Part shown: piece after piece, positions 1 through 64,000 of the stretch
Position numbering within the stretch: the first letter of the stretch is position 1
How the letters are laid out: each line of letters opens with the position of its first letter
Assembly (NCBI GenBank): GCA_015179125.1
Contig: WHVA01000002.1
Span: 558,001 to 622,000 of the forward strand
Direction of reading: 5' to 3'
DNA length: 64,000 nucleotides
Origin: Gautieria morchelliformis
Lineage: Eukaryota > Basidiomycota > Agaricomycetes > Gomphales > Gomphaceae
Translations under genes and position numbers: made by a program
Notes under the pieces: model-generated
Seen by the model: the letters and a program-made list of their open reading frames with translations, nothing else
What the model was told of the DNA's origin: nothing
Database searches by the model: none

Positions 1-255
1 TATACTTGCACCCGGCCCTTTAGCGCCCAAGGGCTCGCGCGTCGAAGTCATTTCAAACTCCGCTGGGTGCAGCCGCCTGTGAAAGTAGAAATAACAGAAT
101 GAAATGGAGAGATAGAGAGTGACTGGAAATTTTCGAAAATAAGCAGAGAAATGGATGCATGGTACAAGAACAGTATGAGAAAATATTGAAACACCACACA
201 ATAAAGTGAATATATTATGCTTGATTTTGGTGCAGGAGCATAAATGCACCCAACA
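1..255 (-). repeat. 3' LTR of copia A (cut by window start)
   Basis: These 255 bases match 4608-4862 base for base by eye and end in CCCAACA, the minus-strand TG terminus. The missing part lies left of the window. Confidence 0.93.
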
Positions 256-266
256 CGCCCCCTCAA
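256..266 (-). other. Polypurine tract of copia A
   Basis: Read on the minus strand, a run of purines (GAGGGGGCG) directly abuts the 3' LTR. This is the position of the plus-strand primer in LTR retrotransposons. Confidence 0.7.
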
Positions 267-268
267 GC

Positions 269-3148
269 TTAATATATTCCGATTTTCTCGTTGAGGATTC
301 TCACTCTAGGACTAGGAAGTCCTTTAGTGAGAAGATCGGCTAGCATGTGTTCCGTTGGTAGGTACACAAGCTTAATTTCTTCATCTTCGACTATATCTCG
401 GATGAAATATAATCTAATGTCGAAATGCTTGGTCCTCGTGTGTTGTTGAGTGCCATAGACAATGGCAATGGCTGATTGATTGTCTGAATAAAGTTTGATG
501 GGACAATTCAGCGGTTGGAACACTTCAGAAATAAAGTGGCGTATCCATAAGGCTTCTTTGCTCGCATGAGTCAGGGCAACGAATTCGGCTTCAGTTGATG
601 ATAGGGCTACTATGGATTGTTTTTGACAACTCCATGATACTGTCCCTCCATCAATCTGAAAAATATAAGCCGAGTATGAGTGCCTGTGCTCTTGAGAAGC
701 CCAATCCGCATCTGAATACCCAATGAGGCCGTCTCGATTTTTCCCAAGTGTCAATTTGTAGTCCATCGTGCCTTTTAGATATTTAAAGACACGTTTGACT
801 GCATGCCAATGTGTTGGACCTGGGTTTTCGAGGAATTGAGAAAGTAATGATACTGCGAATGCAATGTCTGGTCGAGTGGCTACTGCTGCCCACATCAATG
901 ATCCTATCGCTTGTCTGTATGGAATTCTTGACATCTTCTGTTTGTCTTCATCTGTGGAAGGGCATTGGTCCCTGGATAATTTAACGGCTGGGTCGAGAGG
1001 CGTGGAAAATGTTTTGGCATCATCCAGATTGAATTTTTTGATGATTTTCTGGATGTATGTGGCTTGTGATATTGCAATCGATTTGTTATTCCAATCTCTT
1101 TCGATTTTGAGGTTCAAAAGCCAGTGAATCTCGCCTAGATCTTTCATACTGAAGATCTGGGCAAGATCATGCTTTACCCCATCGAGGATTGGTTGACTCT
1201 CAGCTGTGATAGTGAGGTCGTCTACTGCCGTCGCAATAATCGCATGCCCTCTCGGTCCACGTCTGCAAAATACAGCTCCATCCAAAGCTGATTTAGTGAA
1301 TCCTAACTTGAGAAATTCACCACTCAGACGTTTGTACCATTCCCTTCCAGATTGTTTGAGGCCGTAAAGTGCTTTCTTCAGCAGGAGGACATCATCTTTG
1401 TCTCCGGTCTCATATCCATACGGCTGTCTCATGTAAATAGGTTCCGGCAGTGTAGCATTCAAATACGCACTGTCCACATCCATTTGGTGAATAGGCCAGT
1501 TGTTCCTGGCAGCAATGGCACATATAATCCGTGAGGAAGTCATCCGAGCAACAGGTGCATAGGTTTCATTGTAGTCGACTCCAAAACTTTGTGTAAAGCC
1601 TTGGGCGACCATCCTCGATCTAGGTGTGATGGGTTCACCTTCTGGATTGCGTTTCCAGAGGAATACCCATCTATTTCCGACAATATTTGCCCCAGGAGGT
1701 GGTTTAACCACTTCCCATACACCTTTGTCGAGTAGCACCTTGTACTCTTTATCCATCGATGCTTTCCACATAGGATCATTTAAAGCTTCATCTGCATTGC
1801 TAGGCTCAGTCTGATTCAAATCCGGCAGCACCTTATCTTTATTTTGATCGGAGGTCGAAAGTGTACTGATGGCAAGGTTATAATCACTGATGCCATCAGT
1901 GACAGAGGATAAATCTTGTTCGAATAATTTGTCTTGATGGTCCTCAATGTCCTCGTAAGCTAGTGTAGTGATATCTGCACCAGCATGTCTCTTAGCTTGA
2001 GACCTTGTTACAGGACCACTTGGGGCCGGCTGCACCTGCTGCTGACGGATCCTCTCGCTTCTCCTTGTTGGAGCAGCTTCTTTAGGTCTGACATCAACAG
2101 TCTGACTGGGTTGCAGCTCTTCAAGATGTTCCTCTGGTTCATTATCGTCAATTTCTTCGATCTTTGCCTCCTCGCTGACTAAGCGACTAGGCATGGGTGC
2201 TGGCGCCGAAATGGCCTGTATCACTTTTCTGGACGTAGGTAGCTGTGACTCTTCAATAGAAATGATTGGAGCTTTGCCCCTCTTCATCTCTGAGTCAAAT
2301 ATAACATTCCGCTCGACAGAAACCTTCTGAGAGTCAGGCCAGTAGATGCAGTGACCATGGCTCTGTCCAGAGATTCCTATCCACCGAGCTCTTTTGGCAC
2401 GGGCTGCTAGTTTGTTTCCCTCTTTGACTTTAACGTAGACTTCAATTCCCCACACGTGTATGTCCTTCAGGTTCGGTTTCTCGTGATGGATCATTTCAAA
2501 AGGGGTTTTGTCTGGCAAAGCTCTTGTATGTGTCCGATTCCTAAGATAGTTGGCGTGCAAAATTGCATGCCCCCATAGAGTCTTAGGAAGACTTGATTCC
2601 AATAGCATGGCACGAGCTCTTTCAACTAGAGTTCGGTTTAGACGTTCAGCAACACCATTCGACTCTGGGGTGTCATGTACGGTTAACCGATGCTTCGTGC
2701 CTTGCTTGGCCAAATGCTGTTTGAATTCTGAGCTTGTATATTCGCCCCCTCTGTCGGAAACAAGTGCTTTGATGTGCACATTCCTCTGTCGAAGCATCAA
2801 GGCCTCGTAGAGTTTGTATTTTGAAAATGCTTCCGATTTGTTTGCCATCAAATAGATAACCGATTCCCTTGAGTAGTCGTCAATGAAAGACACATAATAG
2901 GATTTCTTGTCAATTGTGGAGTGTCTCGCTGGTCCCCAGACATCAGAATAAATTCTGTCACCGAATTTTGATGATCGGCTTCTGGGTTCCTGAGGAAGTG
3001 ATTTACGTGCAATCTTCGCCTGAATGCACGCATCGCAAACAACCTTGTCACCTTTTGAGCTCAATTCAATGCCTAATATCATGCCACGGTTGAGCAAGTG
3101 CTGTAGGGACTTCTGTGAAATGTGCCCCATTTTTTGATGTATTTCCAT
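269..3148 (-). pseudogene. Copia A Pol: integrase, reverse transcriptase, RNase H (fossil)
   Basis: A 959-residue minus-strand frame. It opens with the GAG-pre-integrase region (HQKMGH near residue 4, CxxC at about 38-41). The integrase core follows, with D69, D132 and E168 forming the DDE triad. An RVT_2 reverse transcriptase lies at about residues 465-720 (LYGLKQSGREWY and a VDD active-site motif), and a copia-type RNase H at about 800-940 (YSDADWA, STEAEFVAL). The order integrase before RT identifies Ty1/copia. Coding similarity continues a little upstream of the frame. The element as a whole is broken, so this is treated as a fossil. Confidence 0.93.
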
Positions 3149-3369
3149 GGCTGATGCGCATACATGCGCTTCGGCACTTGTGTGTTGTAAATCAAATCAA
3201 TATAAGCCATTCAGCTTCGGTGCTTGCATCAATATCCTGCCTTTACGATTGGATATTGTGCATTTCTGATCAGCTATTTGTGTGTTATAGCCTGCATCAT
3301 CGCACCGGCCAATCGAGATCAGGGTAACAGCCATTTTGGGCGCGTAGAACGTATCCTTCAATGTAATGT

Positions 3370-4368
3370 TCACAGTCTTATCTCCAACCTTGTTAGATAG
3401 AGAGATAAACTACTCAAATTAGAGCAGTCGAAGTTGGCGAAAGCGGCTGGACTGCCACTCTCATCCTCCTCAGAGGACACTTCTTCGGCAACATTCGCCT
3501 TGGCTTTGCCCTTCTTCTTTTTGGCTTTGGCTTTCTTCTTCTGACGTGGCCCCTGGCCTTCTTTACCACCTCCTTTAGCCCAGCAACTCTCTATAGCATG
3601 TCCAGGCTTGTGGCAATTAGTGCATGTAGACACCTTCGGGTCTTTCCGGCCCTTCTGCCCTTTCGTAGATGAACCAATAAATGCCTGCTCTTCTTGTGAA
3701 ATATTGAGAGTCTTTCTCCTGTCATATTGAGCCTTTAGTACTCTGATAATATCATCAGGCACTAAGGGCATTCCACATTCTTCGAGCGACGTGGTAAGGG
3801 CATTCATAACTGCCTCATAGGAGGGTGGAAGTGATGCAAGGATGATGTCTGTGAACTCTCCTTCAGAAATTCTGGCTCCCATCTCATTGAGACGAGCATA
3901 GAGGTCTTGGGCTTTGTCCAAGTGATCTCTCAAGTCTCCATCCTCAGGACACCTCATACTGCGAAGCTGTCTCTGTAGGTTGGTGAGGACCATCTTGGGC
4001 TTCTTGGTCATCTCATTGACCAATGCATCCCAGACTTCTTTTGCTGTATGTCTCTTCTGTAGCATCAGAGCTAGTGACTCTGACACTGAGACGGTTATTT
4101 GGGTTTTTGCCTGTCCTTCTCTGGCAAGATACTTCTCCAGCTTCTCCTCAGCCTTCTCAATCTGAGTTTCCTCAGCTTCTGTGAGAATATGGCCTGGGGG
4201 CATGACTGGAGGATCAGGAGGTCGAATGGCTCTCCCTTCTATATGCCTGAGTAGATTTTTGGACTCAAAATAACTTGTGAGAGTAGCTCGCCACAGAGGC
4301 CAATTACTTCCATCTGTTGCAAGCTTCTCCACACCCAAAAGCTTCTGCGAAGTGTCTGCGGGGCCCAT
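3370..4368 (-). pseudogene. Copia A Gag with zinc knuckle (fossil)
   Basis: About 332 residues from the ATG at 4368. The N-terminal part has the UBN2-type copia Gag pattern (GSNWPLWRATLTSYFESKN). A CCHC knuckle CTNCHKPGHAIESC lies near residue 250, followed by a very lysine-rich stretch. The start codon lies inside the tRNA primer-binding site (GGGTTATGGGCCC on the minus strand). No aspartic protease motif was recognised in the element. Confidence 0.88.
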
Positions 4369-4373
4369 AACCC
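4361..4373 (-). other. Primer-binding site of copia A (half initiator tRNA)
   Basis: The minus strand reads GGGTTATGGGCCC just inside the 5' LTR, complementary to a tRNA anticodon arm containing CAT. This fits the internal, half-tRNA priming known for copia-type elements. Copia B has the related GGTTATGGGCCC at the same place. Confidence 0.6.
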
Positions 4374-4374
4374 T

Positions 4375-4862
4375 TGTTAGCAACTAGGGGCTATGGCAGG
4401 GAAGGTTCGGTAGAGTTCTTAGAAAGCTAGAATCAAATATACTCTCTCAGTGAATTTATTGTCACTGATATATTAATACAATACCTAGAATCAAATATAC
4501 TACATGATTTTCAGTCAACATGCTATGTAAATATGAAGAATACTACTCGCCTCTCTCAGTGAATTTATTGTCACTGAGAGAGGAGTGTAATCCTGTCTCA
4601 GAAGGCATATACTTGCACCCGGCCCTTTAGCGCCCAAGGGCTCGCGCGTCGAAGTCATTTCAAACTCCGCTGGGTGCAGCCGCCTGTGAAAGTAGAAATA
4701 ACAGAATGAAATGGAGAGATAGAGAGTGACTGGAAATTTTCGAAAATAAGCAGAGAAATGGATGCATGGTACAAGAACAGTATGAGAAAATATTGAAACA
4801 CCACACAATAAAGTGAATATATTATGCTTGATTTTGGTGCAGGAGCATAAATGCACCCAACA
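4375..4862 (-). repeat. 5' LTR of copia A, 488 bp
   Basis: Starts TGTTAG and ends CCAACA on the plus strand, forming short inverted ends. It contains a perfect 12-bp hairpin at 4551-4582 and a weaker upstream copy of the same motif near 4441-4470. The promoter for the minus-strand transcript should lie here; no specific box was identified. Confidence 0.9.
4551..4582. repeat. LTR stem-loop, CTCTCTCAGTGA / TCACTGAGAGAG
   Basis: Two perfect 12-base arms around an 8-base loop inside the LTR. Hairpins of the same design but different sequence occur in two other LTRs of the window (46247-46281 and 52489-52518). Confidence 0.85.
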
Positions 4863-5735
4863 AAACCATTGTCAATGCCCCTCGTTCCTTAGTGTCTGTA
4901 TCAGTAATGGCAACCATAGGTGTAAATGCCATGCTGTTTTGGGCACCAAGAGAACTGCTATATCATAACCAGCATGCGTAGTCCTATTCCCTGTAGGTGC
5001 TGAAAATAAAAAGAATGCAAGTGGGACACCTTTGCGAGCTTCATCTACACCAAGAGCAATGAATAATAGTACATGGCTGTCGCATACACTGAACGTGCCA
5101 TCCAGAATTAGCTGATGTTGATGTGCATATTTCCATGCAGCCACCTTCATCTGGGCAGTTTGTATGCAGACACACAAACGATCCTCTTTGTTGGCTCTGG
5201 CTTTGTAGTAAAATACTGTGTCAGCAATCTCAGGCTAATAGGCTGGGGAGTTGGGATTGAGCCAATTGTCAATATTATACTGTGGTGCTTCTGCCACATC
5301 AATTCCATGTGCGCTGGAGTATTTTTTGTATAGTCTACTTGAATCTGTGTCCAAGAACTCATAGCAGACATTAGCTGTTAAGGGGTCATGTGTTGCCTGG
5401 TTATGATATAATTTGGCATGACATAGTTCTTGGTTGCAGCCTTGAATAGCAGTAATACTAGAAAAATAATCATATTTTGAAACTTTCAGCCTCATTTGAT
5501 TGCGTACCTTGCGCCATCGTTCAGCTGCTGAAGAGCTACTTGCCAAACATGTTCATGCAGCCGAACAGCTGGAAGATGCCTCATGTCTTCAGACAGGCAT
5601 TGCTTGATGTGTGAAAGAATGCCAGTCACTCACAGTATTTGATAGCTTGTAGGGCGATAAGTGATGTCAATGTGTGCTAAGCATTCTACGAAATCATAAG
5701 GTAACTTCCTTGTCCATTCCTTTTGATTGACAGAA
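4863..5735 (-). pseudogene. MULE-type (Mutator-like) transposase fragment
   Basis: Minus-strand coding, cut at its 3' side by copia A. The most telling stretch is around 4900-5180: a D of the DDE catalytic core in LILDGTFSVCDSHVLLFIAL, followed by VDEARKGVPLAFFLFSAPTG, which is the core of basidiomycete MULE transposases. Upstream, at about 5235-5500, lie the segments LDTDSSRLYKKYSSAHGID and NIDNWLNPNSPAY. An intron with GT-AG ends of about 50 bp lies near 5465-5515. A TAG stop at about 5236-5238 interrupts the frame between these two parts, and the first exon-like part at 5520-5735 has another stop. It is clearly inactive. How far the N-terminal end continues past 5735 is unclear. Confidence 0.75.
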
Positions 5736-6212
5736 ATCCCCTTCAGTTCACGTCGTTGGTCATCTTTTGCTTTTCGTGCACCAGTACTTATGCCACATTG
5801 GCTTCAAGTCCAGCGATCTATGAGACACATTATATTGAAGAGACCATTCCTACCACTGGAGTAGATCACAAATGTATTGATTGTTTCCCTTTCCTTCGGA
5901 GGTGCTCCATCGCTTACTCCATCCATTGCCAAGATCCTCCAATTTCTGCACTGCAACGCCTTGCTCCTTCATAATGGTAGCGGCTGCACGTTGTGAGGCG
6001 ATGTCATCAGTGTACAGCTGATGGAAACTGGCACCGGAGTCATATAACTCTTGTATTTACTTGGCCTGGAGTGGTTCCAAGTGGAGCAACTGGGTATTGT
6101 CATGACCCGTCTATTTCCCTTACCTCACTGTCTCTCTGCCCCCTCTCATCGTTTCTCCTGCATCTTCGCCTGAGTTCGCCATACCCTCCGACCACTCCTC
6201 CCCTATGGTCTC
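5736..6212. other. No recognisable gene
   Basis: Possibly more of the decayed MULE element, as the minus strand has short coding-like scraps. No frame could be followed, and the plus-strand frames here look random. Confidence 0.3.
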
Positions 6213-6504
6213 TTGGCACAGTAGGCATAGACTTGTAATATGTGGTATTTTCACATGAACAGTTGTATGTTGCAGTGTCAAGAGGCACTAATTGGAACAG
6301 AGTCCATGTTCTTTTAGGGGAGGGGAACAAAACTTCTAATATTGTATACAATGAAGTGTTGCTGAAGCCTGATTAAATATGTATTTCCATTTGTATTTAA
6401 TGTATGTAGTTTCATTTCACCAAATAATTCTTTGATTCTATTAACTACCCATGTGCAATGTTAACCTTAACTAACCGGGTGCAAAGCACGGGTCTATTGG
6501 CTAG
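6213..6504 (+). pseudogene. Helitron 3' end with tail of Rep-helicase
   Basis: The plus strand encodes the last 55 or so residues of a Helitron helicase: SLGTVGIDL, then HEQLYVAVSRGTNWNRV, ending NIVYNEVLLKPD and a stop at about 6375. This aligns with the C terminus of the intact Helitron protein at 57598-62592 (GQLYVGVSRGTNWNRV). One TAA stop lies inside. The non-coding tail ends in a decayed hairpin (6475-6492) and then CTAG at 6501-6504 followed by T, the standard Helitron 3' terminus. It is the only Helitron piece on the plus strand and belongs to a different, older subfamily. Confidence 0.8.
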
Positions 6505-7215
6505 TTGATATCTAAAATTACCTTGCACCGGGGCTGTCGGTCTTACATAAGCTGTTTGAAACACCAATTGCAAGGCCACCGGGGTTAGTCACACGTTATA
6601 AACCGTGTGACTAACCCAATGTTATAAACTCCGGACTTTGCCCCCGTATCGTAGACTGGCTCAGGCTAGCCAACCACTCACTCGAGGATCGAGGGATCCG
6701 GAGCATTATACAGATTGATTCTTTCTTTATTACTGCCGTACTGTTGGTCCCTCAAAGGCTCAGAAAGCTGAGAAGGTTCAAAGAGATATCAAGACCTAGG
6801 TACCCAAGGCCGAGACACGATGTAACCAACAGCTTCTGCGATCCATCCGCCCATCATCAGAGAAAGCGTGTAGTCCATCGACATCACATAGCGCTCTGTA
6901 GCACTTCATAGTGTTGTAGAGCCAGCGATAGACTACTCCTTTTTCTCTGATGATGTCTACCAATGTGTCGTCTACCTGGTACCAGTCCTCAGGCCTCAGG
7001 CGTCAGTGGGTTTGGTCTAGACACATTTGAGGGCGCGAGATATTTACCCTGACTCTCCACGGTATTAACATACTGTTTTTCCTGGTGTATCCTGTCAACT
7101 GAGTCAATTATGCGTGATGGCCACAGACCCGGAACCGCACGGTGAGAGTTGTCACTGCCCATGGATTTATTACACCACCACCAACTGCCGCGAATGGTAA
7201 GTTCGGTATAGTTGT
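6505..7215. other. No gene recognised; contains one palindrome
   Basis: No long or family-like frame was seen. The only structure noted is the hairpin at 6582-6617, followed by a repeat of its loop sequence (GTTATAAAC). Confidence 0.4.
6582..6617. repeat. Perfect 14-bp inverted repeat
   Basis: GGGTTAGTCACACG at 6582-6595 pairs with CGTGTGACTAACCC at 6604-6617 around an 8-base loop. Function unknown; it could be the end or centre of a small non-autonomous element. Confidence 0.6.
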
Positions 7216-7651
7216 GTATTATCAAGTATCTGTTATGTTCTATCTGTCTAATCTTACGACTACTAAGTGCGTAGCCGCCTCGCTCAAGCTCTCGACGGTT
7301 CTCCGTATATTGGGTCACATTAATCTAGCCCTCTTGGCCAGAAGAGTTATGAATGGCATGGCGATATATGGATTCGTTATATGGCTTAGTTCCCGACGTA
7401 CATCACTAAAAGCGCGAAACATTGGCCATGAATGGGCTTGGGTCCTGCCATCTGATGACCACCACTGCAACCGCAACCATGCTTCTAGCATCACCTGATG
7501 GCATTGTCTCGCTGAGGGCCATCCGACCACCGGCGCATGGCCATCAGCCGCCACCTGCCAGTGGTTCCTCAAAGAAGCCGGGAAGCGAGATATATATCAA
7601 GGCTCACCGTCAGGTCTTGCAACGTGTACCCCCCATTACCGTGTACCAAGA

Positions 7652-9335
7652 ATGTCTCTCAGTCCGCAATTATTGATTGAAGCCTTGAAATCAAGCAAGT
7701 CTAGATGTGCAAGAACTTCAACTGTGTCTGACTCTCGATCCAGTAACACCAACAAAATACTGAACGGTGGCATCGTTGGCTCTTCTGGTATACGACCATG
7801 GTGAGGGTCCGATGTCAATAATTTAAAAATGTGCACTCATGTCGAAATAGCGATCACATTTGATGCTGAAGTTAGTGCGCGTATACATGTTTCTCCATCG
7901 AGTTGACCTTTGTCATGATCAGGTCAAGAATGTTTGGAATCGGCCAGGCGGCTCAGTTGGCAAGATATTGTTTATATGGGTCAGCACCTACTACCTAAGA
8001 TTGATCATACCCAACTAGACTACTCACATCCCGCCGTAGACTCGTTACTTTGGGCTTTCCTCGCTTATCGTAGCAGTTACCAGTACGTATGTGTCTCTCA
8101 CAAGTGAACGACAATCATGACGAGGATGAAACTAAGTATTATTTCATGGATCTCTCTCCAATAAGGTTAGCAGTTTCTTCATATTACCGCAATTTGCGAC
8201 TATGAACACCTTACTGTATAAGTGTAAGTGCAACTCCCACGTGTTACATCACGACATCATTAGTATTCATTTATCCCTTCAGTTGCAGTGGTTTCTTTTG
8301 GTGGGAGGCTATATCGCACGTCATTTCTTGATAAACTGCCTCTCGACTCTGTCTGATTGATTAGGCACAGCATCACCGTTTTAAATGTCAGCGTACAAGG
8401 TGAATACGCGTTTCAACCAGGGCATTCAATTATAATAAGACCGCCAACATATAGTTATTTTAATCGCACGGGTATCCTCAATATTTCATGTATGGCTGTG
8501 CGGGGTGTAATATCTTTCCCAGGTTTATGCGGTGTATAACAACAACAAAAGGCTCCTTTGTGGCCTAGCTGGTCTCTGTTTGATGTCACCTGTTGTTGTC
8601 GGAGTCATTTGTGCGCTTTATCTCCCCCCTGTGGGATTACCAGTTTCTATATTCTTCCTCATATTTCTCATCGCGTGAGCAGGCCTGGGACTTCCCCCCA
8701 TCGATGGCTTAACTGGCTGCTATGCTTCTACTACGTCGCCCTTGCTTGGCCTTTCTTTTCTCCCGTCAAGTGTGACGGAGATCGCCCTATGCTCCTGCAT
8801 GCTTTACAAAGCAGGGATAACATACAAATACAATCACGGTTCACCATTACTAAAGGTGCTCGTTGCGGACAGGTCAGCTTTCATCGTCTTGTTTGTTGCT
8901 GCAGTCTGGCAAGCTCTAACATTACCGCACTGGCAGTGTTCTCTATTTTGCCAGGTCATTAGATTCATCATTGATTGATTTTCCAATGCCATAACTATGT
9001 TCCACACAGTACCTTTGTTGCTTTGCTTACAAACATCTTGGTCGTTTTCATCGCTCCTCGAGGCCTTGTGGAAATTGCGCTTGGGTAGGTCATTTATCAT
9101 TCCTCTGAGGAACACCTGACGATATATGACACGGTTTTGAAGGTGGGAGTATGCAGTACCTTGCGCCATGGGCAGTCGTCTGCTCCTCGGCATGTTTGAA
9201 CAGGCTTTCAGACAACAGACAACAACGGATCAAAGCCGTCACTCTCCAGGCTATCTGCTGTCAGACATCCGCTGGCAGGAACTGTCTGCTAGCCACGTTG
9301 AGCCACCTAGTATCGTAGAACCAGTTGGCAAATGA
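7652..9335 (+). pseudogene. DUF6533-type seven-helix membrane protein, copy 1
   Basis: Intron-containing gene of a basidiomycete membrane protein family of unknown function. Recognisable exons in order: TVASLALLVYDH (about 7765-7800), AITFDAEV (about 7853), WNRPGG (about 7940), VYAVYNNNKRLL with two helices (from 8528), GLPPIDGLTGCYAST with SEIALC-type helix and YKAGITYKYNHGSPLLKVL (about 8690-8870), then NILVVFIAPRGLVEIALG (about 9030-9090) and AMGSRLLLGMFEQ (about 9166-9210). The tail is hydrophilic and stops at 9333-9335. Introns are short and GT-AG. The copy has a TGA codon where copy 2 reads TCA just before TVASLAL, so it is probably inactive. The first exon and the exon between 7990 and 8520 are not resolved. 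Confidence 0.65.
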
Positions 9336-9554
9336 TGTCAAACGCCGCGGTTATAATTCTGAGGAATCCAGTGTTGTATCGAACGACTTACCGTCCTCAC
9401 TTTCGCGCCCGCTCCTCGTGGCCGCCTCATTCCCGCTCGATGGTTCCTTATCATAGTTATACATTGATGTGGTCGCGACCCTTTGCTATCTTGTACACAA
9501 TATATGGTTCAAGGCGCACATTGTTGGGCGTAGACGATAGTATCCTGTAGCGGC

Positions 9555-10325
9555 GCTTTTGCACCAGTCCCCGACTCTGCGTCGGGGTTCTTTTTCATAG
9601 GCGATTAATCATCATTTGTATCATAAGGGATAGAATCATCGCGGCGGCAGCTGCCGCCTCAGTCCCCGACTCTCTCTCAGTGCGGAGAAGGATTTTCGTT
9701 GTCAGCACGTTACATATCGTAGTGGCAGGAAAATCTGTCAAGGAAAGGGAAGGGATTGCAAGCGAACATGGGGAGAGACAAGTACAGGCTTCATCAGCTC
9801 CCCTGCACGCTGTGCACATCGGCGAACCCGCTTTCCCTATCTTGAACAGGTGTTTGTTGAGCGCGATATGCCCCGTTCTGATCTGGATAAGCAGCGCTGC
9901 CTGTCGGCGTGGCATGTCCGCTGTCAGTCTAGTGAATGCCGCGGAGGGCATTGTTCGGTCGATCTTGTGGGCTAATATTTCACCTCTCGGGGAGTTGTCC
10001 AAGATCGCTTTAGCTTTTCCCTTTAGCTCCCTTTTGTACCTCTGCAATTCCGCAGCCTTGCTTATCGGCAGCACGCCCCTGCACTCCATCGGGATGAACC
10101 TCTCCTCGCTGCTCTCCCCCCTCGCCGCTCTTTTTGCCTCCTCGTCTGCTCTCCCGTTCCCCCTGATACCCTTATGTGCTGGTGTCCTCATCAATACCGT
10201 GGTGCCAACCTGTGTCCCGATTACCCCTTCTATCTGCCTGTGTAGGGCATCTACCAGGTACTGTGCAGGCATTTACTTTTCCTTTCTTTTGGTCAGTATA
10301 GCCGCCTGGTTGTCCGTACCTCACT
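9555..10325 (-). pseudogene. LINE ORF2 C-terminal fragment (RNase H end and tail), copy 1
   Basis: Minus-strand coding begins in the RNase H domain (TDNQAAI, the aspartate of the active site), continues through the HKG motif (PAHKGIRGNGRADEEAKRAA) and into the typical Tad1/I-like tail with LPRRQA-like PRRQAALLIQIRTGHIALNKH and a cysteine cluster CTACRGADEAC. A stop lies just before the ATG at 10272 (TAA where copy 2 has CAA). It is a 5'-truncated LINE relic embedded in the duplicated segment, and a different subfamily from the LINE at 11524-16902. Confidence 0.75.
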
Positions 10326-10925
10326 GTGGATAGTGGAATCACTGAAAACCTTTAGTTTCAACCATTGAAATTTCAGTGGCTAAATCACTGCAGTCTGTGC
10401 ATAATCCACTGAATTGTTTTCAGTGGATAAGTGTTCATACCCATGAGTTTATTTCAGTGCCCATATCATTTATTTCAGTGAGTGATTACGGTATTTCCAT
10501 GTTTACATCATTGGATTTAAGGAGTAATAGCGTACAAATTCAGCGTTTATATCATGGGCACTATAATGAGTTATCACCGAGGTTTCATGGGGTAATCATG
10601 GAATGTCATGTCAAATACTCAGTGTAACAAGAGCATGGGTGGCTCACTGCCTTCCAGAGAATGTAGCACTGAAATGTGGGGCAGTATCAGTGCATTGTCC
10701 AGACAAGTACCACCGACACTCCATGATTTCTTCACTGTTTTTCATTTGTTAGAGCCTGAGCTAGAAGGTGGATTTTCTGTGACTTGTGCACCCAAAGCCA
10801 TCAGAAGATCAATGAAATGTAGTGAAAATAGCAGTCTATGTCAGGATAATATTATAGTAATAACAGGTATATAAGATGTAAAATACCTGCCAAGTCATTG
10901 AATTTCTATGGAGATACCACTGTAT
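10326..10925. other. Non-coding AT-rich block with many TCAGTG/CACTGA motifs
   Basis: The hexamer CACTGA or its complement recurs many times in both orientations and the block has no convincing frame. Its edges read GTGGAATCACTG and CAGTGGTATCTCC-like in inverse sense, which could be decayed inverted ends. The counterpart is 34990-35600. It may be a non-autonomous DNA transposon; this is inference. Confidence 0.4.
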
Positions 10926-11273
10926 TCCAGCGTCCGGCAGGTTGGGGGAGGCAGCTCCAAGCGCAGCCTGTGGCTAGCCTGCGATATCGCAGCGGGTGTG
11001 GCTGCGGGCTGTCATTGGGGAATGGCTACCGAGGCATGCTGCAGCTGCCAGGGCAGATCCCATACAGCTTCAGGACTTGCGTCTCATCAACTGATGCCAC
11101 AAGTGACCCGAGCACCTCCACGAAGTGTGTGACGAGCACCACAATGCGCGCACGCTGCATCTATCACAACATCAAAGCCAAACATGCGCAGAAAGAAAAC
11201 TGCGGGCAACGCACATGAGCAGAAACATGCCACAGAACGCACCCATCACGAAGAAGCACTTGGGCACATACCT

Positions 11274-11523
11274 CAGGATCCCCAGTGACACTTGCAGACA
11301 CTAGTAAGACATGCGTCAGGCAAACTATCCCATTCCACCCCACGCACCTTTGCGAAGAACATGTCCCCCGGCTCGACGCGCAGTTCCAAGGTTGCACCAG
11401 CAAGGTCAGCAGCTTGAGCAATGATGAGCTTGTAAAGATGAAGAATGGTATCTGGTGTAGGAGCATCGACAGATGTGTCGGGGATGAGATTGGACAGAGA
11501 CTCAAGAGATATATCCGGTGGAG
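11274..11523 (-). pseudogene. Unrecognised exon-like fragment, copy 1
   Basis: A minus-strand frame reading PDTILHLYKLIIAQAADLAG, conserved in the plus-strand counterpart at 34377-34624. It is followed by a possible splice donor (AAG then GTGCGT). Both copies derive from one duplicated segment, so their similarity does not show selection. It could be an exon of a helical host protein; I do not recognise the family. Confidence 0.35.
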
Positions 11524-11660
11524 GATCCCTTTGCACTCCGACCACCACCATCGCCCGGGCGCTTAAGGACAATCTCTATATTTTCAGCAGCATCCGCACA
11601 CACACACTCCTAGACACGATCTACACAAAACCCAAAACACCCAGTCGACCCCGAGCCACA

Positions 11661-13433
11661 ATGTCGGCCGGGACGTCGAACAACAGGGCCGGGGGCCGTG
11701 CCACACCCACCACCAGGATGGCACACACCCCCACCCTGGCACAGGCGAGGCTGGACAGCCAGGGGCGGATAAGACAGAGGACACCACCTGGGCAGGAGAA
11801 GGAGAAATAGGCAGACCACGAAAAGGAGACAGGCCTGGCGGTCGCGAAGAGACCCGCTACCGCCTGGCCCACCACCAGGGGCACGGCTGTAGAGCCCAAA
11901 GCACTCACACGCGAAGAGATAAAAGACATGCCTGGGCAGGAAATAACAGATGTAGAAGGAGGTAAGCTCTACTTGGAATGCACACTACTGACCATCCCAG
12001 GGGCGCCATGGACTATCGAGGCCATGGCCACGGCTATTCTCCAGGTTACCCAATACAAAGGCATGTCGAGGCAGCGACCAATGCGCTCAGATCGATAGCC
12101 CTGGTCATGGAACAGCTGGACGATGACGTCAGGGGGGACAACGGGTGGGGCGGCAGTGGAGAACGCACCCGCAGTGAGGACGAAGGAAGCTGCGGCCCTC
12201 GTAGGCAAAGCCGCGGTGGCAGCAGAGGAGGCAGCACGCATCTCTCAAAAGATCGTGGAGGAAATGGGAGCGGCTATACGGTCCATCCAGAGTGTATCGT
12301 CAACAGTTACCACTACAGCGTCGCAACTCAACGAAACGACAACCATGTACAGGGACGCAGTGAAAAGAGCGACAGCCCCACCACAACCCACGCCCACCGC
12401 TGTGGCTACCGCCGCCACCCTCGACGTAAGAGTCCGCGCAAGGGAGGGGGTTAAGCAAAGACAAGTCCTGGTCGATGCCGCAGAGCCCGGCACGCAGATC
12501 CTAGGGGACCTGGATAACTCGGGCCTAGCCGGAAAGGCCAATGAGGCCCTCCGCACCATAGACACAGAAGCCGCGCACACTGTCGTCAGCGCAAGAAGGC
12601 TGAATAACGGGGGAATCCTGTTCGAGCTCGACTCTGAGGAAGCCGCCGCATGGGTCAACGAAGCGCAGCACCGGATCCAGTTCACAACAGCGCTGGCCCC
12701 CGATGTGAGAATCAAGACCCAGCTATTTCCACTAGTGATCCAATTCATCCCCCTACACTTTGGCCCTGACAGGGACAACGAGCTCAGAAACATACAGGGC
12801 ACCAACAGACTCCCCCACGGCGCGATTGACAGGGCCAAGTGGCTCAAGCTGGTGAACCGGCGCTCGCCCAGCCAAACATGCGGGCACACACTCATCACCT
12901 TCAACAACCCAGAGGTAGCCAATAAGGTACTAACCAACGGGCTAATCATTTGTCAAAAACAGGTGTATGCAGAGAAGTGCAAAAAGGAGCCTACGCGGTG
13001 CTTGAAATGCCAGGGCTGGGGCCACCTTTCGTATGCCTGCCCACAACTGTACGACACCTGTGGGGGCCGACACAAAACATCAACCTGTACCAGCACAAAC
13101 AGACTCCACTGCACCTCCTGCAAGACCTACACCCATGCCAGCTGGGACAGAATGTGCCCATCGTTCGTGCGCAGATGCGAGGAGATGGACAGAAGGTTGC
13201 CAGAGAACCTAATGCCTTACTTCCCCAGGGCAGAGCCCTGGACGCATTTCTCACAACCACCCAAAATAGCCACCCCCACATTAATACTACCACCGCTCGC
13301 AGGTCCACCCGGCACTGAGGAGTGGAGCACGGTGGTGCACCGCAGCGGTGCATGCAAGCAGGCCACGCTACCATTCAAGCCGGTGACACAAGGGAGACAA
13401 GAGGCGAACCAGAGCCTACCAGCCTCACAGTGA
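11661..13433 (+). pseudogene. LINE ORF1, nucleic-acid-binding Gag-like protein
   Basis: Single frame from ATG 11661 to the stop at 13431-13433, about 590 codons, with TAG stops at 11808-11810 and 12096-12098. The middle has an alanine-rich probable coiled coil (about 12150-12330). Near the end come three cysteine clusters: CLKCQGWGHLSYAC (a CCHC knuckle), CGGRHKTSTC, and CTSCKTYTHASWDRMC. This is the ORF1 layout of I/Tad1-type LINEs, which coat element RNA. The start at 11661 is chosen because it is the first ATG in the frame after the presumed 5' leader. Confidence 0.8.
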
Positions 13434-13537
13434 CAGACCAGCCCGGCCTCCATGCCCAACCGAATCGAACTGGGCCCCATGCAGCGGTGGGGCGACACAG
13501 ATAGCAACACAGGTCCGTCCCCGTCTGCACAGAACTA

Positions 13538-16500
13538 ATGTCCTACACAATAGAACCCCTGCCGAAGAGACTAAGGATATTCCAACAAAACCTAAACAAA
13601 TCAGATAAAGCCCAATACAACCTTATCAACTCGCCTATACACAAAGACTGGGACCTAGTGCTCCTACAAGAACCATACATCCGCGCCCTGGGCAACACCA
13701 AGGCCAACCATAACTGGCATGTACTTTATCCTACGTCTCACTTAGCTAACAATTCTGCGAAGCGATCCGTCATTTTAGTCAACATGTCGCTCAACATGAA
13801 CACATGGAAGCAGCTGACCTTCAACCACTCGAACAATGTGACGGTGCTCCAACTGATGCACCCAAGAGGTAAGGTTACAATATTTAATATATACAACGAC
13901 TGCACGCACTCGGACACCATACGGCACCTTGAACAATACATTGAGGAGGAGAGAGACAGCATCATCCAACGAGACTTGGACACTATGCTCTGGTGCGGGG
14001 ACTTCAACTGCCACCACCCCATGTGGGACGAGGAGAGGAACCACCATTTGTTCACAGCCGCACCAATGGCAGAGGCAGAAAAATTGATCTCGGCCCTGGC
14101 AGACTATAACATGGTTATGACACTGCCGAAACGCCTGCCCACCCTCCAGTCGATGTCAACAAAAAACTGGGCCAGGGTGGACAACGTATTCTGCACAGAC
14201 AAAGTGGCCGACTCGGTAATCACGTGTGACACCGATCCGAACACTCGTGGACCCAGTACCGACCACGTCCCTATCCACACAGTGCTCGAAATCGAAGTGA
14301 CTATCGACCCACCGGCGCCATTCCGCAACTTCAGGTCGGTTGACTGGGGGAGCTTTAGAGAGCATCTTGAGGAGCGGCTAGAGCACCTGCCAGATGCAAA
14401 GGAGCTCGAAACCGTAGTGAGCTTCAACACAGCGGTAGATGAGTTAACTGCCGCCATCCAGGACACCATAGAAGCTGTAGTGCCGCTTTCCAAGCCAGCC
14501 CCGCACTCGCGCAGATGGTGGAGTAAGGAGCTATCAGACCTAAAAAGGAAGAAGAACAAGCTAAACCATCTGTCCTACATCTACCGAGCTGTAGCTGACC
14601 ACCCCTCTCACGAGGAGCTTTGACAGAACAGTGAGAAATACGGGAACGCGATAAAGAAGGCCAAGATGCTGCACTGGATCGAATATTTGGACGATCTCCA
14701 CGATGACCTACTCTGGACAGCCAACAGATACCTTGCAAACCCCGCCACCGACGGAGGAAAGGCCAGAATACCCACACTGGAGTCAGCGAACCCAGACGGC
14801 ACGACCCAGAAAGCAGAGACCAATGAAGACAAGAGTCAAACACTGGCAGCAACATTCTTCCCACCCAAGCCAGCGACCTCTCAAGTGCCTAGCGACTATA
14901 GATACCCCAAGAGCGTTGCATACCACTTCCAGCTTCATGAATATCAGCTGCGGCGACAGATCGACAAGCTGGGGCCGCACAATGCCCATGGGGATGACAG
15001 GATACCTAACATCGTCATCAAAGAATCGGTAGACCTGATTACCAGACACCTTCTATGGATCTACAGGGCAATGTTCACACTGGGGACGTACAGCGCCAGA
15101 TGGAAATCCTGGGTGACGGTGGTCCTCAGGAAACCGGGAAAAGCCAACTACGACGCGCCAAAGTCCTACTGCCCCATCGCACTATACAACACGATGGGGA
15201 AGCTGCTAACGGCGATTGTGACGGAAGATGTGGTGCACCTAGCTGAGAAACATCACCTCCTCCCAGCCAACCACTTTGGAGGAAGGCCTGGCAGGACAAC
15301 CACGGACTCACTGCACCGGGTCATCAACAAAATCAAAGGGGCATGGCGCCGCAAGAAGGTCGCAGTAATGTTGTTCCTGGATATTGAAGGTGCGTTCCCC
15401 AACGCAGTCACTGACCGTCTCCTCCACAACATGCGGAAGCAGAGAATACCAGAAGAGTATGTCCAATTCGTGGAGAGGATGCTGACAGATCGGAAAACAT
15501 GCCTCAAGTTCGATGGCTATCTGTCGGATTGGATCCCCATCGACAATGGCATTGGCCAAGGGGACCCCATCTCAATGATAATGTACCTGTTCTATAACGC
15601 GGACCTCGTAGAGGTGGCGACAGCAAAGGGTCAACTAGCAGTCACCTTCGTGGACGACGCCTACCTGTATGCAGAGGGAGACACTTATGATGAAGCCTAT
15701 TCCAGCCTGAAGGAGATGCTGCTGAAACCGGGGGGAGCGAAAGAGTGGACGGAGACCCACCATTCCAGATTCTAGAAAATCAAGTTCGCCGTAGTATGCT
15801 TCTTGCGGCGCAGGACTCCCGACCCCAACAGCCCTAGCAAAACCACACCTGATGCCAAGCCTAGCTTCGAGTATGAAGGGGTCACCATCCAGCCGCAGGG
15901 ATCGCATAAGTTCCTAGGGGTGTTCCTGGATGGGGAGCTGCAATGGAAGATGCAGGCTGGGAAGGCAATAGCTAAAGCGGTTAAGTGGACACTCTTATTC
16001 CGCAGACTCTCTAAGCCCTCCACAGGTGTACAAGCCAAATATATGCGCCAGCTATACACAGCCATAGCAATACCGAAGCTCACCTATGCAGCCGATGTCT
16101 GGTTCACCCCAGTTCAGCGACAAACGGGGAGGAAGAAAGCAACTGGATCGGTAGGGGTGGCATGCAGGCTGACATCAGTGCAAAGGATGGCAACCATAGC
16201 CATCACAGGCGCCATGAGGACCACAGCGACGGATATCCTAGAAGTTTATGCCAATGTACTACCGATCGAATTGCTTATGCTCTATGTCTGCTACAGGGCT
16301 GCCACCCGTATGGTCACACTACCCGTGACCCACCCGCTAGCCAAGCCTGTCAAGACCTGCGCCAACAGACTCGTCCGCCGCCACCCTTCACCCATCCATC
16401 ACCTACTGCACACCTTCAGCTTGAAACCAGGCGACTTCGAGACGATTACGCCGGCACTACAGATGCCCAACCAAACCCCCCTCTTCACCACCGAGATTGC

Positions 16501-16900
16501 AGAGTCGAGGGAAGAATCAAAGGAGGCAGATCCAGTGGACGCGTCCGACGCGAAAGTATACACGGACGGGTCAGGGTCTGACGATATCGCGGGGGCGGCG
16601 GCGGTCATGTACAGAGGAGGTAGATGCACCAAGATGTTAAGGTACCGCCTGGGCCCACTGACCGAACACACGACATATGAGGCAGAAACTGCGGGAGTGG
16701 CCCTTGCACTGGAACTCCTGTCGCGCGAAAGGGGCATTGACAAGGCCACAGTCCTGCTGGACAATCAAGCAGTGATCCAATCCCTTGGATATGTCAAGCC
16801 CCGGCCAGCCCAACAAATCCTCAGTCACATGCACCAACTAGCCAACAGAGTTGCGGCCTCGACCAGTTTGAAGTGTCGGTCCCGGAAGGCACCATATTAG
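13538..16900 (+). pseudogene. LINE ORF2: endonuclease, reverse transcriptase, RNase H
   Basis: One frame over 3.36 kb with two premature stops, TGA 14621-14623 and TAG 15773-15775. Endonuclease: QQNLNKS, LLQEPY, CGDFNCHH, and DHVPIH at the end. Reverse transcriptase: YCPIALYNTMGK, FLDIEGAFPNAV, GIGQGDPISM, and FVDDAYLYA as the catalytic DD. RNase H: VYTDGSGS, YEAETAGVALALELL, LLDNQAV. The final RNase H histidine region and the C-terminal knuckle are absent because coding similarity ends near 16870. ORF2 begins 105 bases after ORF1 ends. Confidence 0.88.
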
Positions 16901-16902
16901 AT

Positions 16903-17193
16903 GAGGCGTCAAGTTGATAGGATGGGACTGCATGACGGAACAATGTGCCACTTTGAAGGGCCACTTTGGATAATCTCTGCTCCTGTGAAAAAGTAAGGAG
17001 CTCGAAGCCTTTATGGCTATCGAGCGCCAGATATGTGAGAAGGACGTGAAGTCTAAGTATGGAAGAGAAATACCTATCGAGCATGAGATATGTGAGAAGG
17101 ATGCAAGGAGGTCATGTGGGAGATCAAGGTCTTATATACTAATGGGACAATAGGAAGAGTTGGACAATGGTGAGAGTGAGACAATAGGGAGAC
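16903..17193 (-). other. Probable Helitron remnant, left of a solo LTR
   Basis: Non-coding, rich in GACAATGG/GGGACAAT-type motifs that continue directly after the solo LTR at 18679 onwards. The two parts were therefore one sequence before the LTR inserted. Which Helitron it came from is inference. Confidence 0.35.
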
Positions 17194-18673
17194 TGTTTTG
17201 GAACCCGTTGAACTAAACGTAAAACTGTGGTGTTAAACACAATTCTAAAGTTCAATCAGAGATTTGACTTTACAAGCACACGCAAGCTTCGAAACTATTT
17301 TAACGGAGAACCCAATTAAGAAATTATACTCCGGTGAACAATCAGAATCAGTATTGGTACAGGAAGTGTAACAATAGAGATTTAACTGAACACGGGTAGT
17401 TCTTAGATTGTGCAATACTTTGTGAGGTCAAAGAATGTTTATAGGCGTCCAAGGGTCCAGATACTTTAAGGGGGAAAGCTACCTAGAGTCTTAGGACCGC
17501 GGGTCGAGTGAATTAAAGACAACAATAATCCCCAAGACGTGAAAGGTTAGTTCTGCGCTTGAACTCTTCCTCAGTTCAAGTATGTCACTATTCTTGTGGC
17601 TTTTCTGGTTTTCCAACTCAACAAACGTAGGATATTAACTCACTTACCCTGAGTTAGGTTAATATCTGCAGTGCGTTGATTGATCAAGAAAGATCAATTA
17701 CTCAAAAGGCTATTAACCCACTTAACTCAGAGTTAAGTTAATAAACTATTGTGTGAATTGAATAACTAATAACCAAGTCTATTAGATCACTGCTCAGAGT
17801 GGCGTCTAATGGTACAGGATTACTAATCAGTTACTCTTAGTAATGTTGCTGTTCGCAGCGCGATTATTCAGAGCCTGCTGCAATTAAAATAGAGCACTCT
17901 TGTACTTCTCAGAGCCAATCAGAGTTGCTGCAATCTTAGACTGTAGCCAAGTCAGTGAGCCAGTACTTCGGTACAAGGCTGTGTTGAAGTCACACTTCAG
18001 TTACTCAAGGTATGAGTGGTTTGGGTGAAAGATGATTGATTACTTCACTGCTAAAACTGCAGGCTATTTATACTGCATCTATCTAGCTTATGTAACTACT
18101 GCCAGGAACCTTGTAGAGGCTTCTACTGCTGTGAAGAACCTTGTGGAAGCTTAGAGAAGCTTCAGGAAAGGTTTGGAAACTATTGGAAGGCTGTGGAAGG
18201 TTCTATTGCTATATTGGGTTAAAGTCACAGCTCTGTGACAGTAAAGCTAAGAGTATGTAAGAAACTCCCACGCTCATGTGATTATCATGTGGCGAAGGAA
18301 CGTCATGTGAATTCAAGCTGGATTGAGGTCATGTGACTGTGTCATGTGATAGTCAGGTGACCGTAGATAATCAAGTGACTTTGAGGTCAGGTGATTGTCA
18401 GGTGACTGCAGATAATCAGGTGACTTTGAGGTCAGGTGATGGTCAGGTGACTGTGGATGATCAGGTGACTTTGAGCTGTTTTGAGGTCATGTGATAGTCA
18501 TGTGACCGTGGGGGATTCTTAGCTAAACTATCAAGAGATTGTTGTATCTTGTGGACCCAATGTGAGTGTAGCATAGAAATATTAATACAACCTTCCTTGA
18601 GGACATTTGAAACAAATTAACTACCTAGTAAATGTTCATAAATAGGTAGCTACTTTGTGGACAATCCCTAACA
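17194..18673. repeat. Solo LTR, 1480 bp, unclassified family
   Basis: Begins TGTTTTGG and ends CCCTAACA, flanked on both sides by the 5-bp target duplication GAGAC (17189-17193 and 18674-18678). No coding capacity. It holds AT-rich palindromic motifs (GAGTTAAGTTAAT-like) at 17630-17760 and a tandem repeat near the right side. The large size suggests a Ty3/gypsy-type LTR, but no internal region is present to prove it. Confidence 0.8.
18290..18515. repeat. Degenerate tandem repeat (about 45 bp units) in the solo LTR
   Basis: Units built on CAGGTGACTTTGAGGTCAGGTGAT recur four to five times with small changes. Such repeats in LTRs often lie in the promoter or enhancer part; here that is inference. 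Confidence 0.7.
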
Positions 18674-18678
18674 GAGAC

Positions 18679-18948
18679 GGGACAATGACGAGAAGTGTGG
18701 ACTAAAGACAAAAGGTGGACATAGTCACGTGCCTCGTGCCATAGACCTCGGACAAGGCTAGCTTTGTCCGCTCCACATTTGTAGCCTGCGGCTGCGCTGC
18801 GCTGACCTAAACAGACCGGGCTTGCGGCTGCGCCGCTCGCTCGCGATTGGACTGGTAAGTGGTGCTCGCTCGCGATTGGTCGGCTGACTAAGATTACCAA
18901 TCATAGTGATGCCCACAACTACCCTGACCTGCGTGTTTCACTTATTGA
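18679..18948 (-). mobile_element. Helitron 5' end remnant
   Basis: Shares with the complete Helitron the GC-rich motif CGGCTGCGCCGCTCGC and, at its right end, GCCCACAACTACCCTGACC leading to CTTATTGA. This is a decayed form of the 5' terminus (minus-strand TC...GGTTGTGGGC). It directly abuts the CTAG end of the next Helitron at 18949. Confidence 0.6.
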
Positions 18949-18959
18949 CTAGGTGGGTA

Positions 18960-18976
18960 CCCACGCTTTGCGTGGG
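18960..18976 (-). terminator. Helitron 3'-terminal hairpin
   Basis: CCCACGC and GCGTGGG pair around TTT, seven bases inside the CTAG terminus on the minus strand. In Helitrons this hairpin is the end signal for rolling-circle transfer. Confidence 0.8.
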
Positions 18977-19083
18977 GGTGTAGGTCAAGCGCCTTGGTAA
19001 GGTCAAATGCATCAGTAAGGTCAAGTGAATCAGTAAGGTCAAGTGCATTGGGGTAAATAGGATCATGCAAAATATATCCCTGA

Positions 19084-19284
19084 TCATATAGTATCATGAA
19101 TCATGTATGCACCCATGGAACAGCCGAACATGCAAAGCTCTCTCTCAACCTCTGGGATGGGCCTCCCAACGACTCTAGACATGAAAGTGGTAATAGTCTT
19201 GACTGAATCATCAGAGGTTATAAGATTGCGCGTATTGTCATAATCCACAGGTTTCAAAGCTTGTGCATTGTGAAATAGATCCAA
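19084..19284 (-). pseudogene. Possible fragment of a Helitron-type protein
   Basis: A 66-codon minus-strand frame with TRNLITSDDSVKTITTFMSR followed by VVGR. It resembles a conserved stretch of basidiomycete Helitron replicase proteins from another subfamily, recalled from family knowledge and not checked. Too short to be functional. Confidence 0.3.
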
Positions 19285-19420
19285 TAGTGATCTTGGGGAT
19301 CCTGAATTTTGACAATGTGGTTATATCGATATGCCAGCTGATCCTCCATTGACACTCTCACAGAACCAGAAACAATACCAAAATCAGAAATGGGGGAAGA
19401 CCCAAAGTGCAGTTGGATAG

Positions 19421-19830
19421 CATGTCCTCACACGTAACGTGTCCTCACAGGTAGTGTGTCCTCACAGGTAGCGTGTCCTCACAGGTAGCGTGTCCCCACA
19501 CGTAACGTGTCCTCACAGGTAGCACGTCCCCACAGGTAGCGTGTCCCCACATGTAACGTGTTCTCACAGGTAGCGTGTCCCCACACGTAATGTGTCCTCA
19601 CAGGTAGCATGTCCCCACACGTAACGTGTCCCCACCGGTAGCGTGTCCCCACATGTAACGTGTCCCCACTGGTAGCGTGTCCCCACACGTAATGTGTCCC
19701 CACGGTAGCGTGTCCCCACTGGTAGCATGTCCTCACACGTAACGTGTCCCCACACATAACATGTCCCACATGTAACGTGTCCTCACAGGTAGCGTGTCCA
19801 CACACCCCACAGGTAGCGTGTCCTCACATG
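19421..19830. repeat. Minisatellite of about 17 bp units
   Basis: About 24 copies of units alternating between GTGTCCTCACACGTAAC and GTGTCCCCACAGGTAGC, forming a 34-bp higher-order repeat. The open frame across it is a by-product of the repeat. Confidence 0.92.
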
Positions 19831-19884
19831 TATCAGGGACATGTATCAGTATCTATTTTGTGACATATATAGACATAAATAAAA

Positions 19885-20335
19885 TAGCAAAAGAAACCAC
19901 ATTTAAGCAGCTGGTGTCATTAATTTTAGCAAAGCCTGGATAATTTATTGATATATACCTTTTAAAAAAATGTCAAAAAATGTACAGTACATGTAGCGTG
20001 AAGCTGGTATTAATTTTAGCAAAGTCAGGATAATTCATTGATATCTATACTTATTTTTCAACAAAAGATAAAAAAAAACACACTACATTAAAACAGAAGT
20101 TGTTATTAACTTGAGCAAAGAAGTTATTGATATCCATTTGCGAAGTAATGTCAAAAAAATGTAAAGGATATTTAAGTTGGCTGTTATTGAGGTTAGCAAG
20201 TTGCATTTATTGATGTCTATTTGCGAAAAAATATCGAAAAATGTGCAGGATATGTAAGTTGGCTATTGTTAAGGTTAGCAAGTTAGGTTTATTGATAGCT
20301 ATTTGCAAAAAAAATATCGAAAAAATAAACAGGCC
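19885..20335. repeat. AT-rich tandem array (about 90 bp units)
   Basis: Five diverged units each containing TTAGCAAAG-like, TTATTGATATCTATTTG-like and an A-run followed by TGTCAAAAAATGT. The 5' leaders of both autonomous Helitrons have a similar array (GCAAAGTCAGGGGAATTTATT), so it is probably part of the minus-strand promoter or leader. Confidence 0.75.
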
Positions 20336-20834
20336 ATTCAAGCAGAAGCTGGTGTTAAGTCACAGCCAAAGGCAGAAAAGCCCAGAGAAGCCCAGAGACA
20401 CCCAGAGACACCCAGAACCAAGCCAAAGCAATAGTAAGCCCACCAGTACAACCAGAACACAGAAAGACACCAGTGGGGAGTGCGGTTCTGCAGCATTGCT
20501 CTCTTTATACCAAGCGAAGGGTCGTGCAGGGACCACCCTCGTATGGTCATGTGACCTGGAACGCTGCTGCGCAGCGTCAATGGTGTGGCCTGGGTCAGGG
20601 GCCTAGGGCTCGTGGTGCACCGCTTGGTCTGATTGGCCAGCTGATAATGCTGACCTAAAACCTGACATAAGCAGATGCCCACAACCACCCACCCCCCGGT
20701 TTAACTCTTAGACTAGGTGGGTACCCGCGCTCGCACGGGGGTGTAGGTCAAACGCATCGGTAAGGTCAAGTGCATTGGGGAAAATAAAAGTAACCATTTG
20801 CATCAAGTAAAATGAAGTCAACACATAAACCATA

Positions 20835-23800
20835 TCAAGAGAAGTGGATATAAAAATCAAGGAGCTCTAAGTAATACATCTTTATATACATGTTGGTTGT
20901 GTCCAAACCCTCCTCAAGCAAGACCTTCACTCTGTTCCAATTGGTCCCTCTTGATACACCAACATACAACTGACCATGTCCAAACACTGCATATCTCAAG
21001 TCCAGCCCAACCGTACCCAAAGACTGTCCCTGATACTTGTTGATAGTCATTGCAAATGCCAAACGCACTGGAAACTGCCTCCTTTGCAGCACAAATGGCA
21101 ACTCTCCCTCTGATGGCTTAATGATGATCCTGGGGATGAAAGCAATATTTCCTGCACATGGACCTGAGATGATCCTGACCTCCAACACTCTAATGCTTAT
21201 CCTCACCAACCGCAACCTTGTCCCATTGCATAGTCCTTGCTTCTGATCCAAATTGTGCAACAGCATCAGAGGCACTCCAGGCTTGACTTCCAAGCGAGCA
21301 GGAGGAAGACAGCCCATCTCTATGGAATTCAGATACTCCACAGGGTACCGATCTGCATCGTCAGATTCTTCAATGGAATTTGCACAGTGCAAGACCTGAG
21401 CATCACCTGGAAACTCCCTAAACACCATGGAATTGATCTCATTGACCTCAGTGTTTCTGGCACAGAGGATGGCACGCTCCAAAAAGTAATTATCCTGGGC
21501 AGGGACTTGATTGCCAATGCCAGGGTATATTTCCTGGATCAGATCTTCAATTCCAGGGCCACACACCATGTGAGGAGGCAGTGACAACGTATGATCTAGT
21601 GGGAGATCCTTTCCCTGGCCCACATTCTGCAGGCATTCTGCAAACCTGGCTCTGTCAGGGTCATTTCTCACCCGCATGTTCTCTGTCAGATTGATGACCT
21701 TGATCTTTGGCCACAGATATGACTTCTGAAGGGTAGCTCCCACGATATCCTCCTTGGAGCCTTTAGAGACAATTGGGAGAGTCTGCTGAAAGTCACCTCC
21801 AAAGGCAACTGTGATGCCACCAAAGGGTCGGTCAGGCTGGTCAAGGAAATCCCTCAGTGTCCTGTCAATTGCCTCTATGGCATGGCGATGCTGCATTGCA
21901 GCCTCATCCCAGATGAGGAGACTGGCCTGTCTCAGCATGTCAGCCTTGTCAGAGTTCTTTGTGATGGAGGAGAGAGAGCCCTCATGGACAGGAATGGGAA
22001 TTCCAAGCATGCTATGAGAGGTTGTACCCTTAGTGGGGATAAGGGCAGCCATTGCAGATGAGGCTACTGCAATCACAATGAGGCTCTCCGCTCTACAGGA
22101 GTGGATTAGAGTGTTCCATGTGAATGATTTCCCGGCGCCACCTGAGCCAGTGACAAAAAACATTTGTCCATCAGGTTTCCCATGAGCATCTCTGGTCAGT
22201 GCCGACCGTAATATCTGATCATGTGCAGACCTTTGCCCCTCATTCAGCTTGGGAACCTCCTCATCAGCTATGTTCCTCTCTTCAACAGGGTCATGGTCCC
22301 TCTGCTCAGCTATGAACCTGTTTCCAATGAGGGCCTCCCACTTGCCTGCCACCCGAGGCATATCATCAAAGCTGCTCAAGGACATTCCACCCTGCTGGAG
22401 GATTTCTTCCAAGAGAAAGAGGCCAAAATCATAAACCTGATCGTCCTGTGGATCCTGCATACCATGTCTGATTTGGAGCTGATGTCTGAGATCATCACAT
22501 ATGTGCTCCCTGAAGCCATCCCATAGTCTGCCAGGACCCAATGGATTGCAATGGCCAAGGATGGTGGCAAAGAGATGTCTGAGCTGAGCACCTGTTTTCA
22601 TGCCACTGGCTTCCTGGAGACACAACCTCAACTCCTGATCATCATCCAGAAGTCCCCTTGCACGACAGGCCTCCTTGTAAGTACCATATTGTATGCCATC
22701 CACCGACCTAAGCTCCTCAAAGGATCTAGCCCCCTTGACCACTGTGAGGAGAGTGCACACAAAATATCTCTCTCCTGATTTAGGGTTTGCAAAGTGAAGG
22801 CGACCGATGCTATAACCTCTTTGGCGTGGTGTCCATACCTTTTCCTGTGATTGCCAGGTAAAATGCTCAGGAAACTCCACATAGAGCAGATCACGTGCTT
22901 CAGGGTAGATATCATTGGCCTCAAAGTAAGCCATGAGCGGTGTCTTTTTTGCCTCAGCCTTTTCCAGGATGTTGTCCACATCCTGGTTGGGATCAAAGAT
23001 GATTGTGTGATGGTCCTTTTCATGGACTGGCAGTGCCATGACTGCAGGCACCTGGGTGTGGATTTCCCGCTCCAGCAACCTCCAACAGGCCTCATGAGCA
23101 CTGACATGGCGAGCGTCCAGGTACTGCTTAATTTCATCCTGGGTGCGACCAAACTCCATGGTGGTCCGATCATGGTAGAGATACTTGTGGATATACTTGA
23201 TACACCTCACATTGATGGTGAGTTCAGGATTGATGTGATACCAGAATTTGAGCAAGAGCAGAGCAGAGTATGGCACAACCCATCTGTTGTCCAGCATGTC
23301 ACCTCTGACATTGTGCAGCCTTCCATCATTGCGACAACAATATTTTGGATATCCATCCTCATTCAGACTGGTTTCCTCACAGAATGGCTTTGGGAAGTTT
23401 TTCTTGCACTTGCCATTTTCCATGCAGGGTGCGTTTCGATTCATTTCTCCACAGGGACCATGTGTCATCAGCTCACAGACCAACCGGTAGAGGACAGGAT
23501 GAGTCTCTGGATCAGGGAACTCTGCTGAAATCATTGAATCCACCTCATGTGGATGTCTGATCTTGGAATCTCTTTCAAACCAGATAAGAATATGCATGTG
23601 TGGGAGTCCCCTTTTCTGGAATTCAATGGTGTGGACGCGAGCGACGGTTTCCCCAAAAATCTTTTCCTTGACGATCAAGTCAATGAGGTATTTCTTTTTG
23701 AGCTGGAACACCCGCGACACCAGGTCAGGCCTGTCCTGAGGAGATCGTCCAGGCAACAATCCATCCAATATCTCCTGCCAGTTGGGATTGGCAGTCATGG

Positions 23801-26253
23801 TAATAAAGAGATCGGCCACACCATACTTCCTTGAAATGGCCAGAGAGTTCTGCAGGTTTTCCTGCATGTCCCGTGTCCCCCCCTGAAACGTGGCAGGCAG
23901 AATGGATCTTGTGCCCAAGTTGTTTGGATCTCTGTCATTGTCATTGCGATGAAAGGCATCCATCATCTGGTTATACATCTCAGCATGGAGAGTGTGTTGA
24001 TTTGTCCTGATCCACCACAGCCTGCTTTGCTCTGCAGCGGCCCAAGAGTCTACAATGTACTGCTGGAATAATTTTCCAGCACGCAGGAGTGTTGTAGGTT
24101 CTTCTGTTCTCTGGAAGAGACGATAGGAATGGAACTGAATTTGGGTGACACGCCCAGGTCGCTCATGCCCGCCTGGTAATTGGCCATAGCGAATATCAGG
24201 TTGCCACCCCAACTCTCCCTGGGAAAGAGCAAGACATAGTGAACAGAGGCATAGTTTGGATTCATATTGGATACCCTTCAAAAGCGTCCACCTTTAAGCT
24301 GGACAATAACATCCCTAGGTTCAGGGTTGATGCCATCTCCAGGAAGAACCACCGCAATCTCATCCGCAGTAGGGATATTATACCTCCTAGGATCCCTGTG
24401 TTCCCTGTATGTGAGTCCCTGAGCTCTGAGCCTCTCAGCCGCTTGTCTATATATGGGAACATGAGGATTGCGTAGGAGGAGCATTTCCTGCAAGTCTCCC
24501 ATGATAGTTGGAGACAGACCTGGGTTACGCAAGTTCCTCTGTGCCAAAGCCAATGCTGGATCATATATATAAAGTTGGGCATACTGTATCTGCCTCCCAG
24601 GGTTAGGGATGAGAGAGCCATGAATATGATACAGTTCACCCTGCAGCTTGAGGACATATGGACCACGACTGTAAGGGCAACCCTGGCCGGTTGTGGAGAT
24701 CACACTACCACACAACTGACAAGGGGAAATCCAAAGTATGTATAATGAACAGAGTATACAAGAGAGGGGATTCTCACCTGACAAGGGGAAATCCAAAGAG
24801 AAAAGTCTAAGGACCCCCAATGTCAGCGAGCCCGTATTATACTATGCTGCGCAGCCGGGGACAACACTTGGCACCCGCCATCAGCCCTGCACCTCCCTGA
24901 TCACCCTGACCCTTGATCGACCCTTGATGCCACCTATTACGTGAGTCGCTTGATTTCCGACACTGTTCCGAGAGTGGAAGTCGGAAATTGGAGTGGAACT
25001 GGGAAGGCGAATAGAACTGGTAGAAGTTCTCCCAGAAGCGGAATCATTTCCGAAAGCGGAGGCGGAGATGGAATCGGAACCGGAAGCGGAGTCGGAAATG
25101 GAGTAGGAACTGGAAATGGAAAACAGGGTGTCCCCTGACAACGACCCTCCCGAAGCAAATCTAGATCAAAGTCGGCTCCCAAGGAAGTGAATGCAAATGC
25201 AGCATTGTACTGCCTGATGTTCTTGCGAAACTGTTTGGCCTCAGGGTCCTGGCCCTCTAAGAGCCGTCTCAATGGCTGAGGGAGCACTGGCAGCTCTGGA
25301 AGCTGCACCTTTCCTTCTAAACAGCAATCACCAAATCTGGGCCGCCGATTTGAGGATCTCAGCAGGTGTTCTGCCATCCAGTGTAATGCTCCACAGTCAG
25401 GGCAGGGAACAACCATGGGACCCAGATCATGATGCAGCACATCTGCCTCGATTATTCTAGAGCGACCGAGTGGAATAAAAGGAGGAAGTCGCTGAGGACG
25501 CTGCCGAGGTACAGGGTGTGGCTGAGGAGGCTGAGGAGGTGCAGGGAGTGGCAGAAGTGGCTGTGGAGGTGCAGGGAGTGGCAGAAGAGGCCATGGAGGT
25601 GCAGGGAGTGGCTGAGGAGGCTGAGGAGGTGCAGGGAGTCGCTGAAGAGGCTGAGGAGGTGCAGGGAGTTGCTGAAGAGGCCGCAGAAGTGCAGGGAGTA
25701 GCTGAGGCATTGGCCTTATTGCATTGGCCTGAGCCTGCAATGCTGCCACTCCTGCAGAACCTACTACAGGAGGATTAGCTGACTGTCTACCTCTTCCCAA
25801 TTGCTGCAATATAGCACACTGCTCAGCAGACTGCTCAGCAGCCTGAGCACGCAACTGTGCAATTCCTGCAGAACCAACCACAGGAAGATTGGGAGGTGGC
25901 TGTATAGGCTCCTGCCTGTATCTTCTCATGGGCTGTGCTGCTGGGATTGCTGCTAACTGAGCACGAAGGGCTGCCACCTGCTGTCCAGGACTGGGATTGG
26001 GAGGATGTGACGGCCCTGCAGCAGGTTGTTGAAAAGGATCAGCCGCATTGCTTCTAGGAGGAGGGTGAGGGATGGCAAAAGGAGGTGGTGGAGGGGGTGG
26101 CTGGTTCCGAGCTCTGGCAGCAGCCACAGCAAGGGCACGTGCTCTCCGATCAGTAGGTGACGTCATATGACCCTCCTGCTCCTCCCTCGCCCTTTCACGC
26201 TCCTGCTGATGATTTCTCTCTGGAGTAGAAGGATCCCTGAGAAATGCAGGCAT
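20835..26253 (-). pseudogene. Helitron Rep-helicase, broken copy
   Basis: Three minus-strand pieces match the 1664-residue intact protein: 24937-26253 (proline-rich N part and zinc-finger-like region), 24278-24820, and 20835-24281 (Rep and PIF1 helicase). A one-base loss near 24219 shifts the frame relative to the intact copy. Two codons for KG are missing from the tyrosine motif (YIHKYLYHDRTT instead of ...YKGHDRTT, near 23176), and an 11-codon segment near 24417 is absent. The helicase motifs GSGGAGKS, WDEAAM, GGDFQQTLP and VSRGTNW are kept. The solo LTR at 24670-25140 splits the gene. Clearly inactive. Confidence 0.88.
24670..25140. repeat. Solo LTR, 471 bp, inside the Helitron
   Basis: Begins TGTAAGGG, ends CCCTGACA, and is flanked by the target duplication ACGAC (24665-24669 and 25141-25145). 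The uninterrupted site is seen in the intact Helitron near 61440. Related LTRs in inverse orientation are at 33018-33125 and 33235-33693. A GGAA/TTCC-rich imperfect repeat fills 24960-25120. Confidence 0.88.
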
Positions 26254-27087
26254 AAGCTTAGAGGAACAATCAAGCTACCCCACTTCAACTTACATTTGCA
26301 AGCAGATGCTGTTGTTGTTAATTTTTCTTGGGCAAAGTCAGGGGAATTTATTAATTTCTAATTAAATCAATGTCAGACAGCTCACACCAGACCACAGAGA
26401 AATACATACATACCAAGGAAGGGACAGGGAGTCTGTTTGTTAGGCAAAGTCAAGGGAATTTATTAATTTCTATTTTTTTAAAAAAAGAAAATGTCAGATG
26501 GCTCACACCAGACCACAGAGAAATATATGTACCAAGGAAGGGATGGGGAATTTTTTTGATGAAAATATCCAAGTCTTCTTCAGCTATCCAACTGGAATAA
26601 TTCCAGTAAAAGGTCCTGGTCCTGGTCCTGGGGAGATGTCTTCTTCAGCCACCAGTAGTGCAAGTCAACACTAAGAGAACTGCAATGCAATTGTGGCTCC
26701 CTCTAAGGCAGCCTGGGATGACTACCTGGCTCCTTAGCAGAGAAAAAGCTGCCCCACTGAAGAGGTCAACCCCAATAGTTCACTGCAGGGATCTCCCTGG
26801 GAAGAGATATTTTGTGTTCTACACTATATAGGCTATCTATTGTTTCACTCTCACACAAATTTATTCTATCTAGTGGGCAGAGAGGAGAGGAGGGTGGTGG
26901 TGGAGTGCCCAGACGTGGCTGCGCAGCGTTCTGCCAGCGCAGCGCTGCTTTGAGCGCCTGAGCCGGCACAGCGGCGTGAACCGCTGATAGGGACAGGGGC
27001 TCGCGGCTGCGCCGCTCGCGCGCGCTCCGCTGACAAACTAATGACCAAGCATTGGTCAGCATTGGTCAGCGCGCCCACATCCTCCCA

Positions 27088-28429
27088 CCTAGGCGCTTTC
27101 ATATAGTGTAATTGATAGATAATGAGCATGCATACTGTATATGGAATTCAACGAAGCGGCTGGGCAGCAGCTAAAAGTTGGGACAGAAATGTCATAGTGG
27201 CATGACAGTAACTCACCCACAGCATGACAGAATTAGAGTTGCACAGGGACATAAATAGAATAGTGGCATGGCCGAAAATGGACTACAAAAGGACAGAAAC
27301 CTGGTGGAGGGTCGACACTAATGTAGAACAATGGTGACCGAAACTTGATGTGGACTCAACACAAAAGCAAATTTTCATGGACACTAGGTGTAAAGAAAGG
27401 GGAAAAAAAAAGCATGTCAGGGACTGAAATGCAATATAAAGTGACATTATTAGGTTGTGCATTGTGAATAAAGTGCCTTTCATTAATATGAACTTTTGCT
27501 CACCTTTGCACTTTTCCCCTAATTATTTTGGCTGTTTCACTTGGAAAAATATATCTTGAATAAAGGATCTTGAATTCCATGTATAAAAATGATTATTTGA
27601 AATCTGAAATTTAAAAGAGTGAGTCTATGTACTCATGGAAACTGCCCCCGATTCTAATCTTTTGTGTTGAAAGGGGGTGGGGCCCTTCCATACTTATTTT
27701 TAAAATGTTCAACTCATACAGGGATTCTCATAAAATCCCCCAGGGGAGTTAGTAATGACATTCACAATAGAAATATCACTCTAACTATACATTCTGTAAC
27801 TATACATTCTTCATATAGAATGTGTTATAGGACCACTATGTTCACTTCATTCAGAAACAGGGTCATCTAGTCAGTTTTCCTTTTAGTGCTTCAAATTTTT
27901 GGTTTATTGATATTTTATCAATTAATTGAAAAGGTCCACATACCAGCCCCATTTTCTTATAAAGGATAGTTGCTCCCTAGAATGTCTACTGCTGTAACAA
28001 CACCCCTCATCTCCTTCTCAGTGTTTGCATCTGTCTATGTCACCTTATCTCCTACTATAGGGATATATGGCATTGTTAATCCAACTTTTATATTATATTA
28101 AACTCAGTTTGTATTCACTTTTTGTTTTGGATACCATTCATATAATCACTACACTGTTAATACCTAGACTCAAACCACTCTTTATAATCATTTTACTTTT
28201 TATAGAGACTAGAGGAACTTATGACATGCATCATAGAGTATCATCTCCACTTGAATTCTTTAATGATAGAGTCTAAGTACCTCAATTTGTCAATATGTCA
28301 CTATGCTTGCTATGAGCACCAGCAATCACAAGCAGAAAGGCACAAGAGTCTTTCTCTTGTGATATGGGCCAATGTAAGCCACAAAGCATTTTAATTATGA
28401 GGGTGTGCTAAATTTTACTATAGAAGAAC
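27088..28429. other. No gene recognised
   Basis: AT-rich non-coding DNA. Near 27190-27330 the phrase GACAGAAA/CATGACAG recurs, resembling the repetitive leader seen near the older Helitron remnant. Only short random frames otherwise. Confidence 0.4.
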
Positions 28430-29691
28430 ATGAAGCCATTTCACTATTTTCACAATGTCTCAACTTATCCTCACTTTGCATTACAATCCATCCCTCAGCT
28501 TGCTTGTGTGCTTGAGATTTGGCTTGATGATTGTCTGTCAACATGGAATTCTGAATGGCAACACTGGGAGACCCATATGCTTAACACAATGCACACAGTG
28601 CATGAGAACCAACATCTGCTCTATAAGCTCACACATCTGATGACAACGGACATTCCTGACAGTGAATGCCCTGAGCTTGATGAAGAGATGTGTTTGCAAT
28701 GAAATGCCAGTAAGCACAAATGGTCAACAAAGGGTGATCTGATACCTCCTCTCTTGTCGCCTGTTTCTCAAGCAGCATCGGCATCACTAATATCCAGATC
28801 ACCATCTGTGGAATCAAACTCTTCTTCAGTGCCTTTCTCATTTGCTACTTCTTCTTCTACATTTCAAATGCAATCACTGCCCTCCTCTTTGAGTTCACAG
28901 CTCACATCAACCATATTAGCCTCAGCTCAACTATCTATACCTGACACCAATGATAGGCCTGCGTTCAAATGACCATGCCTGTCATAGGGTAGTGCGTCCA
29001 AACGACAGACCAAATACAACAGAGAATGGCCAACTGATTTCCATGTTTCAGTAATTGATGAAGGCCTCGACTATATTGAATGGGTTCAACAACAGTGACA
29101 TTCCTTACAACATTTATTCAAAGAGTTCTTTGATCAGCCAGTTGTTCGCTCAACCTTTAATCACATTAGACCATTGTATCAGAATTCCAATCAAAGTCTC
29201 AAGGACCAGTTTGTGGACTATGGAGACACTGATAAAGGCTTGCGGTCCAATTTTGCCAAAGCTCTTTGCTTAGCAGGCAAGAACCGTCAAGGAAAAGGGA
29301 GGGCAATGCTATATTATCCTGATGACAATAGGAGTATCTCAAGCTCAGACTCATTTCGTGCTGAAGATCCTGTTCAGTTATTTAGGACAAAGAGCACACA
29401 TTTGCCTCCCCCTGTTCCTGTGGCTATGCCCCCTAACTCACTATGTGCTTTTTGTGACCGAATTCTCCCTCCTGTGTTAGCTGCATCTATCTGACAAGAT
29501 TTTGTCCATCCTTGATCCCCTAAACTCCATGCCTCTCCTGGCCCCTGAGAATCTGTATGCTCATTCTCACTGCACACATGAGGCCTTTCAGCATCGACTA
29601 CTATATTCTCACAATGCTGAGTCGAAAGACGTAAATCTATCCCCAGCCCTGCTCCTGGTCCCACTCCTGCATCAAATTGGGAACCTCCTGG
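28430..29691 (+). pseudogene. RTC4-like domain protein remnant (tentative)
   Basis: A plus-strand frame from ATG 28430 runs through a stop at 28700-28702, a serine-rich linker (about 28760-28960), then YNREWPTDFHV, DYIEWVQQQ, FKEFFDQPVVRSTF and VDYGDTDKG. It reaches CAFCDRILPP at about 29445. After a frame change near 29490 comes SDKILSILDPLNSM with HCTHEAFQH about 30 residues on. A CxxC followed by a histidine-containing EAFQH resembles the fungal RTC4-like domain, which is often found in repeat-rich mushroom DNA. At least four stops and one frameshift; the fold-back element follows directly at 29692. Confidence 0.4.
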
Positions 29692-30727
29692 CACTGGAGG
29701 CATGGCAAAATTTCTCAAGTCAGGAAACCCCCTGAGAAATTCTATGGAAATTCCACGTTTCTTGAGAGTTTCCTAGGATGGGAAATTTAGAGGAAATTTA
29801 ATGTTTTACAGGGGTTTCCAAAGTTCAGGAAATTGTATAAAATTTGTAAAAATATGGTCCAGGAAATCGTGAGGAAACTGAGTCCAGAAACTGACAGTTT
29901 AACCATGATTTCCTGTCTAAAGAAATCGTGAGTAAATTCTAAATTTCCTCAGAGTTTTTTGGTACAGGAAAATATTAGGAAATTCTGCAAATCTTGGCAG
30001 GAAATCTTGTGAAAATTTTATATTTCTCTATTCCTGACTCTGGAAATTATAGTAAATATTCAGTTTCTAGGAGGAGGAAATTCACAATATCTCAAAGATT
30101 TCCTGAGGATTTCCTGGGTTGGGGAATTGTCTAGAAATTGGAATAGTGCGTTGGGGAGTTTTTCCCTTTCGCGTGGGCGCGGGATAATATTTGTGCAAAC
30201 CGACCGCTATAAGCGCCGGGTACCAGCGACTGCGTGCCCTGGCAGCGCCGGTACCAGCGCATGGTCAACACACTATTCCAATTTCTAGACAATTCCCCAA
30301 CCCAGGAAATCCTCAGGAAATCTTTGAGATATTGTGAATTTCCTCCTAGAAACTGAATATTTACTATAATTTCCAGAGTCAGGAAATCATAGGGAAATAT
30401 AAAATTTTCACAAGATTTCTTGCCAAGATTTGCAGAATTTCCTAATATTTTCCTGTACCAAAAAACTCTGAGGAAATTTAGAATTTACTCATGATTTCTT
30501 TAGACAGGAAATCATGGTTAAACTGTCAGTTTCTGGACTCAGTTTCCTCACGATTTCCTGGACCATATTTTTACAAATTTTATACAATTTCCTGAACTTT
30601 GGAAACCCTTGTAAAACATTAAATTTCCTCTAAATTTCCCATCCTAGGAAACTCTCAAGAAACGTGGAATTTCCATAGAATTTTCAAGGGGTTTCCTGGC
30701 TTGAGAAATTTTGCCATGCCTCCAGTG
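29692..30727. mobile_element. Fold-back element with 457-bp inverted arms
   Basis: Arms 29692-30148 and 30271-30727 are near-perfect inverted copies of equal length, ending CACTGGAGGCATGGC outward. The 122-bp centre is GC-rich and contains GGTACCAGCG-type repeats. No protein is encoded. Arms are AT-rich with repeated TTTCCTGA/TCAGGAAA motifs. A related half copy lies at 47306-48122. No target duplication could be settled, so the superfamily is open. Confidence 0.85.
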
Positions 30728-30729
30728 AG

Positions 30730-30921
30730 ATGGGAATCGACCCATCTCTTGAAACGGGTCTGTACCAACCCCGAGCCAGACCTGGCCCATTCACATCCGC
30801 TCATGCGGATGTGATGCATGTGGACCCCCGGCCCCTGCCGGCTCCATATGAGGACGGCCCAATGGACGACGCTCCTTCTGCCAAGGATAAAGACCTCGAT
30901 GACGACATCTATGGAGACTAG
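30730..30921 (+). CDS. Small unrecognised ORF
   Basis: 63 codons starting just after the fold-back element, with a proline-rich middle and an acidic end (DLDDDIYGD) before TAG. It could be the C terminus of a longer broken gene, since the start is only the first ATG after the element. A purine run (GTGGGGGAGGG) follows its stop. No family recognised. Confidence 0.25.
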   Translation: MGIDPSLETGLYQPRARPGPFTSAHADVMHVDPRPLPAPYEDGPMDDAPSAKDKDLDDDIYGD

Positions 30922-30963
30922 AGTTCTCTATAGTGGGGGAGGGCGTAAATATAGGTATTTACA

Positions 30964-31068
30964 TGTGTTGCCTTGCGGCAACACATAATAGCTGGTAGCT
31001 TACATAGCACCAGTGGGTCCTCGCAGACCCACTGTATAGTTCTTGCATGGGAATCCCCTGGGATTCCC
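30964..31068. repeat. Three successive 9-bp hairpins
   Basis: TGTGTTGCC/GGCAACACA (30964-30985), CAGTGGGTC/GACCCACTG (31011-31034) and GGGAATCCC/GGGATTCCC (31049-31068). Each stem is perfect, each sequence is different, and they stand at similar spacing. No protein is encoded. Confidence 0.8.
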
Positions 31069-31270
31069 CAGCTTAACTTTACCTGTAACCGTCACTACTT
31101 CATATTAGAATCACCATAGTTTGGTTGAGTTCTACTGCCTTGTGATAACGCAAGTAATAAGCCAACCATCTTACATTATTAAAGACTGACATGCCTCCCA
31201 CTCTTTCTTTTATTTGCACGTTTAGTTGTTTGTTTTATCACATGCTCATTGAACAGAACCTATCAATTTG

Positions 31271-31314
31271 TACACATTGACACATTGACACATTGACACA
31301 TTGACACATTGACA
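31271..31314. repeat. 10-bp microsatellite
   Basis: ACACATTG-type unit (CATTGACACA) repeated about four and a half times. Confidence 0.9.
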
Positions 31315-31339
31315 AATATAAATATAATGAAGCTGAAAC

Positions 31340-33017
31340 TCATGTACCTAACAGTTCATTGCGAGGGATACAGTATGATGCATGTTCAGCCTCATCTAGC
31401 TCAATTGTGAGGCTCCAATATCTGTGCATAATAACCTCATCCAAAAAGAACTTGTACCTGTAAGTCTGTTATGTATTGGAAATCCCGGAGGTCGGAACTA
31501 GAAAGGACAACCGCTTCAACTCATATGTTGCGCCCCTGATGAGCTACCGTCCTAAGTATTTCGGATTTGACTACTTCAGGATGTCGGACAAGGCGGAAGT
31601 CAGGAAGAATTTGCTGAGGGTCGGAAGCCGGAGGACAGAGGTCAGAGGAGGCGGAAGAGGTGGAAGACAGAGTGTCAAGGGCAGAGAGAGAGAAAGCTTG
31701 CAAGACTCGCTGTACTAAGAACAGCAGATAGTGCGAAGGGATTCACGTATCAAAGTCAATTATCTGATTGCAGAAATGGAGACATACATGTGGGGGTTTT
31801 ATACAAAGAGCTGAGGCAACAGGTAATAATGTAGTACTAAGAAAATTCTGGAGGGAGCAGGAATCGGATAGACATACGGGGTAAGTAACTAATGCAGAAC
31901 GAGGGGATAACAAGGGGGTGCAGGGTTGAGTAAGAACAATGGCAAAAGAACAAAGGTGCATAAGTACAATGGGCATCGGAACAAACAGAAATATGGAAAT
32001 GGTATCTTGCTGTGTTCAGGGTCGAGTACGGAGGCCGCTGAGTAGAATCAACCAGGGGTACTGAAGAACAAGGGGTCGAGGCTGTGGGTTGCAGAGGTTG
32101 CAGAATAGAGTCGGAGGTGCTGCGTAGGTGGTCTGTAGGTGGCAGAGATGGTTGAGCGGCGGTCGTAACAAAGTCCTCATGAAAATTTATTTGGTCCTGA
32201 GCAAGAATATAGGAACTTACCATTCACAGCACATCAAACGTGTGAGGGCTCGGAACCCACCAATCCACAAGTTAACTTCTTCTGCTGCTGATGAGTTGAA
32301 TACCCATTTACCAGTTTTGGCATCCATAAGCTCAGGCCATCAAGCTGGATTGCAATAACATCCACAGAACTCATCCTTCTCTGAGTGTTTACACTTGTAG
32401 TGAAAGACATCAACTGGGAGCCCAACCTGATCAAAGTGGGTGTCACCTTCCTTAGCAAGCAGTGCCGCAACCTTGCAGTTGTTGTCATGCCAAATAATAG
32501 CAGGCAAAGACTTCTTTGTTGTGAAAACATACTTCCAGAAGAGCTGTGAAGAGCTAAGGAGATGTAAACACCAACATAGTGTCTGATCACTTACTGCACA
32601 CTGTTTGGGCCCTCAGCACCATAGAATGTTCCTCTTGCCAGGATTGTACCACATGATGCAACCACTAGCTCTTCATTATGAGTGTGCTTGCGTCGAAACT
32701 GAGCACAGGTTTTACAAAGCCCTAGTGCAGGTTTGTCATCGCAGCTAGGTAATATCTCCCCACCCTCGTCAATAATCACTTCCTCATCCTCATCCATGGT
32801 CCTCGAAGCATCCTGTTATCCAAGTGAGTCTATAGGGGGTGGTACTCTGGAGTGTTCTGCGCCCGCCACTGTGCAATGAACCTTAGCTAGCCTTTCCTGA
32901 AGCTGGACCATGGCAGTTCCATGTTGAAGGTAATGTGTTTCAATAGCATGATGATCAGGATTTATGCAGGTGTGAAATCTGGTCTCAGTTTTAGAGCTAC
33001 ATGTGGCGACTGGGCAG
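31340..33017 (-). pseudogene. KDZ-associated cysteine-cluster (CxC) protein, broken
   Basis: Minus-strand, intron-containing. Exon part 1 (to about 32604) has CPVATCSS, FHTCINPDH and RRKHTHNEELVVASCGTIL, then FYGAEGPNSV. After an intron with GTAAGT and TTAG ends (about 32556-32599) come WHDNNCKVAALL, VDVFHYKCKHSEKDEFC, FNSSAAEEVN and WIGGFRALTRLM. A last exon (about 31456-31343) reads YKFFLDEV and IPRNELLGT, with the stop at 31340-31342. This matches the cysteine-cluster proteins that accompany KDZ transposases in mushrooms. TAA near 32820 and TGA near 32337 interrupt it. The N terminus is cut by an LTR fragment, and the last intron holds a solo LTR. Confidence 0.7.
31467..32170. repeat. Solo LTR, 704 bp, in an intron of the CxC gene
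   Basis: Begins TGTTATG and ends CGTAACA, with target duplication AAGTC at 31462-31466 and 32171-32175. It lies between the splice donor near 32221 and the acceptor near 31457 of the surrounding gene. GGAGGCGGAAG-type repeats occur at 31620-31680. Confidence 0.85.
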
Positions 33018-33125
33018 TAATACGGGCTCGCTGACATTGGGGGTCCTTAGACTGTTCTCTTCGGATTTCCCCTTGTCAGTTGTGTGGTAGTGTGATCTCC
33101 ACAACCAGCTAGGGTTGCCCTTACA
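33018..33125. repeat. LTR fragment (same family as 24670-25140)
   Basis: Matches the terminal 108 bases of the family in inverse orientation, ending GGGTTGCCCTTACA. It separates the CxC coding from another 108-base coding-like piece (33126-33234, minus strand, KQPGKLKCKCSRMPPVSVDL), which is probably an upstream part of the same gene. Confidence 0.7.
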
Positions 33126-33234
33126 CCTGCTGGCAGCCCATCTCTTGTTTCGAGATCCACACTGACTGGGGGCATCCTGGAGCATTTGCATTTCAGTTTT
33201 CCTGGCTGCTTTCTCATGCCGTTTCCCCCATCAT

Positions 33235-33693
33235 TGTCAGGGGACACCCTGTTTTCCATTTCCAGTTCTGACACCACACCCAGTTCCGATTCCATCTCCG
33301 ACTCCGCTTTCGGAACTGATTCCGCTTCTGGGAGAACTTCCACCAGTTCTGTTCACTTTGCCAGTTCCACTCCAATTTCCGATTTCCGCTCTCGGAACAG
33401 TGCCGGAAGTCAAGAGACTCACGTAATAGGTGGCATCAAGGGTCAATCAAGGGTCAGGGAGGTCAGGGGAATGCAGGGTTGATGGCGAGTGCCAAGTGTT
33501 GTCGCTGACTGCAGAGTGTAGTATAATACGGGCTCGCTGATATTGGGGGTCCTTAGACTTTTCTCTTTGGATTTCCCCTTGTCAGGTGAGAATCTCCTCT
33601 CTTGTATACTCTGCTCATTTATACATACTTTGGATTTCCCCTTGTCAGTTGTGTGGTAGTTGATCTCCACAGCCAGCTAGGGTTGCCCTTACA
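33235..33693. repeat. LTR copy, 459 bp, inverse to 24670-25140
   Basis: Begins TGTCAGGGG and ends GCCCTTACA, and aligns over its length with the reverse complement of the LTR inside the Helitron. The flanks ATCAT and ATTGT do not match, so the insertion is old or the result of recombination. Confidence 0.8.
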
Positions 33694-34376
33694 ATTGTGT
33701 GATGTTGCTTTTTTATTTTTTATCTTTTATTTTTTTTGTGGTTTTGTGGTACCAATGCATACATGTTGCCTTAGATTCTCCTGGGAACCCAGTTTTACCT
33801 CCCCGTGGACCTGTTCAGCCTTGGCATTGTTTTTTCCAAGATTGCTGCCTGTAGGTTAGCAGATGATGCACAGGTGTCACAAATGACCTTGGAGGTGGAA
33901 AGAAAAGCAGCAGAACGGAGGTACAGCACAGTAAAACAAATGTGATGACGAAGAGCTGATGCAAGCTGTTATGGGGATGGGGAGCATTGACTTAGGTCTT
34001 GGGAGCGACTGGGACGATGTATGAAGTGGTACGTTACCGGCTATTACACTTAGCCCAGACTGTTATATTTCCTTTCATCCATTTACGCTCATTTGTATTT
34101 CTGTTCGAAATGGCTAACACCCATTTTCAGTGGCCCAACCCATCACCAATCAAAGCACGAGCTCTGAGCCTGCATCATGCACCACTTTCTCGTTTGAGAG
34201 TCCATTGGATTACAGCACCACAGTGGTAGGTGCGGTGCTAACTGGTGCTTTAAAATTGTTGATTCTAACTGAATGGAAAGGTTGACCAGGAACCCTGTTC
34301 TCAGAGTCCAGATGAGTCTCTCCTTCACCGTTGCAACCAGGGCCTCCATCTCTTCAAAATATCCACACATCCATTC
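33694..34376. other. No gene recognised
   Basis: Starts with a T-rich stretch (33705-33750). A coding-like scrap on the plus strand (MTLEVERKAAERRYSTVKQM near 33880-33940) ends in stops. It may be more of the neighbouring CxC or KDZ material; not established. Confidence 0.3.
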
Positions 34377-34624
34377 CACCGGATATATCTCTCAAGTCTC
34401 TGTCCAATCTCATCCCTGACACATCTGTCGATGATCCTACACCAGACACCATTCTTCATCTTTACAAGCTCATCATTGCTCAAGCTGCTGACCTTGCTGG
34501 TGCAACCTTGGAACTGCACGTCGAGCCGGGGGACCTGTTCTTTGCAAAGGTGCATGGGGTGGAATGGGATAGTTGGCCTGATGTGTGTCTTACTAGGGTC
34601 TGCAAGTGTCACTGGGGATCTTGA
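34377..34624 (+). pseudogene. Unrecognised exon-like fragment, copy 2
   Basis: Carries the same PDTILHLYKLIIAQAADLAG stretch as 11274-11523. Here the frame continues upstream to about 34331 with LHRCNQGLHLFK-like sequence in a neighbouring frame, so the source gene extended further. Family unknown. Confidence 0.35.
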
Positions 34625-34989
34625 GGTATGTGCCCGAGTGCTTCTTCGTGATGAGTGCATTCTGTGGCATGTTTCTGCTCATGCGCGTTGCCTGCTGTTT
34701 TCTTTCTGCGCATGTTTGGCTTTGATGTTGTGATAGATGCAGTGTGCGCGCATTGTGGTGCTCATCACATGCTTCGTTGAGGTGCTTGCATCGCTCGTGG
34801 CGTCAGTCGACGAGACGCAAGTCCTGAAGCTGTATGGGATCTGCCCTGGCAGCTGCAGTATGCCTCGGTAGCCATTCCCCAGTGACAGCCCCCAGCCACA
34901 CCCGCTGCGATATCACAGGCTAGCCACACGCTGCGCTTGGAGCTGCCTCCCCCAACCTGCCAGACGCTGGAATACAGTGGTATCTCCAT

Positions 34990-35600
34990 AGAAATTCAAT
35001 GACTTGGCAGGTATTTTACATCTTATATACCTGTTATTACTGGAATATTATCCTGAAATAGACTGCTATTTTCACTACATTTCATTGATCTTCTGATGGC
35101 TTTGGGTGCACAAGTCACAGAAAAGCCACCTTCTAGCTCAGGCTCTAACAAATGAAAAACGGTGAAGAAATCATGGAGTGTTGGTGGTACTTGTCTGGAC
35201 AATGCAATTATACTGCCCCACATTTCAGTGCTACATTCTCTGGAAGGCAGTGAGCCACCCATGGGTATTTCCACTCTTGTTTCACTGAGTTATTGGTGTA
35301 TTTGACCCGACATTCCATGATTACCCCATGAAACCTCGGTGATAACTCATTATCGTGCCCATGATATAAACACTGAATTTGTATGATATTACTACTTAAA
35401 TCCAATGATTTACACATGGAATACCGTAATAACTCACTGAAATTACATGATATGGGCACTGAAATAAACTCATGGGTATGACCACTTTTCCACTGAAAAC
35501 AATTCAGTGGATTTATCTCAGAAACTCAGTGGATTATGCACAGAACGCAGTGATTTAGCCACTGAAATTTCAATGGTTGAAACTAAAGGTTTTCAGTGGT
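34990..35600. other. TCAGTG/CACTGA-rich non-coding block, copy 2
   Basis: Counterpart of 10326-10925 in inverse orientation. No gene. Confidence 0.4.
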
Positions 35601-35611
35601 TCCACTATCCA

Positions 35612-36330
35612 CAGTGAGGTACGGACAACCAGGGGGCTATACTGACCAAAAGAAAGGAAAAGCAAAGGCCTGCACAGTACCTGGTAGATACCCTCCACAG
35701 GCAGATAGAAGGGGTAATCGGGACACAGGTGGGCACCACGGTATTGATGAGGTGGATACCAGGACATAAGGGTATCAGTGGGGACGGGAGAGCAGACGAG
35801 GAGGCAAAAAGAGCGGCGAGGGGCGAGAGCAGCGAGGAGAGGTTCATCCCGATGGAGTGCAGGGGCGTGCTGCCGATAAGCAGGGCTGCGGAATTGCAGC
35901 GGTACAGAAGCGAGCTAAAGGGAAATGTTAAATCCCCGAGAGCTGAAATACCCCACAAGATCGACCGAACAATGCCCTCCGCGGCATTCACTAGACTGTC
36001 AGCGGACATGCCACGCCGACAGGCAGCGCTGCTTATCCAGATCAGAACGGGGCATATCGCGCTCAACAAACACCGATGTGCACAGCGTTCAGGGGTGCTG
36101 ATAAAGCCTGTGCGTGTCTCTCCCCATGTTCGCTTGCAATCTCTTCCTTTCCTTGACAGGTTTTCCTGCCGCTACGATATGTAACATGCTGACAACGAAA
36201 ATCCTTCTCCAAACTGAGAGAGAGTCGGGGACTGAGGCGGCAGCTGCCGCCGCGATGATTCTATCCCGTATGATACTTAATCGCCTACGAAAAAGAACCC
36301 CGACGCAAAGTCAGTCGGGGCTTTAGCTTC
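35612..36330 (+). pseudogene. LINE ORF2 C-terminal fragment, copy 2
   Basis: Counterpart of 9555-10325 and slightly better preserved at its start: TDNQGAI, then RPAQYLVDTLHRQIEGVIG and the RNase H motif WIPGHKGISGDGRADEEAK without the stop seen in copy 1. A frame change near 36085 and a loss around the cysteine cluster break it. It is followed by a short TCGGGG/CCCCGA hairpin and an AT-rich tail. Confidence 0.75.
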
Positions 36331-36606
36331 AGTAAATGATGGAAATAAAAGAGTATATTCAATATCTGATAAAAATGGCGCAAAAGCGCCGCTACATGAT
36401 ACTATCGTCTACGCACAACAATGTGCACCTTGAACTATATATTGTGTACAAGATAGCAAAAGGTCGCGACCACATCAATGCATAACTATGACAAGGAACC
36501 ATCGAGCGGGAATGAGGCAGCCACGAGGAGCGGCAGTGAAAGTGAGAACGGTAAGTCGTTCGATACAACACTGGATTCCTCAGAATTATAACCGCGGCGT
36601 TTGACA

Positions 36607-38296
36607 TCACTTGCCAACTAGTTCTACCACACTAGGTGGCTCAACGTGGCTAGCAGACAGTTCCTGCCAGCGGATGTCTGACAGCGGATAGCTTGGAGAG
36701 TGACGGCTTTGATCCGTTGTTGTCTGTTGTCTGAAAGCCTGTTCAAACATGCCGAGGAGCAGACGACTGCCCATGGCGCAAGGTACTGCATAGTCCCACC
36801 TTCAAAACCGTGTCATATCTCGTCAGGTGTTCCTCGGAGGAATGATAAATGACCTACCCAAGCGCAATTTCCACAAGGCTTCGAGGGGCGATGAAAAGGA
36901 CCAAGATGTTTGTAAGCCGAACAGCAAAGATACTGTGTGGAATATGCCATAGTTATGGCATTGGAAAATCAATCAATGATTAATCTAATGACCTCACAAA
37001 ATAGAGAACACTGCCAGTGCGGTAACGTTAGAGCTTGCCACACTGCAGCAACAAACAAGACGATGAAAGCTGACCTGTCCTCAACGAGCACCTTTAGTAA
37101 TGGTGAGCCGTAATGGTATTTGTATGTGATCCATGCTTTGTAAAGCATGCAGGAGCATAGGGCGATCTCCGACACACTTGACGGGACAAAAGAAAAGCCA
37201 AACAAGGTCGAAATAGTAGGAGCATAGCAGCCAGTTAAGCCGGCGATGGGGGGAAATCCCAGGGCTGCTCAGGCGATGAGAAATATGAGGAAGAATATAG
37301 AAACTGGTAATCCCACCAGGGGGGAGATAAAGCGCACAAATGACTCCGACGACAACAGGTGACATCAAACAGAGACCAACGAGGACACAAAGGAGCCTTT
37401 TGTTGTTGTTATACACTGCATAAACCTGTGAAAGATATTACACCCCGCACATCCATACATGAAATATTGAGGATACCCGGGCGATTAAAATAACTATATG
37501 TTGGCGGTCTTAGTATAATCGAATGCCCTGGTTGACACGTGTATTCACCTTGTACGCTGACATTTAAAACGGTGATGCTGTGCCTACTCAATCAGACAGA
37601 GTCGAGAGGCAGTTTATCAAGAAATGACGTGCGATATAGCCTCCCACCAAAGGAAACCACTGCAACTGAAGGGATAAATGAATACTAATGATGTCGTGAT
37701 GCAACAAGTGGGAGTTGCACTTACACCTATACAATAAGGTGTTCATAGTCGGATATTGCGGTAATATGAAGAAACTGCTAACCTTATTGGAGAGAGATCC
37801 ATGAAATAATACTTGGTTTCATCATCGTCGTGATTGTCGTTCACTTGTGAGAGACACATACGTACTAGTAACTTCTACGATAAGCGAGGAAAGCCCAAAG
37901 TAACGAGTCTACGGCGGGATGTGAGTAGTCTAGTTGGGTATGATCAATATTAGGTAGTAGGTGCTTACCCATATAAACAATATCTTGCCAAATGAGCCGC
38001 CTGGCCGATTCCAAACATTCACGACCTGATCATGACAAACGTCAACTCGATGGAGAAACATGTATACGCGCACTAACTTCAGCATCAAATGTGATCGCTG
38101 TTTCGACATGAGTGCACATTTTTAAATTATTGACATCGGACCCTCACCATGGTCGTATACCAGAAGCGCCAACGATGCCACGGTTGAGTATTTTGTTGGT
38201 GTTACTGGATCGAGAGTCAGACACAGTTGAATTTCTTGCACGTCTAGACTTGCTTGATTTCAAGGCTTCAATCAATAATTGCGGACTGAGAGACAT
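36607..38296 (-). CDS. DUF6533-type seven-helix membrane protein, copy 2
   Basis: Better preserved of the duplicated pair. Recognised exon pieces on the minus strand: KYSTVASLALLVYDH (about 38150), AITFDAEV (about 38095), VNVWNRPGGSFGKILFIW (about 38010), VYAVYNNNKRLL plus VVVGVICALYLPP (37420-37310), GLTGCYAPT, SEIALCSCMLYKAWITYKY and GSPLLKVLVED (about 37250-37085). Then FAVRLTNILVLFIAPRSLVE (about 36930), AMGSRLLLGMFEQ (about 36765), and a hydrophilic tail to the TGA at 36607-36609. Introns are about 45-55 bp, for example 38147-38098. One middle exon is not resolved, so intactness is unproven. It may be a receptor-like or structural membrane protein; the family has no assigned function. 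Confidence 0.6.
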
Positions 38297-38984
38297 TCTG
38301 GGTACACGTTGCAAGACCTGACGGTGAGCCATGATATATATCTCGTTTCCCGGCTTCTTTGAGGAACCCCTGACAGGTGGCGGCTGGTGGCTATGCGCTG
38401 GTGGTCGGATGGCCCTCAGCCAGACAATGCCATCAGGTGATGCTCGTCATACTTACGGGCCAAGTCATCGGCGTACTCTCCGAGTCGGCATCTCGCTGGC
38501 CCGACTTCTAGCCAGGCTCCTGGGTCAGCCAGCCGTTGTAGAGTGTGTTGATATCCAAATTGGGCCAAATGTGATGCCAGCTGTCAGACCTGTCAGTTAT
38601 GGACTTTGATTAGGGGGTTAGATCGACCCCCTGACTAGATTCAGAGGTCTGGGCGCCTGCTAGCTCCCGCCGGCTCGCTGTTCCGAAGCATTTAGGAAAA
38701 GGAATTTAGGATTTTAGGTCATCCAGTGATGTACATCGGGAACTAAGCATAACGAATCCATATGTCGCCATGCCATTCATAACTCTTCTGGCCAAGCAGG
38801 ATAGATTACGTAAGGTGACCCAATATACGAACGTCGAGAGCACTTAGTAGTCATAAGATTAGACAGATAGAACATAACAGATACTTGAAAATACACCTAT
38901 AAGCAGGGGCCAATGTGGACTAATCTCGGGTCTGTAGTCAACCTCGCTAGGGTATCGAAATCACCGCGTTTTAGGGGTTTCTAC

Positions 38985-40727
38985 TAGGGCTCGGCGCCGT
39001 ACCGTATACGTGTACGGCCGTACATTGTACGGCGACATTACGGCCCCATCCGTACCGTATGTTGGGCTGCTGGAACCCCGAGAGTACGGATGCAGTCATA
39101 CGGCCGTATACGGCCGTCGTACGGACATACGGGGTTTCCAAGGTACTTAGGTGTATTTACAGACCTAGTAGTCACTCGTCAAATACTTCAACTCTCCCCG
39201 CAGCCAACCGCAAGTTCTGCTCGACCATTATGACTCGGTATGTATTGTTTCTGCTTCAAACTCATGATATCGTATCCCAAATACTCAGCAAGCCATCTGG
39301 TCGAATGGTAACGTCAATACAACCCACACGGCGAGAATGGGATTTCACACGCACTGCGGCATGTTGCTTGTGCCTGCTGAATATCTTGGAGGAAAACGCC
39401 AGGTCCCCTGCGCCTAACTTCGATATTTTGAACTAGGACAACATTTCTCACTTATCTGACGGCAGGTCCGTCACTCAGCACGTTGACTTGACAGTGTCAA
39501 TTACCCCCGGACACAGCCATACGCCGCAAGCCGTTGTTGCCACTATCCTAGGTATCGAAGCGACTGCGTTCAGAGTGCATCCCGCATTTGTTTCGAGAAT
39601 ATCATCATACGCTTCGCAAGCCAGGAAATTTGATTCACAAGAAATTTAGGTCCTTTAGCAAGTATGTATCTGTTAGCCATCCATGCATCTGACTGAGGGC
39701 CTTACAGAGTACTGGGAATCGAGGATGTTTGCGTATATCCTCGTGAGATAGATCATCAAGTTCTGGCAGCAAAGGAACTGTGGGAAGCCTTTCCTGACAT
39801 GACCTCCGTCACAAAATGTATCTATAAGCGAGCCGCAGGTCCGGACAAGACATTTGTCGAAGCGTTGACTACGATCCCTTTACTTACATCATTTGAACTG
39901 GTGGACACGATTTTTCAAAGAACCCAGAACCCAGAATTTAATCGGATCACTGGCCTTACTCGAGTGGCATTCCGCTTCAGCGATTATTGGCTTAATCACA
40001 CCCCAAAGGCTCGCTGGGATCTTGTTGTGGTCCAGCGTGAGGCATACTACCTCTTGGTATTATTGTCTGGCTCGGCGCCGACGTTGGAATATGTCGAGAT
40101 ACCTGGAGAAATCGCCTGCCCAGAGGAAATGTCAAAGCGTTATTGGCCTCGTCTATGACATCTTGTTCTGCACGGCGTGGTCCCAGATAGGCCATTAATC
40201 CCTCTACTTCGTCAGGCGCCATCGTTATGCATACCAATAGAGATCAACGCGTACGGCACCGTTGATAGTCACGCTCATGGCTCTCTGTCCACCCTCTCCG
40301 GCCCCTGCCAATATCTCGCCAGAGCGTCCGTGCCGGGGGCGCCCGTGGGGAGGAGCACCATGAGGAGCGTGTCCGTGCGGCACGTGCAGAGGTACTCGAG
40401 GAGAGGGTGCAAGCGGCGGACGGTGGGAGGTGCGCGCGGTAGATGGCCAAGTGTGTGGTTGGAAGTATTTAGTAGCATGGACTTGGTGTACAGGTATTTA
40501 TGCAGTATTAGGCAATGTTTGAGGGATAGTTACCTTACATAACTGCGTCACCCGTACACTGCGTATATACGGCCGTATACGGCCGTATGTCGTACGGCCT
40601 CGTACGGTGGTCATACGTGCCGTAACCGTAATACGGTCAGAACAGGCAAGTTGAACTTCGGTACGGGTACGGGTCCGTAATACGGCAGCCGTATATACGG
40701 CTCATACGGGGACGGTGCCGAGCCCTA
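38985..40727. mobile_element. hAT-type non-autonomous element with captured gene
   Basis: Flanked by a perfect 8-bp duplication GTTTCTAC (38977-38984 and 40728-40735). Terminal inverted repeats TAGGGCTCGGCGCCGT and, inverted on the right, TAGGGCTCGGCACCGT fit the hAT consensus YARNG. Dense subterminal TACGGCCGTA-type motifs occupy 39000-39130 and 40560-40715. No hAT transposase is encoded; the interior instead carries an intron-bearing host-gene fragment. This is the structure of a gene-capturing (Pack-type) element. Confidence 0.88.
39610..40542 (+). pseudogene. Captured LRR/F-box-like gene fragment
   Basis: Plus-strand coding inside the hAT element. An exon ending KKFRSFSK is joined across a 46-bp GT-AG intron (39662-39707) to VLGIEDVCVYPREID and a frame through 40158. 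Leucine-rich-repeat-like stretches are TIPLLTSFELVDTIF, APTLEYVEIPG and, after an in-frame TGA at 40156-40158, HLVLHGVVPDRPLIPLLRQA. The same frame then stays open to 40542. The pattern is like the LRR part of mushroom F-box proteins. Keeping an intron shows capture at the DNA level. The upstream part (39160-39610) is not resolved, so start is approximate. Confidence 0.5.
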
Positions 40728-40735
40728 GTTTCTAC

Positions 40736-42213
40736 TTGTAGTTCGAATGGTTCAGATCGGCGGCAAATGGCCGCAGAAAGACCCTGCCGCCGGAAGTTTG
40801 TCATGGACCGGTCCGTGGACACACCCATGGACCCACTAACCCTATGACGCCCTCAAATTACCATAGTACCCACTAGGAATGGTCGCCCACAGCACCCACA
40901 ATGATTATGTGATGTGGTATTTCCTAATATAGTATAACTAGTAATTACCCGTCTCTTAAGCAAACGACGCCAATTCATATGGCGTTCTTTGGCGTCCTTG
41001 TTTGGCTGTATTTCCGTTGCTTTGTCTTCCCGGAGCCGTCTCTGACGACCCGGCTTCTCATTTTAACTCATCTACTTATCCCTAAGGACACCTCGAGATG
41101 AAATGTTTGAAATCACACGCCTTGTTCCCTGGAGGTTGGCAAGTGCTGTTCCCGATGAGCACGCTACAAGAACTACCTACACTCGCAGCAGATAACCCGC
41201 CATCCTCACCACCAGCTCTGATGATGCCCCTCAACTATCTTTTAAGTACATTGCGCAGGACAACACACAACCAGATGCCTTGGAGGCAATGCTGCCAACC
41301 AATGACACCCTTCTGAATGATGTCCTGAGGAACAAACTCATGGCAGTGAACGCACAGTCCATCGCATCTGTCCTTTCACTTTCTCATCACATGACATCTG
41401 TCCTGGAGAATATCTCCAGCCCTCACCCCGCATCCAGACCATTCCAACATGCCTTTTCAGGACCCGTGGCCAGCTCAGCCAGTCAACGCACTGGCCCAGG
41501 TATGAGGCCTCTTGTGCACGCGAGATGCGCCAATTGAGGAAAAGTGCAAAGAGAACGCTGAGATGGCTAGAAGCAACTGGGAAGAAGAGGAACACGAGTG
41601 TGAAGGTCTCAGGCTACGCCTGCGGGACAAAGGAGAAGGAGAACCGGGTCGGCGGTATAGATGCACATGTCAAGGGTGAGTGCAATACCTCATTCCCTGT
41701 CAAAGACACGTCTATTTACACATGTCTGGCGCTTACCCTGTCCAGATCATCATACCAGGGGCTCGCTCTCAGCCTTGCTCACCCGCACTCTATCAGACCC
41801 TATCCCCTCACTTCTTGTGGTGCCCGAGCAGCCAGAACACCAGCTATCTTACTCGCAGCCGAGTGACTATGCCCCATACTCCCCACATTGACCTCCCTCT
41901 AAGCAACACCACATGCTTTCCACTGTATCACATGTTGTTGGGAAGGAGTCTCTTCACATGCATACAGGTTTAGACAGTATAGAGACGTGTACAAGTGGAG
42001 GAAGTGTCAAGAGGCATCATGTGCGTGTCAGGCTGGAGACCCATGGCCTCTGATTACTAGTAGTAGTAGAAAAACACAAGTGGCGCTACTGGGCATATGC
42101 AGGTTGATGCTGCTGTTATACCTTGTGTCCTGGCAAAGGACATACAGTTGTTTTCTGCAAGTGCTAGTGATCCACTGCGCCATGCCGAATTACAGCAAGA
42201 CTGTACTGCATTT
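40736..42213. other. Mostly unassigned, with one gene-like stretch
   Basis: No mobile-element ends recognised. The gene-like part at 41098-41866 is described separately. The rest (40736-41097, 41867-42213) shows only short frames. Confidence 0.35.
41098..41866 (+). CDS. Possible spliced gene, unrecognised
   Basis: An open stretch ending LEAMLPTNDTLLNDVLRNKL and SLSHHMTSVLENIS near 41400 is followed by a frame rich in charged residues (EEKCKENAEMARSNWEEEEH, about 41535-41600) that looks like a coiled coil. A proline-rich region follows (about 41770-41860). Exons are not defined and no family is recognised. Confidence 0.25.
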
Positions 42214-42315
42214 TGTTAGGACCTGAGTTTGAAGGTGGAACCAACGAGTAAGGTTCACCTTCGAACTCAGCCACGATGTAGCTACTGGGAGCTGACTAAT
42301 CGACAGACAATGACA
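42214..42315 (-). repeat. 3' LTR of copia B, 102 bp
   Basis: TGTTAGGACC ... AATGACA on the plus strand, followed by a C-rich stretch that is the purine tract in element sense (GTCAGGGGGGCG). Confidence 0.88.
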
Positions 42316-42450
42316 CGCCCCCCTGACGAAGGCAATCTCCCAGTTAGAAAAGTCCCATGGCATGCCTATGCTGCTCCATTGCTTCGCAGGGCAATGCTTT
42401 TGTTAGGAGGTCCGCAGGCATATCCTTCATGGGTACGTACTTCACTTGGA

Positions 42451-45400
42451 TTATGTTTTGTGGGACCTTTCCTGTAACCAGAAGAAGCTAGGGTCGAGGT
42501 GTTTCATATGGCCATGGCGCTCCAGATTTTTCGCTACGGATAGGGCAGACTGGTTGTCTATGTAGAGGCAGGATGGCTTCTCGATCTTCGAGTCGAGTTC
42601 GTTGAACAAGTTCTGTAACCACATAATTTCAGTTCCGGCTAGGGTTGCCGCTACAAACTCTGCTTCCGTTGTGGAGAGAGTGACGATGTTTTGTAGTTTG
42701 CTGGCCCAACTGATAGCTCCTGTCCTGATTTTTGTGAGGAATCCGGAGGTCGACCTGCCATTATCTAGGTTCCCCCTGTGATCGGCATCTGTCCACGTTT
42801 GGAACGTCTCGGTCGAGTCGCTGGCAGTGAAGGTGAGTGCTAGATCCATGGTTCCTCTCAAGTAATGCAGCAGGTGCTTCACAGCCACCCAATGGGCAGG
42901 ACCAGGGTTCGAGTTGAAATGGGTGAGACACCCGACAGCGTATGCAATGTCGGGGCAAGTCGCTATAGCAAGATAATTCAGTGCACCGACTGCATTTAGG
43001 CACAGTGTGTTCTGCATTTCTTCAACTTCTTCTGGGGTCGACGGACCCATCGCTGAGCTCAAGTTCAGGCCGGGAGCCATGGGTGTCAAAACTGGGCGAC
43101 ACTCCATATGTGAAATCGGTTTAAGATGTCTTGTATGTATTGCTTTTGCGATAGTTTCAGTGTCCTTTTTGAGCGGTTGTAGTTTACTTCCACTCCCAAT
43201 AGTGATGTCGTTTCTCCTAGGTCTTTCAATTTGAATATCTTAGTGAGTTCATTCTTTACTCGGTCGAGATCCTGCTTGGAGTTCGATACTAGGGTTAGCT
43301 CATCAACAAAAACAGGGATGATGATTTTTGTGGTACCACTCGCCCAAATGTAAACGCTCAGGTCGGATCGGAGACGTTTAAAGCTTATGCTTTCTAGTGC
43401 AGCTCCAAGCCGCTCGTACCACAGTCTTCCACTTTGCTTGAGGCCATAGATTCCTCTTTTCAGTTTGCATACCCAGTTTGCACCTCCTTGGCGATATCCC
43501 TCCGGCTGATCCATGTATATGTTGGCATCATCGCCTAGTACTCCGTTAAGACAGGCATTTGAGATATCTACTGACCCGATGTGCGCTCCTTGAAGTGCTC
43601 CTTGTGCCAATATGGTACGCAAGGCGGCCCATCTCGCTGTGGGAGCAAAAACTTCATTGTAGTCACTGCCTGGCCGTTGGGTATACCCCTTTGCCACTAG
43701 ATGGCTCTTGTACTTGTCCAGGGATCCATCCGAGTGGAGCTTAATTCGGAACACATCTCGATCCAATGGCCTTTTCTCCTGGTGTTAGTTTTACCAGTTC
43801 CCATGTCCCATTGTTTAGAAGTGCTTGACTTTCAGTGTCTGTCAATTTTTTTCATAGTTGGCTATCAGATTGTCGCATTGCTTCTGCGAAAGTTCTTGGG
43901 ACTCTGTCATCCTTGATGGTTGCATTTAGAGCTATCTCAATGGTACCTGATGATGACATGTTCCCACTGACAGCAATTGGTTCATCGTGGACGAATTCCA
44001 GGGCTTCGATGATGAACGTGATTATTGCTGCGCCCCCATCAGGGTCCGAATTGTGGTCTGGTGGTGGGAGTGGCCTGAGAAATGGGTCGTGAAGCTGGTG
44101 GTAGTCAACTCGAGCTGTATTCCTGCTCGAACGGTGGGGCTCATCAATGGGCAAGTGTGGTAGATTGGGGATTGGTGGGATGGGGAGGTTTTCGTGTCAT
44201 TGAGGGGTTCAGGATCAGGGTTTGGATCCTGTGATTCTTGTGCGATGTCTGGAAGGGCAGTGACTTCTCTTGGGAGTGGAGATGCGGGTAGGAGCAATTC
44301 TTGGTTAGTGGAGCTCAAGGTGGATGGTCCTGGGAGTTCGGATGTGTTGAATATGACATCCCGAGAGATGATAGTGCATTTCGTGACTGGGTAAAGGCAG
44401 CGCCAGCCCTTGTACCCGGTTCCGAAACCAAGGTAGATACACTTTCGGGTTCTTGATTGCAATCCGGTCCAGTCTTCTTTCTGCATGTGGATGTAGGCTG
44501 TGCGTCCAAAGGTTCGAAGCATTCCTAGATCCTGTTTTTGGCCATGCCAAGCTTGGTACGGTGTCATGTTTGGGAGTGCAGAGGTTGGGGTGGCATTGAT
44601 GATGCGTACTAGCAGTTTTAGGGCATCCCCCCACATCATTGCTGGCAGGTGAGCTTATTGTAGTAATGCAATTGTACCTTCAATGAGAGTATGGTTCATG
44701 CGCTCTGAGATCCCGTTTTGTTGTGGTGTACCTTTTGTAGTATGGTCATAGATGATACCTCGATGTTTGAAGTGCTCATCCCATTTCTTGCCTATGTACT
44801 CTCCGCCTTTGTCGTCTCTGTCTGAATTTTCTCACTCTTGTGCCCATTTAGTTTTCAGCAAAGGCTTCGTAGGTGCAGTATGCATCGAAAGCTTCGTCTT
44901 TCGTTCTCAGGAGATACACACATCTGTATCTCGTGTGGTCATCCATGAACGTTATCCAGTATTGATGCCCGGTCGCTGAGCAAACTGGTAGTGGTCCGTG
45001 TACGTCTGATACAACAAGATCAAGTGGCTTTGAGGCGCAGCTATCGGTCCTTTTTGGAAAAGGATCGCAGTGTTGTTTCGCAGTGATGCATGGTTCACAG
45101 ATAGCTGGCATAGTTTCCTTTGATTTTATTTGAATTCCACGGGCCATGTTGTTCTCTAACAGCTTATCCAGATGCGCCAATCCAATGTGTGCGAGGTGTT
45201 GGTGCCAAAAGGAGCGATCTTCTAGAGGCAATGAGGCAATAAAGGTCTGTTCTGGGTCGGGTACAGTGTTCCCAATCAGGAAACCCATACCATTCTGTAC
45301 CGTGGCATAGAAGTGCAGGTTCCCATCTTGGAAGAACGAGATGCAGTCTCTCACAATACTGACTTTGAACTCATGGTGTGTGGTGAGATGTAGGACAGCG

Positions 45401-45516
45401 AGCAGGTTGTTTTGGAGAGCCAGTACATGTAAGACTTTCAAGAAAATAATGCTTTTCACTGTTCTTCCATCTATAATCGGTGCAAATAGGACCCATCCCT
45501 TCCCCACTGAGTACAC
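42451..45516 (-). pseudogene. Copia B Pol remnants (fossil)
   Basis: Several minus-strand stretches carry, in element order, GAG-pre-integrase and integrase (HLAHIGLAHLDKLL, CEPCITAKQ, SDVHGPLPVC near 45516-44848), the integrase C part (44639-44022), reverse transcriptase (GSVDISNACLNGVL, KRGIYGLKQSGRLWYERL, FVDELTLVS) and RNase H (TDADHRGNLDNGRSTSGFL, STTEAEFVAATL). The order proves Ty1/copia. Broken in several places. Confidence 0.88.
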
Positions 45517-46125
45517 TATCTTGTTCGTTGCTAGTCGAATAGGTACGCGGTATGGTTCGTAGTCTCAAAGCCAATGACAGTGTGGCATCATATGGCAGGT
45601 GGTGCCGGCATCTGTATTCCAATGTAGATCAGCATTACTGCTGGTAGATGATGAGTGGAGGGGTCATACACTTGCGTTTCCAGCAAGCTCTTGCAGTACT
45701 GGATCGGGCACACTTTCTTTTGCTTGGTTTGCGCTTCGGCCATCCTGTCTCTGTCATGCAGGTCGAAGCTCTGGATGCACGATCCAGCATTGGTCTGCAG
45801 AGTGGCCTCGCTTCCTGCATGCTGTGCATGTTGGAATGGTGGTCTTCTTTTCTCTGGCTATGGTGAGCGCTGCTCCCGATGATGCTAGGTTTGCTTGGTG
45901 CTTCATGTCTTCATTCCGGAAGGCAGTGGAGATGGTGGTGCGATCAAGCATGCCGATCAGGAGTAGGGATGAGGGTGCCATATTCAATTTGGTCGAGTCC
46001 TGCGATGGCTGCATGAATTCCTATTTCATCGACAATGCTCTGGATGGTGAGAGCACTGGGTGCTAGAGCTATGAGATTGTTTGTGGCGGTGTTTATATGG
46101 GTGATGTAGTCTGTAAGGGACTCAG

Positions 46126-46604
46126 TGTAGAGGACAGGAATTATAGGCAGTAGGACTGGACTTGGTGCTCAAAAGAAGACTAGAAATTAATTCACTACAG
46201 GATTTCTAGGTCAACAAATCGAAAAGAAACAAGACTAATTTACTTGCCTCTCTCAGTGAATTTAGTTGTCACTGAGAGAGGGGGGAAATGTGTCTCATGC
46301 GCATGTACTACTAGCTGGCGCTTTAGCACCCATGGTGCCACGGTGTGCCATGCTAAGCGCCCATAGAACGTAGCACGGTAGTGAACAGCCGCAGCTCAAA
46401 AAGGAAACTTGTCCACAACCACCCACAAGGGGTCGGTTGGACAGAACATGAAAAGAAGTAGAAATACAGCTTTGAAAAATCAAAGAAAAATTTGACAAAT
46501 CATAGAATGAATGTCAGCATGGTTTCAAGTCAAAATCAAAAGAAATCTGAATGGTGGAATCTATTTGGCTTGATTTTGGTGCAGGAGCATAAATGCACCC
46601 AACA
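46126..46604. repeat. Solo LTR, 479 bp, nested in copia B
   Basis: Begins TGTAG, ends CCCAACA, with a perfect target duplication CTCAG (46121-46125 and 46605-46609). It shares its 36-base right end almost exactly with the LTR of copia A and contains the 13-bp hairpin at 46247-46281. It is a diverged relative of the LTR at 52299-52843. Confidence 0.92.
46247..46281. repeat. LTR stem-loop, 13-bp arms
   Basis: CCTCTCTCAGTGA pairs perfectly with TCACTGAGAGAGG around a 9-base loop. Confidence 0.85.
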
Positions 46605-47038
46605 CTCAGCATCCTCTTTTCATATATTCAGCAGCTTCTGTATTGCGTGGAAGTGGCTATTTGCCACTTGGGATTGGTGAGCCATTTTCAGTTTCTTCCA
46701 CATCTCAACTGGATTGTCCATCATGCCCTTGACGTGGACATATTGTGTGTGGGAAAATGACTTCAGTAGAATACCAGCGGTGGCTTCTTCTCTCTTCAGT
46801 AGCCACTTTTCTATCAGCGCTGCGTCGGTTGGCTTCTTCGAGTCTTCTGTGACTATTCGCCACGCGTTGATGGTCATCAACTTTCCTTGCATCGCAACTG
46901 TCCATGTGTTGTAGTTGGTGCTCGTGAGTTTAATGCCTTTTGGGCGGTTCTCGGTCTCTGAGTCCGACATGATAGAAGATGGTGGTTAAGGTTCGGATGG
47001 ATTTCTTTTCCTTCGATCAAGGCACAGGGCCCATAACC

Positions 47039-47140
47039 TGTTAGGACCTGAGTTCGAAGGTGGAACCAATGAGTAAGGTTCACCTTCGAACTCAGCCGCT
47101 ATGTAGCTACTGGGAGCTGACTAATCAACAGATAATGACA
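47039..47140 (-). repeat. 5' LTR of copia B, 102 bp
   Basis: TGTTAGGACC ... AATGACA. An internal hairpin (47050-47067 with 47077-47093, one unpaired base) covers over a third of the LTR. The primer-binding site GGTTATGGGCCC lies directly beside it at about 47027-47038. Confidence 0.88.
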
Positions 47141-47305
47141 CATTCGACACGTACACGTGCACGGCCCCAAGTACGATATTCCTTTTACTGTCAAGGCCCC
47201 AATAAGCAGAAACTTTAGGGCAGCTTATCAAAAGTTGGTTGTCAATATTCTCTCAGCTGCATTACAGTAATACATAAATTATGGAAAAACCTTGATCATC
47301 AGTTT

Positions 47306-48122
47306 CACTGGAGGCATGGCAAAATTTCTCAAGTCAGGAAACCCCCTGAGAAATTCTATGGAAATTCCACGTTTCTTGAGAGTTTGCTATGATAGGAAAT
47401 TTAGAGGAAATTTAATGTTTTAGAAGAGTTTCCAAAGTTCAGGAAATTGTATAGAAATTGTAAAAATATGGCCCAGGAAATTGTGAGGAAACTGGAGCCA
47501 GAAACTGACAGTTTAACCATGATTTGCTATCTAAAGAAATCACAAGTAAATTCTAAATTTCTTCAGAGTTCTGGTAGAGGAAAATATTAGGAAATTGTAC
47601 AAATCTTGGCAGGAAATCTTGTGAAAATTTTATATTTCTCTATGATTTCCTGACTCTGGAAATTATACTAAATATTCAGTTTCTAGGCACAGGAAATTCA
47701 CAATATCTCAAAGATTTCCTGAAGATTTCCTGAGTTGGGAAATTGTCCATAAATTGGAATATTGTCTTGACCATGTGCTGACCATGCACTGACCATGCAC
47801 TGACAGCACCGGCCCCTCGCGCACCATGCGCTGAGCGTGTGCTGACAGCACCGGCCACACCAGTGCACCGTGCGCTGACCTTGCACTGACACCACCAGTC
47901 ACAGCGCATGGTGTGCTGATCCTGCGCTGACAGCGTCAGCCGCCAGCGCACGGTGCACTGACAGTGCCAGTCACAGCGCACGGTGTGCTGACCGTGCACT
48001 GACTGTGCACTAACACTGCCGGCCAACAGCACACTGTGCGCTGACACAACTGGCCACCAGCGCACTGTGTGCTGACCGTGCGCTGACAGCGCCAGCCACC
48101 AGCACACCGCCGTGCGCTGGCC
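47306..48122. mobile_element. Half copy of the fold-back element with expanded centre
   Basis: 47306-47760 matches the left arm of 29692-30727 (CACTGGAGGCATGGC onward, perhaps 93% by eye). Instead of a short centre and second arm, it runs into a GC-rich repeat built from GCGCTGACC-type units. The second arm is absent. Confidence 0.75.
47768..48122. repeat. GC-rich minisatellite
   Basis: Units around GCGCACGGTGTGCTGACCGTGC and CACTGACAGTGCCAG recur about 10-15 times in irregular order. The unit resembles the start of the fold-back element's centre (CAGCGCATGGTCAAC in inverse). Long frames across it are artefacts. Confidence 0.8.
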
Positions 48123-49429
48123 GCGCTAGGGATGACCACCGTAGCCATACATACAGCTCGTACGGGTGCCGTAACATGGTTACACTGCCGTACCATTTTT
48201 TATTTTATTTTTTTGAAGCCCATTTATTATACTGCCACCTTGGGGCAAGGCCCTATATAGGCAGTCTCAACTCAGAATGTGGAATAGAATAATCAAGGTG
48301 TTTTACATGATAGGGTATTGTAGTTACTGAAGTAAGCCAGAGATATGCTGGCACCAACATAGGATACTTCCTGTTTGTTTACAATGCCTAATCACCTTAG
48401 ATACATATCAGCAGTGGTCAGTTTCAGTAGGTCTTATATGCTGGATGCAACTCCAGGAGCCTTGTAATCCTAACACTTATCAATGTAGGTGCACTACGGT
48501 ACTGTAACTGGCCATCTGGCCCATGAGGTACCTTACAGTACCGTAAGGTATGTGTCAAGATTGGTTTTTAGGCATTAATATCATGTATTAGTGAACACAA
48601 CAAATGCCCGAATAGCTTGTGCAATGAAATATGTAGTTCGGTGAATAAGATGCACAAATAAATGTTTTAGCAGGTAAGAGGCCTGCCCGAATGGAGCTTG
48701 CCCTATCTACAGTGGTAGCAAAATGGCCCGTGACACTCAACGATGTTTAAGGGCAACTATCCCTAAACCACGGAAGTCATGTGGTCTGGCAGAGGAGGAT
48801 CCAAAGTAATAGATAAGGGCCATCCACATGACATCATGCAGGAGGCACATGCCATTCATGATGAGCATCTGTGGGTGTTGCCCCCACCTGGCAGTCCAGC
48901 TCACCACAGCAGGGGCTGGGCCATGCTGTGTGCCATGCTTAGTACTAGTGCTACACAACATCCATATATCCAATACACCCAAACACACCGCATTGTTCTT
49001 GGTCTTTAATCATAATGACCTGCAGCCACCACCTCACCTCCACCATTCCAGGCACCAACCTTATCCAACTCATGTTGCCAGTGGTCTCACACTGCCACAT
49101 CTCCTTGATATGCTAGGTAACATCTACAGGCCCCTTGCAAGTCAGTCTTCCATCCTGGCCCAATTCAAGGTCCTTGTCAGTGGCAAGGGTGGAATGGCAC
49201 AGAAAACCCAAATCAAAGGTGTTGGAATGTACATAGCCATGACCCACCATGCATGGCACATGCCCTCCCCGTCAACACATGCTGGTGTTTGGCTGTCGTC
49301 AGACTAGGACCACAGGTTGTGCATCATGACTCATGAGTCAATGAGGGACTGGAAATACAGTGAGTGGCAGGCGGCAGATGATGTCACGATGGCTTCAAGT
49401 TTGGCCATATCATGAAGCTCTGCGACTGA
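48123..49429. other. No gene recognised
   Basis: 48130-48200 has GTACGGGTGCCGTAAC-like motifs similar to the subterminal part of the hAT element. A T-run follows at 48199-48216. Frames at 48779-49307 (plus) and 48737-48988 (minus) are open but match no family I know. Confidence 0.35.
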
Positions 49430-49860
49430 GATAACCTGTACCGGATGTTTTTATACCCATATCAATAACACCTTCTCTGGGTGCTATTGAATGTAACATA
49501 AACTCATCAGGGGTTAATCCTTCTACACTATATTCATCTGAGTTTGTATGAATAGTGAAATGATTTTCTCATTGTGTGAATTTATAGGTAGATCAATCAT
49601 GGTAAACATCAAAATCCGAGGTTCTATAATATATATATATCCAATTTCCAAACTAATTGAAAAAGATCTCATTTCTGATAACATATCAATAGTCTCTTGA
49701 ATCCAGATCCTCCTTCAGCAAATTCATATCTATGATAATTATAAATTCGAAATCTCCAACAGCATCAGGTTTAAGAACTATCTTATCAATGACACTATCC
49801 ATAATCCTTGTTATCACCTCTTGTACTATCAGTTATCCTAAGTGGATGAAATTATAAAAA
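49388..49860 (-). pseudogene. Fossil of a multi-subunit RNA polymerase largest subunit
   Basis: The minus strand near 49545-49390 reads GLTPDEFMLHSIAPREGVID and then IKTSGTGYLSRRA. This corresponds to the universally conserved bridge-helix-side motif of RPB1/beta-prime (GL.P.EF..H...GREG.ID...KT..TGY..R). Upstream in the same frame lies a stretch (DFEFIIIIDMNLLKEDLDSR) that could also be polymerase-related. It is broken, with several breaks. The sequence differs from the host's own RPB1 consensus and sits in an AT-rich island, so a giant DNA virus or a cytoplasmic linear plasmid is a likelier source than the host nucleus. Source is inference. Confidence 0.55.
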
Positions 49861-49956
49861 TAATCTCTAAGCATTCTCAGCAAAAAAGAAAAGGAAAACA
49901 GATTATTGCATTCTATAATATACATAGGAGAGTAAACAGGAATACAATGGGTTGAT

Positions 49957-50112
49957 ATGGGAAGTACTGTCGATGATGATAAGGGGGATTTCAATTTTGT
50001 AGTAACTGCTTGGGATATATATAGTGATAGGAAATCTACCAAGGATCAAGACAAGAAATTATCTAAAATATTTGGAAAACCGCTCCAAGATGTTATCATA
50101 AGAATAGATTGA
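49957..50112 (+). CDS. Small unrecognised frame in the AT-rich island
   Basis: 51 codons, MGSTVDDDKGDFNFVVTAWD onward, rich in K and D, ending before TGA. It may be a remnant from the same foreign source; no family recognised. Confidence 0.2.
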   Translation: MGSTVDDDKGDFNFVVTAWDIYSDRKSTKDQDKKLSKIFGKPLQDVIIRID

Positions 50113-50384
50113 TTTTGATTGTTCTGATTTCAAAATATATTTCCAGATTTGTAGATAGTACTCATATAATAAGCAGATATTCTAAAGAAAAATATTCTTC
50201 TTACATATATTTAAAAGAGAACCTGTTTTCGTACTTAAAAGTATATAGAAGCCTATGTAATTGAATATGATATTGCATCTTTTTTGTACATGGATCAGGT
50301 TTATTGTTACTAGCTCGTATCTTGGAAGAATATGATCACGAACAATATTATGATAGAAAACAGAGTTGAGAAAGATTTTTTTGC

Positions 50385-50438
50385 ATTTAGTCTTAACAAT
50401 AGTTGTATTTCTCTATCATACTATTGTTAAGACTAAAT
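50385..50438. repeat. Perfect 19-bp hairpin at the island edge
   Basis: ATTTAGTCTTAACAATAGT (50385-50403) pairs perfectly with 50420-50438 around a 16-base loop. It lies exactly where AT-rich composition ends. Confidence 0.85.
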
Positions 50439-50681
50439 CTTAGACTTGAGGCATGAAGACAGACATGTGGATATATGGTGAGCCTCAGAGCTTTTGGCAC
50501 AACCATGTATACTTATACGCATTGAGGTTGCACAGCACTCACAGGGAGTATTAGTATACTCTACTCATGCAATTAGTGTCAGTTTTGCTCATTTACAGCC
50601 GTTTGCAGTCAAGTCTGGACTCCGACGTGCGTCGTGCTTTTTCAGCCATTTTGTAGCTACGGACACCCCCTGATTTTTCCA

Positions 50682-50986
50682 TTACAACTAGACCTTGTCT
50701 TAGCTAGCTTCCTTAATCAAAACCTCTAAGAAAGTCACCATCCACACTCTCACAAAGAGCTTTTAGCTTGGGATGCCGTCATTTGTCAGGTGCCGCAACC
50801 AGGCCTCTTCCAGCCCTTGGGTGATTTTTCCGAAGCTCCTACGCAATTTCATCACACCGGGCCTTTTAGAAACTGGAGTGCTGGTCCTGACTGAGGTTAT
50901 CACGAAGAGTTTTTGGCATTATCTCATTTCTGGTGAGTGGAGCCGTGGTTTCGTGGTTGGGGCGTCAACTCAATGTTTTTTCTCTT
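50682..50986 (+). repeat. Triplicated segment, copy A
   Basis: About 305 bases starting TTACAACTAGACCTTG. The plus strand has an open but unrecognised stretch (NQASSSPWVIFPKLLRNFI). Copy B follows directly in tandem; copy C is inverted at 51768-52101. Similarity between A and C also extends left of A to about 50591. Confidence 0.8.
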
Positions 50987-51285
50987 ACAACTAGGCCTTG
51001 TCTTAACTAGCTTCCTTAATCAAAACCTCTAAGAAAGTCATCATCCACACTCCCACGAAGAGCTTTTAGCTCGGGAAGTCATCGTTCGTCCGGTGCTGCA
51101 ACCAGGCCTCTTCCAGCCCTTGGGGGGGCTTTCTGAAGCTCCTACGCAATTTCATCACACCGGGCCTCTTAGAAACAGGAGATCTGGTCCTGGCTGAGGT
51201 TATCACGAACAATTTTGGCATTATCTCATATCTGGTGAGTGGAAAGGTTGTTTCAGGCTTGGCCCAGTGTTAGCTCAACATTCTC
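50987..51285 (+). repeat. Triplicated segment, copy B
   Basis: Tandem copy of A, about 90% alike by eye, starting TTACAACTAGGCCTTG. Confidence 0.8.
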
Positions 51286-51767
51286 TAAGTGTTCCCATGC
51301 TTTGCGGTGTTCGATTCTGGATTGAGGAGGTGCAGGGCTGGTTCAGTCACAGTGGATAGTAGGTATAGGACTGTATCTACTGAATTTCTAACATGGATGC
51401 AGGCTTTGGCTCATGTTTTCGGTGCTTGGCACGGCGTTTCTTGCTGGCCTCATACTTTAGCTACTTCTTTGCTTCAAATGACCTGCTTCCTTCGACATGG
51501 CCTAGGCAATATGCAAGCATCTTAGGGACAATGAGTCCATCTGCAAGCTGTGAGATCCTAAATAGCCTTGTCCTCGGAGCGGCAGGGTACGTGGCATGAA
51601 GACATGGCCATCAATACTGAATGGACCCTGCTCCAGTTCAGCCAACCATTCTTCAACAGGGGGAGAGAGTGTGGGATCCTCATATAAAATAGAGCAAAAC
51701 TAGACTCAATTTACTCCCCTGAGACGCCTGAGAACCACTCAGGAGGACCTTCCCATGCTCCTGCAAC

Positions 51768-52101
51768 ATGATAATGCCAAAAACTCTTCGTGATAATCTC
51801 AGTCAGGACCGGCACTCCAGTTTCTAAAAGGCCCAGTGTGATGAAATTGCATAGGAGCTTTGGAAAAATCACCCAAGGGCTGGAAGAGGCCTGGTTGCAG
51901 CACCTGACGAACGATGGCATCCCAAGCTAAAAGCTCTTCGTGAGAGTGTGGATGATGACTTTCTTAGAGGTTTTGATTAAGGAAGCCAGCTAAGACAAGG
52001 TCTAGTTGTAATGGAAAAATCAGGGGGTGTCCATAGCTACAAAACGGCTGAAAAAGCACGACGTGCGTTGGAGTCCAGACTTGACTGCAAACGGCTGTAA
52101 T
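51768..52101 (-). repeat. Triplicated segment, copy C (inverted)
   Basis: Reverse complement of 50591-50932. Copies A and C make a 1.5 kb structure with about 335-bp inverted arms; copy B and an unassigned stretch (51286-51767) lie between. It may be a non-autonomous element with long inverted ends; no target duplication was settled. Confidence 0.75.
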
Positions 52102-52298
52102 GTGAGTCAGGGTCCAGCCAGACCACCAAATGAAAATCAAATGCTACTGAATGATATTCATGCGCATTACAATAAGGTCTTGCATACTCACATCTGACAG
52201 GGTGTTTGAGACAGCCATGGGATCATGGTGTTCACAGTATTGCCTATGCATGGGCCAAGTTGTTGCACAGCCCAGGTGTGGGATGGAGAGCTTTCCTC

Positions 52299-52843
52299 TG
52301 TAGTAACTCGGTTTGGGCAAGTAGGAAGTTATATGCCAGATATGAACGGTGGGACTTGCAGGAGATTAGTAAACTATTTAATGTTCTCCTCAGTGATAGT
52401 CAACACTAGTAATATAAAGGAATGCTACCTATTTAATGTTCTACATGTTTTTTCAGGTTCATACTATGAAAGTACACTATTAAACTCACCTCCTCAGTGA
52501 TAGTCAACACTGAGGAGGGGAGGTTGCGCATGGGCTTGTTTCACTGGCATATACAAAGTTCCGGCACTTAAGCGCCCTTGAGGCACTGGTGTGCCGTGAT
52601 AAGCGCCCATAGAACGTAACATGTTAGTGAACAGCCGCAGCTCAAAAAGGAAACTTGTCCAGAAGCACCCACAAATGGTCGGTTGGACAGAACATGAAAA
52701 GGAGTAGTAATACAGCCTCAAAAAAAAATCAAAGAAAATTGTGAAAGGCATAGAATGAATGTCAGCATAGTTTCAGGTCAAAATCGAAAGAAAGAACAAC
52801 AGAAATGTTAGGTTTGAATTCTGGTGCACATATGCACCCAACA
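52299..52843. repeat. Solo LTR, 545 bp
   Basis: Begins TGTAG and ends CCCAACA, flanked by the perfect duplication TCCTC (52294-52298 and 52844-52848). Same family as 46126-46604 but diverged. Holds the 11-bp hairpin CCTCCTCAGTG/CACTGAGGAGG at 52489-52518 and a degraded copy of that motif near 52384-52412. Confidence 0.9.
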
Positions 52844-52848
52844 TCCTC

Positions 52849-53240
52849 ATCATCCTTCTCTTCACAAGCCATTACAAGACTTGACCAGAGGAACAGAGAC
52901 AGTTATCAGTGATGCTGCAGCATGGGCCATACTCCTTCATATCAAATCTGGGCAGCTGGGAATATACTGCTGCAAAACAGAATAGCATCTGAGACATTGG
53001 CACTTTCTGGGCCATAGGACATTCTGCTTCCTGAAATGAAAGATGTGTAGACCATTATTGGCACTATCAATGCTATGTTTGTGCACATTCGCTTCTTGAA
53101 TTGTTAGTTGACACTGCTGAACCCTGATGTAAGTTGGCCTGATGCAATGATGGTATGGTGTGATAGTTCATTTCCTTGCACAGCCTCAGCAGTCACCCTG
53201 CATGTTCCTCTCCACTCTGCACACAGTACATCTGGCCCCA
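52849..53240 (-). pseudogene. Unrecognised coding-like remnant
   Basis: The minus strand carries a smooth-looking protein stretch: LSHHTIIASGQLTSGFSSVN, then TNIALIVPIMVYTSFISGS and RMSYGPESANVSDAILFC, with one stop between the first two. The solo LTR at 52299-52843 inserted at its end, and coding-like sequence may resume at 52298. Family not recognised. Confidence 0.35.
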
Positions 53241-53581
53241 CCATTGATGGATGAATGTTCTATTCATGAATCAAAGTAATAACAAATTTTGAACATCGTC
53301 AAATTCGAAGCGTCACAGCATATATATATCTACCAGTTTTTGATGGTAGGGGTTGACCAAAGTGAGTAGATAGACACATCTTCTATGGCAACTGAGTGCA
53401 AAGTGCTGCACTAGATTGGAAGGGTGAGAATGGGATGGTTAATATAAGTCACTATGTCTTGCCTGCTGGTGGTTTGTATTAGAATTGCAGATACGATCCA
53501 TTAGCTTGGATGCTGTCATCACACTGTGCCATGCTGCTGGATCCTACTGGACCATTAACCAGTGCCTGAAGGAGATGCTAA

Positions 53582-55343
53582 CTACTCACTGGAGACAATT
53601 GGCCCAGCCATTTCTGCATCTCCAGGACATCCAGTCACCCAAGGAAACTCATCCAACTCTATCACAGCCGACCCAGCCTCTTCAGGTGACTGGCGGCTTT
53701 CCCGATCAACATCATTGTGCTCTAAGGTCCCAGCACTAAAATCCTGGCACAAGTGAGGGTTCCCAAATTCAGCCACTATGGCATTGTGAACACTTTGCCT
53801 GGCTACTTGGAAGCTGCTGAATGAAAAAGTGGGTAATGAGGGGTTACTAAGTTGACTGTGTCTCTCTTTGACAGTTAGATGGAACCGGCAGATAATAATT
53901 ACCGATAAGCTGTTTGTGCACTGTTAGTAAAATCATTTCTTTCTTCTTGACTTGCTAAGAAGACACCTGTTCTGAAGCCAGCTCAAGAGAAAACCAATGC
54001 TTTGCTTTATACCATAAAGCAGCTGAATTTAGCTATTTTTATGTTATGATCAATGTCCTACATACCCTCAATACCTGAAATATAAAAGATGACCGAGTAA
54101 GCTCTCAAAGATCAACAGGTTTATAAGTGACAAGACCTTAGGTATGATAGCACCAGCTAAAGTAATGGTAAGCACAAATCTGAATATGAATCAGACATGG
54201 GAAGTTTCATAGGAACAATATTCCATACCCATATCTGACAAAGCCTTACCTGTATATTAGTGATATGTCCATATATATAAACAATATGTTGTATGCTCAC
54301 CTTGGTAAACCACCAGATTAATGAGATATTTCTTATCCCAAGTGTCACCTTTCCTCCAAAGCCTCAGGGTTTGAATTGAGCTCAGAATGGTTACTATTAC
54401 AACTCCAGTGTCAAAAAGGATTCCAGTAACATTACCGAGGACAGCCACTGTCAAAGGTATTCAGTAACAACTCAGACAAATACAGGCCCCTAGATCTTAC
54501 ATCTGAAGAATTTGTTAGTATAAATCTAAGCAGAGTGTCCATCAGGACTGACAAAGTCACATTAATTTGTGAGTTAGTGGGATTGCAGTTTTCCAAAACA
54601 GATAAGTACTATATCCAGTGAAATGAATTTATGCTATTTATACAAAGTCTGCACAGGGACATACCACTGTTATGGTGATAGCACCAAGAATAAGCAGCCC
54701 AAGGACACCCAGAACTCTTTGATTCTGGGAAATAGCATATGTGCGAGCTAGCTGAAGGCCTAGATAATAAAACGTGTTGATCCTTCCACCTGAGAAATAT
54801 ATGGGTATAATCACTCACCCTGTACACCAATCAAAGAAGGAACTTGTAAAGCACCAGCTAGGTGACTTAGAGTAATACATTTCCTTTGAATATATGAGTC
54901 TCTAGGTTGTTTCTTCAAATAGAATGAAAGTCATACTAGATACTCATTCCGATCGTTAAGCGTGTTACACATGAGAGCATTGTCATAATGTACCTCGACG
55001 GACATGTCAGATAAATCAACATATATGGCAACAAGAAACAAAACCATGGGCAGGTAACGAGCGAATAAATAGAGAATGGTGCCAATTTTGACGGTCTTGC
55101 ACCAAACATGCTTGATCTCAGATGGCAGTGTGAGAAGGGTGTCATAGATGAGCAGTGCTGTATAAAAAGCTATGGAAATCATGGGATTAGATAGGGGACA
55201 TGTACGCATACCAAGCGCCGCTATGGTGGCAGAGTTGACCGCAAAACTAGTTCAGGTAAGTTCTTCTGCATCTGACTCAATGTGGTAACTACGTACGAGT
55301 CTGATAGCGCCTGGATTTCAGCCGAGGGGTCCGCCTGAGCCAT
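53582..55343 (-). CDS. DUF6533-type seven-helix membrane protein, third gene
   Basis: Probably the most gene-like locus in the window. Exons on the minus strand: 55343-55297 (MAQADPSAEIQALSDS), 55246-55212 (FAVNSATIAALA), 55169-54994 (FYTALLIYDTLLTLPSEIKH, then two helices to DLSDMSVE). A later exon near 54765-54668 reads RTYAISQNQRVLGVLGLLIL, and 54447-54301 reads NVTGILFDTGVVIVTILSSI to NLVVYQG. The last exon 53816-53582 reads SSFQVARQSVHNAIVAEFG and an acidic tail ending GPIVSSE. Introns have GT-AG ends (for example GTACGT donor at 55296). This order of helices fits the DUF6533 family. The exons around 54830-54950 and 54050-54240 are not resolved, so intactness is likely but not shown. Confidence 0.65.
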
Positions 55344-57283
55344 GATAGAGGAAGAACAACTGGAATGCAGACGAGGGACTAAGTTATGTGTAGCAATGTG
55401 GGGTTAGAGTAGCAGACCCCGGAACGTGTATATATAAGATTGTTGCCATGGGTGCTGCCAGGTCATAGATATTCACAGCATTCCATATCAGTGAGCGTTG
55501 CACGATTTTTGCCAAGGGGACGTGACAGATGGCAGATAGAATCAATTCGGCTAAGGCAGCGTAGAAGCCTGAATATTCTCGGCAAATTGTTTATTACATC
55601 GGGCTGGCATGGGCTGGAAGTGATTCAGAAACAATTTGAAGTCGAGCGGCACGTAAGTGAGTGAGCGTCAGCAGAATGTGAATGGAAGCAAACCGCGAAC
55701 AAACTCACCTAGTATGACGAAGATGACCCATTGATGGCATCGTTCCACACCGCTACATGAGGCAAAGATGATTCAGAACATGAGGAACCAGAGGGGATTC
55801 TGATCTAAAACTGCAAGATCAAGTGCCTGAGTGTGCCGCACAATTCTATGGCGATGCTAGATAGTCTCAGTAGAGGCGTCATCTCATCTTGGGAGTATTT
55901 CTGGATAAGGAAACGCGAGAAAGCTCCTAATTCGGGGTCTGACATAGGGCACAACGACATGGTCTCCGTGACATGGTGCATTCGGTGTATCAGGGAAATT
56001 TTTGTAACTGTCGTGACTAAGAATGTCTGCTACCCTAGAACACACAGTACAGTATCGGGTTAGCCTGAATTGGATTCAATGTCAGACACAAACGTGGTTA
56101 AACAGCACATTTCCTTGGAATTTCGTAATGGTTCCTTGCATTGCGTGGTCGACAGGATACTAGTGGTCTTGAGGGAAGCATGGGGTGCTACCAAACTAAG
56201 ACAAACAGCACACCGCATGACTCGGCAGTTACAACAAGCAGCATGATACAGACACGGACACAGACAACAAGCCCGGACATCGTCGTCTTTACATGGTACG
56301 CACATGTCGTCCCTCCACCCCCTCATTTTTCACGGCATTACCAGGCCGTCCATCCTGCATGACGCGTTTGCTGCTTCTCCACCACGCCTCGCCATCCATC
56401 CATCCGCCAGTATGACTCAGACCCAGACACAAACACAGACCCTGGAGATGCCGGATGGTACGTCCCGTTGCCCAGTCCCTCATTTCTATCGAACGCCACT
56501 CGTGGCTCCCTTGGCTCCACCCTTCCGCCACTCACATCCCGCACCGCCCTCACATCCCGCAGCGGGCCCTTCCCGCCTTCGTCCACCGGGCACGAGCTCA
56601 TAAAGCTCTTCTTCCCAACCTGTCCCCCGAGCGGCGGCCCCTTCCCGTACCACCCGCACGCACATCGCGACACGAGGACGCGCGCTGCCCGTGCGAGGAG
56701 TGTGCCCGGGGCGAGCTCGAGAAGAATAGGCAGCGAGCGAGCTCGCGCGTGGCGCGGGACGTCGGCGTGGTCGGGCGTGTAGGAGCGCGTTTTTCGGGGG
56801 CGGGAACGCAGCCGGGCGCGCGAGGACACCGACACCCCCAGACGGTGGGAGTATTTCAAGACGGCGCCCGGGCGGGAGTTCAGCGGTGGTACCGAGCACG
56901 GCCATGCTGGCGCACCGCACATCCCCGTACCCCCGCACACACCCCGCCGCCGCCCACAACAACTACAGCCGCAGCCGTAGCGCCGCAAGCCCCCTCACCA
57001 CCGCCCACCACAGCCTTACCTGCACACTTGCCCTTATCCGTCCCCCCCCCCCCCCCCCGCTGCCGCGCAGGCAAATACACGAAGCGCGTCTTCGTACACC
57101 CGCCCACCACGCCACTCGGAAACAGGAACGGGAATGGACCCGCGCCAAGTACGCGCACATGCTCCCCCGCCGCACGCGCACGCCTACCTGGCCTCGCCTC
57201 ACCCCCCGCGCCCGCATGTACACACTGACCCGCCGCAGCACTTGAGCTCCAACGCAAACGCAAACGCGAACGCAAGCCACACC
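55344..57283. other. Intergenic; becomes very GC-rich after 56450
   Basis: The left part should hold the promoter of the membrane-protein gene; no box was identified. The right part is GC-rich with open frames on both strands, including a 257-codon plus-strand frame at 56455-57228 (proline- and arginine-rich, no family). A run of 17 C lies at 57042-57058. The frames are most likely a composition effect; a spliced gene cannot be excluded. Confidence 0.4.
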
Positions 57284-57380
57284 TGTGAGAATCTGAGTTC
57301 GAAGGTAACCAACGGGTAAGGTTTACCTTCGAATTCAGCCGCTATGTAGCTACTGGGAGCTGACTAATCGACAGATAATA
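57284..57380 (-). repeat. Solo LTR remnant of the 102-bp copia B family
   Basis: Begins TGTGAGAATCTGAG and follows the copia B LTR to GACAGATAATA, including the internal hairpin (GAGTTCGAAGGT ... ACCTTCGAATTC). The last bases (GACA) are lost and no target duplication was found. It lies about 70 bases from the Helitron end, separated by a GGGTCCTGG repeat (57387-57425). Confidence 0.8.
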
Positions 57381-57459
57381 CCGTCACGGGTCCTGGCGTG
57401 GGTCCTGGTGTGGGTCCTGGTGCCGGGGTGCCGAGTTTGGTGGTGGCACTAGGTGGGTA

Positions 57460-57476
57460 CCCGCGCTTCGCGCGGG
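57460..57476 (-). terminator. Helitron 3'-terminal hairpin
   Basis: CCCGCGC and GCGCGGG pair perfectly around TTC, seven bases inside the CTAG terminus. This is the sharpest of the four terminal hairpins in the window. Confidence 0.88.
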
Positions 57477-57597
57477 GGTGTAGGTCAAACGCATCGGTAA
57501 GGTCAAGTGCATTGGGGAAAATAAAAGTAACCAATTTGCATCAAGTAAAATCAAGTAACACACATAAACCATATGAAGAGAAGTGGATATAATAAAA

Positions 57598-60500
57598 TCA
57601 AGGAGCTCTAAGTAATACATCTTTATATACAATGTTGGTTGTGTCCAAACCCTCCTCAAGCAAGACCTTCACTCTGTTCCAATTGGTCCCTCTTGATACA
57701 CCAACATACAACTGACCATGTCCAAACACTGGATATCTCAGGTCCAGCCCAACCGTACCCAAAGACTGTCCTTGAGACTTGTTGATAGTCATTGCAAATG
57801 CCAAACGCACTGGAAACTGCCTCCTTTGCAGCACAAATGGCAACTCTCCCTCTGATGGCTTAATGATGATCCTGGGGATGAAAGCAATATTGCCTGCACA
57901 TGGACCTGAGATGATCCTGACCTCCAACACTCTAATGCTTATCCTCACCAACCGCAACCTTGTCCCATTGCATAGTCCTTGCTTCTGATCCAAATTGCGC
58001 AACAGCATCAGAGGCACTCCAGGCTTGACTTCCAAGCGAGCAGGAGGAAGACAGCCCATCTCTATGGAATTCAGATACTCCACAGGATACCGATCTGCAT
58101 CATCGGATTCTTCAATGGAATTTGCGCAGTGCAAGACCTGAGCATCACCTGGAAACTCCCTAAACACCATGGAATTGATCTCATTGACCTCAGTGTTTCT
58201 GGCACAGAGGATGGCACGCTCCAAAAAGTAATTGTCCTGGGCAGGGACATGATTGCCAATGCCAGGGTATATTTCCTGGATCAGATCTTCAATTCCAGGG
58301 CCACAAACCATGTGAGGAGGCAGTGAGAACGTATGATCTAGTGGGAGATCCTTTCCCTGGCCCACATTCTGCAGCCATTCTGCAAACCTGGCTCTGTCAG
58401 GGTCATTTCTCACCCGCATGTTCTCTGTCAGATGGAGGACATTGATCTTTGGCCACAGATATGACTTCTGAAGGGTAGCTCCCACGATATCCTCCTTGGA
58501 GCCTTTAGGGACAATTGGGAGAGTCTGCTGAAAGTCACCTCCAAAGGCGACTGTGATGCCACCAAAGGGTCTGTCAGGCTGGTCAAGGAAATCCCTCAGT
58601 GTCCTGTCAATGGCCTCTATGGCATGGCGATGCTGCATTGCAGCCTCATCCCAGATGAGGAGACTGGCCTGTCTCAGCATGTCAGCCTTGTCAGAGTTCT
58701 TTTTGATGGAGGAGAAAGAGCGCTCATGGACAGGAATGGGAATTCCAAGCATGCTATGAGAGGTTGTACCCTTAGTGAGGATAAGTGCAGCCATTGCAGA
58801 TGAGGCTACTGCAATCACAATGAGGCTCTCCGCTCTACAGGAGTGGATTAGAGTGTTCCATGTGAATGATTTCCCGGCGCCACCTGAGCCAGTGACAAAA
58901 AACATTTGTCCATCAGGTTTCCCATGAGCATCTCTGGTCAGTGCCGACCGTAATATCTGATCATGCGTGGACCTTTGCCCCTCATTCAGCCTGGGAACCT
59001 CCTCATCAGCTATGTTCCTCTCTTCAACACGGTCATAGTCCCTCTGCTCAGCTATGAACCTGTTTCCAATGAGGGCCTCCCACTCGCCTGCCACCCGAGG
59101 CATATCATCAAAGCTGCTCAAGGACATTCCACCCTGCTGGAGGATTTTTTCCAAGAGAAAGAGGCCAAAATCATAAACCTGATCGTCCTGTGGATCCTGC
59201 ATAGCATGTCTGATTTGGAGCTGATGTCTGAGATCATCACATATGTGCTCCCTGAAGCCATCCCATAGTCTGCCGGGGCCCGATGGATTGCAATGGCCAA
59301 GGATGGTGGCAAAGAGATGTCTGAGCTGAGCACCTGTTTTCATGCCACTGGCTTCCTGGAGACACAACCTCAACTCCTGATCATCATCCAGAAGTCCCCT
59401 TGCACGACAGGCCTCCTTGTAAGTAGCATATGGTATGCCATCCACCGACCTAAGCTCCTCAAAGGATCTAGCCCCCTTGACCACTGTGAGGAGAGTGCGC
59501 ACAAAAAATCTCTCTCCTGATCTAGGGTTTGCAAAGTGAAGGCGACCGATGCTATAACCTCCTTGGCGTGGTGTCCATACCTTTTCCTGTGAGTGCCAGG
59601 TAAAATGCTCAGGAAACTCCACATAGAGCAGATCACGTGCTTCAGGGTAGATATCATTGGCCTCAAAGTAAGCCATGAGCGGTGTCTTTTTCGCCTCAGC
59701 CCTTTCCAGGATGTTGTCCACATCCTGGTCGGGATCAAAGATGATTGTGTGATGGTCCTTTTCATGGACTGGCAGTGCCATGACTGCAGGCACCTGGGTG
59801 TGGATTTCCCGCTCCAGCAACCTCCAACAGGCCTCATGAGCACTGACATAGCGAGCGTCCAGGTACTGCTTAATTTCATCCTGGGTGCGACCAAACTCCA
59901 TGGTGGTCCGATCATGGCCCTTGTAGAGATACTTGTGGATATACTTGATACACCTCACATTGATGGTGAGTTCAGGGTTGATGTGACACCAGAATTTGAG
60001 CAAGAGCAGAGCAGAGTATGGCACAACCCATCTGTTGTCCAGCATGTGACCTCTGACATTGTGCAGCCTTCCATCATTGCGACGACGATATTTTGGATAT
60101 CCATCCTCATTCAGACTGGTTTCCTCACAGAATGGCTTTGGGAAGTTTTTCTTGCACTTGCCATTTTCCATGCAGGGTGCGTTTGGTTTCATTTGTCCAC
60201 AGGGACCATGTGTCATCAGCTCACAGACCAACCGGTAGAGGACAGGATGAGTCTCTGGATCAGGGAACTCTGCCGAAATCATTGAATCCACCTCATGTGG
60301 ATGTCTGATCTTGGAATCTCTTTCAAACCAGATAAGAATATGCATGTGTGGGAGTCCCCTTTTCTGGAATTCAATGGTGTGGACGCGAGCGACGGTTTCC
60401 CCAAAAATCTTTTCCTTGACGATCAAGTCAATGAGGTATTTCTTTTTGAGCTGGAACACCCGCGACACCAGGTCAGGCCTGTCCTGAGGAGTTTGTCCAG

Positions 60501-62592
60501 GCAACAACGCATCCAATACCTCCTGCCAGTTGGGATTGGCAGTCATGGTAATAAAGAGATCAGCCACACCATACTTCCTTGAAATGGCCAGAGAGTTCTG
60601 CAGGTTTTGCTGCATGTCCCGTGTCCCCCCCTGAAATGTGGCAGGCAGAATGGATCTTGCGCCCAAGTTGTTTGGATCTCTGTCATTGTCATTGCGATGA
60701 AAGGCATCCATCATCTGGTTATACATCTCAGCACGGAGAGTGTGTTGGTTTGTCCTGATCCACCACAGCCTGCTTTGCTCTGCAGCGGCCCAAGAGTCTA
60801 CAATGTACTGCTGGAATAATTTGCCAGCGCGCAGGAGTGTTGTAGGTTCTTCTGTTCTCTGGAAGAGACGATAGGAATGGAACTGAATTTGGGTGACATG
60901 CCCACTTCGCTCACGCCCGTCTGGTAATTGGCGATAGCGAATACCAGGTTGCCACCCCAACTCTCCCCTGGGAAAGAGCAAGACATAGTGAAGAGAGGCA
61001 TAGTTTGGATTCATATCGGATACCCTTTGAAAGCGTCCACCTTTGAGCTGGACAATAACATCCCTAGGTTCAGGGTTGATGCCATCTCCAGGAAGAACCA
61101 CCGCAATCTCATCCGCAGTAGGGATATTATACCTCCTAGGATCCCTGTGTTCCCTGTATGTGAGCCTAGCCCGGATCTCACCATTCTGTCCCTGAGCTCT
61201 GAGCCTCTCAGCCGCTTGTCTATATATGGGAACATGAGGATTGCATAAGAGGAGCATTTCCTGCAAGTCTCCCATGATAGTTGGAGACAGACCTGGGTTA
61301 CGCGTGTTCCTCTGTTCCAAAGCCAATGCTGGATCATATATATAAAGTTGGGCATACTGTATCCGCCTCCCAGGGTTAGGGATGAGAGAGCCATGAATAT
61401 GATACAGTTCGCCCTGCAGCTTGAGGACATATGGACCACGACCCTCCCGAAGCAAATCTAGGTCAAAGTCGGCTCCCAAGGAAGTGAATGCAAATGCAGC
61501 ATTGTACTGCCTGATGTTCTGGCGAAACTGTTTGGCCTCAGGGTCCTGGCCCTCTAAGAGCCGTCTCAATGGCTGAGGGAGCACTGGCAGCTCTGGAAGC
61601 TGCACCTTTCCTTGTATACAGCAATCACCAAACCTGGGCCGCACATTTGAGGATTTCTGCAGGCGTTCTGCCATCCAGTGCAATGCTTTACAGTCAGGGC
61701 AGGAAATAACCATGGGACCCAAATCATGACGCTGCACATCTGCCTCGATTATTCTAGAGCGACCAAGTGGAATAGGAGGAGGAGGTTGCTGAGGACGCTG
61801 CCGAGGTGCAGGGAGTGGCTGAGGAGGCTGAGGAGGTGCAGGGAGTGGCAGAAGATGCTGAGGAGGTGCAGGGAGTGGCAGAAGACGCTGTGGAGGTGCA
61901 GGGAGTGGCTGAGGTGGCTGAGGAGGTGCAGGGAGTTGCTGAGGAGGCTGAGGAGGTGCAGGGAGTCGCTGAAGAGGCTGCAGAAGCGCAGGGAGTAGCC
62001 GAGGCATTGGTCTTATTGCATTGGCCTGAGCCGGCAATGCTGCCACTCCTGCAGAACCTACTACAGAAGGATTAGCTGCCTGTCTACCTCTTCCCAATTG
62101 CTGCAATATAGCAGACTGCTCAGCAGCCTGAGCACGCAACTGTGCAATTCCTGCAGAACCAACCACAGGAAGATTGGGAGGTGGCCGTATAGGCTCCTGC
62201 CTGTATCTTCTCACAGGCTGTGCTGCTGGGATTGCTGCTAACTGAGCACGCAGGGCTGCCACCTGCTGTCCAGGACTGGGATCCGGAGGACGTGACGGCC
62301 CTGCAGGCATAGGAGGACGTGGTGGCCCTGCAAGGATAGGAGGACGTGATGGCCCAGCCACAGGTTGTTGAAAAGGATCAGCGACATTGCTTCTAGGAGG
62401 AGGGCGAGGGATGGCAAAAGGCTGTGGTGGAGGGGGAGGCTGGTCCTGAGCTCTGACAGCAGCAGCAGCAAGTGCACGCGCTCTCCGATCAGTGGGCGAC
62501 GTCATATGACCCTCTTGCTCCTCCCTTGCCCTTTCACGCTCCTGCTGACGATTTCTCTCTGGAGTAGAAGGATCCCTGAGAAATGTAGGCAT
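57598..62592 (-). CDS. Helitron Rep-helicase, 1664 residues, intact
   Basis: Nicks, strand-transfers and unwinds Helitron DNA. Domains: a proline-rich low-complexity N part (residues 50-280, LPAPPQ repeats about 210-260); a zinc-finger-like region with CPDCKALHW at 298-306 and CC at 324-325; Helitron_like_N/Rep region about 560-900 with FITMTANPNW (680-689), the metal-binding HMH at 749-751, and the two-tyrosine motif KYIHKYLYKG (Tyr884, Tyr888). The PIF1-family helicase spans about 1200-1640: Walker A GSGGAGKS 1235-1242, Walker B WDEA 1314-1317, GGDFQQTLP 1351-1359, INKSQGQS about 1603-1610, and VSRGTNW about 1632-1638. Every catalytic motif is present and no stop interrupts it. The start is the first ATG, supported by the matching start of the decayed copy at 26253. 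Confidence 0.93.
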   Translation of the reverse strand: MPTFLRDPSTPERNRQQERERAREEQEGHMTSPTDRRARALAAAAVRAQDQPPPPPQPFAIPRPPPRSNVADPFQQPVAGPSRPPILAGPPRPPMPAGPSRPPDPSPGQQVAALRAQLAAIPAAQPVRRYRQEPIRPPPNLPVVGSAGIAQLRAQAAEQSAILQQLGRGRQAANPSVVGSAGVAALPAQANAIRPMPRLLPALLQPLQRLPAPPQPPQQLPAPPQPPQPLPAPPQRLLPLPAPPQHLLPLPAPPQPPQPLPAPRQRPQQPPPPIPLGRSRIIEADVQRHDLGPMVISCPDCKALHWMAERLQKSSNVRPRFGDCCIQGKVQLPELPVLPQPLRRLLEGQDPEAKQFRQNIRQYNAAFAFTSLGADFDLDLLREGRGPYVLKLQGELYHIHGSLIPNPGRRIQYAQLYIYDPALALEQRNTRNPGLSPTIMGDLQEMLLLCNPHVPIYRQAAERLRAQGQNGEIRARLTYREHRDPRRYNIPTADEIAVVLPGDGINPEPRDVIVQLKGGRFQRVSDMNPNYASLHYVLLFPRGELGWQPGIRYRQLPDGRERSGHVTQIQFHSYRLFQRTEEPTTLLRAGKLFQQYIVDSWAAAEQSRLWWIRTNQHTLRAEMYNQMMDAFHRNDNDRDPNNLGARSILPATFQGGTRDMQQNLQNSLAISRKYGVADLFITMTANPNWQEVLDALLPGQTPQDRPDLVSRVFQLKKKYLIDLIVKEKIFGETVARVHTIEFQKRGLPHMHILIWFERDSKIRHPHEVDSMISAEFPDPETHPVLYRLVCELMTHGPCGQMKPNAPCMENGKCKKNFPKPFCEETSLNEDGYPKYRRRNDGRLHNVRGHMLDNRWVVPYSALLLLKFWCHINPELTINVRCIKYIHKYLYKGHDRTTMEFGRTQDEIKQYLDARYVSAHEACWRLLEREIHTQVPAVMALPVHEKDHHTIIFDPDQDVDNILERAEAKKTPLMAYFEANDIYPEARDLLYVEFPEHFTWHSQEKVWTPRQGGYSIGRLHFANPRSGERFFVRTLLTVVKGARSFEELRSVDGIPYATYKEACRARGLLDDDQELRLCLQEASGMKTGAQLRHLFATILGHCNPSGPGRLWDGFREHICDDLRHQLQIRHAMQDPQDDQVYDFGLFLLEKILQQGGMSLSSFDDMPRVAGEWEALIGNRFIAEQRDYDRVEERNIADEEVPRLNEGQRSTHDQILRSALTRDAHGKPDGQMFFVTGSGGAGKSFTWNTLIHSCRAESLIVIAVASSAMAALILTKGTTSHSMLGIPIPVHERSFSSIKKNSDKADMLRQASLLIWDEAAMQHRHAIEAIDRTLRDFLDQPDRPFGGITVAFGGDFQQTLPIVPKGSKEDIVGATLQKSYLWPKINVLHLTENMRVRNDPDRARFAEWLQNVGQGKDLPLDHTFSLPPHMVCGPGIEDLIQEIYPGIGNHVPAQDNYFLERAILCARNTEVNEINSMVFREFPGDAQVLHCANSIEESDDADRYPVEYLNSIEMGCLPPARLEVKPGVPLMLLRNLDQKQGLCNGTRLRLVRISIRVLEVRIISGPCAGNIAFIPRIIIKPSEGELPFVLQRRQFPVRLAFAMTINKSQGQSLGTVGLDLRYPVFGHGQLYVGVSRGTNWNRVKVLLEEGLDTTNIVYKDVLLRAP

Positions 62593-63480
62593 AAGCTTAG
62601 AGGAACAATCAAGCTACCCCACTTCAACTTACATTTGCAAGCAGATGCTGTTGTTGTTAATTTTCCTTGGGCAAAGTCAGGGGAATTTATTAATTTCTAA
62701 TTAAATAAAAGTCAGACAGCTCACACCAGACCACAGAGAAATACATACATACCAAGGAAGGGACAGGGAGTTTGTTTGTTAGGCAAAGTCAAGGGAATTT
62801 ATTAATTTCTATTTAAAAAAAAAAAAAAAAAAAATGTCAGATGGCTCACACCAGACCACAGACAAATATATGTACCAAGGAAGGGATGGGGAATTTTTTT
62901 GATGAAAATATCCAAGTCTTCTTCGGCTATCCAACTGGAATAATTCCAGTAAAAGGTCCTGGTCCTGGTCCTGGTCCTGGGGAGATGTCTTCTTCAGCCA
63001 CCAGTAGTGCAAGTCAACACTGAAAGAACTGCAATGCAATTGTGGCTCCCTCTAAGGCAGCCTGGGATGATTACCTGGCTCCTTAGCAGAGAAAAAGCTG
63101 CCCCAATGAAGGGGTCAACCCCAATAGTTCACAGCAGAGATCTCCCTGGGAAGAGATCTTTTGTAGTCTACACTATATAGGCTATCTATTAATTCACTCT
63201 CACGCAATTTTATTCTATCTAGAGGGCAGAGAGGAGAGGAGGGTGGTGGTGGAGTGCGCAAAAGCGGCTTCGCAGCGTTCTGCCAGCGCAGCGCGGCTTT
63301 GAGCGCTTGAGCCACCAGAACGCTGCGCAGCCTCGAGCGCTGGAGCCGGCAGACCGGCGTGAACCGCGGGTAGGGCGTAGGGCTCGCGGCTGCGCCGCTC
63401 GCGCGCTCCGCTGACAAACTAATGACCAAGCATTGGTCAGCAGGCCCACAACCACCCACCCCCCTCGTTTAACTCTTAGA
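62593..63480 (-). promoter_or_regulatory. Helitron 5' leader with direct repeats
   Basis: Non-coding region upstream of the replicase. Two direct repeats of about 115 bases (about 62667-62781 and 62782-62895) share GCAAAGTCA...GAATTTATTAATTTCTA and GCTCACACCAGACCACAGA; a run of 22 A separates parts of the second. A GGTCCTGGTCCTGG microsatellite lies at 62955-62980. The 5' end proper has CGGCTGCGCCGCTCGC and GGTTGTGGGC. The region presumably holds the replicase promoter; no single box is identified. Confidence 0.55.
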
Positions 63481-64000
63481 TTAGGCGCATTTACTAAGGC
63501 CTGGGAGGCATGGGATGCGTGGGTGGGTGTATGCGTATGAGGTAAGAGGTATGAGGTATGAGACGCAGAGCAACTTGAAAGCATAGGGAGTGTTATGTGA
63601 TGCTGGGTGCGTGCACCTGCCCGGGGGGTCGTCGGTATTCGTTCCAGGTGGGGAGGGGAGGAGAGAGGGGAGGGAAGTGCTGCCGACGCCGCGACGTGCG
63701 CCGTGGCGGCTCGACTAGACTACGTAATGACTGGAATGGGGGTGGGGCCGGGGTGTTGGGAGTGTATCGTGTACCGTGTACCGTGTATCGCGCGGCGACT
63801 CTGAGTACCGCGTGCCGTTAGACTCGGGGCGCGTATTGTGTTGTATTCCCGTACTGGTATCTCTCAGGCTCTCAAGCTTTGTAGTACATGCTACGCAATG
63901 TTCATATCCTGCATTCCTATACCCAATACACCAGTACACCAATCACCAATTCACCCAAACACCATGACAACATGACACATGCATGCCCAGGCCATTCCAG
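63481..64000. other. No gene recognised
   Basis: Host flank of the Helitron. Low-complexity GGTATGAG and GTACCGTGTACC repeats; frames on both strands look random. Confidence 0.4.

Follow-up and report, generated by a model that had tools for sequence, protein, structure and literature searches.

Several pieces of host DNA captured by a Pack-type hAT family in a fungal genome

The unit at 38985-40727 of the 64,000-nucleotide stretch of Gautieria morchelliformis DNA analyzed here (the window) is 1743 bp long and is bounded by inverted ends and a target duplication. With a probability of roughly 0.93, we read it as a non-autonomous, Pack-type hAT element that captured a piece of a host gene by break repair and then spread. 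Together with its relatives it forms a hAT family of the Pack type, in which more than one capture has taken place. Counts from our genome DNA searches are lower bounds throughout.

The element, its ends, and its insertion site

The features of the element and its borders are listed below by window position, with the strand in brackets where one applies.

38977-38984: left target site duplication (TSD), GTTTCTAC, read from the sequence
38985-39000 (+): left terminal inverted repeat (TIR), TAGGGCTCGGCGCCGT, matching the right end at 15/16 positions
38985-39134 (+): 5' subterminal region with fourteen TACGG/CCGTA motifs, homologous to the ends of ~4-kb hAT copies
39286-39505 (+): left portion of an acquired segment older than the capture, resembling the C337 repeats (72-80%)
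39506-40233 (+): captured host gene stretch (~728 bp), LRR-like by eye, 92-94% to C210, C630, and C190
39549-39551 (+): TAG stop in the captured frame, where the aligned donors have TTG
39662-39707 (+): retained 46-bp intron, GTATGT...TTACAG, also present in the donors
40156-40158 (+): TGA stop in the captured frame, where the donors have CGA; common to the C151, C870, and C471 copies
40233-40316 (+): right portion of this older segment, again C337-like (73-85%)
40319-40727 (+): 3' family region, in part common to the DUF2235-carrying sisters
40525-40727 (-): 3' subterminal region with seventeen TACGG/CCGTA motifs
40712-40727 (-): right TIR, TAGGGCTCGGCACCGT, with one mismatch
40728-40735: right TSD, GTTTCTAC, identical to the left copy

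The ends of hAT elements carry a YARNG motif, which is matched by the TAGGG that starts both ends of this element. A preliminary description of the same DNA had already pointed to the exact 8-bp duplication, the 16-bp inverted ends with a single mismatch, and a dense set of motifs at both ends, and all three hold. The first 150 bp of the element contain TACGG/CCGTA at 93 per kb and the last 203 bp at 84 per kb; the density is 0.7 per kb between the ends and 1.2 per kb across the window. All four TACGGCCGTA decamers in the window lie within the element ends. On sequence grounds, the 5' subterminal region (38985-39134) is probably a transposase binding region. A DNA-strand fold of the element's 5' end gave a z of -1.99, and six of 200 shuffles were equally low.

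We scanned the window for exact 8-bp repeats with 16-bp inverted ends (up to two mismatches, span 0.3-5 kb). Three pairs were found, the element among them, and none in any of thirty dinucleotide shuffles. The other two pairs sit in long foldbacks. The one at 29692-30727 is near-perfect and ~1 kb long, with nested arms of 306 (97%), 82 (99%), 45 (100%), and 47 nt (94%) around a short center, and either a foldback transposon or a palindromic duplication may account for it. The inverted repeat at 50593-52100 has 348-nt arms (93%) that lie 812 nt apart and encloses a shorter 16-bp inverted pair flanked by ACGTGCGT; this is possibly another TIR element. Across the genome, a 19-base pattern for the element's ends, TAGGGCTYGGCGCCGTACC, occurs at least nineteen times versus zero for the reversed control, and at least forty matches were obtained with each end of the element (its first 201 bases and its last 228).

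Assignment to hAT, proposed earlier from the duplication and the YARNG-type ends, gains further support from relatives of ~4 kb. The C1003 copy encodes a hAT dimerization domain (PF05699, E 4e-10) and has at least three near-complete relatives (C612, C686, C526; 94-95%), along with broken ones in C915, C912, and C174. A genome profile search also placed PF05699 in C612, C686, C912, and C915. The ends of C612, C1003, and C526 are the same as those of the element (0-3 mismatches), with 7/8 duplications. Among PDB sequences, Hermes was matched at E 0.058 only. Target duplications of hAT elements have the consensus nTnnnnAn, to which those of this family seem to be a poor fit (T at position 2 in 6/15, A at position 7 in 7/15).

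Three 4-kb relatives were inspected, and what each has in common with the element is the terminal ~150 bp plus a weak 76% match to element bases 194-280. As the preliminary description had it, no transposase was recognized inside the 1743-bp element, whether by comparison with these three relatives or by Pfam searches of two interior ORFs. With only 78-82% identity between its termini and those of the 4-kb copies, the element may have a closer autonomous parent that went unseen. Because none of the three inspected copies holds a single uninterrupted transposase frame (a count in which introns and decay are not separated), we infer mobilization in trans from the ends: the transposase of the ~4-kb family would recognize the 16-bp ends that it has in common with the element.

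To look at the insertion site, we joined the window flanks and searched them against their own genome. Eleven of the forty-one listed matches span the junction (query 158-163 to 222-226) at 92-97%. The five of these related empty sites that were inspected all run through TTAGGGGTTTCTAC and on into TTGTAGTTCGAATG without the element; the GTTTCTAC target is single in four of them and has one mismatch in the fifth, C176. Since the empty sites run through the junction in this way, the element landed in a dispersed repeat. The forty-one listed matches included no allelic empty site, only the eleven repeat-borne ones in its place. The dispersed repeat around the element (window 38960-40920) begins TCACCGCG after variable flanks at five loci, and Helitrons likewise begin with TC. 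The right flank from ~40774 is another repeat, present at more than twelve loci. By eye, the long ORFs at 269-4383, 12099-16900, 20835-26274, 42451-45564, and 57598-62613 resemble two Helitron-type proteins (one open over 1671 codons) as well as Copia pol/gag and a non-LTR retrotransposon. Because these resemble transposon proteins, we regard the window as a transposon-rich island.

The captured gene piece, its donors, and its joints

The preliminary description had seen a host-like coding stretch with a 46-bp intron inside the element and suggested a search of the same genome for its donor. That search found three matching host loci, C210, C630, and C190, which are alike (~90% mutual identity) over ~2.3-2.5 kb, far past the captured part. 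No family TIR was found at any of them (TAG-anchored, up to four mismatches, 3.7-kb loci). Exon 2 is an open frame of 483 codons in C210 and 505 codons in C630, and the frame of C190 is split by a frameshift. The alignment to the donors covers 39526/39533-40233, and the first 20-27 bp of the captured stretch were assigned by eye from the junctions. Nine bp found in the three donors are absent from the three element copies aligned with them.

Because the 46-bp intron is common to the donors and the element, the source was DNA. The intron is also collinear with that of the donors, and the earlier proposal of a DNA-level capture stands. Where at least one stop had been reported, two lie in the donor frame, the TAG at 39549-39551 and the TGA at 40156-40158. 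The naming of the gene as F-box/LRR found no support: at E up to 1, Pfam returned no F-box or LRR family for two donor exon-2 ORFs or for one donor's exon 1, which gave a single unrelated sub-threshold match. The LRR-like look of the donor is a leucine pattern recognized by eye. A search of PDB sequences with a donor ORF gave six weak matches to short peptides, at E 0.39 or worse. An AlphaFold model of 39697-40155 was set aside (mean pLDDT 43).

The LRR-like piece sits inside another, older acquired segment, which the preliminary description had not noticed. The counterparts of 39286-39505 and 40233-40316 adjoin each other in the C337 repeats. At the capture point between them, ~6-7 bp of the target are gone and there is no duplication; CCC is common to target and donor at the left joint and ~1 bp at the right (all by eye). 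Because of this small loss, the short common bases, and the missing duplication, the joints fit break repair by copying, unlike transposition, and they suggest break repair as the route of capture. A sister in C426, ~80% alike, continues ~18 bp through the insertion point and then diverges, and no TIR was recognized in it. This early divergence and the lack of a recognized TIR make C426 alone a weak witness of the pre-capture state. The C337 sequence itself is a repeat of ~3 kb that recurs several times on its 708-kb contig (L037, L040). At L037 it has an F-box match (PF12937, E 1.4e-8), as well as a WD40-like stretch that is weak and below threshold, and both lie outside the segment in common with the element.

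In the history that we propose, a C337-like segment was already in place in a progenitor when a break occurred within that segment. Repair would have copied in ~728 bp of genomic DNA, comprising the end of exon 1, the 46-bp intron, and the start of exon 2, with the copied piece replacing ~6-7 bp and leaving no target duplication. The product would then have transposed to at least ten places. Elsewhere in the family, further host sequences were captured, among them parts of a DUF2235 gene as two pieces of which one is inverted.

Copies of the capture and sisters with other interiors

We identified at least ten copies with the captured stretch in the 122-Mb genome: the window element (C226) and those in C151, C870, C186, C834, C471, C304, C227, C919, and C781. 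TSDs are readable at both ends in eight of the ten; seven are exact, that of C186 matches at 7/8, and all differ from one another. Within the loci inspected, C227 and C919 have one recognizable end only. The C870 copy bears a ~720-bp insertion near its end, and the C781 copy has grown to 7.6 kb with further inserts, where a Copia-like ORF was noted by eye. A ~600-bp insertion interrupts the captured stretch of C781, which was excluded from the tree and from the dN/dS estimates. In the tree (708 columns), a branch with supports of 99/98 parts the nine remaining element copies from the three donors. Because the nine copies group apart in this way, a single capture followed by spread is indicated. 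Distances are 1.4-5.7% between elements, 5.3-8.3% between elements and donors, and 5.6-6.3% between donors.

Four further elements of 1330-1354 bp have the same ends as the window element, with TSDs matching at 8/8 (C197), 7/8 (C217), 8/8 (C625), and 8/8 (C447). None carries the LRR-like piece, and their interior matches DUF2235 genes (PF09994). Of the query, bases 1-514 align in the sense orientation and bases 521-667 align inverted, ~2 kb downstream. By our own count, this arrangement is present in whole or in part at no fewer than twelve places, and C348, C291, C36, and C406 hold partial copies of the interior. In a base-by-base alignment to C670, the first piece is 90% identical and the second 81-82%. 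One ORF of L080 scored 25.2 bits against PF09994 (E 1.2e-5), where the cut-off is 27; the C291 sister gave a direct match above the cut-off, and the donor places coincide with PF09994 profile matches across the genome. DUF2235 genes form a sizeable family here, with several on contig C670 (L090, C670:293900-296900).

A third interior, at C781:29548-30744, combines two pieces, one resembling C604/C335 (79-83%) and the other C274/C406 (91%). Its TSD is weak, matching at only 6/8. Part of this interior, together with the family 3' end, is matched by C151:203713-204214. Two ORFs from its donors gave a single Pfam match at E 0.22, which we took as chance. Candidate captures behind the 5' ends of C193, C282, C775, C781:395692, and C36 were also considered and none was counted; three of these five, judged by eye, carry ORFs resembling gag, polymerase, or helicase and are nested transposons.

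The search for siblings that the preliminary description had recommended thus recovered the same ends around differing interiors: the LRR-like piece, the DUF2235 pieces, the third two-source interior, and that of the autonomous-type hAT. We lean, by a narrow balance, toward a broader reading in which host DNA has been picked up repeatedly by break repair inside existing elements, building and spreading serial chimeras whose joints show the mechanism directly. This reading counts at least three interior lineages and five kinds of source locus.

Alternative readings and known systems

Many transposons carry extra ORFs, and the interior stretch is common to at least ten copies, so that it might be the ordinary sequence of a decayed autonomous hAT, its LRR likeness being a coincidence or the mark of a passenger ORF. 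We give this reading almost no credence. The 4-kb hATs share little with the element beyond the ends, and siblings with those ends have other interiors, the DUF2235 sisters lacking the LRR-like piece. The piece also matches host loci without the ends that remain alike far past the captured part. The outcomes that the preliminary description had named as fatal to capture are therefore absent: the interior is not in every copy, holds no recognizable transposase, and matches host genes. In a further model, put forward for plant Pack-TYPE elements of several superfamilies (PMC8903248), two neighboring insertions fuse with a host gene piece between them and are then mobilized together; we consider it unlikely here. 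No internal TIR remnant was found in the element (TAG- or CTA-anchored, up to four mismatches), the piece is embedded in a different acquired segment, where ~6-7 bp were deleted and the joints have 1-3 common bases (by eye), and the DUF2235 pieces are in opposite orientation to each other. Capture of a processed transcript (a retrocopy) has a precedent in a fungal hAT, where it was proposed for histone H3 of Pseudocercospora fijiensis (PMC6710886). For the LRR-like piece it is refuted by the retained intron, which is collinear with that of the donors, and we regard it as barely tenable.

The captured stretch might instead be functional, for example by regulating the donor gene through antisense or small RNAs, or by forming part of a chimeric protein. 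In its favor, the matched exon-2 stretch is stop-free in three of the ten copies (C834, C227, C304), and dN/dS between elements and donors is below 1 (0.42, n=27), though that figure includes the donors' own history. Against it, the ratio between elements is 0.78 (n=36), and the TGA occurs in four copies, so a stop-bearing copy kept spreading. Function is in our view quite improbable. For the exon-2 part, dN/dS among donor pairs is 0.35 (n=3), and the donor gene appears constrained and the element copies largely unconstrained. C>T and G>A together make up 124 of 302 changes in the nine elements (inflated by common ancestry) and eighteen of sixty-four in the donors. We read the captured stretches as decaying fragments, probably carried as cargo.

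A gene-capturing hAT family such as this is of a kind already known: Pack-hAT elements are described in maize (PMC8903248), and histone H3 in ascomycete hATs. Plant Pack-TYPE elements (PMC8903248) are likewise non-autonomous TIR elements with host gene pieces inside and, for hAT, an 8-bp TSD. Unlike them, the present family lies in a fungal-looking genome and has a capture within an earlier capture, an inverted second piece in a sister, and no sign of fused neighboring insertions. A tandem-insertion model is given for plant Pack-CACTA in a review (PMC13317346).

In the fungal papers compared, hAT capture is described only for histone H3. The hAT of Pyrenophora tritici-repentis (PMC3538342) similarly holds a host-type gene between fungal hAT ends, a transduplication of an H3-like gene in twenty-six copies with one non-autonomous form; a Tc1/mariner element there also carries an ORF. 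In that species the H3-like gene is complete and sits next to hAT transposase sequence, and 24/26 are not frameshifted, whereas here there are gene fragments from several donors, with the intron kept and no transposase found. Histone H3 capture by a hAT in Pseudocercospora fijiensis and five relatives (PMC6710886) resembles the present case in its 8-bp TSD and in a captured gene that was amplified while the original was retained elsewhere. There the H3 is intronless and read as a transcript or retrocopy, in RIP-inactivated elements of ~9.5 kb with a hAT domain, unlike the DNA-level capture in small elements here. The gene-capturing Helitrons of Pleurotus ostreatus (PMC4289320) are also fungal DNA transposons; they are rolling-circle elements, in contrast to the TIRs and 8-bp TSD found here. 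In the open-licence literature, searched by titles and abstract starts, we found no report of several host genes captured by one fungal hAT, an absence that is not proof.

What sets this family apart is its small size, the lack of a recognizable transposase, DNA-level capture from several donors, and a serial capture that can be read. Most documented cases of gene capture by TIR transposons come from plants, fungi being little described in this respect, and the mechanism is debated. Here, a single genome contains the donors together with several interiors, one capture that was amplified, and a site that is likely in its pre-capture state, so that neither the succession of events nor the joints need be assumed. 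The family also carries a warning for such genomes, where annotation may call transposon-borne fragments genes.
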